A DNA stretch of 64,000 bases. It comes from Melaminivora suipulveris. GTDB taxonomy: Bacteria > Pseudomonadota > Gammaproteobacteria > Burkholderiales > Burkholderiaceae_C. The stretch spans positions 2,628,001 through 2,692,000 of the forward strand of contig NZ_CP027667.1 in the NCBI RefSeq assembly GCF_003008575.1, read 5' to 3'. The translations under genes and the position numbers were made by a program. The notes beneath the pieces are model-generated. The model did no database searches. It was not told where the DNA came from and saw only the letters and a list, made by a program, of their open reading frames with translations. Shown one piece after another: positions 1-64,000 of the stretch. Each line of letters opens with the position of its first letter. Position 1 is the first letter of the stretch.

Positions 1-483
1 GTCCAGCAGCATCAGCCGCGGGCGCGGGGCCAACGCCCTGGCCAGCGCCACACGCTGCTGCTGGCCGCCCGACAGCTCGTGCGGAAAGCGCGATTCGCTG
101 CCGGCCAGGCCGACCAGCGCCAGCGCCTCGCGTACTCGCTGGCCCTGCTCGGCGCGGGGCAAATTCTGTACGCCGAAACCCACATTGCGCCCCACCGACA
201 GGTGCGGGAACAGCGCGTAGTCCTGAAACACCATGCCGATGCGCCGCTCTTCCGGCGGCATGCTGCGGCCGCGTGCGCCGACCAGTTCGCCGCCCAGGCG
301 AATGCTGCCGCCGGCCACCGGCTCCAGGCCGGCCACGGCGCGCAGCAGCGTGGTCTTGCCGCAGCCCGAGGGGCCGATCAGCACGCCGATCTCGCCGGCG
401 GCCAGGCCCAGGGTCACGCCCTCCACGGCGGCCTGCGCGCGTGCGCCGTAGCGCACGTCCAGTTGAGCAACTTCCAGGAACAT
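1..483 (-). CDS. ABC transporter ATP-binding protein, ferric-iron type (partial, 3' end outside window)
   Basis: ATPase subunit of an importer, energising passage of substrate (probably Fe3+) through the divergently encoded permease. Read from the start codon at 483, the 161 visible codons show Walker A GPSGCGKTT at residues 37-45, the Q-loop in GMVFQDYALFPH near 83-94, the signature LSGGQQQRVALARAL from 137, and Walker B LMLLD at the window edge. The C-terminal part is missing. The FbpC/PotA-like subfamily is suggested by the FPHLSVGRNV stretch and by the two-lobed FbpB-type partner. No strong ribosome binding site precedes the start. Substrate is inferred from the partner, not proven by this ORF. 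Confidence 0.85.
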   Translation of the reverse strand, partial: MFLEVAQLDVRYGARAQAAVEGVTLGLAAGEIGVLIGPSGCGKTTLLRAVAGLEPVAGGSIRLGGELVGARGRSMPPEERRIGMVFQDYALFPHLSVGRNVGFGVQNLPRAEQGQRVREALALVGLAGSESRFPHELSGGQQQRVALARALAPRPRLMLLD

Positions 484-502
484 CGGCGGGATTGTAAGTT
501 GC

Positions 503-524
503 GTAGAATTGTTCCCATTTGCAT
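503..524. promoter_or_regulatory. candidate Fur box between divergent iron transporter genes
   Basis: On the minus strand the site reads TGGGAACAATTCTAC, which fits the 7-1-7 Fur pattern TGAGAATnATTCTCA at most positions in both halves. It sits in the 120-bp gap between the ATPase start (483) and the permease start (about 604), where a shared iron-responsive operator would be expected. The match is imperfect and no promoter elements were assigned with confidence. Confidence 0.4.
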
Positions 525-603
525 TGCCGGGCTGTCGCTCCGGCCATGCCGGCAGGCCGCGCCGCCGCCGCGCCCTCTCTTGCGCTTCCTCATTCCTTCC
601 TCC

Positions 604-2238
604 TTGTCCCGCTCCGTCACTGCGCTGCTGCGCAACGTTTTCCTGCTCCTGCTGGCGCTGGCGCTGGTGTTGCCGGTGCTCACCGTGTTCTCCGCCTGGC
701 TGCCCGGCACGGTGGGCGGCGAGCAGGCCGGCGCCATCGTGCGCGAGATGGCCGCCACCGTGCTGCCCGAATACTTGTGGACGACCTTCGTGCTGGGCCT
801 GGCGGTGGCCTTCGGCGCCGCCGTGGTCGGCACGGCCAGCGCGGCGGCGGTGACGCTGTTCGAGTTCCCTGGCCGGCGCGAGCTGGAATGGCTGCTGCTG
901 CTGCCCCTGGCCATGCCGGCCTACGTCACCGCCTACGCCTACACCGACTTTTTGCAGTTCAGCGGCCCGCTGCAGGTCTGGATGCGCGAGGCCTTCGGCC
1001 TGGAAGGGCGCCTGCTGCCCGAGGTGCGCAGCGTGTGGGGCGCCATCTGGGTCTTCATCTTCTCGCTGTACCCCTACGTCTATCTGCTGGCGCGCACGGC
1101 GCTGTCCGAACGCGCGGCGCACCTGATGGAGGCGGCGCGCCTGCTGGGCGCCTCGCCCGCGCGGCGCATCGCCCAGGTGGCGCTGCCGCTGGCGCGCCCG
1201 GCCGTGGCCGCGGGCGTGGCGCTGGTGCTGATGGAGACGCTGGCGGACTTCGGCGTGACCAGCTACTTCGGCATCCAGACCTTCACCGTGGGCATCTACA
1301 AGGCCTGGCTGGCCATGGACGACCGCCTGGCCGCGGCGCAGCTGGCGACCATCCTGCTGGTGCTGGTGGCGCTGCTCTTGCACCTGGAGCTGCGCGCCCA
1401 GCGGCGCATGCGCTTTGCCGCCGGCGGCGTGGGCCGCGCCGGCTCGGCCGAGGCCGAACCCATGCGCCTGGGCACGGGCGGGCGGGCGCTGGCATGGGCC
1501 GTGTGCCTGGTGCCGGTGTTCATGGGCTTTTTCGCGCCGATGCTGTTCATGCTGCGCCCGCTGGCGGCCGACTGGTCGGTGCTGCCCTGGGGGCGCTTCG
1601 TCGAATGGGCCGGCAACAGCGTGCGACTGGGCGGCATCACGGCGGCGCTGGCGGTGGCGATCAGCTTCGTGCTGGCCTTTGCCGTGCGCCGCAGCCGCGA
1701 CACCTTCACCCGCGCCGTGGTGCGCCTGGCCAGCCTGGGCTACGCCGTGCCGGGCGCAGTCATCGTGGTAGGCCTGCTGCTGCCCGTGGGCTGGGTGCAG
1801 GCGGCGGCGCCCCGCTGGGGGCTGCCCGCGCTGATCACGGCCACGGCGGTGGGCATCGTCTGGGCCTACCTGGTGCGCTTTTGCGCCGTGGCGCTGCAGT
1901 CGGTGCAAAGCGGCTACGCGCGCATCCCCATGAGCCTGGACGACTCCTCGCGCATGCTGGGCGTGGGCGGGCTGCAGCTGCTCTCGCGCGTGCACTGGCC
2001 GCTGCTCAAGCGCTCGGCGGCGGCCGCGGCGCTGCTGGTCTTCGTGGACGTGATGAAGGAGCTGCCCGCCACCATGGTGCTGCGCCCCTTCAACAGCGAC
2101 ACCCTGGCCGTGGTGGCCTACCAGCTGGCGCGCGACGAGCGCCTGGGCGAGGCGGCGCTGCCCTCGCTGGCGCTGGTCGCGGTAGGCCTGGTGCCGGTCA
2201 TCCTGCTCAGCCGCACGCTGCGCGCGTCCAGGCGCTGA
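604..2238 (+). CDS. ferric-iron-type ABC transporter permease (FbpB/AfuB-like, two fused permease lobes)
   Basis: Inner-membrane channel subunit, about 544 residues, with roughly twelve hydrophobic segments arranged as two binding-protein-dependent permease domains. Each lobe carries an EAA-type loop: EAARLLGASPARRIAQVALP in the first half and SSRMLGVGGLQLLSRVHWP in the second. This two-lobed architecture is characteristic of Fe3+ importers (FbpB, SfuB). The reading frame is open far upstream, but the homologous part begins about here and the only reasonable start is TTG at 604, just before the first membrane segment. It is transcribed divergently from the ATPase gene. The periplasmic binding protein is not in the window. 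Confidence 0.8.
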   Translation: MSRSVTALLRNVFLLLLALALVLPVLTVFSAWLPGTVGGEQAGAIVREMAATVLPEYLWTTFVLGLAVAFGAAVVGTASAAAVTLFEFPGRRELEWLLLLPLAMPAYVTAYAYTDFLQFSGPLQVWMREAFGLEGRLLPEVRSVWGAIWVFIFSLYPYVYLLARTALSERAAHLMEAARLLGASPARRIAQVALPLARPAVAAGVALVLMETLADFGVTSYFGIQTFTVGIYKAWLAMDDRLAAAQLATILLVLVALLLHLELRAQRRMRFAAGGVGRAGSAEAEPMRLGTGGRALAWAVCLVPVFMGFFAPMLFMLRPLAADWSVLPWGRFVEWAGNSVRLGGITAALAVAISFVLAFAVRRSRDTFTRAVVRLASLGYAVPGAVIVVGLLLPVGWVQAAAPRWGLPALITATAVGIVWAYLVRFCAVALQSVQSGYARIPMSLDDSSRMLGVGGLQLLSRVHWPLLKRSAAAAALLVFVDVMKELPATMVLRPFNSDTLAVVAYQLARDERLGEAALPSLALVAVGLVPVILLSRTLRASRR

Positions 2239-2254
2239 ACCTAAACTCACGGGC

Positions 2255-2617
2255 ATGACCACCACATCGCCCGACATCACCCTCTATCACAACGCCCGCT
2301 GCAGCAATTCGCGCGGCGCGCTGGCGCTGCTGCGCGAACGCGGCATCGAGCCGGCCATCGTGGACTACATCGCCCAGCCGCTGGATGCGGCGCAGCTTAA
2401 AAGCTTGGTGGCGCGCCTGGCCGTACCGGTACGCGAGCTTCTGCGCAGCAAGGAGGCGGCGTACACGGAGCTGGATCTGGGCAACGCTGCGCGCAGCGAC
2501 GACGAGCTGATCGCCGCCGTGGCCGCGCACCCCGAGCTGCTGAACCGGCCCATCGTCGTCACCCCGCGCGGCGCCCTCTTGTGCCGCCCGCCTGAGCGGG
2601 TGCTGGAGGTTTTGTAG
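2255..2617 (+). CDS. arsC: ArsC/Spx-family arsenate-reductase-like protein
   Basis: A 120-residue thioredoxin-fold protein of the glutaredoxin-dependent ArsC/YfgD family. The N-terminus ITLYHNARCSNSR places the catalytic cysteine at residue 16. The C-terminal RPIVVTPRGALLCRPPERVL matches the substrate-binding segment of the family, including the conserved arginines. It starts 16 bp after the permease gene and could be cotranscribed with it. No arsR, arsB or other ars genes are near, so a housekeeping or stress role (YfgD-like) is as likely as arsenic resistance. Confidence 0.8.
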   Translation: MTTTSPDITLYHNARCSNSRGALALLRERGIEPAIVDYIAQPLDAAQLKSLVARLAVPVRELLRSKEAAYTELDLGNAARSDDELIAAVAAHPELLNRPIVVTPRGALLCRPPERVLEVL

Positions 2618-2619
2618 GT

Positions 2620-2675
2620 CAAATTGCCCTTCTGCCGTTGTAAATCAACGGCATGCAGCTATTAAATTTGAAGCG
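2620..2675 (-). repeat. dispersed AT-rich intergenic repeat, copy 1
   Basis: Reversed copy of the window-wide repeat: on the minus strand it has TTTAATAGCTGCATGCCGTT followed by a CGGCAGAAGGGC end. It lies between the convergent arsC-like and peptidase genes, where it may also serve as a transcription end. Confidence 0.6.
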
Positions 2676-2707
2676 ACAGACGCTGCGGCTCCAGGGTGCC
2701 TCGCGCC

Positions 2708-3463
2708 TTACGCCCGGAACACCTCTTGCGCCATGTCGTCCAGCCTCTCTTTCACCACCCTCCAGTTCGGCATGTGCCGGTCCAGCGTCCGGTAAAACCT
2801 GGGGCTGTGGTTATGGTGCAGCAGGTGGCACAGCTCGTGCAGCAGCACGTAGTCGATGCACTCGCGCGGCGCCTTCACCAGCAGCGGGTTCAGGGTGATG
2901 CGGCCAGCGGGCGAGCAGCTTCCCCATTGCACGGTCATGAACTGCAGGCGTGTCGGGGGGAGCTGCCTGACCCACCTCAGCGGGGCGGCTGTGGCGGCGA
3001 GCCGATGGGCAAACACCTCACGCGCGCGCTGCCGGTACCAGGCATCCAGGGCAGCCCTGACCGCGATCGGGGTGTGCTCTGGCGTCGTCACGGTGACGAA
3101 GGCCCCGCGCATTCGGGCCTCTGCCCTGGCCCCTGCATCGACGACGACCTTCAGACGGTAGCGTCGGCCCAGATAGTGCAGTGATTCGCCGCTCACATAC
3201 TCCCTGGGCAGCACATGGGCCAGCCGCGCCCTGGCAGCGCCCACGTGCTGACTGATCCAGCGCGCCCGCTTCTTCACCGCGGCCAGCACGTCGGCCAGCG
3301 GCGCGGCGTCTGGCGCATCCACCCATACGCGCGCGTCCGGCTCCACATGGATGGCAATGCGCGCCACGGTGCGCGAGGGCTGGCGGCGCACACTGAAGGT
3401 GATGACTTCGTCGCCATAGGCGATGCGGTGTTGGGAGACGCTTTCAGCGTTCTGCATGCTCAA
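2708..3463 (-). CDS. YgjP/DUF45-type M48-like zinc metallopeptidase
   Basis: A 251-residue protein with the zinc-binding motif HELCHLLHHNH at about residue 209, followed by SPRFYRTLDRHMPNW, the hallmark C-terminus of the YgjP/DUF45 (SprT-like) family. These are predicted cytosolic zinc peptidases with no well-settled substrate. The start overlaps the hsdR stop by 4 bp, so it is the last gene of the leftward restriction-modification operon. DUF45 genes are often found next to hsdR in other genomes; whether the protease helps limit restriction toxicity is inference only. Confidence 0.85.
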   Translation of the reverse strand: MSMQNAESVSQHRIAYGDEVITFSVRRQPSRTVARIAIHVEPDARVWVDAPDAAPLADVLAAVKKRARWISQHVGAARARLAHVLPREYVSGESLHYLGRRYRLKVVVDAGARAEARMRGAFVTVTTPEHTPIAVRAALDAWYRQRAREVFAHRLAATAAPLRWVRQLPPTRLQFMTVQWGSCSPAGRITLNPLLVKAPRECIDYVLLHELCHLLHHNHSPRFYRTLDRHMPNWRVVKERLDDMAQEVFRA

Positions 3464-6400
3464 GCCTTGCCGAGCCCGACACGCGTGATCTGGATGACCT
3501 GCTCGACCACCAGCTTGGCGTTGTCCAGACCCAGCGAGCCGAACAGCAGGGGCAGCAGGCCCTTGCGAATGGCGGCCTCGATGTTCTGTGGGTTGAGCGA
3601 GTTCTCTGCCACGGCGTCGCGCACCACGGTGTCCATGGCGATCGCTTGCTGCACCAGTTTGTCCGTGGCATCGCCACTCAGCGCGGCAAAGGCCTCGTCC
3701 CCCAGCACCAGACGCATGGCGCCAAAGTAGGCCTTGGCATGCGGCTTGCCCGCCAATGCATCCGGCATGTCCGGGATGGCGCGGGCGTCCAGCTTTTCCT
3801 CAAAGGACTTGAACAGCGCGTACTGCTTCAGCGGATGGTCGAACATCGCCTGCGCTTCAGCGATGGCCTGGCGCAGCAGCTCACCAAACACCTTCTGCGC
3901 ATAAGGATCGTCCGCCAGCTCCTGCTCGATGGTCTTGCGCAGCCGGGTGCGGATCATGTCCGTCTCGTTGCGCGTTTTCTCTTTCGACCAGTCCTTCGGG
4001 TCGTCCGCTTGCCCCAACTGATGCACCAGATAGACGCCTTCAGGTTCGCGCACCTCCGTGCCAATGACCTGTTTGTCCACCAGCTTGCGGATTTGCTCCT
4101 CATAGACGCTGTAGTCCACCGTCTCCATGGCATCGCGGCGTGCGGTCTGGCGCAGTTCGGTGAAAAAGCGCAGATCAGACTTGTACCGGGCGATCAACTC
4201 CTCGGGAAAGCTCTTATCCTCGAAGAAGCTGCGCGATGAGAGCGCCGTCTGCAGGCACAGGCCAAAAGCGGTCAGTGCTGTGTAGAAATCGTCGCGCAGC
4301 TTTTGCCGCGCGTCATGCTCCTCGCCGTCGCTGCCCTTCACGAACTTCGGCGCCAACACCTGCCGGTACTGCTCGCGGTCGAGCTTGTTGGTCACCGACT
4401 TGAAGAACGACCACAGTGCATCGTGCAAGGCAGGCAGGCGCCTGTACTCCGTGCTGAACTGGTGGTACAGGCCCTCCAGGTCGCCGATGTCAAAGCCGCC
4501 TTGCGTGCGGGCTTCCAGGTCCTGGTAGTCGCGGATGGCGGTGTCGAGCTCCTTCAGGATGCCTCGGTAGTCCACCAGCACGCCATACCGCTTGGCGTCG
4601 TGCAGGCGGTTGACGCGCGCCACGGCCTGAATCAGGTTGTGCCCTTTCAGGGGCTTGTCGATGTAGAGCACCGCATTTCGCGGCTCGTCGAAACCCGTCA
4701 GCAGCTTGTCCACGACGATCAGCAGGTCAGGTGCGCCATCCGTGCCAAAGTCGTTGACCACCTGCTTCTCATAGGTCTCGGCGTCGTTGCCGCAGGTTGC
4801 CATGGCCTGCTTCCACCACTTTTGCACCTCGGGCAGCGTGTCTTCATCCACATCGGAGTTGCCCTCGCGCGTGTCCGGGGCCGAGATCACCACCGCGCTG
4901 CTCACCAGGCCGGTGTCGTCCAGCGCCTTCTTGTAGCGAATGGCGTCCAGCTTGCTGTCGGTAGCCACCTGCCCCTTCAGGCCCAGCTCCAGCTTCTTGA
5001 TGTTTTCGTTGAAGTGGGTGGCGATATCCCAGGCGATCAGCTCGATGCGATTGGCGGCGCCGTAGATGGCGCCTTTCCTGGCGAATTTCTTCTTCAGGTC
5101 GCTGCGCTGGGCAGCGCTCGAGTCGCTGGTGATCTTGTCGAACCAGCGGTTCACGGCCGCTTCGTTGACGTCCAGCTCGGGCACACGCTCTTCGTACAGC
5201 AGCGGGGCCACGGTTTCATCCTCCACCGCGCGCTGCATGGTGTAGGCGTGCACGATGGGGCCGAACTTGTTGGCCGTCTTTTCGTCCTTGAGCAGGGGCG
5301 TGCCCGTGAAGGCGATGTAGGCCGCCCTGGGCAGCGCCTTTTTCATGCGCTCATGCGTCTCGCCGCCGTGGCTGCGGTGGCCCTCGTCCACCAGCACGAT
5401 CATGTCGGCCGAGTCGTTGCGGCACTCCGGCAGCCTGGATGCCGTGTTGAACTTGTGCACCAGCGTGAAGGTGATGCGCTCGCTGCCCTTGCCGATGCGC
5501 TGCGCCAGGTCGCGGCCAGACAGGGTGCGGCTCTTCTCGCCATCCTTCTGCGTGGCGATGCTGGAGCCAAAGGCGCCGCCGGTCATGAAGTTGCGGGCCA
5601 ACTGGGTTTCCAGGTCGATGCGGTCGGTCACCACCACCACGCGGCATTCCTGTAAGGCATCGACCAGCAGCAGCGCCTTGGTCAGGAACACCATGGTGAA
5701 GCTCTTGCCCGAGCCCGTGGTGTGCCACACCACGCCACCCTCGCGGCCGCCGCCTTGCGCTTCGGGCTTCTTCTGGCTGATGCGCGCCAGCAGCGCGCGG
5801 ATGCCGAAGAACTGCTGGTAGCGGGCCACGATCTTTCCGACCTTGCGGTCGAAGAGCACATAGCCGCGCAAAAATTCGAGCAGCCGTGCCGGGGTCAGCA
5901 GGCTCACCAGCAGGCGATCCTGTTCGGTGGCCTGCATGGGGGCGCTCCACAGCGCATCGAAGTACGCCGCCAGCGCGGCCGGCTTGCCGTCGAACAGCGC
6001 CGCACGCACATCCGGCTTGAGTGCCTTGTTCTTGAGCGCCTGCATGTGGGCGTCGTCGAACTCCTCCTCGCGCCACTTGGCCCAGAACTTGGCCGCCGTG
6101 TGCGTGGTGCCGTAGCGCGCATCAAGCTGGCTGATGGACAGCAGCAACTGGGCGTAGGCGAACAGGTTGGGAATCTCGTCCGGCCGCTGGTTGCGCAGGT
6201 GCTGGCTGATGCCCTCGGTCACCATGGCCTTGGCGGGGTGGCTGCCGCCGCCGCCTTCAGGCCGCTTGGCCTCGATGACGACCAGCGGGATGCCGTTCAC
6301 ATACGCCACCACATCGGGTGTGCGGTGGTGCGTGCCCTGCGCGGCCAGCACCTCCAGCTCTTCGGTCACATCCCAGCGGTTGGCTGCTGTCTCGGCCCAG

Positions 6401-6771
6401 TCGATCACTGGGATGGTCGGCTGGTGCTTCTTGCCATCGGGCATGAACTCCGTCACCGTGATGCCGAAAGCCAGCCTGCCGTACAGCCGCTCGTTGGCGG
6501 GCATCAACCCTTCGGCCAGGCTGAGCGCCGACAGCTCCCGCACGATCTGGTCGATGCCGCTGGGCGACAGCGGGTACCACTGGCCCTTGTATTCGTAGCG
6601 CCGGGTTTGCAGCACCTCGATCAGCCGGGGCCTGAGGATGACCTCACGCGTGCTGCCGCGCAGGGCCAGTGCCTGGGTTGTGGTCAGGAAGTTCCAGCCC
6701 AGGTTGCACAGCAGGTGCAGCGCGGGCAGGTGGGCGCTGTATTGCTCGCGGGAGTTGGGTGTGGTGTTCAT
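3460..6771 (-). CDS. hsdR: type I restriction endonuclease R subunit
   Basis: Motor and nuclease subunit of a type I R-M enzyme, 1103 residues, a normal length. The N-terminal PD-(D/E)XK nuclease is visible as TPDVVAYVNG then IPLVVIEAKR (D153, E167, K169). The SF2 helicase core follows with Walker A TTGSGKS at 351-357, DEGHRSHGG at 462-470 (DEAD-like box) and FTGTPLL near 489. A helical C-terminal region for contact with the methylase follows. All catalytic residues are intact. The start overlaps the hsdS stop by 4 bp, so it is probably translationally coupled. Confidence 0.95.
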   Translation of the reverse strand: MNTTPNSREQYSAHLPALHLLCNLGWNFLTTTQALALRGSTREVILRPRLIEVLQTRRYEYKGQWYPLSPSGIDQIVRELSALSLAEGLMPANERLYGRLAFGITVTEFMPDGKKHQPTIPVIDWAETAANRWDVTEELEVLAAQGTHHRTPDVVAYVNGIPLVVIEAKRPEGGGGSHPAKAMVTEGISQHLRNQRPDEIPNLFAYAQLLLSISQLDARYGTTHTAAKFWAKWREEEFDDAHMQALKNKALKPDVRAALFDGKPAALAAYFDALWSAPMQATEQDRLLVSLLTPARLLEFLRGYVLFDRKVGKIVARYQQFFGIRALLARISQKKPEAQGGGREGGVVWHTTGSGKSFTMVFLTKALLLVDALQECRVVVVTDRIDLETQLARNFMTGGAFGSSIATQKDGEKSRTLSGRDLAQRIGKGSERITFTLVHKFNTASRLPECRNDSADMIVLVDEGHRSHGGETHERMKKALPRAAYIAFTGTPLLKDEKTANKFGPIVHAYTMQRAVEDETVAPLLYEERVPELDVNEAAVNRWFDKITSDSSAAQRSDLKKKFARKGAIYGAANRIELIAWDIATHFNENIKKLELGLKGQVATDSKLDAIRYKKALDDTGLVSSAVVISAPDTREGNSDVDEDTLPEVQKWWKQAMATCGNDAETYEKQVVNDFGTDGAPDLLIVVDKLLTGFDEPRNAVLYIDKPLKGHNLIQAVARVNRLHDAKRYGVLVDYRGILKELDTAIRDYQDLEARTQGGFDIGDLEGLYHQFSTEYRRLPALHDALWSFFKSVTNKLDREQYRQVLAPKFVKGSDGEEHDARQKLRDDFYTALTAFGLCLQTALSSRSFFEDKSFPEELIARYKSDLRFFTELRQTARRDAMETVDYSVYEEQIRKLVDKQVIGTEVREPEGVYLVHQLGQADDPKDWSKEKTRNETDMIRTRLRKTIEQELADDPYAQKVFGELLRQAIAEAQAMFDHPLKQYALFKSFEEKLDARAIPDMPDALAGKPHAKAYFGAMRLVLGDEAFAALSGDATDKLVQQAIAMDTVVRDAVAENSLNPQNIEAAIRKGLLPLLFGSLGLDNAKLVVEQVIQITRVGLGKA

Positions 6772-8072
6772 GCCTGCAGCTCGGGTTCGGCGTCCGGCAG
6801 CTTGACGCGGCGTTTGCCGGTCAGGAGTTGGGACATGAGGGCGGTTTTCTCGCGCTTGAGCGCGTCAACCTGTTTGGACAGTTTGACCCGTTCGCGGCCT
6901 GCCGTTTCCAGGATGTCCGAGATGCGGCGCTGCTGCTCCAGTGGCGGAATGTTGAACGGCCAGTTGAGCCAGTGATCGGTCTTGAAAATCATCTTCTCAA
7001 CATGAACGCCGATGCTGGAGTGAAAACAGGTCTGCTGGAAGTACCGCGTTTCAGACAGGTGGCGCAGAAACCGAAGGTCGATCTCACCATCGGTGTTGAG
7101 AACGGCGTATTCGTTGGACACCACGGCACCGTCCAGTTCGGGCGGCACGATGCCGCAGGCGCCATGAACGATCTGTCGCTTAGAGATCAGAAAGTCGCCG
7201 GTGCGGACGTGAAACTGCGTCGGTGTTCTGACTTCATTGCCACGCAAGATTTCGCGAAGCGCCACGCCGCCGCGCGATCGCTTGACCGTCACCAGGGTGT
7301 AGGACTCTTCGTCCTTCAGCGCAACCGGGCGGCGCACTTCACGCAGGTGGTCGTGCAGTTGAACGCGTCGCCAACCTGCGGGCGCAGGTGGCAACGTGGG
7401 TATGCCGGGTTGCACAGAGGCGGGGAAGCCGCCGTTGTCGCTTGGCGCGGAGGCATTCGGGTTGGCCGAAGGCAGGTGCAGGGTGATACCGAGCAGCGCA
7501 TTCCACTGGATACGGCTGTTAGCCAGCAACCGCTCCGTGGTGAAGATTGCTTGATCCCAGGTAGAGAGGATTTGGGCGATGCGGCGCTGTTCCACAAGTG
7601 GAGGAAGCAATACAGGAAACGCCTTTAACTGCGAAGAGTTGATACTCGCCAAGTTGGTGCTACGTTTGGCACAACTTAGAAAATAACCACGGCCATACTC
7701 GCTTCCCGATAAGGCGGACAGGAACTGCGGCACCACCAGATCTGAGTTGACACGCACCGAGAACACATGATTTTGGTGAAGACAATTGGGAATAGGCGCC
7801 GTCCAAACCGCTCCACGGCCCAACTTGTCAAAGTCGCCGCCTTCGGTCATCAAGATGTCTCCCGCTTTGAGGGCGTAGCGTTCGACATGGCGGCGCTCGA
7901 CGGCGATTGTCTTTACTTCACTTAGGTCGATATATCCATCCTGTACGTTCGCAACCCGCAGGTACGGCAGCTCAATGGGATCTTCAAGCCCGGTTTTCCC
8001 TTTCGCCAGTCCTGTTCGCACTTCGGCAACTTCATGAAGGGGGCGGCAACTCCAATTTTTAGGCAGCATCAC
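6768..8072 (-). CDS. hsdS: type I restriction-modification specificity subunit S
   Basis: A 434-residue DNA-recognition subunit with two target-recognition domains separated and followed by helical spacers. Each half ends in a typical spacer start: LLPPLVEQRRIAQIL near 155 and IPPLEQQRRISDIL near 385. Full length for the family, no frameshift seen. The gene has visibly lower GC than its neighbours, especially around 7.6-8.0 kb, as is common for horizontally exchanged S subunits. Its start overlaps the rhuM-like stop by 14 bp and it is coupled to hsdR downstream. The target sequence cannot be read from the protein. Confidence 0.93.
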   Translation of the reverse strand: MMLPKNWSCRPLHEVAEVRTGLAKGKTGLEDPIELPYLRVANVQDGYIDLSEVKTIAVERRHVERYALKAGDILMTEGGDFDKLGRGAVWTAPIPNCLHQNHVFSVRVNSDLVVPQFLSALSGSEYGRGYFLSCAKRSTNLASINSSQLKAFPVLLPPLVEQRRIAQILSTWDQAIFTTERLLANSRIQWNALLGITLHLPSANPNASAPSDNGGFPASVQPGIPTLPPAPAGWRRVQLHDHLREVRRPVALKDEESYTLVTVKRSRGGVALREILRGNEVRTPTQFHVRTGDFLISKRQIVHGACGIVPPELDGAVVSNEYAVLNTDGEIDLRFLRHLSETRYFQQTCFHSSIGVHVEKMIFKTDHWLNWPFNIPPLEQQRRISDILETAGRERVKLSKQVDALKREKTALMSQLLTGKRRVKLPDAEPELQA

Positions 8073-9153
8073 GCCCTCCCTTCTTCTTTGCCAACGCTCT
8101 TTCCATCTCGATCAGCGGTGTCTTGTCCACCGCAGCCTCGAAGTCCCGTTCCGCCTGGCTGGGCAGTTCGTCCAGCAGTGCCCGGAACTTGTCGAACTCG
8201 GCATGTGCGCGTGTCAGGGCAGCCTGATGGCTGATTCTTCCGGCATGGCCCAGCACCTCGTAATCGGCGATGCGCAAGAAGTCGTCGAGCTTGGCGATCC
8301 AGTTCGCCATGGTCATGGGGCGGCGGCGTAGCGCCTGACCTTCGGCGAACTCCAGGTAAATAGTGACGACGCGGTTGAGGGCAGCCAGCTCCTCCTCGCC
8401 CAGATAGTTCTTGGCGATCTCCACGTCGGCCTTGCGGGGGCGGGCGCCCTCCCAGTGGGTCAGTCCCATGTAGGGTTTTGTGGCGTCGGCACGGCTGGCG
8501 ATCAGCTCGGCAGCAGTCTTGCCGTGAATGGCCCAGTGCATCTTGTTCTGCAGGGTGGCAAAGAACTGCCTGGAGAGGTCATTGCGCGGGTCGTAGTCGA
8601 TGCTGGTGGCGTAGATGTCCAGCACCTTGCGCCAGAAGACTTTTTCGGAACTGCGGATGTCGCGGATGCGCGCCAGCAGTTGATCGAAGTACACGCCATC
8701 GCCACCGGCCTTGAACCGCGCGTCATCGAGCAGGAAGCCTTTGACAAGGTAGTCGCGCAGTTGGCTTGTGGCCCAGATGCGAAACTGCGTGCCGCGGGGC
8801 GAATGCACCCGGTAGCCGACGGAGATGATGACGTCGAGGTTGAAGTGCTCGACCTGGTAAGTCTTGCCATCGGCGGCAGTTGTTGCAAAAACTGCAACCA
8901 CTGAATCCCGCTCCAGCTCCCCCTCGGAGAAGACGTTGCGGATGTGCCGAGAGATCACGGATTTGTCGCGCCCGAACAGCTCGGTCAACTGGTTCAGGCT
9001 GAGCCAGACGGTCTCGTCCGACATGCGAACGTCGATGCGGGTCTGGCCATCTTCAGTGCGGTAGAGCAAGAACTCGGTGCCAAGCCCGGAAAGGACTTTG
9101 AGAGCTGTGGCAGCGCCCTGCGGTGGGGCGGCTGGCTTGCGCGGCTTACTCAT
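8059..9153 (-). CDS. RhuM-family protein within the R-M operon
   Basis: A 364-residue protein of the virulence RhuM family. The diagnostic segments are a winged-helix-like N-terminal part (WLSLNQLTELFGRDKSVISRH) and the block FNLDVIISVGYRVHSPRGTQ followed by FRIWATSQLRDYLVKGF. Molecular function is not established for the family; genes of this type are repeatedly found inside type I R-M operons and defence islands. It is nested between hsdM (8-bp overlap) and hsdS (14-bp overlap), so it must be coexpressed with the enzyme. The C-terminal 80 residues look helical and charged. Confidence 0.85.
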   Translation of the reverse strand: MSKPRKPAAPPQGAATALKVLSGLGTEFLLYRTEDGQTRIDVRMSDETVWLSLNQLTELFGRDKSVISRHIRNVFSEGELERDSVVAVFATTAADGKTYQVEHFNLDVIISVGYRVHSPRGTQFRIWATSQLRDYLVKGFLLDDARFKAGGDGVYFDQLLARIRDIRSSEKVFWRKVLDIYATSIDYDPRNDLSRQFFATLQNKMHWAIHGKTAAELIASRADATKPYMGLTHWEGARPRKADVEIAKNYLGEEELAALNRVVTIYLEFAEGQALRRRPMTMANWIAKLDDFLRIADYEVLGHAGRISHQAALTRAHAEFDKFRALLDELPSQAERDFEAAVDKTPLIEMERALAKKKGGRDAA

Positions 9154-10678
9154 AGCCCAGCTCCTTCAAGTACACGGCCATCTGCGCCTCCAGCCCCGCC
9201 AGCTCGGCCTTGAGCTGCTCACGCTCGCGGCGCACGGCCATCAGGTCGATTTCGGCTTCTTCCTCGAAGGTGTCCACATAGCGCGGAATGTTGAGGTTGA
9301 AGTCGTTTTCGGCAATCTCGGCTGGCGAGGCGAGGTAGGCGTATTTGTCCACGCTCTGCCGGGTGGCGGCGGTGGCCAGGATGCGCTGCAGGTCGGCCTC
9401 GCGCAGCAGGTTCTGGTTCTTGCCGGCTTCGAAGTCGCGGCTGGCGTCGATGAACAGCACCTTGTCATCCCTCTTGTTCTGGCGAAACACCAGCACGGCG
9501 GCGGGGATGCCGGTGCCGTAGAACAGCTTTTCCGGCAGGCCAATCACCACGTCGAGCAGGTTTTCTTCGATCAGCTTGCGGCGAATGCGGCCCTCGGCAG
9601 CGCCGCGGAACAGCACGCCATGCGGCACGACCACGGCCATGCGGCCGGTGCCGGGTTTCATGGTCTCGATCATGTGCAGGATGAAGGCGTAGTCGCCCTT
9701 GGTGCGCGGCGGCACGCCCCGGTGGAAGCGGCCAAACTTGTCGGCGTCGGCCCCCTCGAAGCCCCACTTTTCCAGGCTGAAGGGCGGGTTGGCCACCACG
9801 ATGTCGAAGTGCTTGAGGCTGGCGGTGCCGTCCAGCAGCTTGGGATTGCGGATGGTGTCGCCCCATTCGATGCGGTGGTTGTCCTCGCCGTGCAGGAACA
9901 TGTTCATCTTGGCCAGCGCCCAGGTGCTGCCGATGGCTTCCTGCCCGTAGAGCGCGTACTTGCGCGAGCCCGTGTTCTCACGGATCAGGCGGCCGCACTT
10001 CATCAGCAGCGACCCGGAGCCGCAGGTGGGGTCGCAGATTTCGTCGCCCTTCTGCGGCGCCATCAGGCGTGCCATCAGCGCCGAGACTTCGGGCGGGGTG
10101 TAGAACTCGCCCGCCTTCTTGCCGCTGGTGGAGGCGAAGTTCTTGATGAGGAACTCGTAGGCGTTGCCGATCACGTCGAGCTGGCCGACGCGGCTCTCGC
10201 GCAAGTCCAGTTCGGGCCTGGCGAAGTCTTCCAGCAGGTGGCGCAGGATGTCGTTCTTCTGCTGCTCGTCGCCCAGCTTGTTGGAGTTGAAGCTGATGTC
10301 CTGGAACACATCGCGCAGCTTGGAGATGTTGGCCTCTTCGATGGCGTGCAGCGCCTTGTCGATGCGCTCGCCGTTGCCGGGGCTGTGCCGCTGGGAGTGC
10401 AGGGCATGGAAGCTGGCGCTGGCGGGCAGCACGAAGCGCTCGCTCTTGAGCATTTCCTCGATCAGCTCTGGGTGGTCGCCGTACTGCGCCTTGTAGGCGT
10501 CGTAGTGGTCTTGCCAGACGTCCGACACGTACTTGAGGAACAGCATGGTCAGGACGAAGTCCTTGTAGATGCTCGGGTCCACGGTGCCGCGAAAGGTGTC
10601 GCAGGCGGCCCAGACGGCGGCGTTGATCTCGTCCTGGCTGACGGGGGTGACTTCAGAGGTGGTGGTGCTGGCGTTCAT
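9146..10678 (-). CDS. hsdM: type I restriction-modification methyltransferase M subunit
   Basis: N6-adenine methyltransferase subunit, 510 residues. Visible motifs are the N-terminal HsdM bundle (AVWAACDTFRGTVDPSIYKD), the family motif GEFYTPPEVSALMARLM, SAM-binding DPTCGSGSLL and catalytic NPPF in FDIVVANPPFSLEKW. The open frame runs further upstream, but the start was placed at ATG 10678 because homologous sequence begins there and the extension overlaps the upstream S-like gene. It methylates host DNA with HsdS and forms the restriction complex with HsdR. Confidence 0.95.
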   Translation of the reverse strand: MNASTTTSEVTPVSQDEINAAVWAACDTFRGTVDPSIYKDFVLTMLFLKYVSDVWQDHYDAYKAQYGDHPELIEEMLKSERFVLPASASFHALHSQRHSPGNGERIDKALHAIEEANISKLRDVFQDISFNSNKLGDEQQKNDILRHLLEDFARPELDLRESRVGQLDVIGNAYEFLIKNFASTSGKKAGEFYTPPEVSALMARLMAPQKGDEICDPTCGSGSLLMKCGRLIRENTGSRKYALYGQEAIGSTWALAKMNMFLHGEDNHRIEWGDTIRNPKLLDGTASLKHFDIVVANPPFSLEKWGFEGADADKFGRFHRGVPPRTKGDYAFILHMIETMKPGTGRMAVVVPHGVLFRGAAEGRIRRKLIEENLLDVVIGLPEKLFYGTGIPAAVLVFRQNKRDDKVLFIDASRDFEAGKNQNLLREADLQRILATAATRQSVDKYAYLASPAEIAENDFNLNIPRYVDTFEEEAEIDLMAVRREREQLKAELAGLEAQMAVYLKELGYE

Positions 10679-10701
10679 GGCGGCTGGGTGGGCTGGTGGG
10701 T

Positions 10702-11307
10702 TCAATGGGTGGCTTGCGCTGTATGGGCAAGGCTTTCGGCGAGCGCCTGGAGCTGGTGCTCGCGGTTGCGGATGAGCTGCTGGAGGGCCTGGCGCTCCTG
10801 GCGGGCGAGTTCGGCCAGGGCGACGATGCGTTGCTGGTCTGCCAGGGGCGGCACGCACAGCGTGAGCGATTCCAGTACGGGGCGGCGGATGCTTAGCTGA
10901 CTGCTGCCTTCGGCGGCTTGCTGAAGCTGGCGCTGGAAGGGTGGCTGGTTGATCTGCCAGGCCACGAAGGCGGGCAGCAGCGAGGTCTGCGGCAATACCC
11001 GGAGCAAGAAGAAGTGCGGGCTGCACACGGCTGGGCTGGGCGGCTCATCGATGCAGACGGCGTAGAACCGCGTGCCTCGGGAGACGAACAGCACGTCGCC
11101 GGCCCTGAGCCAATCCGGCTGCTTGCGCCCCGCGAGCGCCGTGCGGGTGACGTCAGGCCAGTTCACGCCGTGGTCGAGGTCCACATCCTTCATCTGCACA
11201 GCGAGGGCATCGCCGTCGGTCGACGCCTCAATCGAGCCGCGAAACGGATGGCCGCCCTGCAGACTCATCAGGCTGCACATGGCAAATGGCTTCGCATCAA
11301 TGTTCAT
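10702..11307 (-). CDS. single-domain S-subunit-like protein, first gene of the R-M operon
   Basis: A 201-residue protein resembling one half of an HsdS subunit: one target-recognition-like domain (AVQMKDVDLDHGVNWPDV, LRAGDVLFVSRG) and one spacer helix starting LCVPPLADQQRIVALAELAR. It is 23 bp upstream of hsdM and leads the operon, while a complete two-domain hsdS lies three genes downstream. It is not a truncation by an obvious stop or frameshift, because start and C-terminal helix both look finished. It may be an alternative half-S subunit acting as a dimer, or a regulator of assembly; neither is demonstrated. Confidence 0.8.
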   Translation of the reverse strand: MNIDAKPFAMCSLMSLQGGHPFRGSIEASTDGDALAVQMKDVDLDHGVNWPDVTRTALAGRKQPDWLRAGDVLFVSRGTRFYAVCIDEPPSPAVCSPHFFLLRVLPQTSLLPAFVAWQINQPPFQRQLQQAAEGSSQLSIRRPVLESLTLCVPPLADQQRIVALAELARQERQALQQLIRNREHQLQALAESLAHTAQATH

Positions 11308-11410
11308 GAGGTGATTATGCTGAGAATTTTTCCCCGGAGATGGTTAAAAATTTGCACCATCTGAATTGATGCCTTGCCTTTCGTTTTCTGGGGTGTATAT
11401 GAGTTTTTGG

Positions 11411-11470
11411 AAGAAAAAACGGCTTCAGCCAGCGTCTTTCAAGCGCCTTGTGCTATTAAATATGAAGCGC
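11411..11470 (-). repeat. dispersed AT-rich intergenic repeat, copy 2
   Basis: Reversed copy with ATTTAATAGCACAAGGCGCT and then the GC-rich CTGGCTGAAGCC end and a T tract. It lies between the R-M operon and degP, in an AT-rich 250-bp gap that must also hold both divergent promoters. Confidence 0.6.
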
Positions 11471-11559
11471 TCCACCCTAAGATTCACTTAAGCGCCCCCG
11501 CGCACACTGCCTGCCATGGCCGCGACAAGTCCAGCGGCGCAACCCATGAAAGGCAGACC

Positions 11560-13056
11560 ATGAACACCATCCTCTCCACCCCCCGCAGGCTCATCCTGGC
11601 CCTGGTGGCCGCCGGTGCCCTGGGCGCCACGGGGGCTGGCCTGGTCACGCAGCGCCAGGCCCATGCGGTGGCCGCTCCCGTTGCCACGACCTCGGCCTCG
11701 ACCCCGGCTGCGGCAGCGCTGCCCGGCGCCGCCTTGCCCAGCTTCGCCCAGATCACCGCCGAGAGCGGCCCGGCCGTGGTCAACATCAGCGTCAGCGGCA
11801 TGCGCCGCACGGCCATGGCTGAAGGCGATGACGGTGAGGAGGGCGGCGCGCAAGACCCCATGCAGGAGTTCTTCCGCCGCTTCGGCATGGCCCCGCAGGG
11901 CCCCGGCCGCATGCCGCAGAACGTGCCGGTGCGCGGCCAGGGTTCGGGTTTCATCGTCAGCCCCGATGGCGTGGTGCTGACCAACGCCCACGTGGTCAAG
12001 GGCGCCGATGAAGTCACCGTCAAGCTGACCGACCGGCGCGAGTTCCGCGCCAAGGTGCTGGGCGCCGACCCCAAGACCGACGTGGCTGTGCTCAAGATCG
12101 ACGCGCAGGGCCTGCCCACCGTGCGCCTGGGCAGCACCAAAGCGCTGGCCGTGGGCGAATGGGTGCTGGCCATCGGCTCGCCCTTCGGCTTCGAGAACAG
12201 CGTGACGGCCGGCGTGGTCAGCGCCAAGGGCCGGGCGCTGCCTCAGGATTCCGCCGTGCCCTTCATCCAGACCGACGTGGCGGTGAACCCCGGCAACTCC
12301 GGCGGGCCGCTGTTCAACGCGCGCGGCGAGGTGGTTGGCATCAATTCGCAGATCTACAGCCGCTCGGGCGGTTACCAGGGCGTGTCGTTCGCCATCCCCA
12401 TCGAGGTGGCCGAGCGCGTGAGCCAGCAGATCCAGAAGACCGGCAAGGTGAGTCACGCGCGCCTGGGCGTCACCGTGCAGGAGGTCAACCAGACCCTGGC
12501 CGATTCCTTCGGCCTGGACAAGCCGCAAGGCGCCCTGGTGGCCGACGTGCAAAAGGGCGGCCCGGCCGACAAGGCGGGCCTGCAATCGGGTGACGTGATC
12601 CGCAGCGTGGACGGCCAGCCCATCGTCGGCTCGGGCGACCTGCCGGCCACCATCAGCCAGGCCACGCCCGGCGCCAAGGTGCAGCTGGAGGTCTGGCGCA
12701 AGGGCGCGAGCGAAACCTTGAGCGCCACGCTGGGCGACGCCGCCGACAAGAAGGCCGTGGCCGATGCCGGTGCCGCCGAGGGCGCATCCCAGGGTCGCCT
12801 GGGCCTGGCGCTGCGGCCCCTGGAGAAGGGCGAACAGCGCGAGGTGGGCGTTGAAGGCGGCCTGCTGATAGAGCAGGCCAGCGGCGCCGCCGCCCGCGCC
12901 GGGGTGCAGGAGGGCGACGTGCTGCTGGCCATCAACGGCACGCCGGCACGTGACATTGGCCAGGTGCGCGGCGTGGTGGCCAAGGCCGGCAAGTCTGTGG
13001 CGCTGCTGGTGCTGCGGGATGGCAACCGCATCTTCGTGCCGGTGCGGCTGGGTTGA
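11560..13056 (+). CDS. degP: HtrA/DegP-type periplasmic serine protease
   Basis: A 498-residue periplasmic protease/chaperone for misfolded envelope proteins. A signal peptide precedes a cleavage site near QAHAVAAP. The trypsin-like triad is complete: H144 in TNAHVV, D174 in KTDVAVLK and S247 in GNSGGP. Two PDZ domains follow, at about 280-375 and 405-490. The start at 11560 is chosen because the signal peptide begins there and AAAGG stands 8 bases upstream; the longer open frame upstream covers the repeat. The adjacent two-component genes suggest a shared envelope-stress role. Confidence 0.93.
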   Translation: MNTILSTPRRLILALVAAGALGATGAGLVTQRQAHAVAAPVATTSASTPAAAALPGAALPSFAQITAESGPAVVNISVSGMRRTAMAEGDDGEEGGAQDPMQEFFRRFGMAPQGPGRMPQNVPVRGQGSGFIVSPDGVVLTNAHVVKGADEVTVKLTDRREFRAKVLGADPKTDVAVLKIDAQGLPTVRLGSTKALAVGEWVLAIGSPFGFENSVTAGVVSAKGRALPQDSAVPFIQTDVAVNPGNSGGPLFNARGEVVGINSQIYSRSGGYQGVSFAIPIEVAERVSQQIQKTGKVSHARLGVTVQEVNQTLADSFGLDKPQGALVADVQKGGPADKAGLQSGDVIRSVDGQPIVGSGDLPATISQATPGAKVQLEVWRKGASETLSATLGDAADKKAVADAGAAEGASQGRLGLALRPLEKGEQREVGVEGGLLIEQASGAAARAGVQEGDVLLAINGTPARDIGQVRGVVAKAGKSVALLVLRDGNRIFVPVRLG

Positions 13057-13059
13057 GGT

Positions 13060-13115
13060 ATTTTTGGCCTGCAGCCGGCATGGAACAAGCGCAAGCAGCT
13101 ATCAAATCAGTAGCT
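13060..13115 (-). repeat. dispersed AT-rich intergenic repeat, copy 3
   Basis: Reversed copy, reading TTTGATAGCTGCTTGCGCTT, then GCCGGCTGCAGGCC and an A/T tract on the minus strand. It begins within a few bases of the degP stop codon and is one of the best-conserved copies. Confidence 0.7.
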
Positions 13116-13192
13116 AGTGCCCGGCTGGCGACGCTGCCCGCCGGGCGCGTCGCTATGCTGGCCGCCATGCCTGCCTGCCCTGAGAGCCTGCC

Positions 13193-13867
13193 ATGCGCCT
13201 GCTGCTGGTCGAAGACGACACCATGATCGGTGAAGCCGTGCAGGAGCTGCTGCGCGCCGAGCACCATGCCGTGGACTGGGCGCGCAGCGGCCCGCAGGCC
13301 GACGCCGCGCTGGCCGCGCAGCGCTACGACCTGGTGCTGCTGGACCTGGGGTTGCCCGGCCGCGATGGCCTCCATGTACTGCGCGCACTGCGCGCGCGGC
13401 GCGACCGCACGCCGGTGCTGATCACCACCGCGCGCGACGCCGTGGCCCAGCGCGTGCAGGGGCTGGACGCCGGCGCCGACGACTACCTGCTCAAGCCCTT
13501 CGACATGGACGAGCTGCTGGCGCGCATCCGGGCACTGGCGCGGCGCGCCGGCGGGCGCAGCGACGAGGTTTATGAGAGCGGCGGCGTGCGCATCCAGCCG
13601 GCCACGCGCGAAGCCAGCGTCGATGGCCAGCCCGTTACTTTGTCGGCGCGCGAATGGGCGGTTCTGGAGCCGCTGCTGGCGCGCCCCGGCGCCGTGCTGT
13701 CGCGCGTGCAGCTCGAAGACAAGCTCTACGGCTGGGGCGAGGAGATCAGCAGCAACGCCGTCGAGGTCTATGTCCACGGCCTGCGCAAGAAGCTGGGCGC
13801 CGGCCTGATCGTCACGGTGCGCGGCGTGGGCTACATGCTGCCGCGCGCGGCGGGGCCAGCGGCATGA
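13193..13867 (+). CDS. OmpR/PhoB-family response regulator (QseB/PmrA-like)
   Basis: A 224-residue DNA-binding response regulator. The receiver domain occupies about 1-115, with acidic pocket E7-D8-D9, phospho-acceptor D51 in LVLLDLGLPGRDG and the conserved K101 in YLLKPFD. A winged-helix trans_reg_C domain (about 130-220) ends in YVHGLRKKLGAGLIVTVRG. The stop overlaps the ATG of the kinase gene (ATGA), indicating translational coupling. Closest subfamily by eye is QseB/PmrA/TctD; the signal is unknown. Confidence 0.92.
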   Translation: MRLLLVEDDTMIGEAVQELLRAEHHAVDWARSGPQADAALAAQRYDLVLLDLGLPGRDGLHVLRALRARRDRTPVLITTARDAVAQRVQGLDAGADDYLLKPFDMDELLARIRALARRAGGRSDEVYESGGVRIQPATREASVDGQPVTLSAREWAVLEPLLARPGAVLSRVQLEDKLYGWGEEISSNAVEVYVHGLRKKLGAGLIVTVRGVGYMLPRAAGPAA

Positions 13868-15213
13868 CGGGTGGCGCGCACTCGCTACGCACGCGCCTGC
13901 TGCTGACGCTGGTGGCCGCCATCGCCCTGGCCGTGCTGGCGCAGGCGGCGCTCGCCTGGCGCGCTGCCCTGGCCGAGGCCGACGCGCTGTTCGACCACCA
14001 GATGCAGCAGACCGCCCAGGCGCTGCGCCCGGGCCTGCCGGCGTGGGGCCTGCGCGAGTACAGCGACCCGCTGGTGCCGGGGCAGGAAAGCTCGGAATTC
14101 GTCGTGCAGGTCTGGACGGCGGACGGCCTGCGCATCTTTGAATCCAACGTCGGCCTGGGCCTGCCGCAGCGCGCCGTGCTGGGGTTCTCCAACGTGCAGG
14201 CGGGCGGCACCACCTACCGCGTGCTGTCGGTGGCCACGCCCCTGCAGGTCATCCAGGTGGCGCAGGACATGGCCGTGCGCCGCTCGCTGGCGCGCCAGCT
14301 CGCCCTGGGCACGGCCTGGCCCATCGCGCTGATGGCGCCGCTGCTGGCCCTGGCCGCCTGGTGGGCGGTGAGCGGGTCGCTCGCGCCCGTGGAGCGGGTG
14401 CGCCGCCAGGTGGCGCGCCGGCGCGCCGACGACCTGTCGCCAGTGGACGCCGCCGGCCTGCCGGCCGAGGTGCGGCCGCTGGTCGATGAGCTGAACCTGC
14501 TGCTGGCGCGCATGCAGCAGGCGTTCGAGGCGCAGCAGCACTTCGTGGCGGATGCGGCGCACGAGCTGCGCTCGCCCCTGGCGGCCTTGAAGTTGCAGGC
14601 CCAGGCCCTGGCACGGGCTGGCGACGAGGCCGCGCGCACGCGCGCCGCCGAACGCCTGGCCGCCGGCATCGACCGCGCCACGCGGCTGGTCGAGCAGCTC
14701 TTGGCCCTGGCGCGCCAGGAGGCGCAGGCCAGCGGCGCGGCGCTGCAGCCCCTGGTGCTGGCGGAGCTGGTGCAGCGCGCCGTGATGGACGCCGCGCCCG
14801 CCGCGCACGCGCGCGGCATCGACCTGGGGCTGGCGCCGTTGGAGGGCGACGCGGCCGCCGCCAGCGTGCGCGGGCAGGGCGAGGCGCTGGCCATCCTGCT
14901 GCGCAACCTGCTGGACAACGCCGTCAAGTACACGCCCGAAGGCGGCACGGTGGACGTGGCATTGGAGGCGCAGGCCGATGCGCTGGTGCTCACCGTGGAT
15001 GACAGCGGCCCCGGCATCGCGCCACCGGAGCGTGAGCGGGTGCTGCGGCGCTTCCACCGCGCACAGGCCGCCGAGGGGGCGGCCGTGGCCGGCAGCGGCC
15101 TGGGACTGTCGATCGCCCAGACCATCGCCCAGATGCACGGCGCGCAGCTGGCACTGCTGGACGCCCCGCGCCTGGGCGGCCTGCGCGTGCAACTGGCGCT
15201 GCCGCGCGCCTGA
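13864..15213 (+). CDS. sensor histidine kinase (QseC-like)
   Basis: A 449-residue membrane histidine kinase, partner of the preceding regulator. One TM segment lies near 12-32 and a second near 148-170, enclosing a periplasmic sensor domain of about 115 residues. A HAMP-like linker follows, then the H-box ADAAHELRSPLAALK with H233, N-box LLRNLLDNAVKYTPEGG, D-box DDSGPGIAPPER and G-box GSGLGLSIAQTIAQ. All kinase motifs are intact. The start was placed at ATG 13864, overlapping the regulator stop, rather than at the longer open frame upstream. Confidence 0.92.
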   Translation: MTGGAHSLRTRLLLTLVAAIALAVLAQAALAWRAALAEADALFDHQMQQTAQALRPGLPAWGLREYSDPLVPGQESSEFVVQVWTADGLRIFESNVGLGLPQRAVLGFSNVQAGGTTYRVLSVATPLQVIQVAQDMAVRRSLARQLALGTAWPIALMAPLLALAAWWAVSGSLAPVERVRRQVARRRADDLSPVDAAGLPAEVRPLVDELNLLLARMQQAFEAQQHFVADAAHELRSPLAALKLQAQALARAGDEAARTRAAERLAAGIDRATRLVEQLLALARQEAQASGAALQPLVLAELVQRAVMDAAPAAHARGIDLGLAPLEGDAAAASVRGQGEALAILLRNLLDNAVKYTPEGGTVDVALEAQADALVLTVDDSGPGIAPPERERVLRRFHRAQAAEGAAVAGSGLGLSIAQTIAQMHGAQLALLDAPRLGGLRVQLALPRA

Positions 15214-15244
15214 CAAGCGCGCCGGCCGGACAGGGCGCCATCCG

Positions 15245-15303
15245 AAAGAAAAAGCCCCTCAGTCGGCGTGAATAAAGCGCATGTAGCTATAAAAAAAGTA
15301 GTG
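15245..15303 (-). repeat. dispersed AT-rich intergenic repeat, copy 4
   Basis: Reversed copy, very close to the consensus: TTTATAGCTACATGCGCTTT, then CACGCCGACTGAGGGGCTTT. It sits about 30 bp after the kinase stop. Read on the minus strand in the same frame used by the SCO and M16 genes it is free of stop codons. Confidence 0.75.
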
Positions 15304-15357
15304 TTTGGCAACGGCGGCGAGCGCGGGCGCGGCCGGCCGGGCCGCTATGCTCGCCCC

Positions 15358-15414
15358 ATGCATCCGCCCGAGTTCTTCCCCGCCCTGGCGCATCGCGCCG
15401 CAGCGCTGCCGTGA
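15358..15414 (+). CDS. possible 18-codon leader ORF coupled to the PLD-family gene
   Basis: An ATG-started ORF of 18 codons (MHPPEFFPALAHRAAALP) whose TGA stop overlaps the GTG start of the following gene as GTGA. Such overlaps often mediate translational coupling. Nothing is recognised in the peptide and it may be a chance ORF; its value is that it offers an explanation for the non-ATG start next to it. Confidence 0.3.
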   Translation: MHPPEFFPALAHRAAALP

Positions 15415-16805
15415 TCCGCATCGCGCTGCTGTCCGGCCTGGGCCACACCATCGTCGTGGTGCTGGGTCTTTTGATCTACGTGCTGGGCACGCGCATCAAC
15501 CACCAGCGGCGCCATCCTTCGGCAGCGCTGGGCTGGGTGCTGGGCATGGTCACGCTGCCGTATCTGACGCTGCCGCTGTTCCTGCTGTTTGGCGTGCGCA
15601 AGTTCGCCCGGCCGGCGCGCCGCCACCACTGGCAGGCGCCGCCCGTCGCCGGCGAGGGCCCGCCCTGGGTGGCGCAGCTTCTCGCCGGCATGGAGGTGGC
15701 GCCGGCGGTGCGCAACCAGCGCGTGGTGCTGCACGGCAGCGGCGGCGAGGCGCTGGAGGGGCTGCTGGCCACCATCGCCGCGGCGCGCCGGCAGCTGGAC
15801 GTGGGCACCTACGTCTTCGCGCACGACGAGATTGGCCAGCAGGTGGCGCGCGCGCTGCGCGATGCCGCGCAGCGCGGCGTGGCGGTGCGCCTGCTGGTGG
15901 ATGCCGTGGGCAGCCTGCGCACGCCGCGCGGCATGCTGCGGGCGCTGGCACGCCAGGGCGTACAGGTGCGGCGCTTCATGCCGGTGCTGGGCAATCCGCT
16001 GCGTGGCCACACCAATTTGCGCAACCACCGCAAGCTGGTCGTGGCCGATGGCGAGCGGCTGTGGAGCGGCGGGCGCAACCTGGCGTGCGAATATTTCCTG
16101 GACCGCCCGCAGCGCCCGGCCTGGGTCGATCTGAGCTTCGAGATCCACGGCCCGGTGGCGCAGCATGCGCACATCCAGTTCGGCACCGACTGGCGCATCG
16201 CCCAGGGACGCACGCTCAGGCGCATGCGCCGCGCCCCGCACATGCCGGCGCTGCCAGGGCCGGCGCGCGGGCCGCTCGCGCAATGGATCGCCAGCGGTCC
16301 GGACCACGCCGACGACACGGTGCATGCGCTGCTGATGGCCGGCGCCTTTCACGCGCAGCGGCGCATCCTGGCCGTCACGCCGTATTTCGTGCCCGACGAC
16401 GGCCTGCTGGACGCGTGGTGCCTGGCCTGCCGGCGCGGCGTGCAGGTCAGCCTGCTGGTGCCGGCGCGCTCCAACCACCGCCTGGCCGACATCGCGCGCG
16501 AGCGCGCCCTGCGCCAGCTGGTGGCCGCCGGCGCGCAGGTGTGGCTGTCGCCGGCCATGCTGCACGCCAAGGCGGTGCTGATCGACGACGACCTGGCGCT
16601 GGCCGGCTCGGTCAACCTGGACGCGCGCAGCCTGTTCCTGAACTACGAGGCCATGACCGCGTTCTATGGCGAGCACGAACTGCGCTGGCTGGACCAGTGG
16701 TGCGCGCAGCTGGTGGCGGATGCGCTGCCCTACGACGGAGCCGCGCCCTCGCTGCCGCGCGACCTGCTGGAGGGCGTGGTGCGCGCGCTGGGCTTTCAGC
16801 TGTAG
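15411..16805 (+). CDS. phospholipase D / cardiolipin synthase family protein
   Basis: A 464-residue membrane-associated enzyme probably transferring phosphatidyl groups to form cardiolipin. N-terminal hydrophobic segments lie at about 3-25 and 40-62. Two complete HKD motifs follow: H206-K208-D213 in NHRKLVVADGERLWSGGRN and H385-K387-D392 in LHAKAVLIDDDLALAGS. Start is GTG at 15411, directly before the first membrane helix, overlapping the stop of a short upstream ORF. Length is near that of ClsA-type enzymes. Other PLD-type activities cannot be excluded. Confidence 0.88.
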   Translation: MIRIALLSGLGHTIVVVLGLLIYVLGTRINHQRRHPSAALGWVLGMVTLPYLTLPLFLLFGVRKFARPARRHHWQAPPVAGEGPPWVAQLLAGMEVAPAVRNQRVVLHGSGGEALEGLLATIAAARRQLDVGTYVFAHDEIGQQVARALRDAAQRGVAVRLLVDAVGSLRTPRGMLRALARQGVQVRRFMPVLGNPLRGHTNLRNHRKLVVADGERLWSGGRNLACEYFLDRPQRPAWVDLSFEIHGPVAQHAHIQFGTDWRIAQGRTLRRMRRAPHMPALPGPARGPLAQWIASGPDHADDTVHALLMAGAFHAQRRILAVTPYFVPDDGLLDAWCLACRRGVQVSLLVPARSNHRLADIARERALRQLVAAGAQVWLSPAMLHAKAVLIDDDLALAGSVNLDARSLFLNYEAMTAFYGEHELRWLDQWCAQLVADALPYDGAAPSLPRDLLEGVVRALGFQL

Positions 16806-16900
16806 GCTGGCTCGGGCGGTCCGTGGCGGCCTACAGGCGCGCCGGGTGCGCGCTCCTAAGGTGCGGTCATCGTGCAAACCGCCAAGGAAGGGCCACCGCC

Positions 16901-17275
16901 ATGAACTCGACCACCCACACCCGCCTCCAGGCCCCCGCCCAGCCCGCAGCGCGCGACACTGCGGCGCCATCGCCCACCCGGCGCGACGAAAAACGCGTCG
17001 GCCGCTGGATCGCCATCCTGCTGGCCATCGCCGTGCTGGCGGTGCTGGCTTTCAACGTGCTGGCGCCCAAGGATCGCCTGCGCGCGCCCGACCAGCCGCC
17101 CGCCGCCGCGACCAGCAACAACGTGGAGCAGCGCCAGCAGCCCACCACCACCGCCCCCGGCGACGGTACCGTGCAGCGTGTGACGCCCGAGGCGCCCGAC
17201 AGCCCGACGCCCGCCGGCCGTGAAGGCATGGGCTCCCCGGCCGGTGCCGTGCCGGCGGTGCAGGACGCGCGCTGA
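16901..17275 (+). CDS. small single-span membrane protein, unknown function
   Basis: A 124-residue protein with a charged N-terminus, one hydrophobic helix at about 41-58 ([20 protein letters not shown]) and a low-complexity proline/threonine/glutamine-rich tail. The start is supported by AAGGAAG about 10 bases before the ATG. Not recognised as a named family. It lies about 95 bp after the PLD-family gene in the same direction and ends at a strong hairpin terminator. Confidence 0.6.
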
Positions 17276-17339
17276 TCGGCAACGCGGCACGCGCAGCCGC
17301 TGGCCTGCCTGCCGCGGCGCGGCGCGGCCATCCATCCCG

Positions 17340-17370
17340 GCCGCCGTGTTCGCACGGCGGCTATTTTTTT
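17340..17370. terminator. bidirectional-type intrinsic terminator
   Basis: A perfect 9-bp stem GCCGCCGTG / CACGGCGGC with a stable TTCG loop, followed by TATTTTTTT. It closes the rightward small membrane protein gene. It overlaps the stop codon of the leftward isochorismatase gene, which it could serve only weakly because the T tract is on the plus strand. Confidence 0.85.
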
Positions 17371-17972
17371 GCGCCGGCCGATGTCGTCGCCCGCGCGCGC
17401 GAGGCCGGCCGAACCGAGCAGTCGAAGGCGCCGCCCAGCAGCGCCACCGCCATGTCGTAGCGCTCGGGTGTTTCCGCGGCGATGCAGTCCTGCGGCACCC
17501 AGACCTCGTAGCCCAGCATGCACGCATCGGTGGCCGAGAGCATCACGCACATGTCCGCCGCCCAGCCGACGATGGTCAGCTTGCGCACCTTCATCTCGCT
17601 CAGCAGGTGGCGCAGCGGCGTGGAGTGGAACGCCGAGTGCTGCGGCTTGAGGATGACCAGGTCGTCGGGCGTGGGCGTGAGCAGCCGGGCGATCTGCCCG
17701 CGCGTGCCGTGCAGCATCTGGCAGGCGGCCAGGATGTCGCGAAACTCGCTGTGCCAGGTGCCGTAGTTGTCGTTGGCGTAGATGGCCGGCACATCCTGCG
17801 CGGCCAGGCGTTTTTTCAGGCGCGCCACGCGCTGCGCGGCGTGCCAGGCGTGCGCCAGCAGATCGTCCGCTGCGGGAAAGTTCATCGGATTGATCACATC
17901 CACCAGCAGCAGCGCCTGCTCGCAGCGGGGCAGGGGCTTGCTGCGCAGGGCGCGCTCGTGGTTCTGGGTCAT
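17361..17972 (-). CDS. isochorismatase-family cysteine hydrolase
   Basis: A 203-residue cytosolic hydrolase of the isochorismatase/nicotinamidase fold. The expected triad is visible: D25 in LLVDVINP, K109 in VILKPQHSAF and nucleophile C142 in AADMCVMLSA, with the adjacent cis-peptide segment GWAADMC. Substrate cannot be assigned; there are no siderophore or NAD salvage genes nearby. It is monocistronic and convergent with the preceding gene. Confidence 0.88.
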   Translation of the reverse strand: MTQNHERALRSKPLPRCEQALLLVDVINPMNFPAADDLLAHAWHAAQRVARLKKRLAAQDVPAIYANDNYGTWHSEFRDILAACQMLHGTRGQIARLLTPTPDDLVILKPQHSAFHSTPLRHLLSEMKVRKLTIVGWAADMCVMLSATDACMLGYEVWVPQDCIAAETPERYDMAVALLGGAFDCSVRPASRARATTSAGAKK

Positions 17973-18176
17973 GGAGAAGGCACCGACTGATCGGGAAGCG
18001 ACACGGCACGGTAAGGCCGGGCCCCGGTGCGCGGTGTAGGAAAAGCCCCGCTGCGACGCGCACCCGCCAGCCGTTCATCCGCGCGCGAGTCGCGGCGCCA
18101 GCCTACGCCGCACGGGGAATGCTGAATCGATCCTCCTCCCCCGGCCCGCCGGGCCGTCCAACCAGGAGATACGAGC

Positions 18177-18785
18177 ATGAGCAAACCCCGCTACGACCAG
18201 GCGCGACTGAAGGACCTGCTGCTGCAGATGATGGAAACCGAACTCGGCGGCGAGCAGGTCTACCGCGCCGCCATTGCCTGCGCGACCAACGACGACCTGC
18301 GCGAGGAGTTCGAGAGCTATCTGCAGGAGACGATGACGCATCAGAACGTGGTGCGCAGCACCTGCGAGGCGCTGGGCATCGACCCCGACGAGCGCACGCC
18401 GTCGCGCGAAGTGGTGCGCCACATCGGCGAGTCGCTGGTCAAGGCCATCGCCCTGGCGCGCCAGGGCGGCGATCCGGCGAACGCCCAGCTGGTGGCCTGC
18501 GAATGCGTGGTCCACGCCGAGACCAAGGACCACTCCAACTGGGAGCTGCTGGGCCAGGTGGCCGAGGTGGCGACCGGCGACGCCGGCCGCGCGCTGAAGG
18601 CCGCGCACGAGGCGGTGGAAAAGGACGAGGACCACCACCTCTACCACTCCAAGGGCTGGTGCCGCGAGCTGTGGATCCAGACCCTGGGCATGCCGGCGGT
18701 GCTGCCGCCGCCGGAAGAAGTCAAAAAGGTGGAAACCGCCATCGGCGCCTCGCGCGCCGAGCAGCAGCGCGACAAGATGCTGTGA
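18177..18785 (+). CDS. ferritin-like four-helix protein
   Basis: A 202-residue, largely helical acidic protein. Carboxylate/histidine-rich helix motifs METELGGEQVYRAAI, YLQETMTHQNVV, CVVHAETKDHSNWEL and EKDEDHHLYHSKGW are spaced as in ferritin-like diiron bundles. A role in iron binding or oxidation is likely from the ligands, but the exact subfamily was not recognised. It is monocistronic, with GGAGATACGAGC before the ATG. It is the last host gene before the tRNA-Arg island. Confidence 0.7.
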   Translation: MSKPRYDQARLKDLLLQMMETELGGEQVYRAAIACATNDDLREEFESYLQETMTHQNVVRSTCEALGIDPDERTPSREVVRHIGESLVKAIALARQGGDPANAQLVACECVVHAETKDHSNWELLGQVAEVATGDAGRALKAAHEAVEKDEDHHLYHSKGWCRELWIQTLGMPAVLPPPEEVKKVETAIGASRAEQQRDKML

Positions 18786-18814
18786 GCGCATGGGGCCAGG
18801 CCGGGTGCCGCGCC

Positions 18815-18841
18815 TGGTCCCTCCGACAGGAATCGAACCTG
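18815..18841. repeat. left attachment site (27-bp copy of tRNA-Arg 3' end)
   Basis: The 27 bases are identical to 22419-22445, start with TGG (complement of CCA) and extend into the T-arm of the tRNA. The rest of the tRNA is absent, so this copy is not a gene. Confidence 0.85.
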
Positions 18842-18863
18842 ATTCACGTCGAAATAGACCTAG

Positions 18864-20060
18864 GGAAGGTCTGCGAAACCTCTCGTCATCCCGAGTGGCA
18901 TGAAGCCTGACGACAGGCGACGATGGCGTTCATGAACCAGATCACGCTTGGCCTTGAGCCTCTGCCCAAAAAGACCCGCAAGGAGGTTTTCCTCGAAGAG
19001 ATGAACCAGGTCGTGCCCTGGGCGGCGCTGGTGACGCTCATTCAACCGCACGCGAGCGGCGCGCATCAGGCGCTGGGCGGACGCCTGCGGTTTGCCGTGG
19101 AGACGATGCTGCGCATCCACTGCCTGCAGCTGTGGTGGAACCTGAGCGATCCGGCCATGGAGGAGGAACTGCACGAGCGTCCGCTATACCGCCGCTTCGT
19201 CGGCCTGGACGGTGCCGCGCGACTGCCTGACGAGACGACCATTTTGCGGTTTCGGCACCTGCTGGAAAAGCACGAGCTGGCGCCCCAGGTGTTGGCTGCG
19301 ATCAACGCGACCTTGGCCCAGCAGGGCCTGATGCTCAAGACCGGCACGGTGGTCGATGCCACCATCATTGCCGCGCCGAGTTCGACCAAGAACCGCAAGG
19401 GTGAGCGCGACCCAGAGATGCACCAGAGCAAGAAGGGCAACCAATGGCACTTCGGGATGAAGGCGCACATCGGTGTGGATGCCGCCTCGGGTTTGGTGCA
19501 CACGGTGGTTGGCACCGCAGCCAACGTGGCCGACGTGACCCAAGCGGCGAACTTGTTGCATGGCCAGGAGGCCGATGCCTGGGGCGATGCGGGCTACCAG
19601 GGCGTGGACAAGCGCGAGGAGTTCAAGGGCAGCAAAGTGCGTTGGGAAGTGGCAATGCGCCCGGGCAAGCGCCGCGCCCTTGATCCCGAGCGCGAGTTGC
19701 ATCAGCTGCTGGAGAAGGCCGAGAAGCTCAAGGCCAGCATCCGTGCCAAGGTCGAGCACCCATTTCGACTCGTCAAACAGCAATTTGGCTACGCCAAGGT
19801 CCGCTACCTGGGGCTGGCCAAAAACACGGCGCGCCTCACGATGCTGTTTGCGCTGGGCAATTTGTGGATGGCGCGTCGGCAGTTGATGCCAGCGCAGGGA
19901 TGAGTGCGTCCGCACCGTGCCCGACAGGTGCGGCGGTGGTCGCTGGTGCTGAGATTTGCCACCAAATCTGCTCGAAATTCGCCGCTAGTTCCGCATCACG
20001 ATACGGCCGCCATGCCGATCCGCCCGTCAGCCCTGATGAACGAGGTTTTGCAGACCTTCC
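18864..20060 (+). mobile_element. IS5-family insertion sequence, 1197 bp, complete
   Basis: The inverted ends are GGAAGGTCTGCGAAACCTC on the left and GGAAGGTCTGCAAAACCTC (reverse complement) on the right, one mismatch in 19. They are flanked by direct CTAG target duplications at 18860-18863 and 20061-20064, the YTAR target typical of IS5. Length, ends and target match the IS5 subgroup. It interrupts the island just inside the left attachment site. Confidence 0.93.
18923..19903 (+). CDS. IS5-family DDE transposase
   Basis: A 326-residue transposase, the same length as IS5 transposase. The N-terminal domain includes ETMLRIHCLQLWWNLSD. Catalytic aspartates lie in VVDATIIAAPSSTKN and KAHIGVDAASG, and the glutamate in RAKVEHPFRLVKQQFG, with the Y-(2)-R-(3)-E-(6)-K-like signature present. 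No stop or frameshift interrupts it, so the element may be active. ATG 18923 and ATG 18932 are both possible starts. Confidence 0.95.
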   Translation: MAFMNQITLGLEPLPKKTRKEVFLEEMNQVVPWAALVTLIQPHASGAHQALGGRLRFAVETMLRIHCLQLWWNLSDPAMEEELHERPLYRRFVGLDGAARLPDETTILRFRHLLEKHELAPQVLAAINATLAQQGLMLKTGTVVDATIIAAPSSTKNRKGERDPEMHQSKKGNQWHFGMKAHIGVDAASGLVHTVVGTAANVADVTQAANLLHGQEADAWGDAGYQGVDKREEFKGSKVRWEVAMRPGKRRALDPERELHQLLEKAEKLKASIRAKVEHPFRLVKQQFGYAKVRYLGLAKNTARLTMLFALGNLWMARRQLMPAQG

Positions 20061-20247
20061 CTAGCTGTCAAGAGGCTTCAGCGCGAGGCCGGACTCGCAC
20101 GCTACCACTCCCGCGCCGTCGATGGCCAATTCTTTGCATCAGTTTCCGGTGGCTGGTCGGCTTGCTAGCCCTTTTCGCGCCTTTCGCCACCCCCACGGCG
20201 CCACCAGCTCCCGATCCGCCCACACAGCCCCGCAGCTGAGTTGGGCT

Positions 20248-20742
20248 TCAACCGCAGGCGCCCACCGCCTCCTCGGCAGCTTCGTCTGCAGCCTCCAGCC
20301 GCGCATCCCACTGCTCGCCACGCGACTCCACGATCACGCGCGACGGCTGTGGCCCATGCATGGCGCGCTCGACAGCGCGCAGCGTCTCAAAGGCGCTCTT
20401 GAGCCGCACGTTGCCGTTGGCGTGCTCCAGGTAGGTAAGGCGGATCAGCTTGTCGGCCATCTTGGGGATGTGGGCGTCTTTCTCCCAGCGGGCCACGGTC
20501 TGGGCGTCCACCCCTAGCGCAGAGCCCAGCGCGGCCTGGGACAACAGCAGGCCGGAGGCGCGCAGGTAGCGAAACTCCGTGCGCGTGAGTGCACGCGGCT
20601 TGCGCACCAGTGCGGTGCAGATGGCCTGCGTCAGACCTTCCAGGTCGTGAAAGGACACGGCCTCGCCGTAGGGGGTCTGGCGCACGGTGTAGCCGTTGGC
20701 CAGCCACACGTTGCGCAGTCCTCCGTCGGTATAGTGATACAT
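20248..20742 (-). CDS. HTH transcriptional regulator / antitoxin-like partner of DUF4258 protein
   Basis: A 164-residue protein. The N-terminus MYHYTDGGLRNVWLANGY is followed by a Cro/CI-type helix-turn-helix (LLLSQAALGSALGVDAQTVARWEKD) at about 85-110. It resembles MqsA-like antitoxins without the zinc-binding domain. It starts 2 bp after the DUF4258 stop with a good GGAGAG site, as expected for a toxin-antitoxin-type operon. Real antitoxin function is inference from the arrangement. It is the gene nearest the IS, which lies downstream of its stop. Confidence 0.75.
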   Translation of the reverse strand: MYHYTDGGLRNVWLANGYTVRQTPYGEAVSFHDLEGLTQAICTALVRKPRALTRTEFRYLRASGLLLSQAALGSALGVDAQTVARWEKDAHIPKMADKLIRLTYLEHANGNVRLKSAFETLRAVERAMHGPQPSRVIVESRGEQWDARLEAADEAAEEAVGACG

Positions 20743-20744
20743 GG

Positions 20745-21083
20745 CTACTCTCCTAAGTCGATCACGGTGACAACCGTCAACAGGGGCGTGGGGTGCTCGA
20801 GATAGACCACCGCGCCCACTCGCACGCCAGACACCAGCCGCTCCATGCGGCATTTCAGCCCGGTGAACTTCATGTCCGGCTCGGGCGTGAGGTGGATGCA
20901 GCCCAAGCGCAGCGTCTCCAGCACCATGGCATCGGTCACTTTGCGCGCACGCATCTGCTTGCGGGCATGTGCGGTGAATGCGATGCAGTGGCTGTCGAGG
21001 GCATGCGCACGGATGAAGCGCTCCAGCTGGTGTTTGGATGGGATTGCCAACGATTGGTTCCTATCATTTTGATAGGTTTGCAT
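20745..21083 (-). CDS. DUF4258 domain protein (RelE-superfamily-like)
   Basis: A 112-residue protein with the DUF4258 pattern IAFTAHARKQMRARKVTDAMVLETL, then CRMERLVSGVRVGAVVYL and a terminal VVTVIDLGE. The DUF4258 fold is related to RelE/HigB-type toxins, but activity is unproven. The start is at ATG 21083, because the open frame upstream carries unrelated sequence and codons 3-8 contain a palindrome that could act as operator. It is the first gene of a two-gene operon. Confidence 0.75.
   Translation of the reverse strand: MQTYQNDRNQSLAIPSKHQLERFIRAHALDSHCIAFTAHARKQMRARKVTDAMVLETLRLGCIHLTPEPDMKFTGLKCRMERLVSGVRVGAVVYLEHPTPLLTVVTVIDLGE
21060..21076. promoter_or_regulatory. perfect palindrome over the start of the DUF4258 gene
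   Basis: CCTATCA-TTT-TGATAGG, 7-bp perfect arms, covering codons 3-8 of the DUF4258 gene. The position fits autoregulation by the HTH partner. Binding is not shown. Confidence 0.4.
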
Positions 21084-21108
21084 GGTACCGCATCGGAGCC
21101 TTGCGCGC

Positions 21109-21633
21109 CTACTTGACGGCCTTGTTGCTTCGCGTTGAACAGCCAGTAGCGAGCGTGTACACGAAATCGCTCTTGAGTTCAGGGCAAGACGGCACTGGCA
21201 GGTTGGCCACCACCAGATGGTTGTGCACGTCGTCGGCCTCACGTCCCATGACTTCCATGCGCTCAAATTGCTGGCGCAGGGCAGTTTGTAGCCGGGTGCG
21301 CCGCTCGCGTTGCGGTCTGTCGGCTGCCGCTCGGTTAGCAACGTAAGTGGTTTTGATTTCCGCTAGCTCGCGTGCCAAGGCGGCGTCGCTGTCAGCCGAA
21401 AACATGCCGATAGCCTCAGGGTCGCAAAAGCCAAAATGGGCCAGGGCTTCGATAGCGCGCTGGTTGTTCTTGGCGTCGGTCGCCAGCCGATCCACATTGG
21501 CGGCCCATGCTGCCAGCCGGGCGCTGCTCCAGTCGGCATCAAGGGCGCGCAGCTTGTTCAGCTCCGCGCACAGGGCCGCGCCAATGAACTCGGCCACGCA
21601 GATGCGATTGCCGGTCTTCAACACATAGCGCAC
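21109..21633 (-). CDS. hypothetical protein of the tRNA-Arg island
   Basis: A 174-residue mostly helical protein starting at GTG 21633, rich in alanine, aspartate and arginine, with no motif recognised. Low-confidence coiled-coil-like stretches occur in the middle (AEIKTTYVANRAAADRPQR). It lies between the DUF4258 operon and the divergent spanin gene, with only 18 bp separating its start from the Rz-like start. It could be a cargo gene; coding status rests on the open frame and acceptable composition. Confidence 0.5.
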   Translation of the reverse strand: MRYVLKTGNRICVAEFIGAALCAELNKLRALDADWSSARLAAWAANVDRLATDAKNNQRAIEALAHFGFCDPEAIGMFSADSDAALARELAEIKTTYVANRAAADRPQRERRTRLQTALRQQFERMEVMGREADDVHNHLVVANLPVPSCPELKSDFVYTLATGCSTRSNKAVK

Positions 21634-21651
21634 CTGCTGGGAGGACCCGCA

Positions 21652-22020
21652 ATGATCGCCCCACTGGGCTACGCCCTCATTGCCTCTGCCGCGCTCAACC
21701 TGCTAGCCGGCTGGGCCTGGCTGGGCCAGCGCGACACCATCGCCACGCTGCGCACCGAGGTCAAAGCGGTGCAGGGCCAGCTGGACGGTGCCCGAGCCGA
21801 TGCCCGCGCCTGCAGCGATGCCGTGGACGACCTGCGCACTCTGGCCGACCACCGGGCCGAGGAGGCAAGCGCCGCGCGCGCCGCAGCCCAGCAGCGTGCC
21901 CAAACCCACAACCGCCGCGCCGACGCCATCCTGGCCGCCCCCCTGGCCGTGCCGGGCGACGACTGTGCCAGCGCGCGGGTGAGGGTGGACCAGTGGATCA
22001 AGGGGAGGACGGCGCAATGA
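21652..22020 (+). CDS. Rz-like inner-membrane spanin
   Basis: A 122-residue protein with one N-terminal membrane anchor (PLGYALIASAALNLLAGWAW), then a long alanine/arginine-rich periplasmic coiled coil (IATLRTEVKAVQGQLDGARA onwards) and a short C-terminal end. This is the layout of phage i-spanins, which disrupt the outer membrane at lysis together with an Rz1 lipoprotein. The ATG at 21652 has GGAGG 8 bases upstream. Its stop codon lies in the first of three 19-bp tandem repeats that have damaged the following Rz1-like frame. Confidence 0.7.
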   Translation: MIAPLGYALIASAALNLLAGWAWLGQRDTIATLRTEVKAVQGQLDGARADARACSDAVDDLRTLADHRAEEASAARAAAQQRAQTHNRRADAILAAPLAVPGDDCASARVRVDQWIKGRTAQ

Positions 22021-22075
22021 CCTGCAGCTTTTTGCACGACCTGCAGTTTTGGCGACGACCTGCAGTTTTGCGGTC
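22019..22075 (+). repeat. 19-bp tandem triplication at the Rz/Rz1 junction
   Basis: Three head-to-tail units at 22019-22037, 22038-22056 and 22057-22075, each beginning GACCTGCAG followed by a T run. As 19 is not a multiple of 3, each added copy shifts the reading frame. Unit 1 contains the Rz stop codon. Confidence 0.9.
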
Positions 22076-22345
22076 GTCCTGCTGACCGGGTGCGCTGCCC
22101 CGCGCGTGGAGATCCAGCGTGTCAACGTGCCGATCCCCATGCAGTGCCAGGAGCCCGTACCAACACGGCCGGCCATGCCCACCGAGGGCCTGCGCCAGCC
22201 TGTGTCGTTGGATGCCTTCGCCGCTGCCGCAATGGCAGAGATCGAGAGGCGCGACGGGTACGAGCTGGAGCTTGTCGCGGCGCTGGAGGCGTGCCGGGCG
22301 CCGATTGCTGCAAAGCCGGCGGGCGGGCTGGGGCTCAAGAGGTAG
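22049..22345 (+). CDS. Rz1-like outer-membrane spanin lipoprotein, start displaced by tandem repeat
   Basis: The 98-codon frame encodes a lipoprotein signal with lipobox LLTGC (cysteine 15) and a proline-containing mature part, as in o-spanins. In the present sequence the only in-frame start is TTG 22049 inside the tandem repeat, without a good ribosome binding site. If two of the three 19-bp units are removed, ATG 22017, overlapping the Rz stop as ATGA, reads straight into TCSFAVVLLTGC. The gene is therefore probably frame-broken by repeat expansion, or expressed only weakly. Confidence 0.55.
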   Translation: MATTCSFAVVLLTGCAAPRVEIQRVNVPIPMQCQEPVPTRPAMPTEGLRQPVSLDAFAAAAMAEIERRDGYELELVAALEACRAPIAAKPAGGLGLKR

Positions 22346-22418
22346 GCGCTGCAGTGTCCCGGTCTCGTCCCGGAACGCTTTTGCGATGACTTAAGCTGTT
22401 GTCGCCATTGCAAAACAT

Positions 22419-22493
22419 TGGTCCCTCCGACAGGAATCGAACCTGTATCTGGCGCTTAGGAGGCGCCCGTTCTATCCATTGAACTACGGAGAG
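22419..22493 (-). tRNA. tRNA-Arg (anticodon CCT), CCA encoded
   Basis: On the minus strand a complete cloverleaf: acceptor CTCTCCG / CGGAGGG, D-arm GTTC...GAAC, anticodon stem GGCGC / GCGCC around loop CTCCTAA (anticodon CCT), T-arm ACAGG-TTCGATT-CCTGT, discriminator A and encoded CCA. Its 3' 27 bases are duplicated at 18815-18841, marking it as an integration site. Confidence 0.95.
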
Positions 22494-22546
22494 CGGCAAA
22501 GCCCGGCATTGTAGTCGGCGGCGCCGCCCGGCGGCTGGGCGCGGAC

Positions 22547-22602
22547 GCTATTGAACGTGTAGCTGCCTGCCCATGAAACACGCCGGCTGAGGGCCGATTT
22601 CG
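22547..22602 (+). repeat. dispersed AT-rich intergenic repeat, copy 5
   Basis: Forward copy with GTAGCTGCCTGC and ACGCCGGCTGAGGGC followed by GATTT, between tRNA-Arg and the 3' end of tamB. Confidence 0.65.
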
Positions 22603-22620
22603 CTCGAAAAAGCGCCGCCA

Positions 22621-25600
22621 TCAGTCATAGCGCACCGTGTAGATCAGATCCACCGCGCTTTGCTCTCCGGTCTGCCCGCGCAGCGTCAGGCGCTTGGACA
22701 GGTCGTAGAAGATGAACAGCGTGCCCAGGGCGCCCGACAGGCTCTTCTCGTACGTCACGTACAGATCGCGCGACAGGCGCTTGCCAAAAGTGAGCGCCGC
22801 CCCCGCGGCGCCCTCGCCCTGGCCAGGGCCCTTGAAGCCGATCTCGTCCAGGCCGAGTTTTTGCGCGATGCCGCCGCTGCTCTTGTCGCCGTTGCCGCTC
22901 AGGAAGGCCAGCGCTGCCTGCTGCAAGAGCGCGGCTTCGGCGCCGCCAGCGGCGGCGCTTCTGCCCAGCACCACCCAGGAGAGCTTTTCCGCGTCGGGCA
23001 GTTCCGGCTCGGAGTACAGGCGCACGTTCGGCGACTTGGCGCTGCCGCTGACCTGCACGCCGGCACGCACGGCGATGTTGGGGCGCAGCGCCAGCACGTC
23101 CAGCGCCGGGTTGTCGTAGGGGCCGTTGAAGCGCAGCAGGCCGGTTTCGATGTCCAGCGCCTGGCCCCAGGCGCGGTAGCGACCCTGGTCGGTGCGCACC
23201 TCGCCGGTCACGCGCGGCTGGCCGCTGCTCGCGGCGTTGGCGGTGATGTCCAGCTTGCCGGTCAGGCGCGTGGTCACGCCGCGGCCCTGCACGGCGAAGT
23301 CCTGCCCCAGGTCGAGCGAAACCGCCACGTCGGGCGTGCGCGCTGCCTGCACGCTGCCCGGCTGCTCGCGTCCCTGCGAGCGCTGGGCCGCCTGCTGTGC
23401 CTTTTCGGCCGCCGCGCGGTCCAGCGCGGCCGAATGCACGACCACGTCGTCGCCCAGTGCCGGCGCGCCGGCCTCGGGCAGGATGATGGTCGCGCGGTCC
23501 ACGCTCAGGTCGCCGCGCAGCACCACCTGGCCCTGCTCCAGCCGGGCGCGCAGGTCGCCCGAAACGCTGACCTGCCGATCGGCACGCACCAGCACCTGCA
23601 GTTGCCGGGCCTGCGCGCGCAGGTCCATGCGGATGCTGGACATCGCGTCCTTGCCCTGGCCGGTGGCGCCGGTCCAGGACAGCGTGCCGCTGCCGTCCAG
23701 CGTGCCGCCATCCAGCGGCGCGGCCGTGCGGTTGCCGCTGAAACCGGCGATGCGCGCGCGGCTGCCGCGCCCGCCCTTCAGGTGCAGCTCGGTGATGGTG
23801 AGCTGCTCGCCCTGCAGCGTGGCGCGCAGGCGCCCATCCTGCAGGTCCACGCCGTCCAGCACCGAGCGGATGGCAAAGCGGTCGGCGGCCAGCTCGCCGT
23901 TCCAGCGCGGCGCGGCGCGGCTGCCCGACAGGCGCACGTCGGCATTGAGCGTGCCGTGCACGCGCCAGCCCGGCGGCGCCAGCATCGACCACACGCCGAC
24001 CTCGGGCAGCGCGGCGTGGATGTTGGCGGCCAGCGGCGCGTCTTCGGGCCACTGCCAGGCGCCATCGGTGCCGTGCGCCAGGCGCGTGCTGCCCTCGGCC
24101 TGCACGCGGCCGGCGCGCTCGCTGTCCCAGGACAGGCGGGCGCGCACGTCCTCGCCCTCGGCGGTGACTTCCAGCGCCAGCTCGCGCAGGCCGGCGCTGG
24201 TGACTGGCCCGGCGGCCGTGCCGGCGCCGGCGCCCTGCGCCTTGGGCGCGCCCGCGCCTTTGCCCTCGCCGCTGCTGTGCACCACGGTGGGCGCGCCCGG
24301 CGCGGCCTGCGCGCCGGTGGCCATGCGGATGTCGCCGCCGCTGCGCCGCACGCTGGCGCGCGCGCGCAGGCCGGCGTCGGTGGCGGCCACGTCCCAGGCG
24401 CCGGCCAGCACCAGATCGCCCGAGACGCCCAGACGCGCCAGCGCGCCCTGGCCGTCTTGCTTGAAGGCGTTGGCCCAGGCCAGCGGCAGGCCTTGCAGCG
24501 TGCCCTGGCTGGTCAGCTCCATCCCGCCTTGCGCGCCCTGGGCATAACGCAGCGGCTGCCAGCGCAGCTGGACCTGGCCGGGCTCGGGGCCGGTCAGGCG
24601 CGCGCTGGCGGCACCGGCCTGCATCTGCAGGCGCGGTTGCTGCTGCAGCGCCAGCTCCACCGGCTCGGCCAGCAGCAGCGTCCAGGGGCCGGGCTGGTCT
24701 TTCATGCTGGCCTGCACGCGCAGCTCGTTCACGCGGCCCTGCCAGCGGCCGGCGCCACTGCTGCCGGCGCTGGCGCGCAGGTGCAGGTCGGCCTGCAGGT
24801 CGTTGTTCTGGCGCAAGAGGCCGTCGAAGTCCAGCGCCAGATCGGCCAGGCTGCCGCGCAGCGCGGCGCTGGTGCGCGTCAGCTCCAGCGCCAGCGCGTC
24901 GGAGCCGCTGCCCGGCTCGGCCGCGCGCGAGACCAGCAGCCGCGGCGTGCGCAGTTGCGCCTGCAGGCTGAAGTCGCCCGGCTTGGCGGCGCTCGCGCCT
25001 TCGGCCGGCAGCAGCCCGGCCGCCTGCAGCTGGCGCTGCGCCGACTGCCAGCCGCCGCGCCACTGGGCGTCCAGTTGCGCGCGGCCGTCCAGGCTGACGC
25101 CCGCGGCCGGCACGCCCAGGTCGCCCAGCCAGCGCTGCACGCGCTGCGCGTCGCTGATGCGCACGGCCAGCGTGCCGGCGCCGCTGGCGGGCGCCATTTC
25201 ACCGCTGGCCTGCGCGCTGGCCCCCGGCAACTCGGCCTGCACGCGGCCGCTGGCGGCCAGCGCCTGGGTGTCGATGCTCAGGTTTTGCGCGCGCACCTCC
25301 GCGCCCTGGGCCTGTACCAGCAGCTGCGTGACGTCCACGCGCTTGCCGTGCCAACGGCCTTGCGTCGACAGGCGCTGCAGCGCGAGCACGGCCGCATCCG
25401 CTGCGCCCGTGCGGCGCGGCGCGCCGGCGGCGCGCAGGTCGGCGGCGAAGCGCACGGCGGCGTCATCGCCGGCCGCGTTGCCGCTGGCGCTGGCGGTGCC
25501 CGACAGTGGCAGCGGCGCCAGGCGCGTGTGCAACTGCGCCGGGTTCACGTTGGCCAGCCGGGCCTGGCCTTCCAGCGCCTGGGTGGCGGGCGTGTAGCGG

Positions 25601-26760
25601 CCCCGGGCGTCGACGGTGCCGCCACCGGCGCGCAGATGCGCTTCGGGCACGTCCCAGGTGCTGCCGTCGTAGCTGGCCTGGGCGCGCACGGCTTCGACGG
25701 GCAGGTGTTGCTTGTCCCACGGGCCGGGGCGGGCGTTGCGCAGGTCGGCGCTGATGCGCCAGCCATTTTCGCCCTCGGGCTGCACGGCCGCCGTGCCGGC
25801 GAGCTGCGTGGTGGGGGCCTGGGGCCAGAACAGCGCCAGGTCCAGGCCCTGCATGTCGGCCTGGGCCTGCTCCAGGGGCTGCGCCAGCCAGGGGGCGATG
25901 CGCGCCTGCACGTCGGCGCGCAGCGGCGCGTCGGCGTCCGGGTCCTGCGGGCCGCCGCGCAGTTGCGCCGTGGCCTGCAGCCGCGCCTCGCGCCCGGACA
26001 GGGTGCCGGTCACGCGGGCATCGGCCTGGGCGTGCACGGTTTCCTCGCTGCCGGGCACCTGCGCGCGCACGCTGCCTTTGAGCGTCGCCTCCAGCGGCAT
26101 GGGCGCGCGTGCGCCCAGCGTGGCGTCCAGGCTGTAGCGGCCTTGCGCGACCTCGACGTGATCGATGCGCAACCGGTGCTGGTTGCCGTCATAGCCATAG
26201 TGGCCGGCCAGGTCGTCGATGGCCAGGGGCTGGGTGGCGTCGCCGCGGCCGGCCCAGATCAGGTGGTCGATGCGAAACGGCAGGTCCACCTGGAGGGGCA
26301 GCACCAGTTCATTGAGCGGCTCGGGCGGGCCCTCGTCCGGCTTGGCCTCGCCGAGCTGGCGGATGGTGATGCTGGAGGCGTGCACTTCGCCCAGCTTGAG
26401 CTGGCGCTGCAGCAGCGCGCCCAGGCTCCAGCCGACGTCCACGTCGTCGGCCTCCACCGACAGGCCGTCGTTGCTCCAGCGCAGGTGGTCGATGTGCCCG
26501 CCGGTACGCAGCGACCCGGTCACGCCCTCGGCCTGCAGCTGCTGGCCCTCGGGCAGGTAGCGCGCGGCGCGGTCCAGCGCCGTGGCCAGCGAGTTGCCGC
26601 TGCCGGCCCACCACCACAGGCCTGCGGCCAGCGCCACCAGCAGCACGCCCAGCACCGCCAGGGTGCGCCAGACGTAGCGCCAGCGACTCTTGGGCGGGGG
26701 CTTGGGCTTGGGCGCCACGGCGGCGGCGTAGGGTTCGGAAGACTGGTGCGAAGAAGACAT
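22621..26760 (-). CDS. tamB: translocation and assembly module protein TamB
   Basis: A 1379-residue inner-membrane-anchored protein bridging the periplasm to TamA for outer-membrane protein or lipid export. One N-terminal membrane anchor lies at about 33-51 (LAVLGVLLVALAAGLWWWAG). A very long repetitive beta-rich body and the conserved C-terminal DUF490/TamB domain follow, ending in SAVDLIYTVRYD, the family's terminal signature. Length is normal for the family. It lies downstream of tamA in the same direction with a 327-bp gap holding a dispersed repeat. Confidence 0.92.
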   Translation of the reverse strand: MSSSHQSSEPYAAAVAPKPKPPPKSRWRYVWRTLAVLGVLLVALAAGLWWWAGSGNSLATALDRAARYLPEGQQLQAEGVTGSLRTGGHIDHLRWSNDGLSVEADDVDVGWSLGALLQRQLKLGEVHASSITIRQLGEAKPDEGPPEPLNELVLPLQVDLPFRIDHLIWAGRGDATQPLAIDDLAGHYGYDGNQHRLRIDHVEVAQGRYSLDATLGARAPMPLEATLKGSVRAQVPGSEETVHAQADARVTGTLSGREARLQATAQLRGGPQDPDADAPLRADVQARIAPWLAQPLEQAQADMQGLDLALFWPQAPTTQLAGTAAVQPEGENGWRISADLRNARPGPWDKQHLPVEAVRAQASYDGSTWDVPEAHLRAGGGTVDARGRYTPATQALEGQARLANVNPAQLHTRLAPLPLSGTASASGNAAGDDAAVRFAADLRAAGAPRRTGAADAAVLALQRLSTQGRWHGKRVDVTQLLVQAQGAEVRAQNLSIDTQALAASGRVQAELPGASAQASGEMAPASGAGTLAVRISDAQRVQRWLGDLGVPAAGVSLDGRAQLDAQWRGGWQSAQRQLQAAGLLPAEGASAAKPGDFSLQAQLRTPRLLVSRAAEPGSGSDALALELTRTSAALRGSLADLALDFDGLLRQNNDLQADLHLRASAGSSGAGRWQGRVNELRVQASMKDQPGPWTLLLAEPVELALQQQPRLQMQAGAASARLTGPEPGQVQLRWQPLRYAQGAQGGMELTSQGTLQGLPLAWANAFKQDGQGALARLGVSGDLVLAGAWDVAATDAGLRARASVRRSGGDIRMATGAQAAPGAPTVVHSSGEGKGAGAPKAQGAGAGTAAGPVTSAGLRELALEVTAEGEDVRARLSWDSERAGRVQAEGSTRLAHGTDGAWQWPEDAPLAANIHAALPEVGVWSMLAPPGWRVHGTLNADVRLSGSRAAPRWNGELAADRFAIRSVLDGVDLQDGRLRATLQGEQLTITELHLKGGRGSRARIAGFSGNRTAAPLDGGTLDGSGTLSWTGATGQGKDAMSSIRMDLRAQARQLQVLVRADRQVSVSGDLRARLEQGQVVLRGDLSVDRATIILPEAGAPALGDDVVVHSAALDRAAAEKAQQAAQRSQGREQPGSVQAARTPDVAVSLDLGQDFAVQGRGVTTRLTGKLDITANAASSGQPRVTGEVRTDQGRYRAWGQALDIETGLLRFNGPYDNPALDVLALRPNIAVRAGVQVSGSAKSPNVRLYSEPELPDAEKLSWVVLGRSAAAGGAEAALLQQAALAFLSGNGDKSSGGIAQKLGLDEIGFKGPGQGEGAAGAALTFGKRLSRDLYVTYEKSLSGALGTLFIFYDLSKRLTLRGQTGEQSAVDLIYTVRYD

Positions 26761-27024
26761 GAAGGAAAGCGGTCAAACGGGGTGCGCGGGCGCCGGCTGT
26801 CGTTCTTGGCACCTACGCGCGAAGGGAAGAAGGCTGCCTGGCAGCCGCGCCTGGGCGCTGGCGGACAGGCGCGCGTTCCCTGCGGCCCAAGGGTACTGCC
26901 GTGCGCGCGAGCGTCTGGCGCGGCGCGCATGAAGCGCTGTAGGAAGCGACGGGCAACGGCTGTAGGCGCGGCCGCAGGCGCGCGGCTGGCGCATGGGGCC
27001 GAGAAGCCGCCGCGTCAGCAAAAT

Positions 27025-27086
27025 ATGAAGAAAAAACGCCTTCAGTCGCCGTGAATAAAGCGCCTTTAGCTACTGAAATTATAGCA
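27025..27086 (-). repeat. dispersed AT-rich intergenic repeat, copy 6; tamA-tamB gap
   Basis: Reversed copy: TAGCTAAAGGCGCTTTATTC and then GGCGACTGAAGGCG and a T tract. It abuts the tamA stop codon. The remaining 26761-27024 stretch holds no gene I can support and no clear terminator; GC-rich sequence there resembles filler. Confidence 0.6.
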
Positions 27087-27087
27087 A

Positions 27088-29067
27088 TCAGAACGTATAG
27101 CCCAGGCGCAGGTGCAGCCGCAGCTGGCGCTCCCGCACGCCGTAGGCCAGGTCCGCCTGCAGCGGCCCCACCGGGCTCTTCCAGCGCAGGCCGGCGCCAA
27201 TGCCCACGCGCGGGCGCAGGTCGCCCACCTTGTCGGCCACGGCGCCGACGTCGATGAAGGTGGCGCTCTCGAAGTCCATGCGGTTGCCGCGGATGGTGAT
27301 GGGGCGCTGCCATTCCACACTGCCCACCGTCAGGTAGCGCCCGCCGTACAGCGTGCCGTGGTCGGTGCGCGCGCCGATGCGCCGCCAGCCGTAGCCACGC
27401 ACGGTGGTGTCGCCGCCGGTCAGGAACAGCTGCGTGACGGGAATCGCCGCGCCACCCCGCGCCAGCACCGCGCCGCCCTCCAGGCGCAGCGAGATGCGAC
27501 TGTTGCGGCGGATGCCTTCGCCCACGTCCACACGGCCGGTGTCGATGAAGGATTGCCAGCGCAGCAGCACGCGCGTGAACGGATCGCGCTCGGGGCGCAG
27601 CGTCATGCCTGCGCCCAGTTCGGCCGCCAGGCCCCAGCCGCGCGTGGGGTTGTTGTTGTCGTTGAAGTAGCGCCCGGTCCAGCCGTAGTTGGCCGTCAGG
27701 GCGCTGCTGGAGGGTGGCGGGTTCTCGCCCTGGCTGCTGGCGGTGTCGAACTGCAGGAAGTAGCTGCGGTCGATGTGGTCGCTGCTTTTGGTGCGGCCGG
27801 CGCGCACGCGGCTGCTGTTGACTTCGTAGTCGCCGGTGGTCTCGCGCTGCAGCTGCAGACCGGTGAACCAGCGCCAGCCGTCCTCGCTGGGCAGCGCCGT
27901 CCAGTCGGTGGAGATCAGCTTGTGCTTGCGGTCGAACTCCAGCTTGGACAGCGCCCGCCAGCCGATGCCGGGCAGGCGGTTGTGCGTGTGCTCCAGCGAC
28001 AGGCGCGGGCCGCTGTCGGTGGACAGGCCGACGCCGAAGACGGCCTTTTGCAGCGGCGCCTCGCGCACCTGCGCGGTCACCGGCACGGCGGCCTCGGCGG
28101 CGTCCCGGTCGATGGCGTCGGTGTTCAGCGTCAGGAACACGGCGTCGTAGTAGCCGCTGCTGGCCAGGCGCTGCTGCGCGTCCAGCAGGCTTTGCTCGCT
28201 GTAGGGCGCGCCGACGGGCACGCGGGCGATGCGGCGCGCGCCCTCGGGGTCGTAGCGCTCGTCGCCCTGGATCTGCACCGGGCCGAAACGCAGATCCGGG
28301 CCGGGGGCGTATTGCACCGACAGGTCGGCGCGGGCCCGGTCGGCATCCACGTCGGCGCGGCTTTTTTCGACGCGCGCCAGCGCGTAGCGGTCGGTCTGCA
28401 GTTGCCGCAGGCCTTGCGATTTGGCGTCGTCCCAGTCGCGCTGGGTAAACGGCGCGCCCGGCTGCAGGCCGAAGGAGCGCTGCAGTTGCGCCTGGCGGCG
28501 CGCCAGCAGCGCGGCGTCGGGCCGCTCGGGCGCGTCGCTGCCCAGCACGCTGATGGCGGTGCTCGCGATCTGCGTGCGCTCGCCGGGCTGCACGCTGACG
28601 GTGATGGTGCGCGCCGGGGTGTCGCTGCGCTCGCCGGCGCCGGGCGCAGGGTTGTCGGTCAGCGCCACCGTGATCTCGGGGCTGAAGTAGCCCAGCGTGG
28701 CCAGCAGCTCGCGCACGTCGGCCTCGGCCGCGCCCAGCAGGCGGCGCAGTTCCTCGTCCTGCAGGTCGGGCAGGTGGGCGAAGCGCTGCAACTGCATGTG
28801 GCGCGCCAGGTATTCGCGCACGTCCTTGTCTGGTGCCTCGACGTGCAGGGCGAAGGCGTCGGGGCCGCTGCCCTCGGGCGCGTCGGATTCGATGGCGCCG
28901 TGCCGCTCGTCGGCCTGGCGCTCGCCGCTGAAGAAATCCTTGATGGTGCCGCAGCCGGGCAGGGCGGCGGCCAGCGCCAGCGTCAGCAGCAGCGCCGGCC
29001 AACGGGAGCGCGGCGCGGCGAACGGATGCGGGGAGGGGGCGGAAGAGGAGGTTGCGTAGATGCTCAC
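27088..29067 (-). CDS. tamA: BamA/TamA-family outer membrane protein (TamA)
   Basis: About 659 residues. N-terminal export signal (WPALLLTLALAAALPGC), POTRA-type repeats at roughly 90-330, then a C-terminal 16-strand barrel ending in LHLRLGYTF with terminal phenylalanine. Conserved barrel segments GGDTTVRGYGWRRIG and GALTANYGW-like strands support the BamA superfamily; pairing with tamB supports TamA. The start is GTG 29067, 11 bp after the upstream VWA stop, because the signal peptide begins shortly after; the frame extends much further upstream as a shadow. The signal ends in an imperfect lipobox LPGC, unusual for a barrel protein. Confidence 0.85.
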   Translation of the reverse strand: MSIYATSSSAPSPHPFAAPRSRWPALLLTLALAAALPGCGTIKDFFSGERQADERHGAIESDAPEGSGPDAFALHVEAPDKDVREYLARHMQLQRFAHLPDLQDEELRRLLGAAEADVRELLATLGYFSPEITVALTDNPAPGAGERSDTPARTITVSVQPGERTQIASTAISVLGSDAPERPDAALLARRQAQLQRSFGLQPGAPFTQRDWDDAKSQGLRQLQTDRYALARVEKSRADVDADRARADLSVQYAPGPDLRFGPVQIQGDERYDPEGARRIARVPVGAPYSEQSLLDAQQRLASSGYYDAVFLTLNTDAIDRDAAEAAVPVTAQVREAPLQKAVFGVGLSTDSGPRLSLEHTHNRLPGIGWRALSKLEFDRKHKLISTDWTALPSEDGWRWFTGLQLQRETTGDYEVNSSRVRAGRTKSSDHIDRSYFLQFDTASSQGENPPPSSSALTANYGWTGRYFNDNNNPTRGWGLAAELGAGMTLRPERDPFTRVLLRWQSFIDTGRVDVGEGIRRNSRISLRLEGGAVLARGGAAIPVTQLFLTGGDTTVRGYGWRRIGARTDHGTLYGGRYLTVGSVEWQRPITIRGNRMDFESATFIDVGAVADKVGDLRPRVGIGAGLRWKSPVGPLQADLAYGVRERQLRLHLRLGYTF

Positions 29068-29078
29068 GCTGCCATTAT

Positions 29079-30266
29079 TTATTTGGACAGGAGCCGCATC
29101 GCATCCTCCAGGCCCTTGAGTGACAGGGGAAACATCCGGTTTCCCATGATCTGCTGGATGACGCCGATGCTCTGGCGGTACTGCCACACGCCCTGCGGCT
29201 CGGGGTTGATCCAGGCGAACCGCGGGAAGGCGTGGGTCAGGCGCTGCAGCCATTCGGCGCCCGGCTCCTCGTTGTTGTATTCGACGCTGCCACCGGGCTG
29301 CAGGATTTCGTAGGGGCTCATGGTGGCGTCGCCGACGAAGACCAGCTTGTAGTCCTTGTTGTACTTGCGGATGATGTCCCAGGTCGGGAATTTCTCGGCG
29401 AAGCGGCGGCGGTTGTTCTTCCACATGTAGTCGTAGACGCAGTTGTGGAAGTAGTAGAACTCCAGGTGCTTGAACTCGGACTTCACCGCCGAGAACAGCT
29501 CTTCCACGCGCGCCACGTGCTCGTCCATGGTGCCGCCCACGTCCATGAGCAGCAGGAGCTTCACGTTGTTGTGCCGCTCGGGCACCATCTTGATGTCCAG
29601 CCAGCCGGCGTTGGCCGCCGTGCTGCGGATGGTGTCCGGCAGGTCCAGCTCCAGGTCGCTGCCGGTGCGGGCGAACTTGCGCAGCCGGCGCAGCGCGACC
29701 TTGATGTTGCGCGTGCCCAGCTCCTGCGTGTCGTCGTAGTCGCGGTAGGCGCGCTGCTCCCAGACCTTCACGGCGCTCCTGTTCTTGCCTGGTCCGCCGA
29801 TGCGCACGCCCTGCGGGTTGTAACCGCCGTGGCCGAAGGGGCTGGTGCCGCCCGTGCCGATCCACTTGTTGCCGCCTTCGTGCCGGCCCTTTTGCTCCTC
29901 CAGGCGCTTCCTTAAAGTCTCCATCAGCTCGTCCCAGCCCATCTTCTCGATGGCGGCCTTTTGCTCGGGCGTCAGCTCGCGCTCGAGCATCTTGCGCAAC
30001 CAGTCGGCGGGGAGTTCGCGGGTGATGTCGGTCAGCAGCTCCACGCCCTTGAAGTAGGCGCCAAAGGCGCGGTCGAACTTGTCGAAGTGCTTCTCGTCCT
30101 TGACCAGGGAAGTGCGCGCCAGGTGGTAGAAGTCGTCCATGCTCCAGGCGTCATCGGAGTTCGGACCGGCGACACCCGCCTGCAGGGCTTCGAGCAGAGT
30201 GAGGAATTCGCGCACCGATACCGGCAGCTTTCCGGCGCGCAAGGCGTAGAAGAAATCGATCAGCAT
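29079..30266 (-). CDS. CoxE-type VWA domain protein
   Basis: A 395-residue cytosolic protein of the VWA/CoxE (COG3552) family. The MIDAS-like metal site is LLLMDVGGTMDEH at about 245-257, a DxGGT variant of DxSxS. The N-terminal helical domain has MLIDFFYALRAGKLPVSVREF. These proteins partner with MoxR AAA ATPases, one of which is encoded three genes upstream in the same direction. The likely role is cofactor insertion or assembly of a protein complex; the client is not evident. Confidence 0.87.
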   Translation of the reverse strand: MLIDFFYALRAGKLPVSVREFLTLLEALQAGVAGPNSDDAWSMDDFYHLARTSLVKDEKHFDKFDRAFGAYFKGVELLTDITRELPADWLRKMLERELTPEQKAAIEKMGWDELMETLRKRLEEQKGRHEGGNKWIGTGGTSPFGHGGYNPQGVRIGGPGKNRSAVKVWEQRAYRDYDDTQELGTRNIKVALRRLRKFARTGSDLELDLPDTIRSTAANAGWLDIKMVPERHNNVKLLLLMDVGGTMDEHVARVEELFSAVKSEFKHLEFYYFHNCVYDYMWKNNRRRFAEKFPTWDIIRKYNKDYKLVFVGDATMSPYEILQPGGSVEYNNEEPGAEWLQRLTHAFPRFAWINPEPQGVWQYRQSIGVIQQIMGNRMFPLSLKGLEDAMRLLSK

Positions 30267-30287
30267 GAAAAATGCCTCCAGCGCTTG

Positions 30288-30887
30288 TCAGTCAAGCGCA
30301 TGGCGCTGCAAAAGATAGAGCAGCTGCGCGCGCGCCTCGGGCCACTCGCCCGAGCGCATGCTGTACATGACGGTGTCGCGGATGGTGCCGTCGCGGCGCA
30401 GCGCATGGCCGCGGATGACGCCGTCCTTCCTGGCGCCCAGGCGCTCGATGGCGCGCTGCGACGCGAAGTTGTAGTTGTCGGTGCGCCAGCCGACCACGTG
30501 GCAGGCCAGCTCATCGAAGGCGTGGCCCATCATGAGCAGCTTGGCGGCGGTGTTCACGTGCGTGCGCTGCACGCTCTTCGCGTACCAGGTCCAGCCGATC
30601 TCCACGCGCCGCACGGCCGGCAGGATGTCGTGGTAGCTGGTGCTGCCCAGCACGCGGCCGGTGGCCTCATGCAGCACGGCGAAGGCGAAGCGGTTGCCGG
30701 CCTCGCGCATGGCCAGCGCGGTCTCGATGTAGGCGCGCGTGTCCTGGGGCTCAGGCACGCTGGTCACACGGATGCGCCACAGCTCGCCATCGGCAGCGGC
30801 GGCGGCCAGGCCGGCTTCGTGCGTGAGAGACAGCGGCTCCAGACGCACGCCGCGGCCTTGCAGGATGACGGGCTCGACGAAGGCCAT
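30288..30887 (-). CDS. GNAT-family N-acetyltransferase (RimJ/RimL-like)
   Basis: A 199-residue acetyltransferase. The N-terminal VRLEPLSLTHEAGLAAAAAD is typical of RimJ/L-type enzymes. The acetyl-CoA site is divergent, with WTWYAKSVQRTHVNTAAKLL replacing the R/Q-x-x-G-x-G/A loop, and NYNFASQRAIERLGARKDG marks motif B. Substrate is unknown. It lies 21 bp upstream of the VWA gene and 2 bp after the small membrane gene, so it is part of the moxR transcript. Confidence 0.85.
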   Translation of the reverse strand: MAFVEPVILQGRGVRLEPLSLTHEAGLAAAAADGELWRIRVTSVPEPQDTRAYIETALAMREAGNRFAFAVLHEATGRVLGSTSYHDILPAVRRVEIGWTWYAKSVQRTHVNTAAKLLMMGHAFDELACHVVGWRTDNYNFASQRAIERLGARKDGVIRGHALRRDGTIRDTVMYSMRSGEWPEARAQLLYLLQRHALD

Positions 30888-30889
30888 GT

Positions 30890-31126
30890 TCAGCCCCCCG
30901 CACCCATGCGCGACGCGCGCGCATTGCGCCAGCGCCGCGCCAGGTTCAACCCCAGACCGCCGCCCAGACCCACCAGCGCGATGCCGGCGACGCTGGCCGC
31001 GCCGTAGCCCTCGGCAAACAGGTCCAGGCCCAGCAGCAGCGCCGTGCCATAACCCGCGAGCGCACCGGCGACGAAGCCGACCGCGTCGCTCGCGCCCTCC
31101 AGCAACAGACGTCGTGCAGCGCTCAT
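30890..31126 (-). CDS. small two-span membrane protein, unknown function
   Basis: A 78-residue protein with two glycine/alanine-rich hydrophobic stretches at about 14-34 and 42-62 and a basic C-terminus (ARRWRNARAS). It is tightly packed between the moxR and GNAT genes. No family recognised. Coding is supported by operon packing and membrane-protein composition. Confidence 0.6.
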   Translation of the reverse strand: MSAARRLLLEGASDAVGFVAGALAGYGTALLLGLDLFAEGYGAASVAGIALVGLGGGLGLNLARRWRNARASRMGAGG

Positions 31127-31139
31127 GGAGCCTCGCCCT

Positions 31140-31994
31140 TCAGCGGTTGCGCTGGTTCATGAAGACAAGTTTTTCGAACAGGCTCACGTCCTGTTCGTTT
31201 TTCAGCAGCGCGCCCACCAGCGGCGGCACGGCGACCTTGTTGTCGGACGATTGCAGAGCCGACAGCGGAATTTCCTCCGCCAGCAGCAGCTTGAGCCAGT
31301 CGATGAATTCGCTGGTCGAGGGCTTTTTCTTCAGGCCCGGCAGGTTGCGCACGTCGTAGAAGGTCTTCATCGCCGCGCTGAGCAGCTCGCTCTTGAGCGT
31401 GGGGAAGTGCACGTCGACGATCTTCTTCATCGTCTCCTGGTCGGGGAACTTGATGTAGTGGAAGAAGCAGCGTCGCAGGAAGGCGTCGGGCAGTTCCTTT
31501 TCGTTGTTGGAGGTGATGAAGACCAGCGGGCGGTGCCTGGCCCGGATCATCTCGCGCGTCTCGTAGCAGTAGAACTCCATGCGGTCGAGCTCGCGCAGCA
31601 GGTCGTTGGGAAACTCGATGTCGGCCTTGTCGATCTCGTCGATAAGCAGCGCCACCGGCTGCTCCGCCGTGAAGGCCTGCCACAGCACGCCGCGCACGAT
31701 GTAGTTGTGGATGTCCTTGACGCGCTCCGAACCCTCAATGTCCGCCAGCTGGCTGTCGCGCAGGCGGCTCACGGCGTCGTATTCATACAGGCCTTGCTGC
31801 GCCTTGGTGGTCGACTTGATGTGCCACTGCAAGAGCGGCATGTTCAGGGCGCCGGCGACCTCTTCGGCCAGCAGCGTCTTGCCGGTGCCGGGCTCGCCCT
31901 TGACCAGCAGCGGGCGTTGCAGCGTGATGGCAGCATTCACGGCCAGCATCAGGTCTTGCGTGGCCACGTAGTTCTGGGAACCTTGGAATTTCAT
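31140..31994 (-). CDS. MoxR-family AAA ATPase
   Basis: A 284-residue AAA+ ATPase. Walker A is GEPGTGKTLLAEE at about 38-50, Walker B LLIDEIDKAD near 118-127, sensor-1 FITSNNEKELPDAFLRRCFF near 156, and a C-terminal lid domain ends at the stop. MoxR ATPases act as chaperones with VWA partners. It heads a leftward cluster with a CoxE-type VWA gene and tamAB, and is divergent from cytochrome c4. Confidence 0.92.
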   Translation of the reverse strand: MKFQGSQNYVATQDLMLAVNAAITLQRPLLVKGEPGTGKTLLAEEVAGALNMPLLQWHIKSTTKAQQGLYEYDAVSRLRDSQLADIEGSERVKDIHNYIVRGVLWQAFTAEQPVALLIDEIDKADIEFPNDLLRELDRMEFYCYETREMIRARHRPLVFITSNNEKELPDAFLRRCFFHYIKFPDQETMKKIVDVHFPTLKSELLSAAMKTFYDVRNLPGLKKKPSTSEFIDWLKLLLAEEIPLSALQSSDNKVAVPPLVGALLKNEQDVSLFEKLVFMNQRNR

Positions 31995-32079
31995 GAAGGA
32001 AAGAAAAAGGAAGGGCCCCTGAACGGCGGAGGGCGCCGGCGAGGGAAAGCGTTGATGAAAAGGCTTGACAGGCGCTCGC

Positions 32080-32085
32080 TATAAT
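32080..32085 (+). promoter_or_regulatory. likely -10 element for cytochrome c4
   Basis: Perfect TATAAT about 48 bp before the start codon. A perfect TTGACA stands only 9 bp upstream, too close for a normal -35; a TTGATG is at 22 bp. The -10 assignment is reasonable, the -35 is unresolved. Confidence 0.45.
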
Positions 32086-32108
32086 CTTTTGGATACTGCA
32101 GAGACAAC

Positions 32109-32122
32109 CAATCATCTGATTG
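32109..32122. promoter_or_regulatory. palindrome in the cytochrome c4 leader
   Basis: CAATCA-TC-TGATTG, 6-bp perfect arms, between the -10 element and the start codon. It does not match FNR (TTGATnnnnATCAA). Possible operator; no regulator assigned. Confidence 0.3.
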
Positions 32123-32132
32123 TGCGCGCAAA

Positions 32133-32789
32133 ATGAAAAAAACATTGACCACGATTTTCGGCCTGGCTGTCGCCCTGGCGACCAGCATGGGCAACGCCCA
32201 GGACATCAAGGGCGACGCCAAGGCCGGCGCCGGCAAGGTCGCCATGTGCATCGGCTGCCACAGCATCCCCGGCTATCAGGCAAGCTTTCCCGAGGTGTAC
32301 AAGGTGCCCATGATCTCGGGCCAGGGCGCGGCCTACATTGCCGCCGCGCTGCACGCCTACCAAAAGGGCGAGCGCCGCCACCCGACCATGCGCGGCATCG
32401 CCGATTCGCTGACCGACCAGGACATCGCCGACGTCGCCGCCTACTACGCGGCCCAGGGCCCGGCCGAGGGCGGCGCGACCCGCGCGCGCGAGCCCGGCTC
32501 GCAGGTCTCGGCGCTGCTGCAAAAGGGCGCCTGCGTGTCCTGCCACGGCGACAATTTCTCCAAGCCCATCGACGGCAGCTACCCCAAGATCGCCGGCCAG
32601 CACGCCGACTATCTCTACGCGTCGCTCAAGTCGTACAAGATGGACCATGGCGCCTATGTGGGCCGCAGCAACGGTGTCATGGCCGGCATCGCCAAGCAGT
32701 TCAGCAACGCCGAATTGAAGGAGCTGGCCAACTACATCGGCTCGCTCGACGGCGACCTGCGCGTGGTGCCGCAATCGCGCTTCCGCTGA
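32133..32789 (+). CDS. diheme cytochrome c4
   Basis: A 218-residue periplasmic diheme cytochrome carrying electrons to terminal oxidases. The signal peptide is cleaved near SMGNAQD. Two heme-attachment motifs are CIGCH near 39-43 and CVSCH near 133-137; distal methionine ligands lie in HPTMRGIADSL and SNGVMAGIAKQF. The duplicated class I domains and length fit the c4 family. It is monocistronic and ends at a clear terminator; functional link to the oxidase cluster 10 kb away is likely. Confidence 0.93.
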   Translation: MKKTLTTIFGLAVALATSMGNAQDIKGDAKAGAGKVAMCIGCHSIPGYQASFPEVYKVPMISGQGAAYIAAALHAYQKGERRHPTMRGIADSLTDQDIADVAAYYAAQGPAEGGATRAREPGSQVSALLQKGACVSCHGDNFSKPIDGSYPKIAGQHADYLYASLKSYKMDHGAYVGRSNGVMAGIAKQFSNAELKELANYIGSLDGDLRVVPQSRFR

Positions 32790-32811
32790 ACGCCGCTTCT
32801 TGTGAGCCCAG

Positions 32812-32833
32812 GCCCGCCGCGTGCGGGCTTTTT
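32812..32833 (+). terminator. intrinsic terminator after cytochrome c4
   Basis: GCCCGC / GCGGGC stem with a 5-base loop, followed by a TTTTT tract, 22 bp after the stop codon. Confidence 0.8.
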
Positions 32834-33322
32834 GGCGTTTGGCGGGTCGGTGATACCGGCACGCATGGGTGCGGCATTGCTGGCCTTTATCGGGGGCGCT
32901 TCCTACAATCGGGTAGCCACGCCGCACCGGCGTCGGCGCCGCAATTGCCCGGCGACGGGCTCCCCCACCAGTTTCCAGAGGCGCAGCTCCTGCGCCCCGC
33001 CGCCCCACTCGCGGGCCGCGCCTCAAGAAGATCCATGCGTTTTCCCGTTTCCACCCCTTGCATTCGCACCGCGCGGCTGGCCTGCTCCACCGCGGCGCAG
33101 GCGCGGGCGCGGCGCCTGGGTGGAGCGCGGCAGCCGGCCCTGCCGGCCGCGGGCCACCTGGCCCGGCGGTAGCTTCCCCGCCTGGCGCGCGTGCTGCGCC
33201 GGGCACGTCATCAGCACCACCGGGCCGCGATCTGGTGCGTCGCCCGCCCGGACCACGATGACCGCCGCCGGCCAGCGCTTCGTCTGGCCCGTCACTGCCC
33301 GCTGCCGCCCAGGAGTTCCGCC
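32834..33322. other. about 490 bp without a supported gene
   Basis: GC-rich stretch between the cytochrome c4 terminator and the universal stress gene. A TACAAT at about 32904 could be a -10. The best ORF (33035-33172, 45 codons) has proline/arginine-rich composition unlike a real protein. No RNA or repeat recognised. Confidence 0.5.
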
Positions 33323-34228
33323 ATGCGCATCCAGACCATTCTTGCCCTCACCGATTTTTCCGCCGCCGCCGAGCGGGCGGTGGAGCGCGCCGCGCTGCTG
33401 GCGGTGACGCACCAGGCGCGGCTGGAGCTGATGCACGTGGCCGAGCGCGGCGCAGTCCGACCGCGCCATCTGGACGACCGGCTGCACCAGCGCGCGCGCC
33501 AGTTGTCGCACCGGCACGCGCTGGCCGTGCAGGCGCAGGGCGGCGATGGCGATGCAGCGTCGGCCATCCGCGCGTCGCAGCGCGCCGATCTGCTGGTCAT
33601 GGATGCGCGCACACACGGCCGCTGGCGCTGGCCGACGCGCGCCACGGGCCTGCTGGCGCGGATGCTGCGCGCCAGCGCCTGCCCGGTGCTGGTGGTGCAG
33701 AGCGATCCGCGCAGCGCCTATCGCCACGCGCTGGTGCATGCCACCAGCGATATCGACGGCGAGCTGCTGCGCGGTATGCGCCGCCTGCACGCGGCGCAGA
33801 CGGTGGAGCTGTTCCACGTCGCGCAACCCGAAAGCGGCCTGCGCCTGGCGTGCAGCGAAGCCTTCACGCGCGCGCTGCAGCGCCGTCGCCGCAGCGCCCA
33901 GCCGCAGCAGCCGCGCGTGCGCGTGTCGGATGCCTTTGAGGCGCGGCGCAACCGGGTCGGCATGGCCACCGGCCGGCTGGACGCCGCGCGCCAGCTCGCC
34001 GTGCAGCAGCAGAGCACCGGCGCCGATCTGCTGGTGCTGGCGCACGACCGGCGCAGCGTGCTGCGCGATCTGCTGCAGGCCGGCAAGGCCTGGCGCCTGC
34101 TGGCCGGTTCAGCCAGTGTGCGCTGCGATCTGCTGCTGGTGCCGCAGCCGCCAGCGCGGGCGGCCGAGCCGCTGCGCGGCAGCGCCGATCAGTCCGCCGT
34201 GGCGCGCCGCTGGACGCAGGCCACGTAA
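33323..34228 (+). CDS. tandem-domain universal stress protein
   Basis: A 301-residue protein with two UspA-like domains. The first starts RIQTILALTDFSAAAERAVERA and contains RADLLVMDARTHGRW and SACPVLVVQS. The second is shorter and divergent, with ADLLVLAHDRRS and RCDLLLVPQPP near the end. The ATP-binding G-2x-G-9x-G(S/T) loop is poor in both domains. The start is ATG 33323 with AGGAG about 8 bases upstream. The 3' end overlaps the convergent DUF1841 gene by 40 bp. Confidence 0.8.
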   Translation: MRIQTILALTDFSAAAERAVERAALLAVTHQARLELMHVAERGAVRPRHLDDRLHQRARQLSHRHALAVQAQGGDGDAASAIRASQRADLLVMDARTHGRWRWPTRATGLLARMLRASACPVLVVQSDPRSAYRHALVHATSDIDGELLRGMRRLHAAQTVELFHVAQPESGLRLACSEAFTRALQRRRRSAQPQQPRVRVSDAFEARRNRVGMATGRLDAARQLAVQQQSTGADLLVLAHDRRSVLRDLLQAGKAWRLLAGSASVRCDLLLVPQPPARAAEPLRGSADQSAVARRWTQAT

Positions 34229-34623
34229 GCCTCGCCGTCGGGGGCGCGGCCGGCGCGCTGGGCCTCCCACAGCATGCGGCCCAGGCACTCCATGGCCGCA
34301 TGGTGCGCCTCGTGCAGCGAGCCCAGGCGGTGCGCCAGCAGCTCCACCGCCTGGCGGATGCCGCGCGGCTGGTCGATGCTGCACTGCTCGCTGATGGACA
34401 GGTGCATGGACAGGTGCAAAAACGGATTGGCCTGGTCCGCGCCCTCGGCGTAGGCACGCGCGAGAGCCGCCTCGACATCGGCCAGGTCGCCGTGAAATTC
34501 AGGATGCTCGGCGATCCACAGCCCGGCCAGGGTCTCGATGGCCTCCATGGGCTGGCCCGCCTGCTGCTTGGCGTGGGCGGAGCAGAAAAAACGCCGGACT
34601 TCGGCCTGGGTGGGGTTGAACAT
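34189..34623 (-). CDS. DUF1841 family protein
   Basis: A 144-residue protein matching the DUF1841 family of beta- and gammaproteobacteria: MFNPTQAEVRRFFCSAHAKQ at the N-terminus and NPFLHLSMHLSISEQCSIDQ in the middle. Function is unknown. Convergent with the universal stress gene, overlapping its 3' end by 40 bp, and divergent from pcaI. Confidence 0.87.
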   Translation of the reverse strand: MFNPTQAEVRRFFCSAHAKQQAGQPMEAIETLAGLWIAEHPEFHGDLADVEAALARAYAEGADQANPFLHLSMHLSISEQCSIDQPRGIRQAVELLAHRLGSLHEAHHAAMECLGRMLWEAQRAGRAPDGEAYVACVQRRATAD

Positions 34624-34691
34624 CGGGCCAGCGTAGCACGCGCCCGCTGTACCCTTGGCGCCCAGGTTTTTGTATTTGCGGATGGGTCCCT

Positions 34692-35393
34692 ATGGTCAAC
34701 AAGATTGCAGATTCGATCGCCGAGGCGCTGGCCGGCGTGCGCGATGGCGCCACGGTGCTGATCGGCGGCTTCGGCAACGCGGGCAGCCCGCGCGAACTCA
34801 TCGACGGGCTGATCGAGCACGGCGCGCGTGATCTGACGGTGGTCAACAACAACGCCGGCAACGGCGACGAGGGCCTGGCCGCGCTGCTCAAAACGGGGCG
34901 CGTGCGCAAGATCATCTGCAGCTTTCCGCGCCAGGCCGACAGCTGGGTCTTCGACGAGCTGTACCGCGCCGGCCGGATCGAACTGGAGCTGGTGCCCCAG
35001 GGCAACCTGGCCGAGCGCATGCGCGCCGCCGGCGCCGGCATCGGTGCCTTCTTCTGCCCCACGGGTTACGGCACCGACCTGGCCGCGGGCAAGGAAACGC
35101 GCGAGATCAATGGCCGCCACTACGTGCTGGAGTACCCCATCCACGGCGACGTGGCGCTCATCCGCGCCGAGCGCGGCGACCGCTGGGGCAACCTGACCTA
35201 CCGCAAGGCGGCGCGCAACTTCGGCCCGGTCATGGCCACGGCCGCCCGCTTTACCGTAGCCACGGTGCACGAGATCGCCGAACTGGGCGCGCTCGACCCC
35301 GAGGCCGTCGTCACACCCGGCATCCACGTGAGCAAAGTGGTGCGCATCCCGCGCACGGCGACCGGCGCCGGTGGCCTGAAAAAATCAGCCTGA
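34692..35393 (+). CDS. pcaI: 3-oxoacid CoA-transferase subunit A
   Basis: A 233-residue alpha subunit of a family I CoA-transferase, moving CoA from succinyl-CoA to 3-oxoadipate or acetoacetate. Visible: the start MVNKIADSIAEALAGVRDGA, the glycine-rich GGFGNAGSPRELIDGL and ADSWVFDELYRAGRIELELV. The two subunits are separate genes 27 bp apart. No other beta-ketoadipate genes are nearby, so 3-oxoadipate versus acetoacetate specificity is open. Confidence 0.88.
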   Translation: MVNKIADSIAEALAGVRDGATVLIGGFGNAGSPRELIDGLIEHGARDLTVVNNNAGNGDEGLAALLKTGRVRKIICSFPRQADSWVFDELYRAGRIELELVPQGNLAERMRAAGAGIGAFFCPTGYGTDLAAGKETREINGRHYVLEYPIHGDVALIRAERGDRWGNLTYRKAARNFGPVMATAARFTVATVHEIAELGALDPEAVVTPGIHVSKVVRIPRTATGAGGLKKSA

Positions 35394-35394
35394 T

Positions 35395-35420
35395 CGGCCT
35401 CAAGCCGTGGAGAATGAAGC

Positions 35421-35441
<21 letters not shown>
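35395..35441 (-). repeat. dispersed AT-rich intergenic repeat, copy 7, overlapping the pcaJ start
   Basis: Reversed copy: TTTTTTGATAGCTACTCACG, followed by the GC-rich end GGCTTGAGGCC. The AT-rich part covers the GTG start and first codons of the following gene. Confidence 0.55.
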
Positions 35442-36071
<630 letters not shown>

Positions 36072-36099
36072 AGGCGCGCTGTCGCCCTGCGTGCTCCTG

Positions 36100-36154
36100 T
36101 TTGTATAGCTGGCTACGTTTGATTTACGCCGACTAGCGGTCTTTTTGTTCCAAA
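36100..36154 (+). repeat. dispersed AT-rich intergenic repeat, copy 8
   Basis: Forward copy: TATAGCTGGCTACGTTTGAT, then ACGCCGACTAGCGGTC and a T tract. It spans the stop codon and last codons of the leftward KefC-type gene and lies between convergent genes. Confidence 0.65.
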
Positions 36155-37998
36155 TCCGGCGGTGGCGCGTCGCTGTGCACCTGGCCGTGCGCCATCCGCT
36201 CCTGACGCTCCTTGGCCAGTTGCTCGACCAGTTGCTGGCGCCCCTGGCGCGCAACGGCGATCATGGCCTCGCGGTCGTGGTGGTGCGCATACATGCGCTC
36301 GGACAGCGCCATGTTGTGGGCGGTGAAGCGCTCGGCAAAGGCCTGGGCCTCGGCGGCGCTCTGACCCATCAGCTCCAGCACCGTGCGCGCGCTGGCCACG
36401 CTGGCGCGGAACACCTCGCGCTCGGCGTGCTGCACGCCCAGCTCGCGCAGCGCGTGCCAGTGCGTCACGTCGCGCGCGCGGGCGACGATCTGTAGGTGCG
36501 GAAAATGCTTGCGCGCGGCCTGCACGATCTTGAGCGACTGCTCGGGCGCATCCACCGCCACCACCAGCACGCGCGCGCTCTCGGCGCCCGCCAGGCGCAG
36601 CAGCGGCACGCGCGTGGCGTCGCCGTAGAACACGCGGTAGCCGAAGGTGTGCGCCACCTCCAGCATCTCCACGCTGTGGTCCAGCACCGTGGCCGGCAGG
36701 CCCTGCGCCAGCACCATGCGCGCGACGATCTGCCCGTAGCGGCCAAAGCCGGCGATGATGACCGGCGCGCCCTGCGGCTCGCGCAGCGTGCGCTCGTCGG
36801 GCATCGCGGGCTGCGGCGCCAGGCGCGCATGGCGCGGCAGCAACCAGCGATCCAGCAGCACCAGCAAAAGCGGCGACAGCAGCATGGACAGCGCCACCGC
36901 GCCGATCAGGAGCGACGCCGCCTCGCTGCGGATGGCGCCGAAGCTGGCACCGGTCTGGAAGACCACGAAGGCGAATTCGCCGCCCTGCGCCAGCAGCAGC
37001 GTGAACACCGGCCGCTCCTGGTAAGGCATGGCGGTGGCGCGCGCCAGCAGCCAGATGACCAGCGCCTTGATGGCCAGAAAGCCCAGCAGCAGCGCCAGCA
37101 TGGTCCCCGGCGCGCGCGCCAGCACGCCGAAGTCGATGCTCATGCCCACGGCGATGAAGAACAGGCCCAGCAGCAGCCCTTTGAAGGGCTCGATGTCGGT
37201 CTCCAGCTCGCGCCGGTACTCGCTGTCGGCCAGCAGCACGCCGGCCAAAAACGCCCCCAGCGCCATCGACAGGCCGATGGACAGCATCAGCATGGCGATG
37301 CCCACCACCAGGAACAGCGACGCGGCGGTGAAGATCTCCGGCTGCTTGCTGCGCGCGATCCAGCGCAGCACCGGACGCAGCAGCCAGCGCCCGCCCAGCA
37401 CGATGGCGCCGACCGCGGCGGCAATGCGCAGCGCCTCGCCGGCCAGCTCCTCGCCGCTGTGCGGCTGCGCCGACGCCACCGCGCCCAGCAGGGGCAGCAG
37501 CGCGAGGATGGGGATGGCGGCCACGTCCTGGAACAGCAGGATGGAAAAGGCCTTTTGCCCGCTGTCGGTGCGCATCAGGTTGCGCTCGGCCAGCACCTGC
37601 AGGGCGATCGCCGTGGACGACAGCGCCAGGCCTAAAGCGCCCACCAGCGCCATGCGCCAGGGCAGGCCCAGCGCCCAGGCCGCCGCCCACAGCAGCAAGG
37701 CGCAACCGGCCATCTGCGCGCTTCCCAGGCCCAGGATGGGGCGGCGCAGGCTCCACAGGCGCTGCGGCTGCAGCTCCAGGCCGACCAGGAACAGCATCAG
37801 CACCACGCCGAACTCGGCGAAGTGCAGGATGTCCTGCACGTTGCTCACCAGGGCCAGGCCCCAGGGCCCGATGGCGATGCCCGCCGCCAGGTAGCCGATG
37901 ATGGCGCCCAGGCCCAGCGCGCGGGCGATGGGCACTGCGATCACCGCGGCTGCCAGATAGGTGAAGCCGTAGGTGAGCCAGGCGGGGGCTTGGGCCAT
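36133..37998 (-). CDS. KefB/KefC-type monovalent cation:proton antiporter
   Basis: A 621-residue CPA2-family transporter. About 12 membrane segments in the first 390 residues include GFTYLAAAVIAVPIARALGL and AEFGVVLMLFLVGLELQPQRLW. An RCK/TrkA-N domain follows with PVIIAGFGRYGQIVARMVLA and the acidic GDATRVPLL site, then a charged, glutamine-rich tail. It probably exports K+ in exchange for H+ under electrophile stress. ATG 37998 is preferred as it precedes the first helix; a GTG at 38040 would add 14 residues. The last codons lie inside a dispersed repeat. Confidence 0.9.
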   Translation of the reverse strand: MAQAPAWLTYGFTYLAAAVIAVPIARALGLGAIIGYLAAGIAIGPWGLALVSNVQDILHFAEFGVVLMLFLVGLELQPQRLWSLRRPILGLGSAQMAGCALLLWAAAWALGLPWRMALVGALGLALSSTAIALQVLAERNLMRTDSGQKAFSILLFQDVAAIPILALLPLLGAVASAQPHSGEELAGEALRIAAAVGAIVLGGRWLLRPVLRWIARSKQPEIFTAASLFLVVGIAMLMLSIGLSMALGAFLAGVLLADSEYRRELETDIEPFKGLLLGLFFIAVGMSIDFGVLARAPGTMLALLLGFLAIKALVIWLLARATAMPYQERPVFTLLLAQGGEFAFVVFQTGASFGAIRSEAASLLIGAVALSMLLSPLLLVLLDRWLLPRHARLAPQPAMPDERTLREPQGAPVIIAGFGRYGQIVARMVLAQGLPATVLDHSVEMLEVAHTFGYRVFYGDATRVPLLRLAGAESARVLVVAVDAPEQSLKIVQAARKHFPHLQIVARARDVTHWHALRELGVQHAEREVFRASVASARTVLELMGQSAAEAQAFAERFTAHNMALSERMYAHHHDREAMIAVARQGRQQLVEQLAKERQERMAHGQVHSDAPPPDLEQKDR

Positions 37999-38073
37999 GA
38001 GGGGCGGGATCGGAGAGAAGCGGGACAAAAATTTTGACACCGCTGCGTGCGATCCCGCTGGCTGGCAGTTCTC

Positions 38074-38140
38074 ATGCTATCCATTTGATAGCTATAAACC
38101 ATTCAAACACGCCGACTGAAGGCCTTTTTGCATGAAATAG
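38074..38140 (+). repeat. dispersed AT-rich intergenic repeat, copy 9
   Basis: Forward copy: TTTGATAGCTATAAACC, then CACGCCGACTGAAGGCC and TTTTTGCATGAAA. It occupies the divergent gap between the KefC-type and LysE-type genes. Confidence 0.75.
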
Positions 38141-38252
38141 CCCGTTGGCCGCGTCCTGGCCGCCGCTCGGTGCCAGCAGATAATGCGCCGCCGGCCGCGC
38201 GCCGGTTCCAACCGTTTTTTCTCCCTTTCTCTCGCACATCAAGGCACACCCC

Positions 38253-38891
38253 ATGGACTGGCATACCTGGCTGGCATTCTTCGCGGCATCGTGGGTCATC
38301 GCCATCTCGCCGGGCTCGGGCGCGGTGCTGTCCATGAGCCACGGTCTGTCCTACGGCGTGCGCGGCGCGGGCGTGACCATCCTGGGGCTGGAGCTGGGCC
38401 TGCTGTTCATCCTGCTCGTGGCCGGTGCGGGCGTGGGTTCGCTGCTGATCGCTTCCGAGCTGGCCTTCAGCGTGGTCAAGGTGCTGGGCGCGTGCTATCT
38501 GATCTGGATCGGCTGGAACCAGTGGCGCGCGGGCTCGGCCGGCACGCTGGGGGGCGATCTCGCCGCCGCGCCCATGAGCCGGCGCCGGCGCGTGCTGACC
38601 GGCGCGCTGACCAACGCCACCAATCCCAAGGGCATCCTGTTCATGGTGGCGGTGCTGCCGCAGTTCATGAGCGGCGCGCGCCCGCTGTGGCAGCAGCTCC
38701 TGGTCATGGCGGTGACGCTGGTGGCCGTGGACCTGATCGTCATGAACGGCTACGCCGCCGGCGCCAGCGCGCTGCGCCGCCTGATGCAAAGCGCCAGCGC
38801 CATGCGCGCGCAAAACCGCGTCTTCGGCTCGCTGCTGATGGCCGTTGGCGCGGGGCTGTTCTTCGTCAAGCGCGGCGGGCAGGGCGCCTGA
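38253..38891 (+). CDS. LysE/RhtB-family amino acid exporter
   Basis: A 212-residue inner-membrane exporter with six hydrophobic segments. It begins MDWHTWLAFFAASWVIAISP followed by GSGAVLSMSHGLSYG, the RhtB signature region. LGACYLIWIGWNQWRAG and LTNATNPKGILFMVAVLPQF are also diagnostic. The substrate (threonine, homoserine lactone or other) cannot be told. It is divergent from the KefC-type gene and 61 bp before the MaoC gene. Confidence 0.9.
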   Translation: MDWHTWLAFFAASWVIAISPGSGAVLSMSHGLSYGVRGAGVTILGLELGLLFILLVAGAGVGSLLIASELAFSVVKVLGACYLIWIGWNQWRAGSAGTLGGDLAAAPMSRRRRVLTGALTNATNPKGILFMVAVLPQFMSGARPLWQQLLVMAVTLVAVDLIVMNGYAAGASALRRLMQSASAMRAQNRVFGSLLMAVGAGLFFVKRGGQGA

Positions 38892-38952
38892 AGGCTGCGC
38901 CAGTCACCGACTGGACAGGCGCGCGGCGCATGGCTGGCTACATTGCCCGGCC

Positions 38953-39420
38953 ATGAAAAAGACCTTCCGCAATTACTCCGAAGTCTCCGCCAGCATCGGC
39001 CAGGAAGTCGCCGTGACCGACTGGGTGGAGATCACCCAGGAGCGCATCGACCTGTTCGCGCGCGCCACGGGCGACCACCAGTGGATCCACGTCGACCCCG
39101 AGCGCGCCGCGCAGGGGCCGTTTGGCACCACCATCGCCCACGGCTTTCTGACGCTATCGCTGCTGGCGCAGTTCATGGGCGAGGCCTTCGAGGTCGAGGG
39201 CAGCAAGATGGGCGTGAACTACGGGCTGAACAAGGTGCGCTTTCCTGCGCCGGTGCCGGTGGGCAGCCGGTTGCGCGCGCGCCTGAAGCTGCTGGGCAGC
39301 GACCCTGTCGCGCCCGACGGCGTGCAGATGACCTGGGAAGTGACGCTGGAGCGCGAGGGCGGCGAAAAGCCCGCCTGCGTGGCCGAGTCGCTGGTGCGCG
39401 TCTACGGCGCCGCGCCCTGA
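38953..39420 (+). CDS. MaoC-family (R)-hydratase
   Basis: A 155-residue hot-dog-fold enzyme hydrating enoyl thioesters. The catalytic Asp/His pair is visible in ATGDHQWIHVDPERA, followed by GTTIAHGFLTLSLL, the classic R-specific hydratase arrangement. The start at ATG 38953 begins the fold; the open frame upstream is a shadow. Its 3' end overlaps the convergent trmL by about 19 bp. Confidence 0.88.
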   Translation: MKKTFRNYSEVSASIGQEVAVTDWVEITQERIDLFARATGDHQWIHVDPERAAQGPFGTTIAHGFLTLSLLAQFMGEAFEVEGSKMGVNYGLNKVRFPAPVPVGSRLRARLKLLGSDPVAPDGVQMTWEVTLEREGGEKPACVAESLVRVYGAAP

Positions 39421-39908
39421 AGCTTTGGGGCGCGCTGCGGCGCCTCCAGCAAAAAGCTGTTTTGCCGCCAGGCCTCGTACACCGTGACGGCGACGGCGTT
39501 GGACAGGTTCAGGCTGCGCTGCGCCGGCTGCATCGGCAGGCGCAGGCGCTGCGCCGGCGGGAAGGTCTCGCGCAGCACCGGCGGCAGGCCGCGCGACTCG
39601 GCGCCGAAGACCAGCCAGTCGCCGGGCAGAAAGCCCGTGTCGTAGACCGAGCGCTCGCCGTGCGTGGTGAGGGCGAACATGCGCGTCGGGTCGGGCTCCT
39701 CGGCGCGCAGCAGCGCCGTCCAGCCGGGATGGCGGCGCACGTCGGCCCACTCGTGGTAGTCCAGCCCGGCGCGGCGCAGGAGCGCGTCGTCCATGGAAAA
39801 GCCCAGCGGTTCGACCAGGTGCAGCGTGCAGCCGGTATTGGCCGCCAGCCGAATCACGTTGCCGGTGTTGGGCGGGATCTCCGGCTCGACAAGGACGATG
39901 TGGAACAT
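39402..39908 (-). CDS. trmL: tRNA (cytidine(34)-2'-O)-methyltransferase TrmL
   Basis: A 168-residue SPOUT methyltransferase modifying the wobble base of tRNA-Leu. Diagnostic segments are MFHIVLVEPEIPPNTGNVIR, LVFGAESRGLPP and SLNLSNAVAVTVYEAWRQ, which form the trefoil knot and the SAM pocket. The size is typical. A short, poorly conserved C-terminal tail overlaps the end of the maoC gene. Confidence 0.93.
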   Translation of the reverse strand: MFHIVLVEPEIPPNTGNVIRLAANTGCTLHLVEPLGFSMDDALLRRAGLDYHEWADVRRHPGWTALLRAEEPDPTRMFALTTHGERSVYDTGFLPGDWLVFGAESRGLPPVLRETFPPAQRLRLPMQPAQRSLNLSNAVAVTVYEAWRQNSFLLEAPQRAPKLQGAAP

Positions 39909-39961
39909 GGCGCGCTATTGTGGCGTGAACCCCCTGGGCGCGGGCCGGTGTCCGGTCGTAA

Positions 39962-40705
39962 TCAATCGTTTCGGTCGGGCGTGCGCGCCAGCACCAGCGC
40001 ATCGACCCGCGCGGCGCCCGCCGCGCGCAGCGCCAGGGCGGCAGCGTGCAGCGTGGCGCCGGTGGTCATGACGTCGTCGATCAGCACGATGCGCCGGCCG
40101 GCCAGCGCCGGCGCCGCCAGCGGATCGGGCACGAACGCGCCGCGCAGGTTGCGCAGCCGCTCGGCACGCGTCAGGCCGCTTTGCGCCGCGGTGTCGTGCA
40201 GCCGCAGCAACATGTCGGCGCGCAGGCGCGCGGCCGGCCCGCGCTCCAGATGCCGCGCCAGTTGCCAAGCCTGGTTGTAGCCGCGCTGGCGCAGCCGCTC
40301 GCGCGACAGCGGCACGGGCAGCAGCACGTCGGCCTGCCCCAGCAGGGCGGCCGCGCCTGGCGCTGCCTGCATCAGCCGAGCCAGGGGGGCAGCCCAGCCG
40401 GGCTGGCCGCGGAACTTGAGCCGCAGCGCGATCTCCGCCCAGGGGTAGCCGTAGTCCACCGCCGCGATGCACGCGTCCAGCGGCGGCGGCTGGCGCAGGC
40501 AGGCGCCGCACTGCGCCACGCCCTGCGGTAGCGCGCAGGCGCAGGTGCGGCAGCGCGGCCGCTCGGCGGCAAAGCGCGCGCAGCACGCCTGGCATAGCGG
40601 CTGCGCTGGCCAGGCGTGGCACAGGGCGCACTGGCCGGGCACGGCGGCGGCGAACCGCCTGGCCAGGCGGCGCCACAGGGCGGTGCGGAGCCATGCGTCG
40701 GGCAT
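39962..40705 (-). CDS. ComF-family phosphoribosyltransferase-like protein
   Basis: A 247-residue ComF/GntX-like protein connected to DNA uptake in naturally competent bacteria. N-terminal cysteine pairs (CALCHAW, CQACC, CRTCAC, CGACL) form the zinc finger. The C-terminal type I PRTase domain has VLLPVPLSRERLRQRGYNQA and the PRPP loop RRIVLIDDVMTTGATLH. The start at ATG 40705 precedes the zinc finger; the upstream open frame is antisense to the divergent bioC-like gene. Confidence 0.9.
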   Translation of the reverse strand: MPDAWLRTALWRRLARRFAAAVPGQCALCHAWPAQPLCQACCARFAAERPRCRTCACALPQGVAQCGACLRQPPPLDACIAAVDYGYPWAEIALRLKFRGQPGWAAPLARLMQAAPGAAALLGQADVLLPVPLSRERLRQRGYNQAWQLARHLERGPAARLRADMLLRLHDTAAQSGLTRAERLRNLRGAFVPDPLAAPALAGRRIVLIDDVMTTGATLHAAALALRAAGAARVDALVLARTPDRND

Positions 40706-40763
40706 GGCCTTCAATATACTGGCCGGCGCCGCCGGTGCGCCTGGTGCCGGCTGCGTTCGACCC

Positions 40764-41669
40764 ATGTCCGAGCCGTCCCCGCCCCCATCCATCGACCCCG
40801 TGGCCGCCGCGCGCTGGCACGCCGCCGCGCCGGCGCAATCGCCCTGGCTGCACGAGGAGGTGGCGCGCCGCATGCAGGAGCGGCTGCGCTGGATCGTCAA
40901 GCCGCCCGCGGCCTGGTGCGACTGGGACCCGCTGCACGGCGGCATGGAGGGTCACGCGCTGGTGGCGCAGCAGTTCCCGCAGGCGGTGGTGCATGTGGCC
41001 GAGACATCGTCGGCGGCCGGCCTGGCCGAGGCGCGCACGCGCCTGGCGCGGCCCTGGTGGAGCGCCGCGCGCTGGACCGGCCCGGCGCCGCGTTTCGGCG
41101 TGCCGGCCGAGGGCAGCGTGCAGATGCTGTGGGCCAACATGGCGCTGCACATGGCGGCCGACCCGGCGGCGCTGATCGCCAGCTGGCATCGCGCGCTGGC
41201 GGTGGACGGCTATCTGATGTTTTCCTGCCTGGGGCCGGACACGCTGCGCGAACTGCGCGCGCTGTACGCTGAAGCGGGCTGGCCGGCGCCCGCGCACGAC
41301 TTCACCGACATGCACGACTGGGGCGACATGCTGGTGGGCGCGGGCTTCGCCGACCCGGTCATGGACATGGAGCGCATCACGCTCACCTTTTCGACGCCCG
41401 AGCGGCTGATTGAGGAGCTACGCGGGCTGGGGCGCAACCTGCAGCCGCAGCGCTTTGCCGCGCTGCGCGGGCGCCGCTGGCGTGAGCGCCTGCACGAGGG
41501 CCTTGCCAGCGGCCTGGCCGATGCGCGCCACGGCGGCCAGCTGGCGCTGACCTTCGAGATCATCTACGGCCACGCCGTCAAGCCGGCGCCGCGCGTGCGC
41601 GTGGAAGGCGAGAGCGCCGTGTCGCTGGGCGACATGCGCGCCATGCTGCGCAACCGCCCGCCGCGCTGA
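40764..41669 (+). CDS. BioC-like methyltransferase (malonyl-ACP O-methyltransferase family)
   Basis: A 301-residue protein resembling BioC, which starts pimeloyl formation for biotin. Typical pieces are ARWHAAAPAQSPWLHEEVAR and MLWANMALHMAADPAALIA followed by GYLMFSCLGPDTLRELR, then DMHDWGDMLVGAGFADPVMD. Odd: the usual glycine-rich SAM motif I is not seen; the region reads CDWDPLHGGMEGHALVAQ. It may be a diverged or non-canonical SAM binder. Divergent from comF with 58 bp between starts; no other bio genes present. Confidence 0.7.
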   Translation: MSEPSPPPSIDPVAAARWHAAAPAQSPWLHEEVARRMQERLRWIVKPPAAWCDWDPLHGGMEGHALVAQQFPQAVVHVAETSSAAGLAEARTRLARPWWSAARWTGPAPRFGVPAEGSVQMLWANMALHMAADPAALIASWHRALAVDGYLMFSCLGPDTLRELRALYAEAGWPAPAHDFTDMHDWGDMLVGAGFADPVMDMERITLTFSTPERLIEELRGLGRNLQPQRFAALRGRRWRERLHEGLASGLADARHGGQLALTFEIIYGHAVKPAPRVRVEGESAVSLGDMRAMLRNRPPR

Positions 41670-41703
41670 CGTGTCGGTGTCAATGATGCCGATCAATGCA
41701 AGC

Positions 41704-41709
41704 TACAAT
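41704..41709 (+). promoter_or_regulatory. candidate -10 of the cox leader RNA
   Basis: TACAAT followed by an AT-rich stretch, upstream of a run of hairpins. No convincing -35 at normal spacing. Confidence 0.3.
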
Positions 41710-41715
41710 AAATTT

Positions 41716-41820
41716 GCTTGCGGATCGGGAACTCCTTTCGGCCTGGCGCAACCAGGCCCGACTGATGCATCTGCGGGGCGTCGTGGCAGCCAGGGCTGCC
41801 GTGTGCGGCCCCTTTTTTTG
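41716..41820 (+). ncRNA. candidate small RNA or attenuator leader before coxB
   Basis: A roughly 105-nt segment with a perfect hairpin GGCCTGG-CGCAA-CCAGGCC (41740-41758) and a terminal hairpin built on GGCAGC-CAGG-GCTGCC inside a GGGGC/GCCCC outer stem, followed by TTTTTTT. It lies between bioC and coxB and could be an independent sRNA, an attenuator of cox transcription or just the bioC terminator. The rest of the 41670-42026 gap shows no gene. Confidence 0.35.
41775..41820 (+). terminator. intrinsic terminator upstream of coxB
   Basis: Stem GGCAGC / GCTGCC extended by GGGGC / GCCCC with an internal loop, then seven T residues. It stands about 200 bp before the coxB start codon. Confidence 0.7.
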
Positions 41821-42026
41821 CACCCTGTTCGGCCGTCGATGCTCGGGACTTACGCGTATTGCCGCGTCATCCTGGGCTGGGCATGCTGGCCGTGCATGAG
41901 AGGACCGCTGCCGCACGAGGAGACAACGGACTGCCGTGGAAGCCGTCCGGACTGATTGAATGGCCGCTTGCGGTGCGCGCAGCCGGCACGGAATTGGTCA
42001 ATTGGATAGGAAAAGAAGTGAGAACC

Positions 42027-43196
42027 ATGAAGCGCATTTCCAACAAGCTGGGTTCGTTGCTGCTGGGGGGATCGGCCTGGATGGCTGTCGCGGCCCACGC
42101 GGTGCAGGACCTGCCCGGTGGCCCCGCGGTCAACCAGCTCAACCTGCACCCGCCGGTGACGAAGATCGCCGAGGAGCAGCATTTCCTGCACTGGATGATG
42201 CTGATCGTCTGCACGGTGATCTTCATCGGCGTCTTCGGGGTGATGTTCTATTCCATCTGGCACCACCGCAAGTCGCGCGGCGCCAAGGCCGCCAATTTCC
42301 ACGAGTCCGTCACCGTCGAGGTCGCCTGGACCGTCATCCCCTTCATCATCATCATCCTGATGGCCCTGCCGGCCACCAAGGTGCTGGTGGCGCAAAAGGA
42401 CACCACCAACGCCGACCTGACCATCAAGGCCACCGGCTACCAGTGGAAGTGGGGCTACGACTACATCACCGGCGAGGGCGAGGGCCTGGGCTTCGTGTCC
42501 ACGCTGGACAGCAGCCACCGCGCGATGTCCGACAGCGGCGACGTCAGCCAGGCGCCGGTGGACTATCTGCTCAAGGTGGACAACCCGCTGGTCGTGCCGG
42601 TGGGCAAGAAGGTGCGCATCATCACCACCGCCAACGACGTGATCCACGCCTTCATGGTGCCGGCCTTCGGCATCAAGCAGGACGCCATCCCCGGCTTCGT
42701 GCGCGACACGTGGTTTCGCGCCGAGAAGGTGGGCGACTACTACGGCCAGTGCGCCGAGCTGTGCGGCAAGGAGCACGCCTACATGCCCATCCACGTGAAG
42801 GTCGTGTCCGCGCCTGAATACACCGCCTGGGTGGCCGGCGAGAAGAAAAAGCTCGCCGCCAAGCAAGATGACCCCAACAAGGTCTGGACGCTCGAGGCCA
42901 TGCTGCCGCGCGGCGAGAAGGTCTATGCCGCCAACTGCGCCGCCTGCCACCAGGCCAACGGCAAGGGCGCCGGCCCGATCAAGCCGCTGGACGGCTCGGC
43001 CATCGTGCTTGACAAGGACCACACCAAGCAGATCCACATCGTGCTCAACGGCGCGGCCGGTGGCGCCATGCCGCCCTGGAAGCAGCTGGGCGACACCGAC
43101 CTGGCAGCGGTGATGACCTACACCAAGAACGCCTGGTCCAACAAGACTGGCCAGATCGTGCAGCCCGCCGAGGTGCTGGCCGAGCGCGGCAAGTGA
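42027..43196 (+). CDS. coxB: cytochrome c oxidase subunit II with fused cytochrome c domain
   Basis: A 389-residue subunit of the aa3-type terminal oxidase. After a signal peptide come two membrane helices (HWMMLIVCTVIFIGVFGVMF and TVIPFIIIILMALPATKVLV) and the CuA domain with ligands in GQCAELCGKEHAYMP near 250. A C-terminal cytochrome c domain has the heme motif CAACH near 310 and a methionine ligand in AMPPWKQL. The start at ATG 42027 gives a normal signal peptide with GAAGTGAG before it. First gene of the oxidase operon. Confidence 0.93.
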   Translation: MKRISNKLGSLLLGGSAWMAVAAHAVQDLPGGPAVNQLNLHPPVTKIAEEQHFLHWMMLIVCTVIFIGVFGVMFYSIWHHRKSRGAKAANFHESVTVEVAWTVIPFIIIILMALPATKVLVAQKDTTNADLTIKATGYQWKWGYDYITGEGEGLGFVSTLDSSHRAMSDSGDVSQAPVDYLLKVDNPLVVPVGKKVRIITTANDVIHAFMVPAFGIKQDAIPGFVRDTWFRAEKVGDYYGQCAELCGKEHAYMPIHVKVVSAPEYTAWVAGEKKKLAAKQDDPNKVWTLEAMLPRGEKVYAANCAACHQANGKGAGPIKPLDGSAIVLDKDHTKQIHIVLNGAAGGAMPPWKQLGDTDLAAVMTYTKNAWSNKTGQIVQPAEVLAERGK

Positions 43197-43228
43197 GCGC
43201 AACGCACGGATAAAAGAGGACCCAAGTC

Positions 43229-44869
43229 ATGAGCGCAGTTCTGGACAACCACGGGCACGGCGGGGCAGGCCATGCCCACGGGCACGACGATCACCACCAC
43301 GCCACGCCCACGGGCTGGCGGCGCTGGATGTTCGCCACCAACCACAAGGACATCGGCACGCTGTACATGCTGTTTTCCTTCACCATGCTGATGGTCGGCG
43401 GGGTGTTGGCGATGCTGATTCGCGCCGAGCTGTTCCAGCCCGGCCTGCAGCTGGTCAACCCCGAGCTGTTCAACCAGCTGACCACCATGCACGGCATCAT
43501 CATGGTGTTCGGCGCCATCATGCCGGCCTTCGTGGGCTTCGCGAACTGGATGCTGCCGCTGCAGATCGGCGCGTCGGACATGGCGTTCGCACGCATGAAC
43601 AACTTCAGCTTCTGGCTGCTGGTGCCGGCCGCCATCATGCTGGTGGGCTCGTTCTTCATGCCTGGTGGCGCCCCGGCCGCGGGCTGGACGATGTATGCGC
43701 CGCTGACGCTTCAGATGGGCCCGTCCATGGACGTGGCGATCTTCTCGCTGCACATCATGGGCGCGAGCTCCATCATGGGCGCGATCAACATCATCGTCAC
43801 CATCCTGAACATGCGCGCGCCCGGCATGACGCTGATGAAGATGCCCATGTTCTGCTGGACCTGGCTGATCACGGCCTACTTGCTGATTGCCGTGATGCCC
43901 GTGCTGGCCGGCGCCATCACCATGACGCTGACGGATCGCCACTTCGGCACCAGCTTCTTCAACGCCGCCGGCGGCGGTGACCCGATCATGTACCAGCACA
44001 TCTTCTGGTTCTTCGGTCACCCCGAGGTGTACATCATGATCCTGCCGGCGTTCGGCATCGTCAGCCAGGTCGTGCCCGCATTCAGCAGGAAGCGCCTGTT
44101 CGGCTACGCCTCGATGGTGTATGCCGTGGCGGCGATCGCCATCCTGTCGTTCATCGTCTGGGCGCACCACATGTTCACCACCGGCATGCCGGTGACGGGG
44201 CAGCTGTTCTTCATGTACGCCACCATGCTGATCTCGGTGCCGACGGCGGTGAAGATCTTCAACTGGACGGCCACCATGTGGCGCGGCTCGATGACCTTCG
44301 AGACGCCCATGCTGTGGGCCGTGGGCTTCATCTTCGTGTTCACCATCGGCGGCTTCACCGGGCTGTTCGTGGCCATGGCGCCGCTGGACATCCAGCTGCA
44401 GGACACCTACTACATCGTCGCCCACTTCCACTACGTGCTGGTGGCCGGCTCGCTGTTCGCCATGTTCTCGGGCTACTACTACTGGGCTCCGAAGTGGACG
44501 GGCGTGATGTACAACGAGTCGCGCGGCAAGTTCCATTTCTGGGGCTCGATGATCACCTTCAACATCACCTTCTTCCCGATGCACTTCCTGGGGCTGGCCG
44601 GCATGCCGCGCCGCTATGCCGACTACCCCATGCAGTTCGCCGACTTCAACCTGATCGCCTCCATCGGCGCCTTTGGTTTCGGCCTGATGCAGGTGTACTT
44701 CTTCTTCTTCGTGGTGCTGCCCGCCATGCGCGGGCGCGGCGTGCCGGCGCCGCAAAAGCCCTGGGAAGCCGCCGAAGGCCTGGAGTGGGAGGTGCCCTCG
44801 CCCGCGCCCTTCCACACCTTCGAGGTGCCCCCTAAGCTCGACGCCACCGCCACGCGCGTGATCGGCTGA
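43229..44869 (+). CDS. coxA: cytochrome c oxidase subunit I
   Basis: A 546-residue catalytic subunit with twelve membrane helices. Heme a/a3 and CuB ligands are recognisable: HGIIMVFGAIMP, the cross-linked His-Tyr site in GHPEVYIMILPAFG, WAHHMFTTG and YYIVAHFHYVLVAG. The D- and K-channel regions look normal for an A-type oxidase. Odd feature: a histidine-rich N-terminal segment (AGHAHGHDDHHHA) that could bind metal. It lies 32 bp after coxB. Confidence 0.96.
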   Translation: MSAVLDNHGHGGAGHAHGHDDHHHATPTGWRRWMFATNHKDIGTLYMLFSFTMLMVGGVLAMLIRAELFQPGLQLVNPELFNQLTTMHGIIMVFGAIMPAFVGFANWMLPLQIGASDMAFARMNNFSFWLLVPAAIMLVGSFFMPGGAPAAGWTMYAPLTLQMGPSMDVAIFSLHIMGASSIMGAINIIVTILNMRAPGMTLMKMPMFCWTWLITAYLLIAVMPVLAGAITMTLTDRHFGTSFFNAAGGGDPIMYQHIFWFFGHPEVYIMILPAFGIVSQVVPAFSRKRLFGYASMVYAVAAIAILSFIVWAHHMFTTGMPVTGQLFFMYATMLISVPTAVKIFNWTATMWRGSMTFETPMLWAVGFIFVFTIGGFTGLFVAMAPLDIQLQDTYYIVAHFHYVLVAGSLFAMFSGYYYWAPKWTGVMYNESRGKFHFWGSMITFNITFFPMHFLGLAGMPRRYADYPMQFADFNLIASIGAFGFGLMQVYFFFFVVLPAMRGRGVPAPQKPWEAAEGLEWEVPSPAPFHTFEVPPKLDATATRVIG

Positions 44870-44896
44870 TCGGCACACATCCACGAGAACGCAGCC

Positions 44897-45010
44897 ATGC
44901 CCCTGCCCGAAGACAAGAGAAAAGCCAACCTGCGGCTGGCGCTGATCCTGGCGTCCCTGGCGCTGGTGTTTTTCCTCGGCTTCTTCGTGCGCATGGTCTG
45001 GCTGCGCTGA
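44897..45010 (+). CDS. cytochrome oxidase small assembly protein
   Basis: A 37-residue protein: charged N-terminus (MPLPEDKRKANLR) and one membrane helix (LALILASLALVFFLGFFVR). Tiny ORFs of this type occur between coxA and ctaG in many Burkholderiales oxidase operons. The position, orientation and membrane-protein composition support coding. It may assist oxidase assembly; no direct evidence. Confidence 0.7.
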   Translation: MPLPEDKRKANLRLALILASLALVFFLGFFVRMVWLR

Positions 45011-45055
45011 AGTTCGAACACCGGATACTGCGACACGCAGCGGAGGCGACAGGCG

Positions 45056-45685
45056 ATGGGTACGCGGCAGGACAACGTCAGGATGGTGGGCAAGCTGGCA
45101 GTGGTGACGCTGGGCATGTTCGCCTTCGGCTACATCCTGATCCCCATCTACAAGAGCATCTGCGAGGTCACGGGCATCAACATCCTGACGCTGTCCGAGC
45201 GTCTGGTGCCCGGCAACGGCACGGCCGGTCCGAACGCGCGCATCCCCAGCAATACGCAGGTCGACAAGACGCGCACCATCACGGTGGTGTTCGACGCCAA
45301 CGCGCGCGGGCCCTGGGATTTCAAGCCGGCGCAAAGCTCCATGCAGGTGCATCCCGGCGAGTTGGCCACGGTGATGTACGAGTTCCAGAACATCCAGGAC
45401 CGGCGCATGTCGGCGCAGGCCATTCCCAGCTACGCACCACGCCAGGCGGCGGCGCACTTCACCAAGCTGGAGTGCTTCTGCTTCAGCCAGTACACGCTCG
45501 AGCCGGGCGAGAAAAAGCTCTGGCCCGTGGCCTTCGTGATCGATCCGCGCCTGTCCAGGGACGTCAGCACCATCACCCTGTCCTACACCTTCTTCGAAGT
45601 CGGCGGCCGCACGCCGGCGGCGCCGCAGCAGTCCGCCGCGGCCCCCGTGGGCGCGGCGCTGGCCGCGGGGGGCGGCGGTGCATGA
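45056..45685 (+). CDS. ctaG: CtaG/Cox11 copper chaperone for cytochrome oxidase
   Basis: A 209-residue protein that delivers copper to the CuB site of CoxA. One N-terminal membrane anchor (KLAVVTLGMFAFGYILIPIY) precedes the periplasmic immunoglobulin-like domain. The copper-binding CFC motif is present in LECFCFSQYTLEPGE. The stop overlaps the next start (ATGA). Length is normal. Confidence 0.93.
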   Translation: MGTRQDNVRMVGKLAVVTLGMFAFGYILIPIYKSICEVTGINILTLSERLVPGNGTAGPNARIPSNTQVDKTRTITVVFDANARGPWDFKPAQSSMQVHPGELATVMYEFQNIQDRRMSAQAIPSYAPRQAAAHFTKLECFCFSQYTLEPGEKKLWPVAFVIDPRLSRDVSTITLSYTFFEVGGRTPAAPQQSAAAPVGAALAAGGGGA

Positions 45686-45897
45686 AGGACGACGGCGCCA
45701 ACCCCCACTCGCCGCGCAAGACTTCGCTGGCGCGCACGTTGCGCGCCGTGGCCTGGTCGCTGATCGGCTTGCGCGCGGGCGAGGAATACCGGCGCGACCT
45801 GCAGAACATCCAGCCGCTGCACGTCGTGCTGATCGGCCTGATCGCGCTGTTTGCGCTGGTCCTGGGGCTGATCGTGCTGGTGCGCTGGATCGTGTAG
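45682..45897 (+). CDS. DUF2970 membrane protein
   Basis: A 71-residue protein with RAVAWSLIGLRAGEEYRRDL and a C-terminal membrane helix (VVLIGLIALFALVLGLIVLV), the DUF2970 pattern. Function unknown; the gene is regularly located between ctaG and coxC in betaproteobacteria. The ATG overlaps the ctaG stop. Confidence 0.8.
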   Translation: MKDDGANPHSPRKTSLARTLRAVAWSLIGLRAGEEYRRDLQNIQPLHVVLIGLIALFALVLGLIVLVRWIV

Positions 45898-45967
45898 GGC
45901 GGCTGCGGGCGACGACGACACAACAACGACGGGACCACCCCAACAGATTTGAGATCGAGGAGATGAC

Positions 45968-46849
45968 ATGAGTGCAACCACCCCCGGCGCGACGCCGTAC
46001 TACTACGTTCCCGCAGAGTCGCGGCATCCGCTGCTGGCGGCTATCGGCCTGTTCTTCGTGATCCTGGGCGCCAGCCAGTGGATCAACGGCCACCAGTGGG
46101 GCAAGTATTCCTTCTGGTTCGGCATCGCCTGGTGGCTGTTCGTGCTGTTCCAGTGGTTCCGCGAGGCCGCGCGCGAGAGCGAGCGCGGGCTGTACGGGCG
46201 CAAGATCGACCTGTCGTATCGCTGGAGCATGAGCTGGTTCATCTTCTCCGAGGTCATGTTCTTCGGCGCCTTCTTCACTGCCCTGTGGTGGGCGCGCGCG
46301 CACTCGGTGCCCGAACTGGCCAGCGTCGACAACGGTCTGCTGTGGCCCGGCTTCAAGTCGGTCTGGCCCAGCCTGGCCGCTGGCGCCACGGCCTCGCCCG
46401 CCGGCACGGTGGAGCCCTTCCAGACGGTGGGCCCCTTCTGGCTGCCGACCATCAACACCGCGCTGCTGCTGACCTCCGGCGTGACACTGACCATCGCCCA
46501 CCACGCCCTGCAGGCCGGCAACCGCGGCCGCACCATCGCCTTCATGTGGGTCACGGTGCTGCTGGGCATCACCTTCCTGTTCGTGCAGGGCTACGAGTAC
46601 TACCACCTCTATACCGAGCTGAACCTGAAGATGAGCTCGGGCGTGTTCGGCTCGACCTTCTTCCTGCTCACGGGCTTTCACGGCTTCCACGTGTTCGTGG
46701 GCATGCTGATGCTGCTGTTCATCACGCTGCGCCTGCAAAGCGGCCACTTCACCGCCGAGCGCCACTTCGGCTTCGAGGGCGCTGCCTGGTACTGGCACTT
46801 CGTGGACGTGGTCTGGCTGGGCCTGTACATCCTCGTCTACTGGATGTGA
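45968..46849 (+). CDS. coxC: cytochrome c oxidase subunit III
   Basis: A 293-residue seven-helix subunit of the aa3 oxidase. Conserved parts are RHPLLAAIGLFFVILGASQW, WFIFSEVMFFGAFFTALWWA, FLLTGFHGFHVFVGMLMLL and the C-terminal WYWHFVDVVWLGLYILVYW. Good GAGGAG site before the ATG. Last structural gene; a terminator follows 26 bp after the stop. Confidence 0.96.
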   Translation: MSATTPGATPYYYVPAESRHPLLAAIGLFFVILGASQWINGHQWGKYSFWFGIAWWLFVLFQWFREAARESERGLYGRKIDLSYRWSMSWFIFSEVMFFGAFFTALWWARAHSVPELASVDNGLLWPGFKSVWPSLAAGATASPAGTVEPFQTVGPFWLPTINTALLLTSGVTLTIAHHALQAGNRGRTIAFMWVTVLLGITFLFVQGYEYYHLYTELNLKMSSGVFGSTFFLLTGFHGFHVFVGMLMLLFITLRLQSGHFTAERHFGFEGAAWYWHFVDVVWLGLYILVYWM

Positions 46850-46875
46850 GCCTGCGCGCAGGCGGGGCCCACAGA

Positions 46876-46897
46876 AGCGCCGCGAGGCGCTTTTTTT
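46876..46897 (+). terminator. intrinsic terminator after coxC
   Basis: AGCGCC-GCGA-GGCGCT hairpin followed by six further T residues. Confidence 0.88.
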
Positions 46898-46934
46898 ACC
46901 GGCCGCGCGAGGTTCGATCAGCAGTCGTTCGATT

Positions 46935-46994
46935 CAAAAATGATAGCTGGAGGCGCTTGTTCCACGCCGACTGAGGGCCTAAAACACTGAAAAT
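46935..46994 (+). repeat. dispersed AT-rich intergenic repeat, copy 10
   Basis: Forward copy: AAATGATAGCTGGAGGCGCT, then ACGCCGACTGAGGGCC and A-rich sequence. Between the coxC terminator and the leftward DUF2909 gene. Confidence 0.75.
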
Positions 46995-47034
46995 CGGTGT
47001 TTCGCGGCCCCCGCAGAGCCCATTTGAAAGCCCC

Positions 47035-47268
47035 TCAACGCGGGCCGGCCGGCAGGCCCGAGGGCTGGATGTAACCCAGCTTCCAGGCCGCCAGCACGCA
47101 CAGGAACAGGGTCACCGACAACCCCACCCGCAGCGCCAGCGACCAGGCCATGCGCCGGCTGCGCACGCGGTCGTCCTCGCCCTCCCGGTCGCCGCGCATC
47201 ATGAAAAACAGCGCCGAGCCCAGGCTGGCGAGAATGGCGAGAAATGCGAGAGCCACGAGGATTTTCAT
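47035..47268 (-). CDS. DUF2909 twin-transmembrane protein
   Basis: A 77-residue protein with two hydrophobic helices (LVALAFLAILASLGSALFFM and LRVGLSVTLFLCVLAAWKLG) separated by an acidic/basic loop, matching DUF2909. Found next to oxidase assembly genes in related genomes. It is the only leftward gene inside the oxidase cluster and is divergent from surf1. Function unknown. Confidence 0.8.
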   Translation of the reverse strand: MKILVALAFLAILASLGSALFFMMRGDREGEDDRVRSRRMAWSLALRVGLSVTLFLCVLAAWKLGYIQPSGLPAGPR

Positions 47269-47352
47269 GTTTCAACCAGGGTGTGCAGGGCCATCCGGCG
47301 GGGCGCGACGCGTCGCTGCCCTGGCGCTGCTGAAACGGCGAGTGTGCGCCTG

Positions 47353-48129
47353 ATGCAAGACCATTATCCCGCCAGCACTACGCGCCAGCGCCTCGGCTGG
47401 CGCTTCTGGCTGACCACGCTGGCGGCCATGGTGGCCATCGCGGTCACGGCCTCTCTGGGGCGCTGGCAGCTCGCGCGCGCGGCGCAAAAGCAGGCGCTGC
47501 AGGCGGCCATCGACGAGCGCGGTCAGCAGTCCCCTCTTGCGACCACTGAACTGCTGTCCGCGCGCGGACAGGGCTCCGCCGAAGCACTGCTGCACCGCTC
47601 CGTGCGCCTGCGTGGGCGCTGGGAGCCGGCCACGACCGTGTATCTGGACAACCGGCAGATGTATGGCCGGCCGGGTTTTTACGTCATCACGGCGCTGCGC
47701 CTGGAGGAGGGCGGCGCGTCCGTGCTGGTGCAGCGCGGCTGGGTGCCGCGCCATTTCCAGGAGCGCACGCAGCTGCCCGAGATCGCCACGCCGACGGGCG
47801 AGGTGACGGTCGAAGGTCGCATTGCCAGCGCGCCATCGCGGCTGTACGAGTTCACGCACGCCGCCGATGCGCAAGGGTCTTCGGCCATCCGGCAGAATCT
47901 GGACATCGCAGCCTTCGCTGCCGAGACCGGCCTGCCGCTGCTGCCCCTGTCCGTGGTGCAGACCGGCAGCGCCAGCGATGGCCTGTCGCGCGACTGGCCC
48001 GCCGTGGACAGCGGCGTGGACAAGCACTACGGCTACGCATTCCAATGGTTCGGGCTCTGCGCCCTGGTGGCAATCCTGTATGTCTGGTTCCAACTCATCC
48101 GACGCTTCGTCGCTCGCCCCCGGCCTTGA
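47353..48129 (+). CDS. SURF1-family oxidase assembly protein
   Basis: A 258-residue heme a-binding assembly factor for cytochrome oxidase. The N-terminal helix (RFWLTTLAAMVAIAVTASLG) runs into the SURF1 signature GRWQLARAAQKQAL, then VRLRGRWEPATTVYLDNRQM and LVQRGWVPR, and the C-terminal helix HYGYAFQWFGLCALVAILYV. The start at ATG 47353 precedes the first helix. The next gene appears to start inside its 3' end. Confidence 0.9.
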   Translation: MQDHYPASTTRQRLGWRFWLTTLAAMVAIAVTASLGRWQLARAAQKQALQAAIDERGQQSPLATTELLSARGQGSAEALLHRSVRLRGRWEPATTVYLDNRQMYGRPGFYVITALRLEEGGASVLVQRGWVPRHFQERTQLPEIATPTGEVTVEGRIASAPSRLYEFTHAADAQGSSAIRQNLDIAAFAAETGLPLLPLSVVQTGSASDGLSRDWPAVDSGVDKHYGYAFQWFGLCALVAILYVWFQLIRRFVARPRP

Positions 48130-48847
48130 TCGCGCGGGTGCGCCGGCGCGCCAGGCCGTGGACGCCGACCAGCCGCTGGGCCTGACGGTGCACAACCTGC
48201 CGCCCGCTGGCGACGCTCTCGCGGCCATGCAGCGTTCGCGCCGCGGCCGCTGGCAGATGCTGGGCCTGCTGCTGGTGGCCGCCGCGCCGGTGCTGGCGTC
48301 CTACTTCACCTACTACGTGATCCGGCCCGAAGGGCGGCGCAACTTCGGCGAGCTGATCGAGCCGCAGCGCCCCATGCCGCAGGCCATGCAGACCTATGCG
48401 CCGGACGGCGCGGCGCATCCGCTGGGCCAGTTGCGCGGGCAGTGGTTGCTGGTCAGCACCTCCGGCGGCGCCTGCGGCGAGGCCTGCCAGGGCAACCTGT
48501 ACCTGCAGCGCCAGCTGCGCGAGAGCATGGGCCGCGAGAAGGAGCGCATGGACTGGGTCTGGCTGGTCACCGACGACGCGCCGCCCCCCGCCGACATCGC
48601 GCCCGCGCTGGCCCAGGCCACCGTGCTGCGCGTGCCGCAGCAGGAGCTGCAGCAGTGGCTGGCTCCGGCGGCAGGCCATGCGCTGGACGAGCACCTGTAC
48701 GTGGTCGATCCCATGGGCAACTGGATGATGCGCTTTCCCGCCCGCATGGACAAAGCCGGCGCCGCCCAGGCCAAGCGCGACCTGGACCGCCTGCTGCGCG
48801 CCTCGTCTTCCTGGGACAAACCCGGCCGGGAGCCGGAGTCGCGCTGA
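48080..48847 (+). CDS. membrane-anchored SCO/thioredoxin-like protein of the oxidase cluster
   Basis: A 255-residue protein: about 55 N-terminal residues of low conservation, a membrane helix (MLGLLLVAAAPVLASYFTYY), then a periplasmic domain. The first strand, LGQLRGQWLLVSTSGGACGEACQG, resembles a SCO/peroxiredoxin fold with a CxxxC pair. Its place between surf1 and ctaA suggests a role in oxidase copper or redox assembly; not shown. ATG 48080 overlaps surf1 by 50 bp; ATG 48227 is an alternative just before the helix. The stop overlaps the ctaA start by one base. Confidence 0.7.
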   Translation: MSGSNSSDASSLAPGLDRAGAPARQAVDADQPLGLTVHNLPPAGDALAAMQRSRRGRWQMLGLLLVAAAPVLASYFTYYVIRPEGRRNFGELIEPQRPMPQAMQTYAPDGAAHPLGQLRGQWLLVSTSGGACGEACQGNLYLQRQLRESMGREKERMDWVWLVTDDAPPPADIAPALAQATVLRVPQQELQQWLAPAAGHALDEHLYVVDPMGNWMMRFPARMDKAGAAQAKRDLDRLLRASSSWDKPGREPESR

Positions 48848-50043
48848 TGCAACCCCAGCCGCAAACGCTGTATGACCTGGCGCCGGCGCTGGAGCTGATG
48901 GCGCTGGGGCTGGCCATCGCCGGCCTGCCCCTCGCGTGGGTCTGGCGCAAGAATCGCGGCCGCACGCCGGCCGCGCGGCTGCAGGCGCTGGCAGTGCTGA
49001 CGCTGTTTCTGACCTTCGATCTGGTGCTGTTCGGCGCCTTCACGCGCCTGACCGATTCGGGCCTGGGTTGCCCGGATTGGCCCGGCTGCTACGGCAGCGC
49101 CAGCCCGGTGGGCGCGCGCGCCGAGATCGCCGTCGCGCAGGCCGCCATGCCCACCGGCCCGGTCACGCACGGCAAGGCCTGGGTGGAGATGATCCACCGC
49201 TACCTGGCCAGCGGCGTGGGAGTGTTGATCATCGCGCTGACTCTGCTGGCCTGGCGCGAGCGCGCGCGGCTGCGCGCAGCCGGCGCTGAGCGCCAGGCCG
49301 CGCTGAACCCCTGGTGCCCCACCGCCACGCTGGTCTGGGTCTGCCTGCAGGGCGCGTTCGGTGCCCTTACCGTGACCATGAAGCTGTTTCCCGCCATCGT
49401 CACCCTGCACCTGCTGGGCGGGGTGGTGCTGCTGGCGCTGCTGTGCGCGCAGGCCCAGCGCATGACGCAGATCGTGCGCGATCAGCCGCCCGAGCCGTTG
49501 CCGGCGCGGCTGCGCACGGCCCTGCTGGTGGCGATGGCACTCGTGGTGCTGCAGGTGCTGCTGGGCGGCTGGGTCAGCACCAACTACGCCGTGCTGGCCT
49601 GCGCCAGCTTTCCGCAGTGCCAGGGTTCTTGGTGGCCCGACATGGCTTTTGCCGAGGGCTTCACGCTGTGGCGCCCGCTGGGCCTGCGCGCCGATGGCGG
49701 GCACATCAGCTTTGCCGCCCTCACCGCCATCCATTACGCGCACCGGCTGGTGGCCTATGTCGTGCTGGCCGTGCTGGGCCTGCTGGCGTGGGCGCTGCTG
49801 CGCACAGGCCACCTGCGCGCCCAGGCGCGCTGGCTGGCGGCGCTGGCGCTGGCGCAGCTGGTCACCGGGCTGTCCAACGTGGTGCTCGGCTGGCCGCTGG
49901 CTGCGGCCGTGCTGCACACCGGCGGCGCTGCGGCGCTGGTCGTGGTGCTCACCTGGGCCCTGGCCGCCAGCCGCCCGCAAGCCGCCTTTTCCACGCGAGC
50001 TGCTGAAGCGGCCGCGTCTTCTGCACAACGAGTTTCCGCATGA
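48847..50043 (+). CDS. ctaA: heme A synthase (COX15/CtaA)
   Basis: A 398-residue membrane enzyme oxidising heme O to heme A. Eight hydrophobic helices in two four-helix bundles. Heme-ligand histidines lie in [31 protein letters not shown] and [10 protein letters not shown]. The conserved cysteine pairs are in [12 protein letters not shown] and [14 protein letters not shown]. The start at ATG 48847 overlaps the previous stop. It is followed by ctaB with a 4-bp overlap. Confidence 0.94.
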
Positions 50044-50963
50044 GCGCCGCTCCCGCCCCCGCTGCCAGTCCCCATCGCTCCGCTCCGGCCCTGCCGCCGC
50101 GGCTGGCGCAGTTCTACGCGCTGACCAAGCCGCGCGTGGTGCAGCTCATCGTGTTTTGCGCCTTCATCGGCATGGTGCTGGCCGTGCCGGGCCTGCCCAG
50201 CGGCGCGCAGTGGCTGCAGATGGCCATTGCCAGCGCGGGCATCTGGCTGGTGGCGGGCGCCGCTGCGGCCTTCAACTGCCTGGTCGAGCGCGGCATCGAC
50301 GCGCGCATGAAGCGCACCTCCTGGCGGCCCACGGCCAGGGGCGAGCTGTCGGCCACCCAGGCGCTGGCGTTCTCGGCGCTGCTGTGCGCGGCCGGATCGG
50401 CGCTGCTGTACGTGCTGGTCAACCCACTGACCATGTGGCTCACCTTTGCCACCTTCGTCGGCTACGCGGTGATCTACACCGTGATCCTCAAACCGCTGAC
50501 GCCGCAGAACATCGTCATCGGCGGCGCATCGGGCGCCATGCCACCGGTGCTGGGCTGGGCGGCCATGACCGGGGAAGTCGGCCCCGAGGCGCTGATCCTG
50601 TTTTTGATCATCTTCCTGTGGACGCCGCCGCACTTCTGGGCGCTGGCGCTGTACCGCGTGGAGGACTACCGCAAATCCGGCCTGCCCATGCTGCCGGTGA
50701 CGCACGGCAACGAATTCACGCGGCTGCAGGTGTTTCTCTACACCCTGATCCTGTTCGCCGGCTGCCTGATGCCCTTCATCTACGGCATGAGCTCGTGGAT
50801 CTACCTGATCGCCGCGGTGCTGCTCAGCCTGGGTTTCTGTTTCTATGGCTTCTGGCTGTGGCGCGACTATTCCGACCAGCTGGCGCGCAAGACCTTCCGC
50901 TTTTCCCTGATCCACCTGAGCGTGCTGTTCGCCGCGCTGCTGGTGGACCACTACGTGTTGTGA
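50040..50963 (+). CDS. ctaB: protoheme IX farnesyltransferase (heme O synthase)
   Basis: A 307-residue UbiA-superfamily prenyltransferase. The two allylic diphosphate/Mg2+ motifs are [15 protein letters not shown] near 79 and the second acidic region around [16 protein letters not shown], with [17 protein letters not shown] between. About nine membrane helices. The start overlaps the ctaA stop, and the stop overlaps the sco start (TGATG). Provides heme O for CtaA. Confidence 0.95.
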
Positions 50964-51592
50964 TGCTTCTTCTATCCCGTCGTATAGCTATAAAAAATAT
51001 AGCTACAAGCGCTTTAATTACGCCGACTGCGGCCGCTTTTCTCTCTGCCTGCTCGCCCAGCCCGGGGCCGGCGAAGTTCCAGGGCATCGACGTGACCGGC
51101 GCCGACTACGCGCGCGATCTGCCGCTGCCCGACCAGGACGGCCGCATGCGCAGCCTGTCCGAGTTCGCCGGCAAGGTGGTGGTGGCCTTCTTCGGCTATA
51201 CGCAGTGCCCGGACGTGTGCCCCACGGCCATGAACGAGCTGGCCGAGGTCAAGCGCTCGCTGGGTGCCGACGGCGCGCGCGTGCAGGGCATCTTCGTCAC
51301 CGTCGATCCCGAGCGCGACACGCCCGAGGTGCTCAAGGCCTACATGGCCAACTTCGACCCGACCTTCATCGGCCTGCGCGGCTCGCCCGAGCAGCTGGCG
51401 GCCGTGGCCAAGGACTTCAAGATCTATTACAAGCGGGTAGAGGGCAGCACCCCCACCAGCTACACCATGGACCACTCGGCCGGCAGCTACGTCTACGACA
51501 CGGCCGGCCGCCTGCGCGTCTACCACCGTTACGGCAGCGGCGCCCAGGCGCTGGCCGCCGACGTGCGCACGCTGCTGAATCAGGCCGGCTGA
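50963..51592 (+). CDS. SCO1/SenC copper chaperone lipoprotein, signal peptide made from a dispersed repeat
   Basis: A 209-residue membrane-tethered thioredoxin-fold protein that loads CuA in CoxB. Copper ligands CPDVC are in FGYTQCPDVCPTAMNE and the histidine in SYTMDHSAGSYVYD. The N-terminal lipoprotein signal ends FLSACSPS. Codons 8-28 coincide with a copy of the window-wide intergenic repeat, encoding IAIKNIATSALITPTAAAFL. The ATG overlaps the ctaB stop, and no other start would leave a signal peptide. Last gene of the oxidase assembly operon. Confidence 0.9.
   Translation: MLLLSRRIAIKNIATSALITPTAAAFLSACSPSPGPAKFQGIDVTGADYARDLPLPDQDGRMRSLSEFAGKVVVAFFGYTQCPDVCPTAMNELAEVKRSLGADGARVQGIFVTVDPERDTPEVLKAYMANFDPTFIGLRGSPEQLAAVAKDFKIYYKRVEGSTPTSYTMDHSAGSYVYDTAGRLRVYHRYGSGAQALAADVRTLLNQAG
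50981..51043 (+). repeat. dispersed repeat, copy 11, inside the SCO signal-peptide coding region
   Basis: Forward copy: TATAGCTATAAAAAATATAG, then AAGCGCTTTAATTACGCCGA and CTGCGGCCGCTTTT. It is fully contained in the coding sequence and read in the same frame as copy 12. Confidence 0.8.
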
Positions 51593-51668
51593 GCGGCTGC
51601 GTCTGGTCGGCGCGCCAGGGCAGCGCCGGGCCTGGCGTGGCCTCGGCGCCTGGGCTTTCTCTTGTGGA

Positions 51669-52685
51669 TTACTGCGCCGTGATCTTCTGCTCGCGGATCA
51701 CGCGGCCCATGGCGGCGGTGTCGGCGCGCATGCGGTTGGCCAGGCCCTCGGCCGACGAACCCACGGCCTGCCAGCCCTGCTGGAACATCTTCTCGCGCAC
51801 GGCCGGGCTGCGCGCGATCTCGCTGATGGCGGCCGACAGGCGCGCGCGCACCGGTGCCGGCATGCTGGCCGGTGCGGCAAAGGCGTTCCAGATCTCCAGC
51901 TGGAAATCCTGCACTCCAGCCTCGGCCAGGCTGGGCACCTCGGGCGCCAGCGTGCTGCGGCCGGCCGAGGTCACCCCCACGCGCTTGAGCTTGCCGGCGC
52001 GCTCCTGCGACAGCGCCAGCGCCGGCGGCAGCAGCGCCATCTGCAGCTGGCCGCCGCCCATGGCCGTGGCCACCTGCGGATAGCCGGGGTAGGGCACATG
52101 CACCGGGTTGATGCCGGTGCGCGCCTTGAGCAGCTCGGTGCCCAGATGGCCCACCGTGCCCACGCCGGGCGTGCCGTAGCTCCAGCGGTCGCCGGCGGCG
52201 CGCGCGGCATCCAGGAAGGCGCGGGCATCGCCATCGGCGGGCACGTCCTTTTGCCCCACCGGCGCCGTGAGCACCAGCGGCGACACGCCGATCAGCGACA
52301 GCGGCGCGAAGTCGCGCGCCGGGTCGTAGGGCACCTGCGGGTTGATCAGCTTGGCGATCGTCAGGTTGCCGTTGATGAACAGGCCGATGGTGTGGCCATC
52401 CGTGGCCTTGGCCACAGCGTCGGCGCCGATGTTGCCGCCGGCGCCGACCTTGTTCTCCACGATGACCGGCTGGCCCAGTGCCTGCGACAGCGGCTCGGCA
52501 AAGGTGCGCGCCGTCAAATCCGGCGACGAGCCGGGCGGAAAGCCCACGATGATGCGCACCGTCTTGGCTGGCCAGCCGGGCGTCGCCGGCGCGCTCTGTG
52601 CGGCAGCGACGCCGCAGGCGCCGGCCAGCCCGGCGGCAACGGCGAGAGTGAGCAGGGCGCGGCGTGCGGGAGTGGGACGGTGCAT
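51669..52685 (-). CDS. Bug/TctC-family tripartite tricarboxylate transporter receptor
   Basis: A 338-residue periplasmic solute-binding protein. The signal peptide (ALLTLAVAAGLAGACGVAAA) is followed by the family hallmark KTVRIIVGFPPGSSPDLTAR, then QPVIVENKVGAGGNIGADAV and TPGVGTVGHLGTELLK. Bug proteins are hugely expanded in Comamonadaceae/Alcaligenaceae and bind carboxylates; the ligand is unknown and the TctAB partners are not nearby. The start ATG 52685 has GGAGA upstream and begins the signal peptide. Confidence 0.92.
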   Translation of the reverse strand: MHRPTPARRALLTLAVAAGLAGACGVAAAQSAPATPGWPAKTVRIIVGFPPGSSPDLTARTFAEPLSQALGQPVIVENKVGAGGNIGADAVAKATDGHTIGLFINGNLTIAKLINPQVPYDPARDFAPLSLIGVSPLVLTAPVGQKDVPADGDARAFLDAARAAGDRWSYGTPGVGTVGHLGTELLKARTGINPVHVPYPGYPQVATAMGGGQLQMALLPPALALSQERAGKLKRVGVTSAGRSTLAPEVPSLAEAGVQDFQLEIWNAFAAPASMPAPVRARLSAAISEIARSPAVREKMFQQGWQAVGSSAEGLANRMRADTAAMGRVIREQKITAQ

Positions 52686-52757
52686 GGATAGGTCTCCAGT
52701 GTGGGAAAAAGAAAAAACGGCGCCTGCAGCAGCAGTGAGCAAGGCCCGGCGCACCAG

Positions 52758-52785
52758 CGCAGAACGCAAAACGCAGAACGCAGGA
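52758..52785. repeat. four imperfect 7-bp tandem repeats
   Basis: CGCAGAA, CGCAAAA, CGCAGAA and CGCAGGA in a row, upstream of the Bug receptor gene and next to the rpoH terminator. Confidence 0.7.
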
Positions 52786-52786
52786 C

Positions 52787-52819
52787 GAAAAAAAGCGCGC
52801 ACCCATGAAGGATGCGCGC
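52787..52819 (-). terminator. intrinsic terminator of rpoH
   Basis: On the minus strand the stem GCGCGCATCC / GGGTGCGCGC with a 5-base loop, followed by seven T, 42 bp past the rpoH stop. Confidence 0.88.
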
Positions 52820-52860
52820 CGTGGATTATCCGCTTGCCCCTCGTTGGGGCCGGCCGGGGG

Positions 52861-53799
<939 letters not shown>

Positions 53800-53833
53800 G
53801 GCAGATGTCCTTTCGTGTGGGTGGTAAATCATA

Positions 53834-53860
53834 TTAGCACTCGCTTGGATAGAGTGCTAA
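53834..53860. promoter_or_regulatory. perfect CIRCE operator (HrcA-binding) upstream of rpoH
   Basis: TTAGCACTC-N9-GAGTGCTAA with no mismatch, the consensus binding site of the heat-shock repressor HrcA. It begins 34 bp before the rpoH start codon and lies in the gap to the divergent cutA. This places rpoH itself under HrcA control. Confidence 0.95.
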
Positions 53861-53921
53861 GGCCATAAGTTCCCCCCGAACGGGCGGACGGGCAGCGCCC
53901 ATCGCGTGCCAAACTGAGGGC

Positions 53922-54251
53922 ATGACCTCTTCCAATCACGGCGAGATCGCCATCCTGACCACCACGGTCGCCAGCGCCGAGGACGCCACTCGGCTGGCAT
54001 CCGGGGCCGTGCAGGAGCGGCTGGCCGCCTGCGTTCAGATCGAGGCCATTCGCTCTCACTATGTCTGGCAGGGACAGGCCTGCGAGGAAGCCGAATGGCG
54101 CTTGTCATGTAAGACCTTGCCGGCTGCGGCTGCGCGCCTGGTCGCATGGCTGCGTAGCTGCCACCCCTACGAGGTGCCGCAGCTGCTCACGCACAGCGTG
54201 CAGGCCGAGGCCGATTACGCCGCCTGGGTGGCGCAGCAGGTGGACGGCTGA
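53922..54251 (+). CDS. cutA: CutA1 divalent-cation tolerance protein
   Basis: A 109-residue trimeric PII-like protein. Recognised by ILTTTVASAEDATRLASGAV, the AACVQIEAIRSHYVWQG segment and the C-terminal YEVPQLLTHSVQAEADYAAW. Linked to copper tolerance in E. coli, but its biochemical role remains unclear. Divergent from rpoH, so its promoter may overlap the CIRCE region; convergent with ftsY. Confidence 0.92.
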   Translation: MTSSNHGEIAILTTTVASAEDATRLASGAVQERLAACVQIEAIRSHYVWQGQACEEAEWRLSCKTLPAAAARLVAWLRSCHPYEVPQLLTHSVQAEADYAAWVAQQVDG

Positions 54252-54273
54252 GGCGCCGCCCCGCCCGGGCCGG

Positions 54274-55410
<1,137 letters not shown>

Positions 55411-55439
55411 TGGCGGGTTCTTAGAATCGCATCCATTCT

Positions 55440-56888
55440 ATGAAACGCGCTCTTTCCCTCATCGCCCTGCTGGCGGGCGTCCATGCGCTGGCCCAGCAGC
55501 CCCCATCTTCGCCCGGCCCGGCCGCCAGCACGCGGGCGACCACCGCCACCGGCGCGCAGCAGTTCACTCTGGACAACGGCATGCAGCTCATCGTCCAGCC
55601 CGACCGGCGCGCGCCCACCGCCATGCACATGGTCTGGCTGCGCGTGGGCTCCATGGACGAGGTGGACGGCACCTCGGGCGTGGCGCACGTGCTGGAGCAC
55701 ATGATGTTCAAGGGCACCAAGGACGTGCCGGCGGGCGAGTTCTCGCGCCGTGTGGCCGCTTTGGGCGGGCAGGAGAACGCCTTCACCAGCCGCGACTACA
55801 CCGGCTACTACCAGCAGATCCCGGCCGACCGCCTGGCCGAAGTCATGCGGCTCGAATCCGACCGCTTCGCGCACAACCAGTGGCCCGACGAGGAGTTCAA
55901 GCGCGAGCTGGAGGTCGTCAAGGAGGAGCGGCGCATGCGCACCGACGACCAGCCGCGCGCCGCGATGATCGAGCAGCTGTACGCCAGCACCTTCATCGCC
56001 TCGCCGTATCGGCGCCCGGTGGTGGGCTGGATGAGCGACCTGGACGCCATGACGCCCCAGGATGCGCGCCAGTTCCACGCGCGCTGGTACGTGCCCGCCA
56101 ATGCCGCAGTGGTGGTCGCGGGCGACGTCGATCCGCAGCAGGTGCTGGCGCTGGCGCAGCAGACCTACGGCACCATCCCGGCGCGCGCCGTGCCCACGAG
56201 GAAGCCGCGCGAAGAACCTGAGCAAAAGGGCATGCGCCGCATCGAGTTCAAGGCGCCGGCCGACCAGGCCTACGTGGCGCTGGCTTTCCGCGTGCCGCGC
56301 ATCGAGCGCGTGGCGGACTTGACCGCGTCCGACCGCGACGCGCTGGCGCTGCTGGCGCTGTCGGCCGTGCTGAGCGGCTACGACGGCGCACGGCTGCAGC
56401 GCGCGCTCACGCAGGGGGCCGACCGCGTGGCCGACAACGCCGGCAGCGACGCCTCGGTGGTCGGGCGCGGGCCGGCGCTGTTTCTGCTGACCGGCGTGCC
56501 GGCTGCGGGCAAGACTGCGGCCCAAGTCGAGGCCGCGCTGCGCACCGAGATCGCCCGCGTGGCGCGCGAGGGTATTGGCAGCGCCGAGCTCTCGCGCGTG
56601 ACCACGCAATGGGCCGCGGGCACCATCTACGCGCGCGACTCGCTGCAGTCGCAGGCGAGCGACTTGGGGCAAAACTGGGTGCAGGGCCTGCCGCTGGACG
56701 CCGACGAGCGCCTGTTGCAACTGCTGCGCGGGGTGACACCGGCCGAGGTGCAGTCGGTGGCGGCGCGCTACTTCGGCGACGACCAGCTCACCATCGCCAC
56801 CCTGGTGCCTCAGCCGCGCCCGGCGCAGCCGCGCACCGCGCCCGCGCCCGCGCCGGCCGGCGACGCGTCGAACACGCGCATGCATTGA
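55440..56888 (+). CDS. M16-family zinc peptidase, catalytically competent partner
   Basis: A 482-residue exported pitrilysin-type peptidase. Signal peptide ALSLIALLAGVHALAQQ, then the inverted zinc motif HVLEHMMFKGT (HxxEH) near 82-86 and the distal glutamate region LEVVKEERRMRTDD. Both M16 halves are present. It is followed 9 bp later by a second M16 gene lacking the zinc motif; such pairs work as heterodimers in other bacteria. Confidence 0.92.
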   Translation: MKRALSLIALLAGVHALAQQPPSSPGPAASTRATTATGAQQFTLDNGMQLIVQPDRRAPTAMHMVWLRVGSMDEVDGTSGVAHVLEHMMFKGTKDVPAGEFSRRVAALGGQENAFTSRDYTGYYQQIPADRLAEVMRLESDRFAHNQWPDEEFKRELEVVKEERRMRTDDQPRAAMIEQLYASTFIASPYRRPVVGWMSDLDAMTPQDARQFHARWYVPANAAVVVAGDVDPQQVLALAQQTYGTIPARAVPTRKPREEPEQKGMRRIEFKAPADQAYVALAFRVPRIERVADLTASDRDALALLALSAVLSGYDGARLQRALTQGADRVADNAGSDASVVGRGPALFLLTGVPAAGKTAAQVEAALRTEIARVAREGIGSAELSRVTTQWAAGTIYARDSLQSQASDLGQNWVQGLPLDADERLLQLLRGVTPAEVQSVAARYFGDDQLTIATLVPQPRPAQPRTAPAPAPAGDASNTRMH

Positions 56889-56897
56889 AAGGCGCCC

Positions 56898-58274
56898 ATG
56901 CTGACATCGATCACTATTAAAAAGATAGCTGCCCGCGCTTTATTGACGGCGACTGGAGCCCTTTTTTATTCAAATTTCGCCTGGGCGCTGCTGCCCATCG
57001 AGCACTGGAGCGAAGCCAGCGGCGCACGCGTCTGGCTGGTGCAAAGCCCGGCCATCCCCATGGTCGACGTGCAGATCGACTTCGACGCCGGCTCGCGCCG
57101 TGATCCGGCGCCGCAGGCCGGCTTGGCCAGCGCCGCGGCGCTGATGAGCGGCAAGGGCGTGACGGCGGCCGGCAGCGAGCCGGCGCTGGACGAGAACGAC
57201 CTGGGCGAGGCCTGGGCCGACCTGGGCGCGAGTTTTGACGCCGGCGCCGAGCGCGACGGCCTGGTCTTCAGCCTGCGCTCGCTGACCGAGGCCGACTTGC
57301 TGGAGCGCGCCGCGCAGCTGGCCGCGCGCCAGCTCGCCCAGCCCAGCTTTGACGCCAGCGTCTGGCAACGCGAGCGGGCGCGCTGGACGGCCAGCATCCG
57401 CGAAGCCGACACGCGCCCCGGCACCGTGGCCGCCAAAGCCTTCGCCGCCGCCGTCTATGGCGGCCATCCCTACGGCCAATTCCCCACCGCCGAGACGCTC
57501 GCGCGCATCGCCGTGCCCGACATGCAGGCTTTTCACCAGCGCTATGTGCAGGCCTGCCGCGCACGCGTGTCCATCGTCGGCGCAGTGACGCCTGCGCAGG
57601 CGCAGACCCTGGTGCAAACCTTGCTGTCGCGCCTGCCCGCGCGGGATGCCGCTGCCTGCGCACCGCTGCCGCCCGTGCCGCCGGTGCAGCGTCTTGAGCG
57701 CGCGGTGCAGGAAAACATTCCGTTCGCCTCGGCGCAGGCGCATGTGCTGCTCGGCCAGCCGGGCTTTGTGCGCAAGGACCCGGACTTTCTCGCGCTCCTG
57801 GTGGGCAACCACATCCTGGGCGGCGGCGGCTTCACCTCGCGCCTGACGCACGAAGTGCGCGAGACGCGCGGGCTGACTTACGGCGTGTACAGCGGTTTCT
57901 CGCCCGGGCTGAACGCCGGCGCCTTTGCCGTGGGCCTGCAGACCCGCCCCGACCAGGCGGGCCAGGCCTTGACTGTTACGCGCGAGGTGCTGGCGCGCTT
58001 CGTCGCGGACGGCCCCACCGAGGCCGAGTTGCGCGCCGCCAAGGACAACCTGATCGGCGGCTTCGCGCTGCGCATCGACAGCAATAGGAAGCTCCTGGCC
58101 AACGTGGTCAACATCGCCTGGAACGACCTGCCGCTGGACTACCTGGAGCACTGGACCGACCGGGTGCAGGCGCTGACCACGCAGGACATCCGCGCCGCGA
58201 TGCAAAGAAAGCTCCAGCCCGAGCGCATGGTCACCGTGGTCGTCGGCGCGCAGCCGCCGGCCGGCAAGCCATGA
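56898..58274 (+). CDS. M16-family protein without zinc motif; signal peptide from a dispersed repeat
   Basis: A 458-residue M16 homologue. The HxxEH motif is replaced (PQAGLASAAALMSGKG), so it is probably a non-catalytic partner of the preceding gene, contributing the glycine-rich/R-Y pair (HEVRETRGLTYGVYSGFSPG). N-terminal residues 5-25, including the hydrophobic signal IAARALLTATGALF, are encoded by a copy of the dispersed repeat. The ATG has AAAGG upstream; the mature protein starts near WALLPIEHW. Its stop overlaps the rsmD start. Confidence 0.88.
   Translation: MLTSITIKKIAARALLTATGALFYSNFAWALLPIEHWSEASGARVWLVQSPAIPMVDVQIDFDAGSRRDPAPQAGLASAAALMSGKGVTAAGSEPALDENDLGEAWADLGASFDAGAERDGLVFSLRSLTEADLLERAAQLAARQLAQPSFDASVWQRERARWTASIREADTRPGTVAAKAFAAAVYGGHPYGQFPTAETLARIAVPDMQAFHQRYVQACRARVSIVGAVTPAQAQTLVQTLLSRLPARDAAACAPLPPVPPVQRLERAVQENIPFASAQAHVLLGQPGFVRKDPDFLALLVGNHILGGGGFTSRLTHEVRETRGLTYGVYSGFSPGLNAGAFAVGLQTRPDQAGQALTVTREVLARFVADGPTEAELRAAKDNLIGGFALRIDSNRKLLANVVNIAWNDLPLDYLEHWTDRVQALTTQDIRAAMQRKLQPERMVTVVVGAQPPAGKP
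56907..56967 (+). repeat. dispersed repeat, copy 12, inside the M16 signal-peptide coding region
   Basis: Forward copy: ATTAAAAAGATAGCTGCCCG, GCTTTATTGACGGCGACTGG, then AGCCCTTTTTT. Aligned gap-free over 21 codons with the copy in the SCO gene (45 of 63 bases identical by my count), same frame. Confidence 0.8.
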
Positions 58275-58918
58275 GCCGCGCTGCGCGCGGCGGCAGGGCG
58301 CCCGCCTCCGCACGCCCAGCCAAAGCGGTCGCACGCCCCGCCGCCGTGCAGGCGCCCGGCGAGGTGCGCATCATCGGCGGGCAATGGAAGCGCAGCAAAT
58401 TGCCCGTGGCCGACCGGCCTGGCCTGCGCCCCACGCCCAACCGCGTGCGCGAGACGCTGTTCAACTGGCTGGGCCAGGACCTGGCCGGCTGGCACTGCCT
58501 GGACGCGTTTGCCGGTACCGGCGCCTTGGGTTTCGAGGCGGCCTCGCGCGGCGCCTCCGGCGTGCTGCTGGTCGAGCAGGACGCGGCCCTGGTGGCCGCG
58601 CTGCGCGCCACCGCCCAGCGCCTGTCGGCCGGCGCCGTGCGCGTGCAGCGCGGCGACGGCCTGGCCGCCCTGCGCGCCGCCGCGCCGGCCAGCCTGCACT
58701 TGGTGCTGATCGATCCGCCCTTTGGTCACGACGAGTTTTTCATGCCAGCGCTGCAGGCGGCGGCGCGCGCCCTGGCGCCCGATGGCTTCATCTACCTGGA
58801 AGCGCCCACGCGCTGGGCGGACAAGACGCTGGAGGCGCTGGGCCTGCAGCAGCACCGCCATCTGCATGCCGGCGCCGTGCACGCCCATCTGTTGCGCCGG
58901 GCGGCTGGCGCGGAGTGA
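58271..58918 (+). CDS. rsmD: 16S rRNA (guanine(966)-N2)-methyltransferase RsmD
   Basis: A 215-residue methyltransferase modifying G966 of 16S rRNA. The basic N-terminus is followed by RIIGGQWKRSKLPVAD and LRPTPNRVRETLFNWLGQ, SAM motif I CLDAFAGTGALGFEAASRGA, and the catalytic DPPF in LVLIDPPFGHDEF. The start overlaps the M16 stop (ATGA). Confidence 0.94.
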   Translation: MSRAARGGRAPASARPAKAVARPAAVQAPGEVRIIGGQWKRSKLPVADRPGLRPTPNRVRETLFNWLGQDLAGWHCLDAFAGTGALGFEAASRGASGVLLVEQDAALVAALRATAQRLSAGAVRVQRGDGLAALRAAAPASLHLVLIDPPFGHDEFFMPALQAAARALAPDGFIYLEAPTRWADKTLEALGLQQHRHLHAGAVHAHLLRRAAGAE

Positions 58919-58987
58919 TTTTTGCTACTTAAATAATAGCTAAAGACGCTTATTCCGCGCCGACTGAGGCCATAAAACGCTCAAAAC
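58917..58987 (+). repeat. dispersed AT-rich intergenic repeat, copy 13
   Basis: Forward copy: AAATAATAGCTAAAGACGCT, then GCGCCGACTGAGGCC and AAAACG. It overlaps the rsmD stop codon and separates it from the convergent LprI-like gene. Confidence 0.7.
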
Positions 58988-59033
58988 CAGCACGCAGGGC
59001 GCCTCCATGGCGCGGATCGCCCGCGAATGCTCC

Positions 59034-59507
59034 TCAGCGCTGGCCTCCGTCGTTTTGCAGGCCTTCCAGGTCGGTCGACAGGTCGCACACGCGCTGGCGC
59101 CGCCGCTCCAGTGCCGCGCCGGCGACGTTCAGCGCGGCGGAAGTGCCCTCGTCGGCATGCAGGGCCAGATCCCACTGCACCTGCGCCTTGTCGTAGGCCA
59201 GCCAGGCACGCTGGGCGTCGCGCAGCGCTGCCTGGCGCCCCTTGCCGGCCTTGTTGAGAAGGCTTTGGTACAGGCGGTTGAGCTCCTTGTCCCAGGCCGC
59301 GTAGGCGCGCGACTGGGCTTCGCGCAGGTCGGCCGTCACGCCGCCGCTGCGCTCGCTGTCGCGCGCCAGCGCCTGGTCGATGGGGTGGGCCGTGCTGCGG
59401 CCGCAAAAATGCTCGGCCGCGCGCGCCGGCGCCCAAGCGGCCGCCGCTGCCAGCGTCAACAGCAGGGCGGCGGCGCGGCGCAACGAGACAAGGGCGGGGC
59501 CGCGCAT
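59034..59507 (-). CDS. LprI/DUF1311-type secreted protein
   Basis: A 157-residue exported protein with signal peptide LLLTLAAAAAWAPARAAEH. The LprI-like domain follows: two terminal-region cysteines (FCGRSTAHPIDQAL and RVCDLSTDLEGL) and the DUF1311 core AYAAWDKELNRLYQSLL, then AQRAWLAYDKAQVQWDL. Some members inhibit lysozyme. It starts 3 bp after the stop of the HEXXH-TPM gene, so the two are cotranscribed. Confidence 0.85.
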   Translation of the reverse strand: MRGPALVSLRRAAALLLTLAAAAAWAPARAAEHFCGRSTAHPIDQALARDSERSGGVTADLREAQSRAYAAWDKELNRLYQSLLNKAGKGRQAALRDAQRAWLAYDKAQVQWDLALHADEGTSAALNVAGAALERRRQRVCDLSTDLEGLQNDGGQR

Positions 59508-59510
59508 CGC

Positions 59511-61208
59511 CTATTGCGCCAGCGCAAAGCTGAGCAGGTCCAGCGTTTGCGCGTCGTTGGGGTTGTGCGAGAGGCCGGACTCGCGCGCGATGAAGGCATA
59601 GCGTTTGCCGGGCTGCAGCGCGCCACCGGGCTGCAGCGCCTCCACCTGCCGGTCCACATACAGCATGGCGGTGAGGCCATCGTCGGTGCGCACCTGCACG
59701 GCATGGCGCTTGTCCCCGTCGAGCTTGGCGTCGATGACCCATTTGTTCCTGGGGTCCAGCGCTTCCACCGTGCCCGACAGGCGCGTGATCCTGCGCCAGA
59801 CCTTGCTTTGCTGCGGGGCGACGTTCTTGCCGCCCTCGGCGGCCGCCGCCTGTTGGATGTCGGACAGGCTGGGATAGGACACGGTCCAGTCCCAATGGCG
59901 CGTATCGCGGCGCACATGGTCGGCCGCGCCCAGCAGGTTCTCGGTCCAGTTGCCGCAGGCGTTCTTGCGCTGGCATTCCTTCCAGCCGACGTCGATCCAG
60001 CTCTTGAGCTGGCGCGCCTTATCTTGATGGGCCATCTCCAGCTGCACCCCCGCGCCCAGCGCCACGCCGGCCTGGCCCTGCTGCGGCGCGACGACCAGCA
60101 CCGCCCCGTTGCCCACGTCCAGCTTGCCCACGCGCAGCTGGCGCAGCATGGCCCAGGCGTACTGCTCGGCGGACAGGCCGTGCAGGTCCTTGACCAGCAG
60201 CGTCACGATCTCCACGCCCTTGTCGCGCGCATGCTCGAACATCTGCCGCTCGAAACGCGCGCGGATAGTGGGATCGAGCACGCCGAATTCGTCGTAGATG
60301 AACTGCGTGCCCTTGGACGGCAGGGCCTGCGGGTCGGGGCCCGGCAGGGTGTCCGCCTGCGCCGGTGCAGCGCCCAGCGCGGCGGATGGCGCGGCGGTGG
60401 GTGCCGGCGCGGGAGCCGGCGCCTGCGCCGTCTTCACCGGGCGCTGCGGCGCCGCGGCGGGCGCGGGCGCCGGGGCCGCAACCGCCACCTTCACCGGTTT
60501 GCCGCCCTGGCACTGCGCGCCGCCGCCCTGCAGTTCGCAGGCCTGCGTCCAGCCATCGGCGATGGCGGACAGGCGCTTTCTGCGGCCGGGGTGCGTGGCG
60601 CCGTCCTGCTCGGGGACCAGCGTGGCGATGGCGTTTTGCGCGTCCTTGAGCGGCGCGCCCATCTTGTAGAGCACGAAGCCGCTGAATTTGTCGGACTCCA
60701 GTTCGATGGGCGGCTGGCTGCCGCCGGGCACGATGGTGTGGCCCGACAGGTGGTGGCCGATCTCGTGCGCCATGATGCTCACCGGCGCCCAGTTGTTGGC
60801 GCGCGTGGCGCGGATGACCTCGCCCATGAAGGACGAGTTGTAGGCGATCACGCGGCGCGGCACCTTGCGGTCGTCCAGCATGATGATCGCCGCCGCGTTG
60901 GGCACCTGGCCCTCCACGACGACGAAATTGGCCGGCAGGCCGGTGTATTTCATGATCTCCGCGACCACTTCGCGCCCGCTGCTGCCGCCCTTGGACAGAT
61001 CGGGCGGCGAAAACGATACCGGGCTGCCGTCGTACGAGCAGGCCTGCAGCGTCGCCGCCGGCTCGGCCGCCAGCCTGGCGCGCGCCGGCGGGGCCGAGTT
61101 GGCCGAGTTGGATGATTGGGCAAGCGCTGGCGCGCCGCCGGCCAGCCCCAGCAGGGCTGCGCAGGCCAGCGCCAGGGGTTTCGTGGGAGAGTGAAAGGAT
61201 GGATTCAT
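59511..61208 (-). CDS. exported HEXXH metallopeptidase fused to a TPM domain
   Basis: A 565-residue periplasmic protein. Order: signal peptide LALACAALLGLAGGAPALAQ; zinc-peptidase-like domain at about 50-230 with APVSIMAHEIGHHLSGH (HEIGH) and a downstream ELESDKFSGFVLYKMG helix typical of a third zinc ligand; alanine/proline linker; TPM (TLP18.3/Psb32/MOLO-1) domain at about 300-410 with FIYDEFGVLDPTIRARFERQ and VGNGAVLVVAPQ; an uncharacterised region with GWKECQRKNACGNW; and a C-terminal beta-rich part. This combination is not one I recognise as a named protein. ATG 61208 begins the signal peptide. Confidence 0.75.
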   Translation of the reverse strand: MNPSFHSPTKPLALACAALLGLAGGAPALAQSSNSANSAPPARARLAAEPAATLQACSYDGSPVSFSPPDLSKGGSSGREVVAEIMKYTGLPANFVVVEGQVPNAAAIIMLDDRKVPRRVIAYNSSFMGEVIRATRANNWAPVSIMAHEIGHHLSGHTIVPGGSQPPIELESDKFSGFVLYKMGAPLKDAQNAIATLVPEQDGATHPGRRKRLSAIADGWTQACELQGGGAQCQGGKPVKVAVAAPAPAPAAAPQRPVKTAQAPAPAPAPTAAPSAALGAAPAQADTLPGPDPQALPSKGTQFIYDEFGVLDPTIRARFERQMFEHARDKGVEIVTLLVKDLHGLSAEQYAWAMLRQLRVGKLDVGNGAVLVVAPQQGQAGVALGAGVQLEMAHQDKARQLKSWIDVGWKECQRKNACGNWTENLLGAADHVRRDTRHWDWTVSYPSLSDIQQAAAAEGGKNVAPQQSKVWRRITRLSGTVEALDPRNKWVIDAKLDGDKRHAVQVRTDDGLTAMLYVDRQVEALQPGGALQPGKRYAFIARESGLSHNPNDAQTLDLLSFALAQ

Positions 61209-61290
61209 CGCCAGTACGCCTTTGGATGCGCCGCCTGCGGCGGCCGACGGAAAAAAGGGGGGTGAGAGGGGCCAGGCGCTGTGCCCCGCA

Positions 61291-62499
61291 TCAGCCCGAC
61301 ACCAGGCAGGCCACGCGCAATACGCGCTGCACCAAAGCCGCCTGGCCACGGGCGCCGGTCTTGGCGAACAGGCTGGCCAGCTGGGTGCGCACGGTGGGCA
61401 GCCTGACGCCTTGCACCTGCGCCATCTCCCTGGGCGCCAGGCCGCGCAGCAGCAGCGGCAGCAACGCCGCCTCGGCCGGCGTCAGGCCATAGAGCGCGGC
61501 GCATACGGGCTCCAGCGCGGGCCCCTGCGGCGCGCCTTCGGGGGTGAGCACGATTTGCACCCTGGCCTCGCCCCGACCGACAGGCAGCGGCGTCGCCAGC
61601 GCCAGCAGCGGCCGGCCCTGCGCCGAGCGCAGGCGCGCCGGCAGGGGCGTGCCGGCCAGCAGGCAGGCCGGCACCAGCGCGGCCAGCGCCGGCTGCACCT
61701 GGGCCAGGAAGACCGGAGGTGGCGCGCTGCCGCCGCGCACGCTTGCCAGCAAACCGCGGCATTCGTCCGCCAAGCCCAGCCAGTCGCGCGCCCAGGCGTT
61801 GGCCAGCCGCAGCGCGCCGCGCGCGTTGACCTGCACCAGCCCGAGGGCAAGCTGGTCCAGGCCGCGCTCCAGCGCCTGCGCCTGCTGGCGCGCCTGGCGC
61901 ATGCGCCGCTGGGCGCGCATCAGGCTGCGTACCCAGGGCGTGGCCGCGCGCAACTGCGCGAAGCGCGCCGGGGTGAACTCGCCGCGGCCCTGCTCGTTGT
62001 ACAGGGCCAGCACGTGCATGCCGTGCTCGGGCGAGGCCTCGACCACGCTGTTGACCATGGCATCGATGCCCAGCGGGCGCAGGTAGTCGGCAAAGAAAGC
62101 GGTGCGCCGCAACTCGCGCGTGGCGATGAGCTGCTGGCTGAGCGATCCGCCGCGCGCCAGCGCCTGCGTCTGCTGGCGCGCCAGCGCGTCGCTCCAGGCG
62201 TCGCGCACCTGGATCAGCTCGGCGTAGCGCACCAGAAAATCCTCGGGCATGCCCCACTGGTGCGCCTGCGCTGCCGCGTCGTCGGACGGGTCCAGCCCCG
62301 GCAGGGGGCAAAACAGCACCGCCTTGTGGCTGCCCAACGCCTGCGCGATGTGCGCCAGCAGCCGCGGCGCCATGTCGGCGTCGCCGAGCGCGTCCAGGCT
62401 CTCCGTCACCAGCCGGTCGAGGCCGCGGATGCCTGCGAGAGAATCGGTGTCGCTGCTCGTGCTCAATGCTGCTCCTGGCCGCTGGGTGCCGGGCGCCAT
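61291..62499 (-). CDS. LuxR-family transcriptional regulator
   Basis: A 402-residue protein. A large N-terminal region without a recognised ligand domain precedes a C-terminal LuxR-type helix-turn-helix: LYGLTPAEAALLPLLLRGL then APREMAQVQGVRLPTVRTQL and ASLFAKTGARGQAALVQRVL. No receiver or autoinducer domain was identified. Start is ATG 62499, or TTG 62466 which has GGAG at good distance. It lies 82 bp upstream of the TPM gene in the same direction and could regulate it. Confidence 0.8.
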   Translation of the reverse strand: MAPGTQRPGAALSTSSDTDSLAGIRGLDRLVTESLDALGDADMAPRLLAHIAQALGSHKAVLFCPLPGLDPSDDAAAQAHQWGMPEDFLVRYAELIQVRDAWSDALARQQTQALARGGSLSQQLIATRELRRTAFFADYLRPLGIDAMVNSVVEASPEHGMHVLALYNEQGRGEFTPARFAQLRAATPWVRSLMRAQRRMRQARQQAQALERGLDQLALGLVQVNARGALRLANAWARDWLGLADECRGLLASVRGGSAPPPVFLAQVQPALAALVPACLLAGTPLPARLRSAQGRPLLALATPLPVGRGEARVQIVLTPEGAPQGPALEPVCAALYGLTPAEAALLPLLLRGLAPREMAQVQGVRLPTVRTQLASLFAKTGARGQAALVQRVLRVACLVSG

Positions 62500-62660
62500 G
62501 GTAGGAGCGGCATCGCGGCGGCGGCATCATTCGTCTGGATGAGGGTGTGCGCCACTATGTTTCCATTTGCCACACGCTCGGCAGCGGCGATGGCAAGCGG
62601 CTGATGGTGCGTGGCCTGGCCGCATAATCCCGCGCGCACTAGTTTCAGGAGGGTTGGTCC

Positions 62661-63149
62661 ATGCCGCACGTGCTCGCCGTCTATCCCGGCACTTTCGATC
62701 CCATCACGCTCGGGCATGAGGATGTGGTGCAGCGCGCCGCCCTGCTGTTCGATGAGCTGATCGTGGCGGTGGCTGCGGGGCACCACAAGAAGACGCTGTT
62801 CAGCCTGGACGAACGCATCGAGATGGTGCGTCATGCCGTGCGCGGTTATCCGCAGGTGCGGGTGGAGAGTTTTTCCGGGCTCATGCGCGACTTCATCGTG
62901 GCGCGCGGCGCCAAGGCCATGGTGCGCGGCCTGCGGGCGGTGACCGACTTCGACTATGAATTCCAGCTCGCCGGCATGAACCGCCACCTGATGCCGGAGG
63001 TGGAGACGGTGTTCCTCACGCCCAGCGACAAGTTCCAGTTCATCAGCAGCACCTTCGTGCGCGAAATCGCCTCGCTGGGGGGCAAGGTGGACAAGTTCGT
63101 GTCACCCGAGGTTCAGGAACGCCTGCGCGTGCGGCTACAAAATCAATAG
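62661..63149 (+). CDS. coaD: pantetheine-phosphate adenylyltransferase
   Basis: A 162-residue cytidylyltransferase-fold enzyme making dephospho-CoA from 4'-phosphopantetheine and ATP. The nucleotide motif is AVYPGTFDPITLGHEDVV (TxGH). The second signature is FQFISSTFVREIASLGGKV (ISSTxxR). Also present: ARGAKAMVRGLRAVTDFDYE. AGGAGG precedes the ATG. Monocistronic. Confidence 0.96.
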   Translation: MPHVLAVYPGTFDPITLGHEDVVQRAALLFDELIVAVAAGHHKKTLFSLDERIEMVRHAVRGYPQVRVESFSGLMRDFIVARGAKAMVRGLRAVTDFDYEFQLAGMNRHLMPEVETVFLTPSDKFQFISSTFVREIASLGGKVDKFVSPEVQERLRVRLQNQ

Positions 63150-63169
63150 CGCAAAACCTAGATGGATCA

Positions 63170-63235
63170 ACGGCCGAGGCCGCCATCGCTTCCACTTGCC
63201 ACGGGGCGAGCGAAAGCGGTGGCGGCCTCGGCCGT
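63170..63235. repeat. long inverted repeat (22-bp arms) between coaD and the BON lipoprotein gene
   Basis: Arms ACGGCCGAGGCCGCCATCGC(TT) at 63170-63191 and its near-perfect complement at 63214-63235 (one mismatch in 22) with a 22-nt loop. Very stable stem between convergent genes, without a T tract on either side. Confidence 0.85.
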
Positions 63236-63251
63236 CCGATGCCGAGTCAGC

Positions 63252-63566
63252 TTAAGGGCGCACGACGATGCTGTTGCGCACGTCGCGCACATTCTTGGTG
63301 TTGCGTGCGATGGCTTCGGCGCGGTCCTTTTCGGCCTGCGACTTGGCGAAGCCCGACAGTTGCACCGTGCCATTGAGCGTCTCCACGCTGATGGAGGTGG
63401 CGGCCACGGTCTTGTCCTCGGCCATCTTGGCCTTGACTGCGGTGGTGACGCCAGCGTCATCGACGTAGGAGCCGACAGTTTGCTGGTGGCGGGCCACCGA
63501 GCAGCCGGTGGTCACGATGGTGGCGCTGGCTACCAGCGCGAAGGCAAGGGCTCGGGCGTATTTCAT
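63252..63566 (-). CDS. BON-domain lipoprotein
   Basis: A 104-residue exported lipoprotein. Signal ends in VTTGC (cysteine 22). One BON domain follows: VTTAVKAKMAEDKTVAATSI, VETLNGTVQLSGFAKSQAEK and IARNTKNVRDVRNSIVV. BON domains bind phospholipid or peptidoglycan-proximal surfaces (OsmY/DolP type); a stress or envelope role is likely. The start at ATG 63566 is fixed by the signal peptide. Confidence 0.9.
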   Translation of the reverse strand: MKYARALAFALVASATIVTTGCSVARHQQTVGSYVDDAGVTTAVKAKMAEDKTVAATSISVETLNGTVQLSGFAKSQAEKDRAEAIARNTKNVRDVRNSIVVRP

Positions 63567-63625
63567 GGTGTCTTCCTTGTGGTGTTGCAAGTCGGTTGAG
63601 GGGAACGGGTATTGGGCAAATGCGG

Positions 63626-64000
63626 TCAGCGCTTGAGCCAGTCGCTGAGTTCGTCGGCGTGCTCTTCTTCCTCGGCGAGCACGCCTTCGAGCATGCGGCG
63701 GGTGGTCGGGTCCTTGTCTCCGATCAGCTCGACCATCTGGCGATAGGACTCGACCGCGATGCGCTCGGCCACCAGGTTGGCGCGCAGCATGCCCTTCAGG
63801 TCCGTGCATTCGTCATAGTCGGCGTGGCTGCGCTCCAGCAAGGACGAGGGGTTGAAGTTCGGAGACCCGCCCAACTGCACGATGCGCTCGGCGATCTTGT
63901 CGGCGTGCGCCGCCTCTTCGTGGGCGTGCTCCAGAAACTCGGCGGCAATGGCCGGAGACTCCAGGCCGTCGGCCGTGAAATAGTGCCGCTTGTAGCGCAG
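63626..64000 (-). CDS. bacterioferritin-like protein (partial, 5' end outside window)
   Basis: The C-terminal 124 residues of a ferritin-like protein. Ferroxidase-type ligands lie in EFLEHAHEEAAHADKIAERI and in VLAEEEEHADELSDWLKR, with YDECTDLKGMLRANLVAERI and AVESYRQMVELIG between. The pattern resembles the bacterioferritin/DUF-type ferritins carrying QLGGSPNFNP. Upstream coding continues beyond the window. It is leftward, 59 bp before the BON lipoprotein gene. Confidence 0.88.
   Translation of the reverse strand: MRYKRHYFTADGLESPAIAAEFLEHAHEEAAHADKIAERIVQLGGSPNFNPSSLLERSHADYDECTDLKGMLRANLVAERIAVESYRQMVELIGDKDPTTRRMLEGVLAEEEEHADELSDWLKR

Follow-up and report, generated by a model that had tools for sequence, protein, structure and literature searches.

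The window, the whole 64,000-nucleotide stretch of DNA analyzed here, carries a SCO1/SenC lipoprotein gene and the second of two neighboring M16 peptidase-like genes, together with copies of an AT-rich repeat of about 60 nt. Pfam supports both gene identities. The features are listed by position, strand and description, with repeat copies located by nhmmer; dialect denotes a genome's own version of the repeat.

50963..51592, +, SCO1/SenC lipoprotein gene (PF02630, E 6e-45)
50978..51047, +, repeat copy in the SCO gene, ACGCCGACT, window-genome dialect
56898..58274, +, second M16 peptidase-like gene, signal peptide MLTSITIKKIAARALLTATGALFYSNFAWA (PF05193, PF00675)
56905..56978, +, repeat copy in the second M16 gene, ACGGCGACT, window-genome dialect
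58913..58989, +, intergenic repeat copy 3' of rsmD, window-genome dialect
15237..15310, -, repeat copy (SCO-segment query: 15245-15291, E 3e-5), stop-free at 15245-15303 in the signal-peptide frame
46922..46995, +, repeat copy (SCO-segment query: 46926-46978, E 0.005)
27023..27093, -, repeat copy (SCO-segment query: 27032-27097, E 1e-4)
11403..11478, -, repeat copy (SCO-segment query: 11412-11467, E 0.008)
13051..13124, -, repeat copy
22537..22611, +, repeat copy
38063..38140, +, repeat copy
36083..36157, +, repeat copy
30256..30333, -, repeat copy of the canonical (AAGCGC) dialect, persisting in the window genome
2611..2687, -, repeat copy with CCGTTG..CAACGG arms, a minor sub-dialect
35392..35448, -, weaker repeat copy, E 1e-5

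An earlier sequence-only reading had reported that the two export signals are encoded in one frame by copies of a repeat scattered between genes, and its coordinates, frames and peptides for both stretches are correct. The gapless alignment of 50984-51046 with 56910-56972 has 45 of 63 positions identical, against a best of 35 among 20,000 random pairs of 63-mers from the window. The SCO segment alone, as an nhmmer query, finds the M16 segment (E 7e-6) as well as the four other copies so marked in the list. A model built on 13 window copies, among them those in SCO and M16, by construction finds all 13 again and adds the weaker copy at 35392-35448. The repeat spells the n- and h-regions of both predicted signal peptides in one common frame, and the lipobox of the SCO signal peptide lies directly 3' of the repeat stretch.

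There are 64 copies in a 464-kb sample of the window genome. The conserved span is about 50-60 nt, pairwise likeness between copies is 60-80%, and the AGC within a core ATAGC is unchanged in 35 of 35 copies from seven genomes. A conserved RNA structure or intrinsic terminator was rejected, as neither 13 nor 35 copies yield consensus pairs; the canonical consensus by itself folds well (z -3.07). Over the window, tRNA alone reaches the Rfam gathering score.

Counting intergenic and genic copies together, 29 of the 64 keep the signal-peptide frame open, where shuffled sequences lead one to expect 36%, or about 23. The minus-strand copy at 15245-15303 is indeed stop-free, as the earlier reading had it, but its proposal that the element carries a latent signal-peptide ORF gains little, since the copies are neither unusually open nor unusually hydrophobic in that frame. 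Of the remaining forward frames, one is open in just 1 copy and the other in 13 of the 64, so the frame shared by coding copies is partly forced.

Signal peptides of three further window-genome proteins, identified by Pfam, are likewise encoded by the repeat. Scores with the window-genome repeat HMM are 45.7 bits for SCO, 51.3 for M16, 45.6 for an ABC-auxiliary lipoprotein, 36.5 for GspD and 31.5 for DsbD. In-frame copies occur also outside export signals, in the linker of polA, in an rlmL-like gene and at the 5' start of an Hsp70-like gene. Co-option at gene starts for export signals, as first proposed, therefore holds for unrelated exported proteins sharing one frame and is too narrow for the family as a whole. 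A count of gene overlaps in all frames (117 copies) gave 5' overlaps of 4, 0 and 1 in forward frames and 3, 7 and 1 in reverse frames; these numbers are not relied on, because several reverse-strand cases resemble starts called inside an upstream repeat, and coding use of other repeat frames may still be compatible with them. One candidate coding copy, L286 (MNAFQW..), was dropped at only 5.8 bits; a gene resembling it in G008 reaches 29.2.

Orthologues were compared for SCO, M16, GspD and the lipoprotein, leaving out DsbD and rlmL. The control level, 11.7 bits, is the top score among 392 pieces of mature coding DNA. Signal-peptide DNA scored above it in 57 of 80 named M16 genes (the best 80 of 247 loci) and in 11 of 17 SCO genes; the 23 of those best 80 M16 and 6 of 17 SCO genes at or below it count against the explanation we favor below. 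SCO rows are without L225, where the segment ran to the end of the locus, and without G002, which gave no SCO match; M16 rows are without G018 (split match). Among relatives, 6 of 13 GspD and 8 of 12 lipoprotein sequences exceeded 15 bits; 16 genomes were searched for GspD, with no usable N-terminus in three (partial in G002, other secretins in G006 and G018), and four genomes gave no lipoprotein match. All four signals resemble the repeat in several other genera as well, so the insertions are old: comparison shows that those open to it predate the split of several genera. The repair of export signals that the earlier reading raised as a possibility is not a recent event, since orthologues of many genera have a repeat at the same place.

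Relatives poor in the repeat bear out another expectation of that reading, that signal DNA should differ where the repeat is absent. In genomes with four or fewer matches to the general model R2 (derived from seven genomes of the set, so that "no repeat" here stands for the lack of an R2 match), SCO signal DNA is not repeat-like in 10 of 10 cases (no match, or -1 bits or less), nor is M16 signal DNA in 4 of 4 (best 8.2 bits). The GspD and lipoprotein signals of genomes almost free of the repeat do not resemble it either. GspD of G022, a genome with almost no repeat, retains the peptide ALHSIAAS but in GC-rich codons. As exceptions, the SCO signal of G006 is non-repeat despite many repeats in that genome, and the M16 signal is non-repeat in G002 and G016. 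With up to 150 candidates scored in each genome, matches per genome range from 0 to at least 150, a variation which indicates that the family grows and contracts. In G006 and G007, 100-kb samples hold 2 and 3 copies, against at least 132 and at least 144 genome-wide.

Codon usage gives a mark at the DNA level in addition to the peptide. In the M16 signal peptides (80 loci), ATA makes up 72% of 111 Ile codons; the mature part has it at 3.1% of 1151. The corresponding shares are 15% and 0.2% for TTA among Leu codons, and 37% and 3.9% for GCT among Ala codons. In the start region of the neighboring M16 gene at 76 of the same loci (approximately residues 10-33, not precisely the first 25 codons), TTA accounts for 0 of 120 Leu codons and the Ile sample is just 5. 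GCT reaches 14% of Ala codons there too, so part of the GCT bias is independent of the repeat.

The lineage-specific change of these copies in concert was missed by the sequence-only reading, whose identification of the repeat as coding DNA of the signals stands. The 64 copies sampled from the window genome comprise 41 with ACGCCGRCT, 6 with AACGGC, 2 with AAGCGC and 15 others, while the G001 lineage has altered both palindrome arms (GGCCCTTG..CAAGGGC). At the rsmD-downstream site, 23 of 77 named relatives have a canonical-form copy in the same orientation at 16 bits or more. The SCO copy scores 41.6 bits with the repeat model of the window genome (G000) and 21.4 with the next-best genome model; the M16 copy scores 47.9 and 27.5. 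We scored 33 coding copies against seven genome models, and the true labels gave an excess of 8.06 bits, the top value of 5040 permutations, although the own-genome model was best in only 17 of the 33. With the window genome removed, the true labels again ranked top of 720 permutations. For G001, the own model was best for only one of five coding copies and the G000 model for three. Each genome's model rests on 17-61 sampled copies, and the models of related genomes resemble one another; in building them, four coding copies were masked and a possible one in L134 was left unmasked. With scores of 2.5 and 5.2 bits, GspD and POLA of G019 do not resemble the repeat and were kept out of the test.

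Five unrelated genes of the window genome make the pattern plainest. Their centers all read ACG[CG]CG[AG]CT, a core absent from all 31 other copies of these genes and from all 97 named M16 and SCO signal regions. Compared with the orthologue majority, the left 15 nt match at 12-15 positions and the center at only 10-11 of 18; agreement of the centers with the G000 consensus is 12-14 of 18, compared with 10-11 for the orthologues, a difference modest for each gene. The comparison shows coding copies changing along with the repeat population of their own genome, and nowhere more clearly than in the window genome. The shift of the same codons to the own-genome version suggests that a genome-wide repeat process rewrites protein sequences.

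The probable explanation, in our judgment, is old in-frame incorporation of the repeat at the 5' ends of exported genes followed by homogenization in place with the genome's own copies. The repeat, present in many genera of the family, would have entered coding DNA at an early date, read in the forward frame that is most often open, at the 5' ends of SCO, the second M16 gene, GspD, the ABC-auxiliary lipoprotein and DsbD and at a few other sites such as the DNA polymerase I linker, providing the n- and h-region of the predicted signal peptide. In five unrelated genes a handful of codons, the same ones in each, take on the genome dialect while locus-specific flanking codons remain. A conversion-like or transformation-like process may read other copies and homogenize them in place, with purifying selection for a working protein merely filtering the outcome. 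Recombination across about 20 nt between copies 60-80% alike is not expected to be efficient, so conversion would need an unusual route. Whether a homogenizing drive on interspersed repeats of Comamonadaceae crosses gene borders, rewriting signal-peptide codons and the DNA polymerase I linker in parallel within one lineage, we regard as evenly balanced. The driver could be either conversion-like homogenization or selection on a putative binding site.

Selection at the DNA level, which we hold possible but rather unlikely, would make the repeat a putative target bound or processed by a trans-acting factor whose specificity varies among lineages; every copy, whether coding or not, would track the factor through point mutation and selection. 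The invariant AGC, the change of both arms in the G001 lineage and the change at the orthologous intergenic site would all suit it. Individual copies, however, are widely divergent and retain no paired structure, one genome holds several dialects, and separate selection would be required at hundreds of sites, the one in polA included. If each lineage instead put its repeat back into these gene starts anew, dialects would match without homogenization, and the great variation in repeat number among genomes favors such turnover; yet identical frame and place would be needed every time, and in five genes the locus-specific codons to the left and right of the center are common to orthologues. This mosaic of dialect center and orthologue-like flanks makes fresh insertion very unlikely. 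We give least credence of all, next to none, to ordinary conserved signal peptides that merely converge on the repeat. Rare codons are frequent at gene starts, and the motif KRxALKxIAxxAL is similar to many lipoprotein or Tat signals. Against this, the likeness holds in order across about 50 nucleotides and takes in both palindrome arms, TTA is absent at the neighboring M16 start, and the dialect match is left unexplained; the dialect test refutes convergence unless better sampling overturns it.

If in-place homogenization is the right explanation, protein segments can be altered by forces not acting on the protein, and repeat turnover rather than protein selection sets export-signal residues in a lineage; under a homogenizing drive, such protein parts would follow selfish or functional DNA in their evolution instead of their orthologues. 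Since coding copies retain locus-specific marks able to show tract borders, they offer a natural experiment on in-place homogenization of bacterial dispersed repeats. The repeat also explains the AT-rich, rare-codon signal peptides of these high-GC genomes, and orthologue alignments of such N-termini should be read with caution, as they trace repeat history.

The repeat resembles REP elements in being short, high-copy, mostly intergenic and palindromic in consensus. GTAG and CGTC end tags are described as a REP/RAYT feature (PMC3733652); by eye, the consensus sequences carry neither tag at their ends. A RAYT driver is rejected for the window genome, which has 0 Y1_Tnp (PF01797) matches; G005, G009, G011, G012, G017 and G022, genomes with no repeat match, have one match each, and across genomes we found no link between RAYT presence and repeat number. 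DNA uptake sequences, with a role in transformation, are motifs of 10-12 nt, shorter than the 50-60 nt conserved here. Those of Neisseriaceae are described as high-copy, with dialects kept within species and differing between species (PMC3630211), and the present repeat likewise shows dialects. Among titles and abstracts, with few subscription journals, we found no report on the Comamonadaceae repeat or on concerted signal-peptide change. A close parallel by description is the Rickettsia RPE, a dispersed palindromic repeat of 105-146 bp found in frame inside unrelated conserved genes, in 19 reading frames (PMC2229807, citing Ogata et al. 2000). The present family, too, occurs between genes as well as in frame within conserved genes that are unrelated, but at about 60 nt it is shorter, and the account of RPE in PMC2229807 states neither a signal-peptide role nor dialect tracking. 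In the description of enterobacterial RU-1 and RU-2 (ERIC and YPAL), mobile units of 127 and 168 bp, RU-1f ORFs yield predicted membrane segments and RU-2 supplies a predicted signal peptide in a putative protein of 144 aa in two Yersinia species (PMC2759123); the repeat here lies in known conserved exported proteins of several genera, and its copies change in concert. In-frame repeat peptides, including one predicted signal peptide, are thus already known from Rickettsia RPE and Yersinia RU-2, and the new part is concerted evolution, in which coding copies lean to the repeat dialect of their own genome.

The two segments aligned by the sequence-only reading, at 50984-51046 in the SCO1/SenC lipoprotein gene (SCO) and 56910-56972 in the second M16 peptidase-like gene (M16), are related as it described: 45 of 63 nucleotides are identical, against a maximum of 35 among 20,000 random pairs of 63-mers from the window (2628001-2692000 of a 3.75-Mb genome on one contig). 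The SCO segment as sole query matches the M16 segment plus further copies of the repeat, and a model built from 13 copies finds one extra, weaker copy. An iterative profile, seeded with neither the SCO nor the M16 copy, gives 50 copies for the Melaminivora suipulveris genome, sampled in evenly spaced stretches totalling 400 kb. In six relatives it detects 17-60 per 100 kb, and in two more 2 and 3. The M. suipulveris stretches and the window together hold 64 copies, which by extrapolation would imply about 520 in the whole genome. One copy, at window position 22537, is near a tRNA gene (22422-22493, minus strand; Rfam RF00005, 64.4 bits).

The canonical repeat, GCTATTGAATTGATAGCTGCTAGCGCTTGCCGGACAAGCGCTAGAGGC, represents 95 copies from the relatives G003, G014, G008 and G019. 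With its T-rich tail, this form folds into two hairpins; no consensus base pairs are retained across individual copies. Genomes differ in the right half of the repeat, and these differences define dialects.

Dialects of the repeat, right half
M. suipulveris: ..GCGCTTGATTCACGCCGGCTGAAGGC
G001: ..GGCCCTTGTNNAGCAAGGGCTGG
G004: ..GCGCTTGCCCAGCAAGGGTTTGAGG
Other genomes: ..GCGCTTG..CAAGCGCT

A minor sub-dialect with both palindrome arms altered (CCGTT..AACGG) occurs at window 2611-2687 and at L138:1363-1420, L numbers denoting stretches of the genomes compared; AACGG is present in 6 of the 64 copies. In G019, four copies about 165 bp apart form a tandem array (L172:18056-18608, minus strand) that ends right before a prepilin-like start, RGFTLIEVLV.

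A search profile was built from 16 signal peptides in the repeat frame, including those of SCO, M16 and a cytochrome c gene of G019 whose signal peptide lies within a repeat. Run against all six frames of M. suipulveris, it returned at least 130 matches (150 of 401 candidates scored). Context was inspected for 70 of these, the 30 best plus 40 picked for stop-free open frames, and among them three exported genes beyond SCO and M16 have a repeat-encoded signal. With the same profile, the G008 matches inspected (30 of 114) include M16, SCO, GspD, the lipoprotein and a small protein that looks exported.

Genes with in-frame copies of the repeat
50963..51592, plus strand: SCO, M. suipulveris
56898..58274, plus strand: M16, M. 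suipulveris
ABC-auxiliary lipoprotein, M. suipulveris (PF03886)
GspD, M. suipulveris (PF21305, PF03958)
DsbD, M. suipulveris (PF11412)
L136:10899 onward (genome position 2990899): polA, M. suipulveris; copy in the DNA polymerase I linker, 43.6 bits, in the M. suipulveris dialect
L129:7917-8453, minus strand: rlmL-like methyltransferase gene; repeat-like stretch, 31.8 bits
L156:16699-18606, minus strand: Hsp70-like gene, G014; a repeat copy forms the first ~20 codons, in the frame of the signal peptides

The Hsp70-like protein should not be exported, and the last three cases show that in-frame use of the repeat is not limited to export signals. A small Cys-rich gene, putatively DUF1289-like, starts in two genera with a repeat copy, again in the signal-peptide frame (L134:2788 in M. 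suipulveris, L392:1501 in G008).

The proposal that the element carries a latent signal-peptide-like ORF is weakly supported. Across the 64 M. suipulveris copies, the forward frame used by the genes is open in 29, where shuffles of the same letters are open in 33-39% per frame, and the open copies have a mean hydropathy of 0.26; the copies are thus neither unusually open nor unusually hydrophobic. Of the other forward frames, one is open in 1 copy and the second in 13; for the three reverse frames the counts are 25, 30 and 9. Coding copies share one frame partly because stop codons mostly close the other forward frames. Raw material describes the repeat better than a maintained signal-peptide ORF does.

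Orthologues from other genera also have repeat as signal-peptide DNA, as in Acidovorax facilis (L208): ATG ATT ACT ATT AAA AAC ATA GCT GCT CGC GCT TTA CTG ATA AGC GCT GGA GCC ATT TTT. The top score among 392 control pieces, 11.7 bits, is exceeded by M16 signal peptides at 57 of 80 named loci (the best 80 of 247) and by SCO signal peptides at 11 of 17, one by a mere 0.1 bit. Among relatives scored, 6 of 13 have GspD above 15 bits and 8 of 12 the lipoprotein above 15 bits; for polA, 6 of 16 are above 12 bits. Locus-specific bases common across genera (M16 ACT for GCT and CGC for AGC; GspD CAT; polA GAT) point to a single ancient insertion per gene rather than many recent ones.

Signal-peptide DNA was compared with genome-wide abundance under a general repeat model (at most the best 150 matches per genome). 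The SCO signal is repeat-like (at least 13 bits) in 11 of 12 SCO-bearing relatives with at least 18 repeat matches, G006 being the exception, and in 0 of 10 with four or fewer (no match, or -1 bits or less). The M16 signal is repeat-like (at least 18 bits) in 10 of 12 scored high-repeat genomes, G002 and G016 excepted, and in 0 of 4 scored low-repeat genomes (top 8.2 bits, G010). This agrees with the expectation of the sequence-only reading that the DNA would be unrelated where the repeat is absent. In G022, which has no match to the general model, the GspD signal is still ALHSIAAS, with codons GCC CTG CAC TCC ATT; traces of the repeat appear to be kept in the peptide and lost from the DNA. 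Since the peptide persists with other codons, protein selection alone does not seem to maintain the repeat letters. Codon bias in M16 fits this view: ATA makes up 72% of Ile codons in signal peptides versus 3.1% in the mature part, and TTA 15% of Leu codons versus 0.2%. The neighbouring M16 gene has no TTA among the 120 Leu codons of its start region, where GCT reaches 14% of Ala codons, a larger share than in mature M16 (3.9%), and where the Ile codons, 5 in all, are too small a sample.

We then compared 33 coding copies of five genes with seven genome-specific repeat models (17-61 sampled copies each, four known coding copies masked in training). The own-genome model scores best for 17 of the 33.

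Coding copies best scored by the model of their own genome
M. suipulveris: 5/5
G003: 3/5
G004: 3/5
G008: 2/5
G014: 2/5
G001: 1/5
G019: 1/3

After double centring, the own-model excess is 8.06 bits and is above zero in every genome (M. suipulveris mean, 21.4 bits). The true labels rank top of 5040 permutations, top of 720 without M. suipulveris, and top of 24 among four congeners. The lipoprotein genes of G004 (ACAAGGGTTTCAGGG) and G001 (ACCAGGGCTGGAGCC) each resemble their own dialect by eye. ACG[CG]CG[AG]CT forms the centre of all five M. suipulveris coding copies, and is absent from the 31 other copies of the five genes and from all 97 named signal regions of M16 and SCO. An intergenic site behaves like the coding copies: after rsmD, the canonical model places a repeat in the same orientation at 23 of 77 named loci (threshold 16 bits) and misses the M. 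suipulveris copy, which the M. suipulveris model detects at 45 bits.

The comparisons show that the repeat was incorporated in frame long ago, that it serves, judged by sequence anatomy, as signal-peptide coding DNA, and that the coding copies have changed by lineage in concert with the others, most strongly in M. suipulveris. Fresh insertion in each lineage could also bring in the local dialect, and is unlikely because the five M. suipulveris genes are mosaics. They match the orthologue majority at 12-15 of the left 15 nt, 8-13 of the next 15 and 12-16 of the right 18; in the central 18 nt agreement with it falls to 10-11 positions, and 12-14 agree with the M. suipulveris repeat consensus. 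The main rival is a lineage-specific binding factor that selects the repeat sequence. Old in-frame incorporation plus in-place homogenisation of copies is, as a whole, the best explanation and a probable one, our confidence being slightly reduced because 3 of 5 coding copies of G001 fit the M. suipulveris model best. Under homogenisation, short central tracts would be copied between repeats, and the requirement for a working protein would filter the products. A REP-associated Y1 transposase, RAYT, is ruled out as the agent in M. suipulveris as far as PF01797 detects such genes. G019 has 20 PF01797 matches (e.g. L261), with several near-identical Y1 transposase genes and copies split in two pieces.

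As far as the literature searched shows, the breadth of use (five exported proteins in one genome, and several genera) and the concerted change are new. Among high-copy motifs with lineage-dependent variants, the dialects of DNA uptake sequences (PMC3630211) offer the closest analogy.
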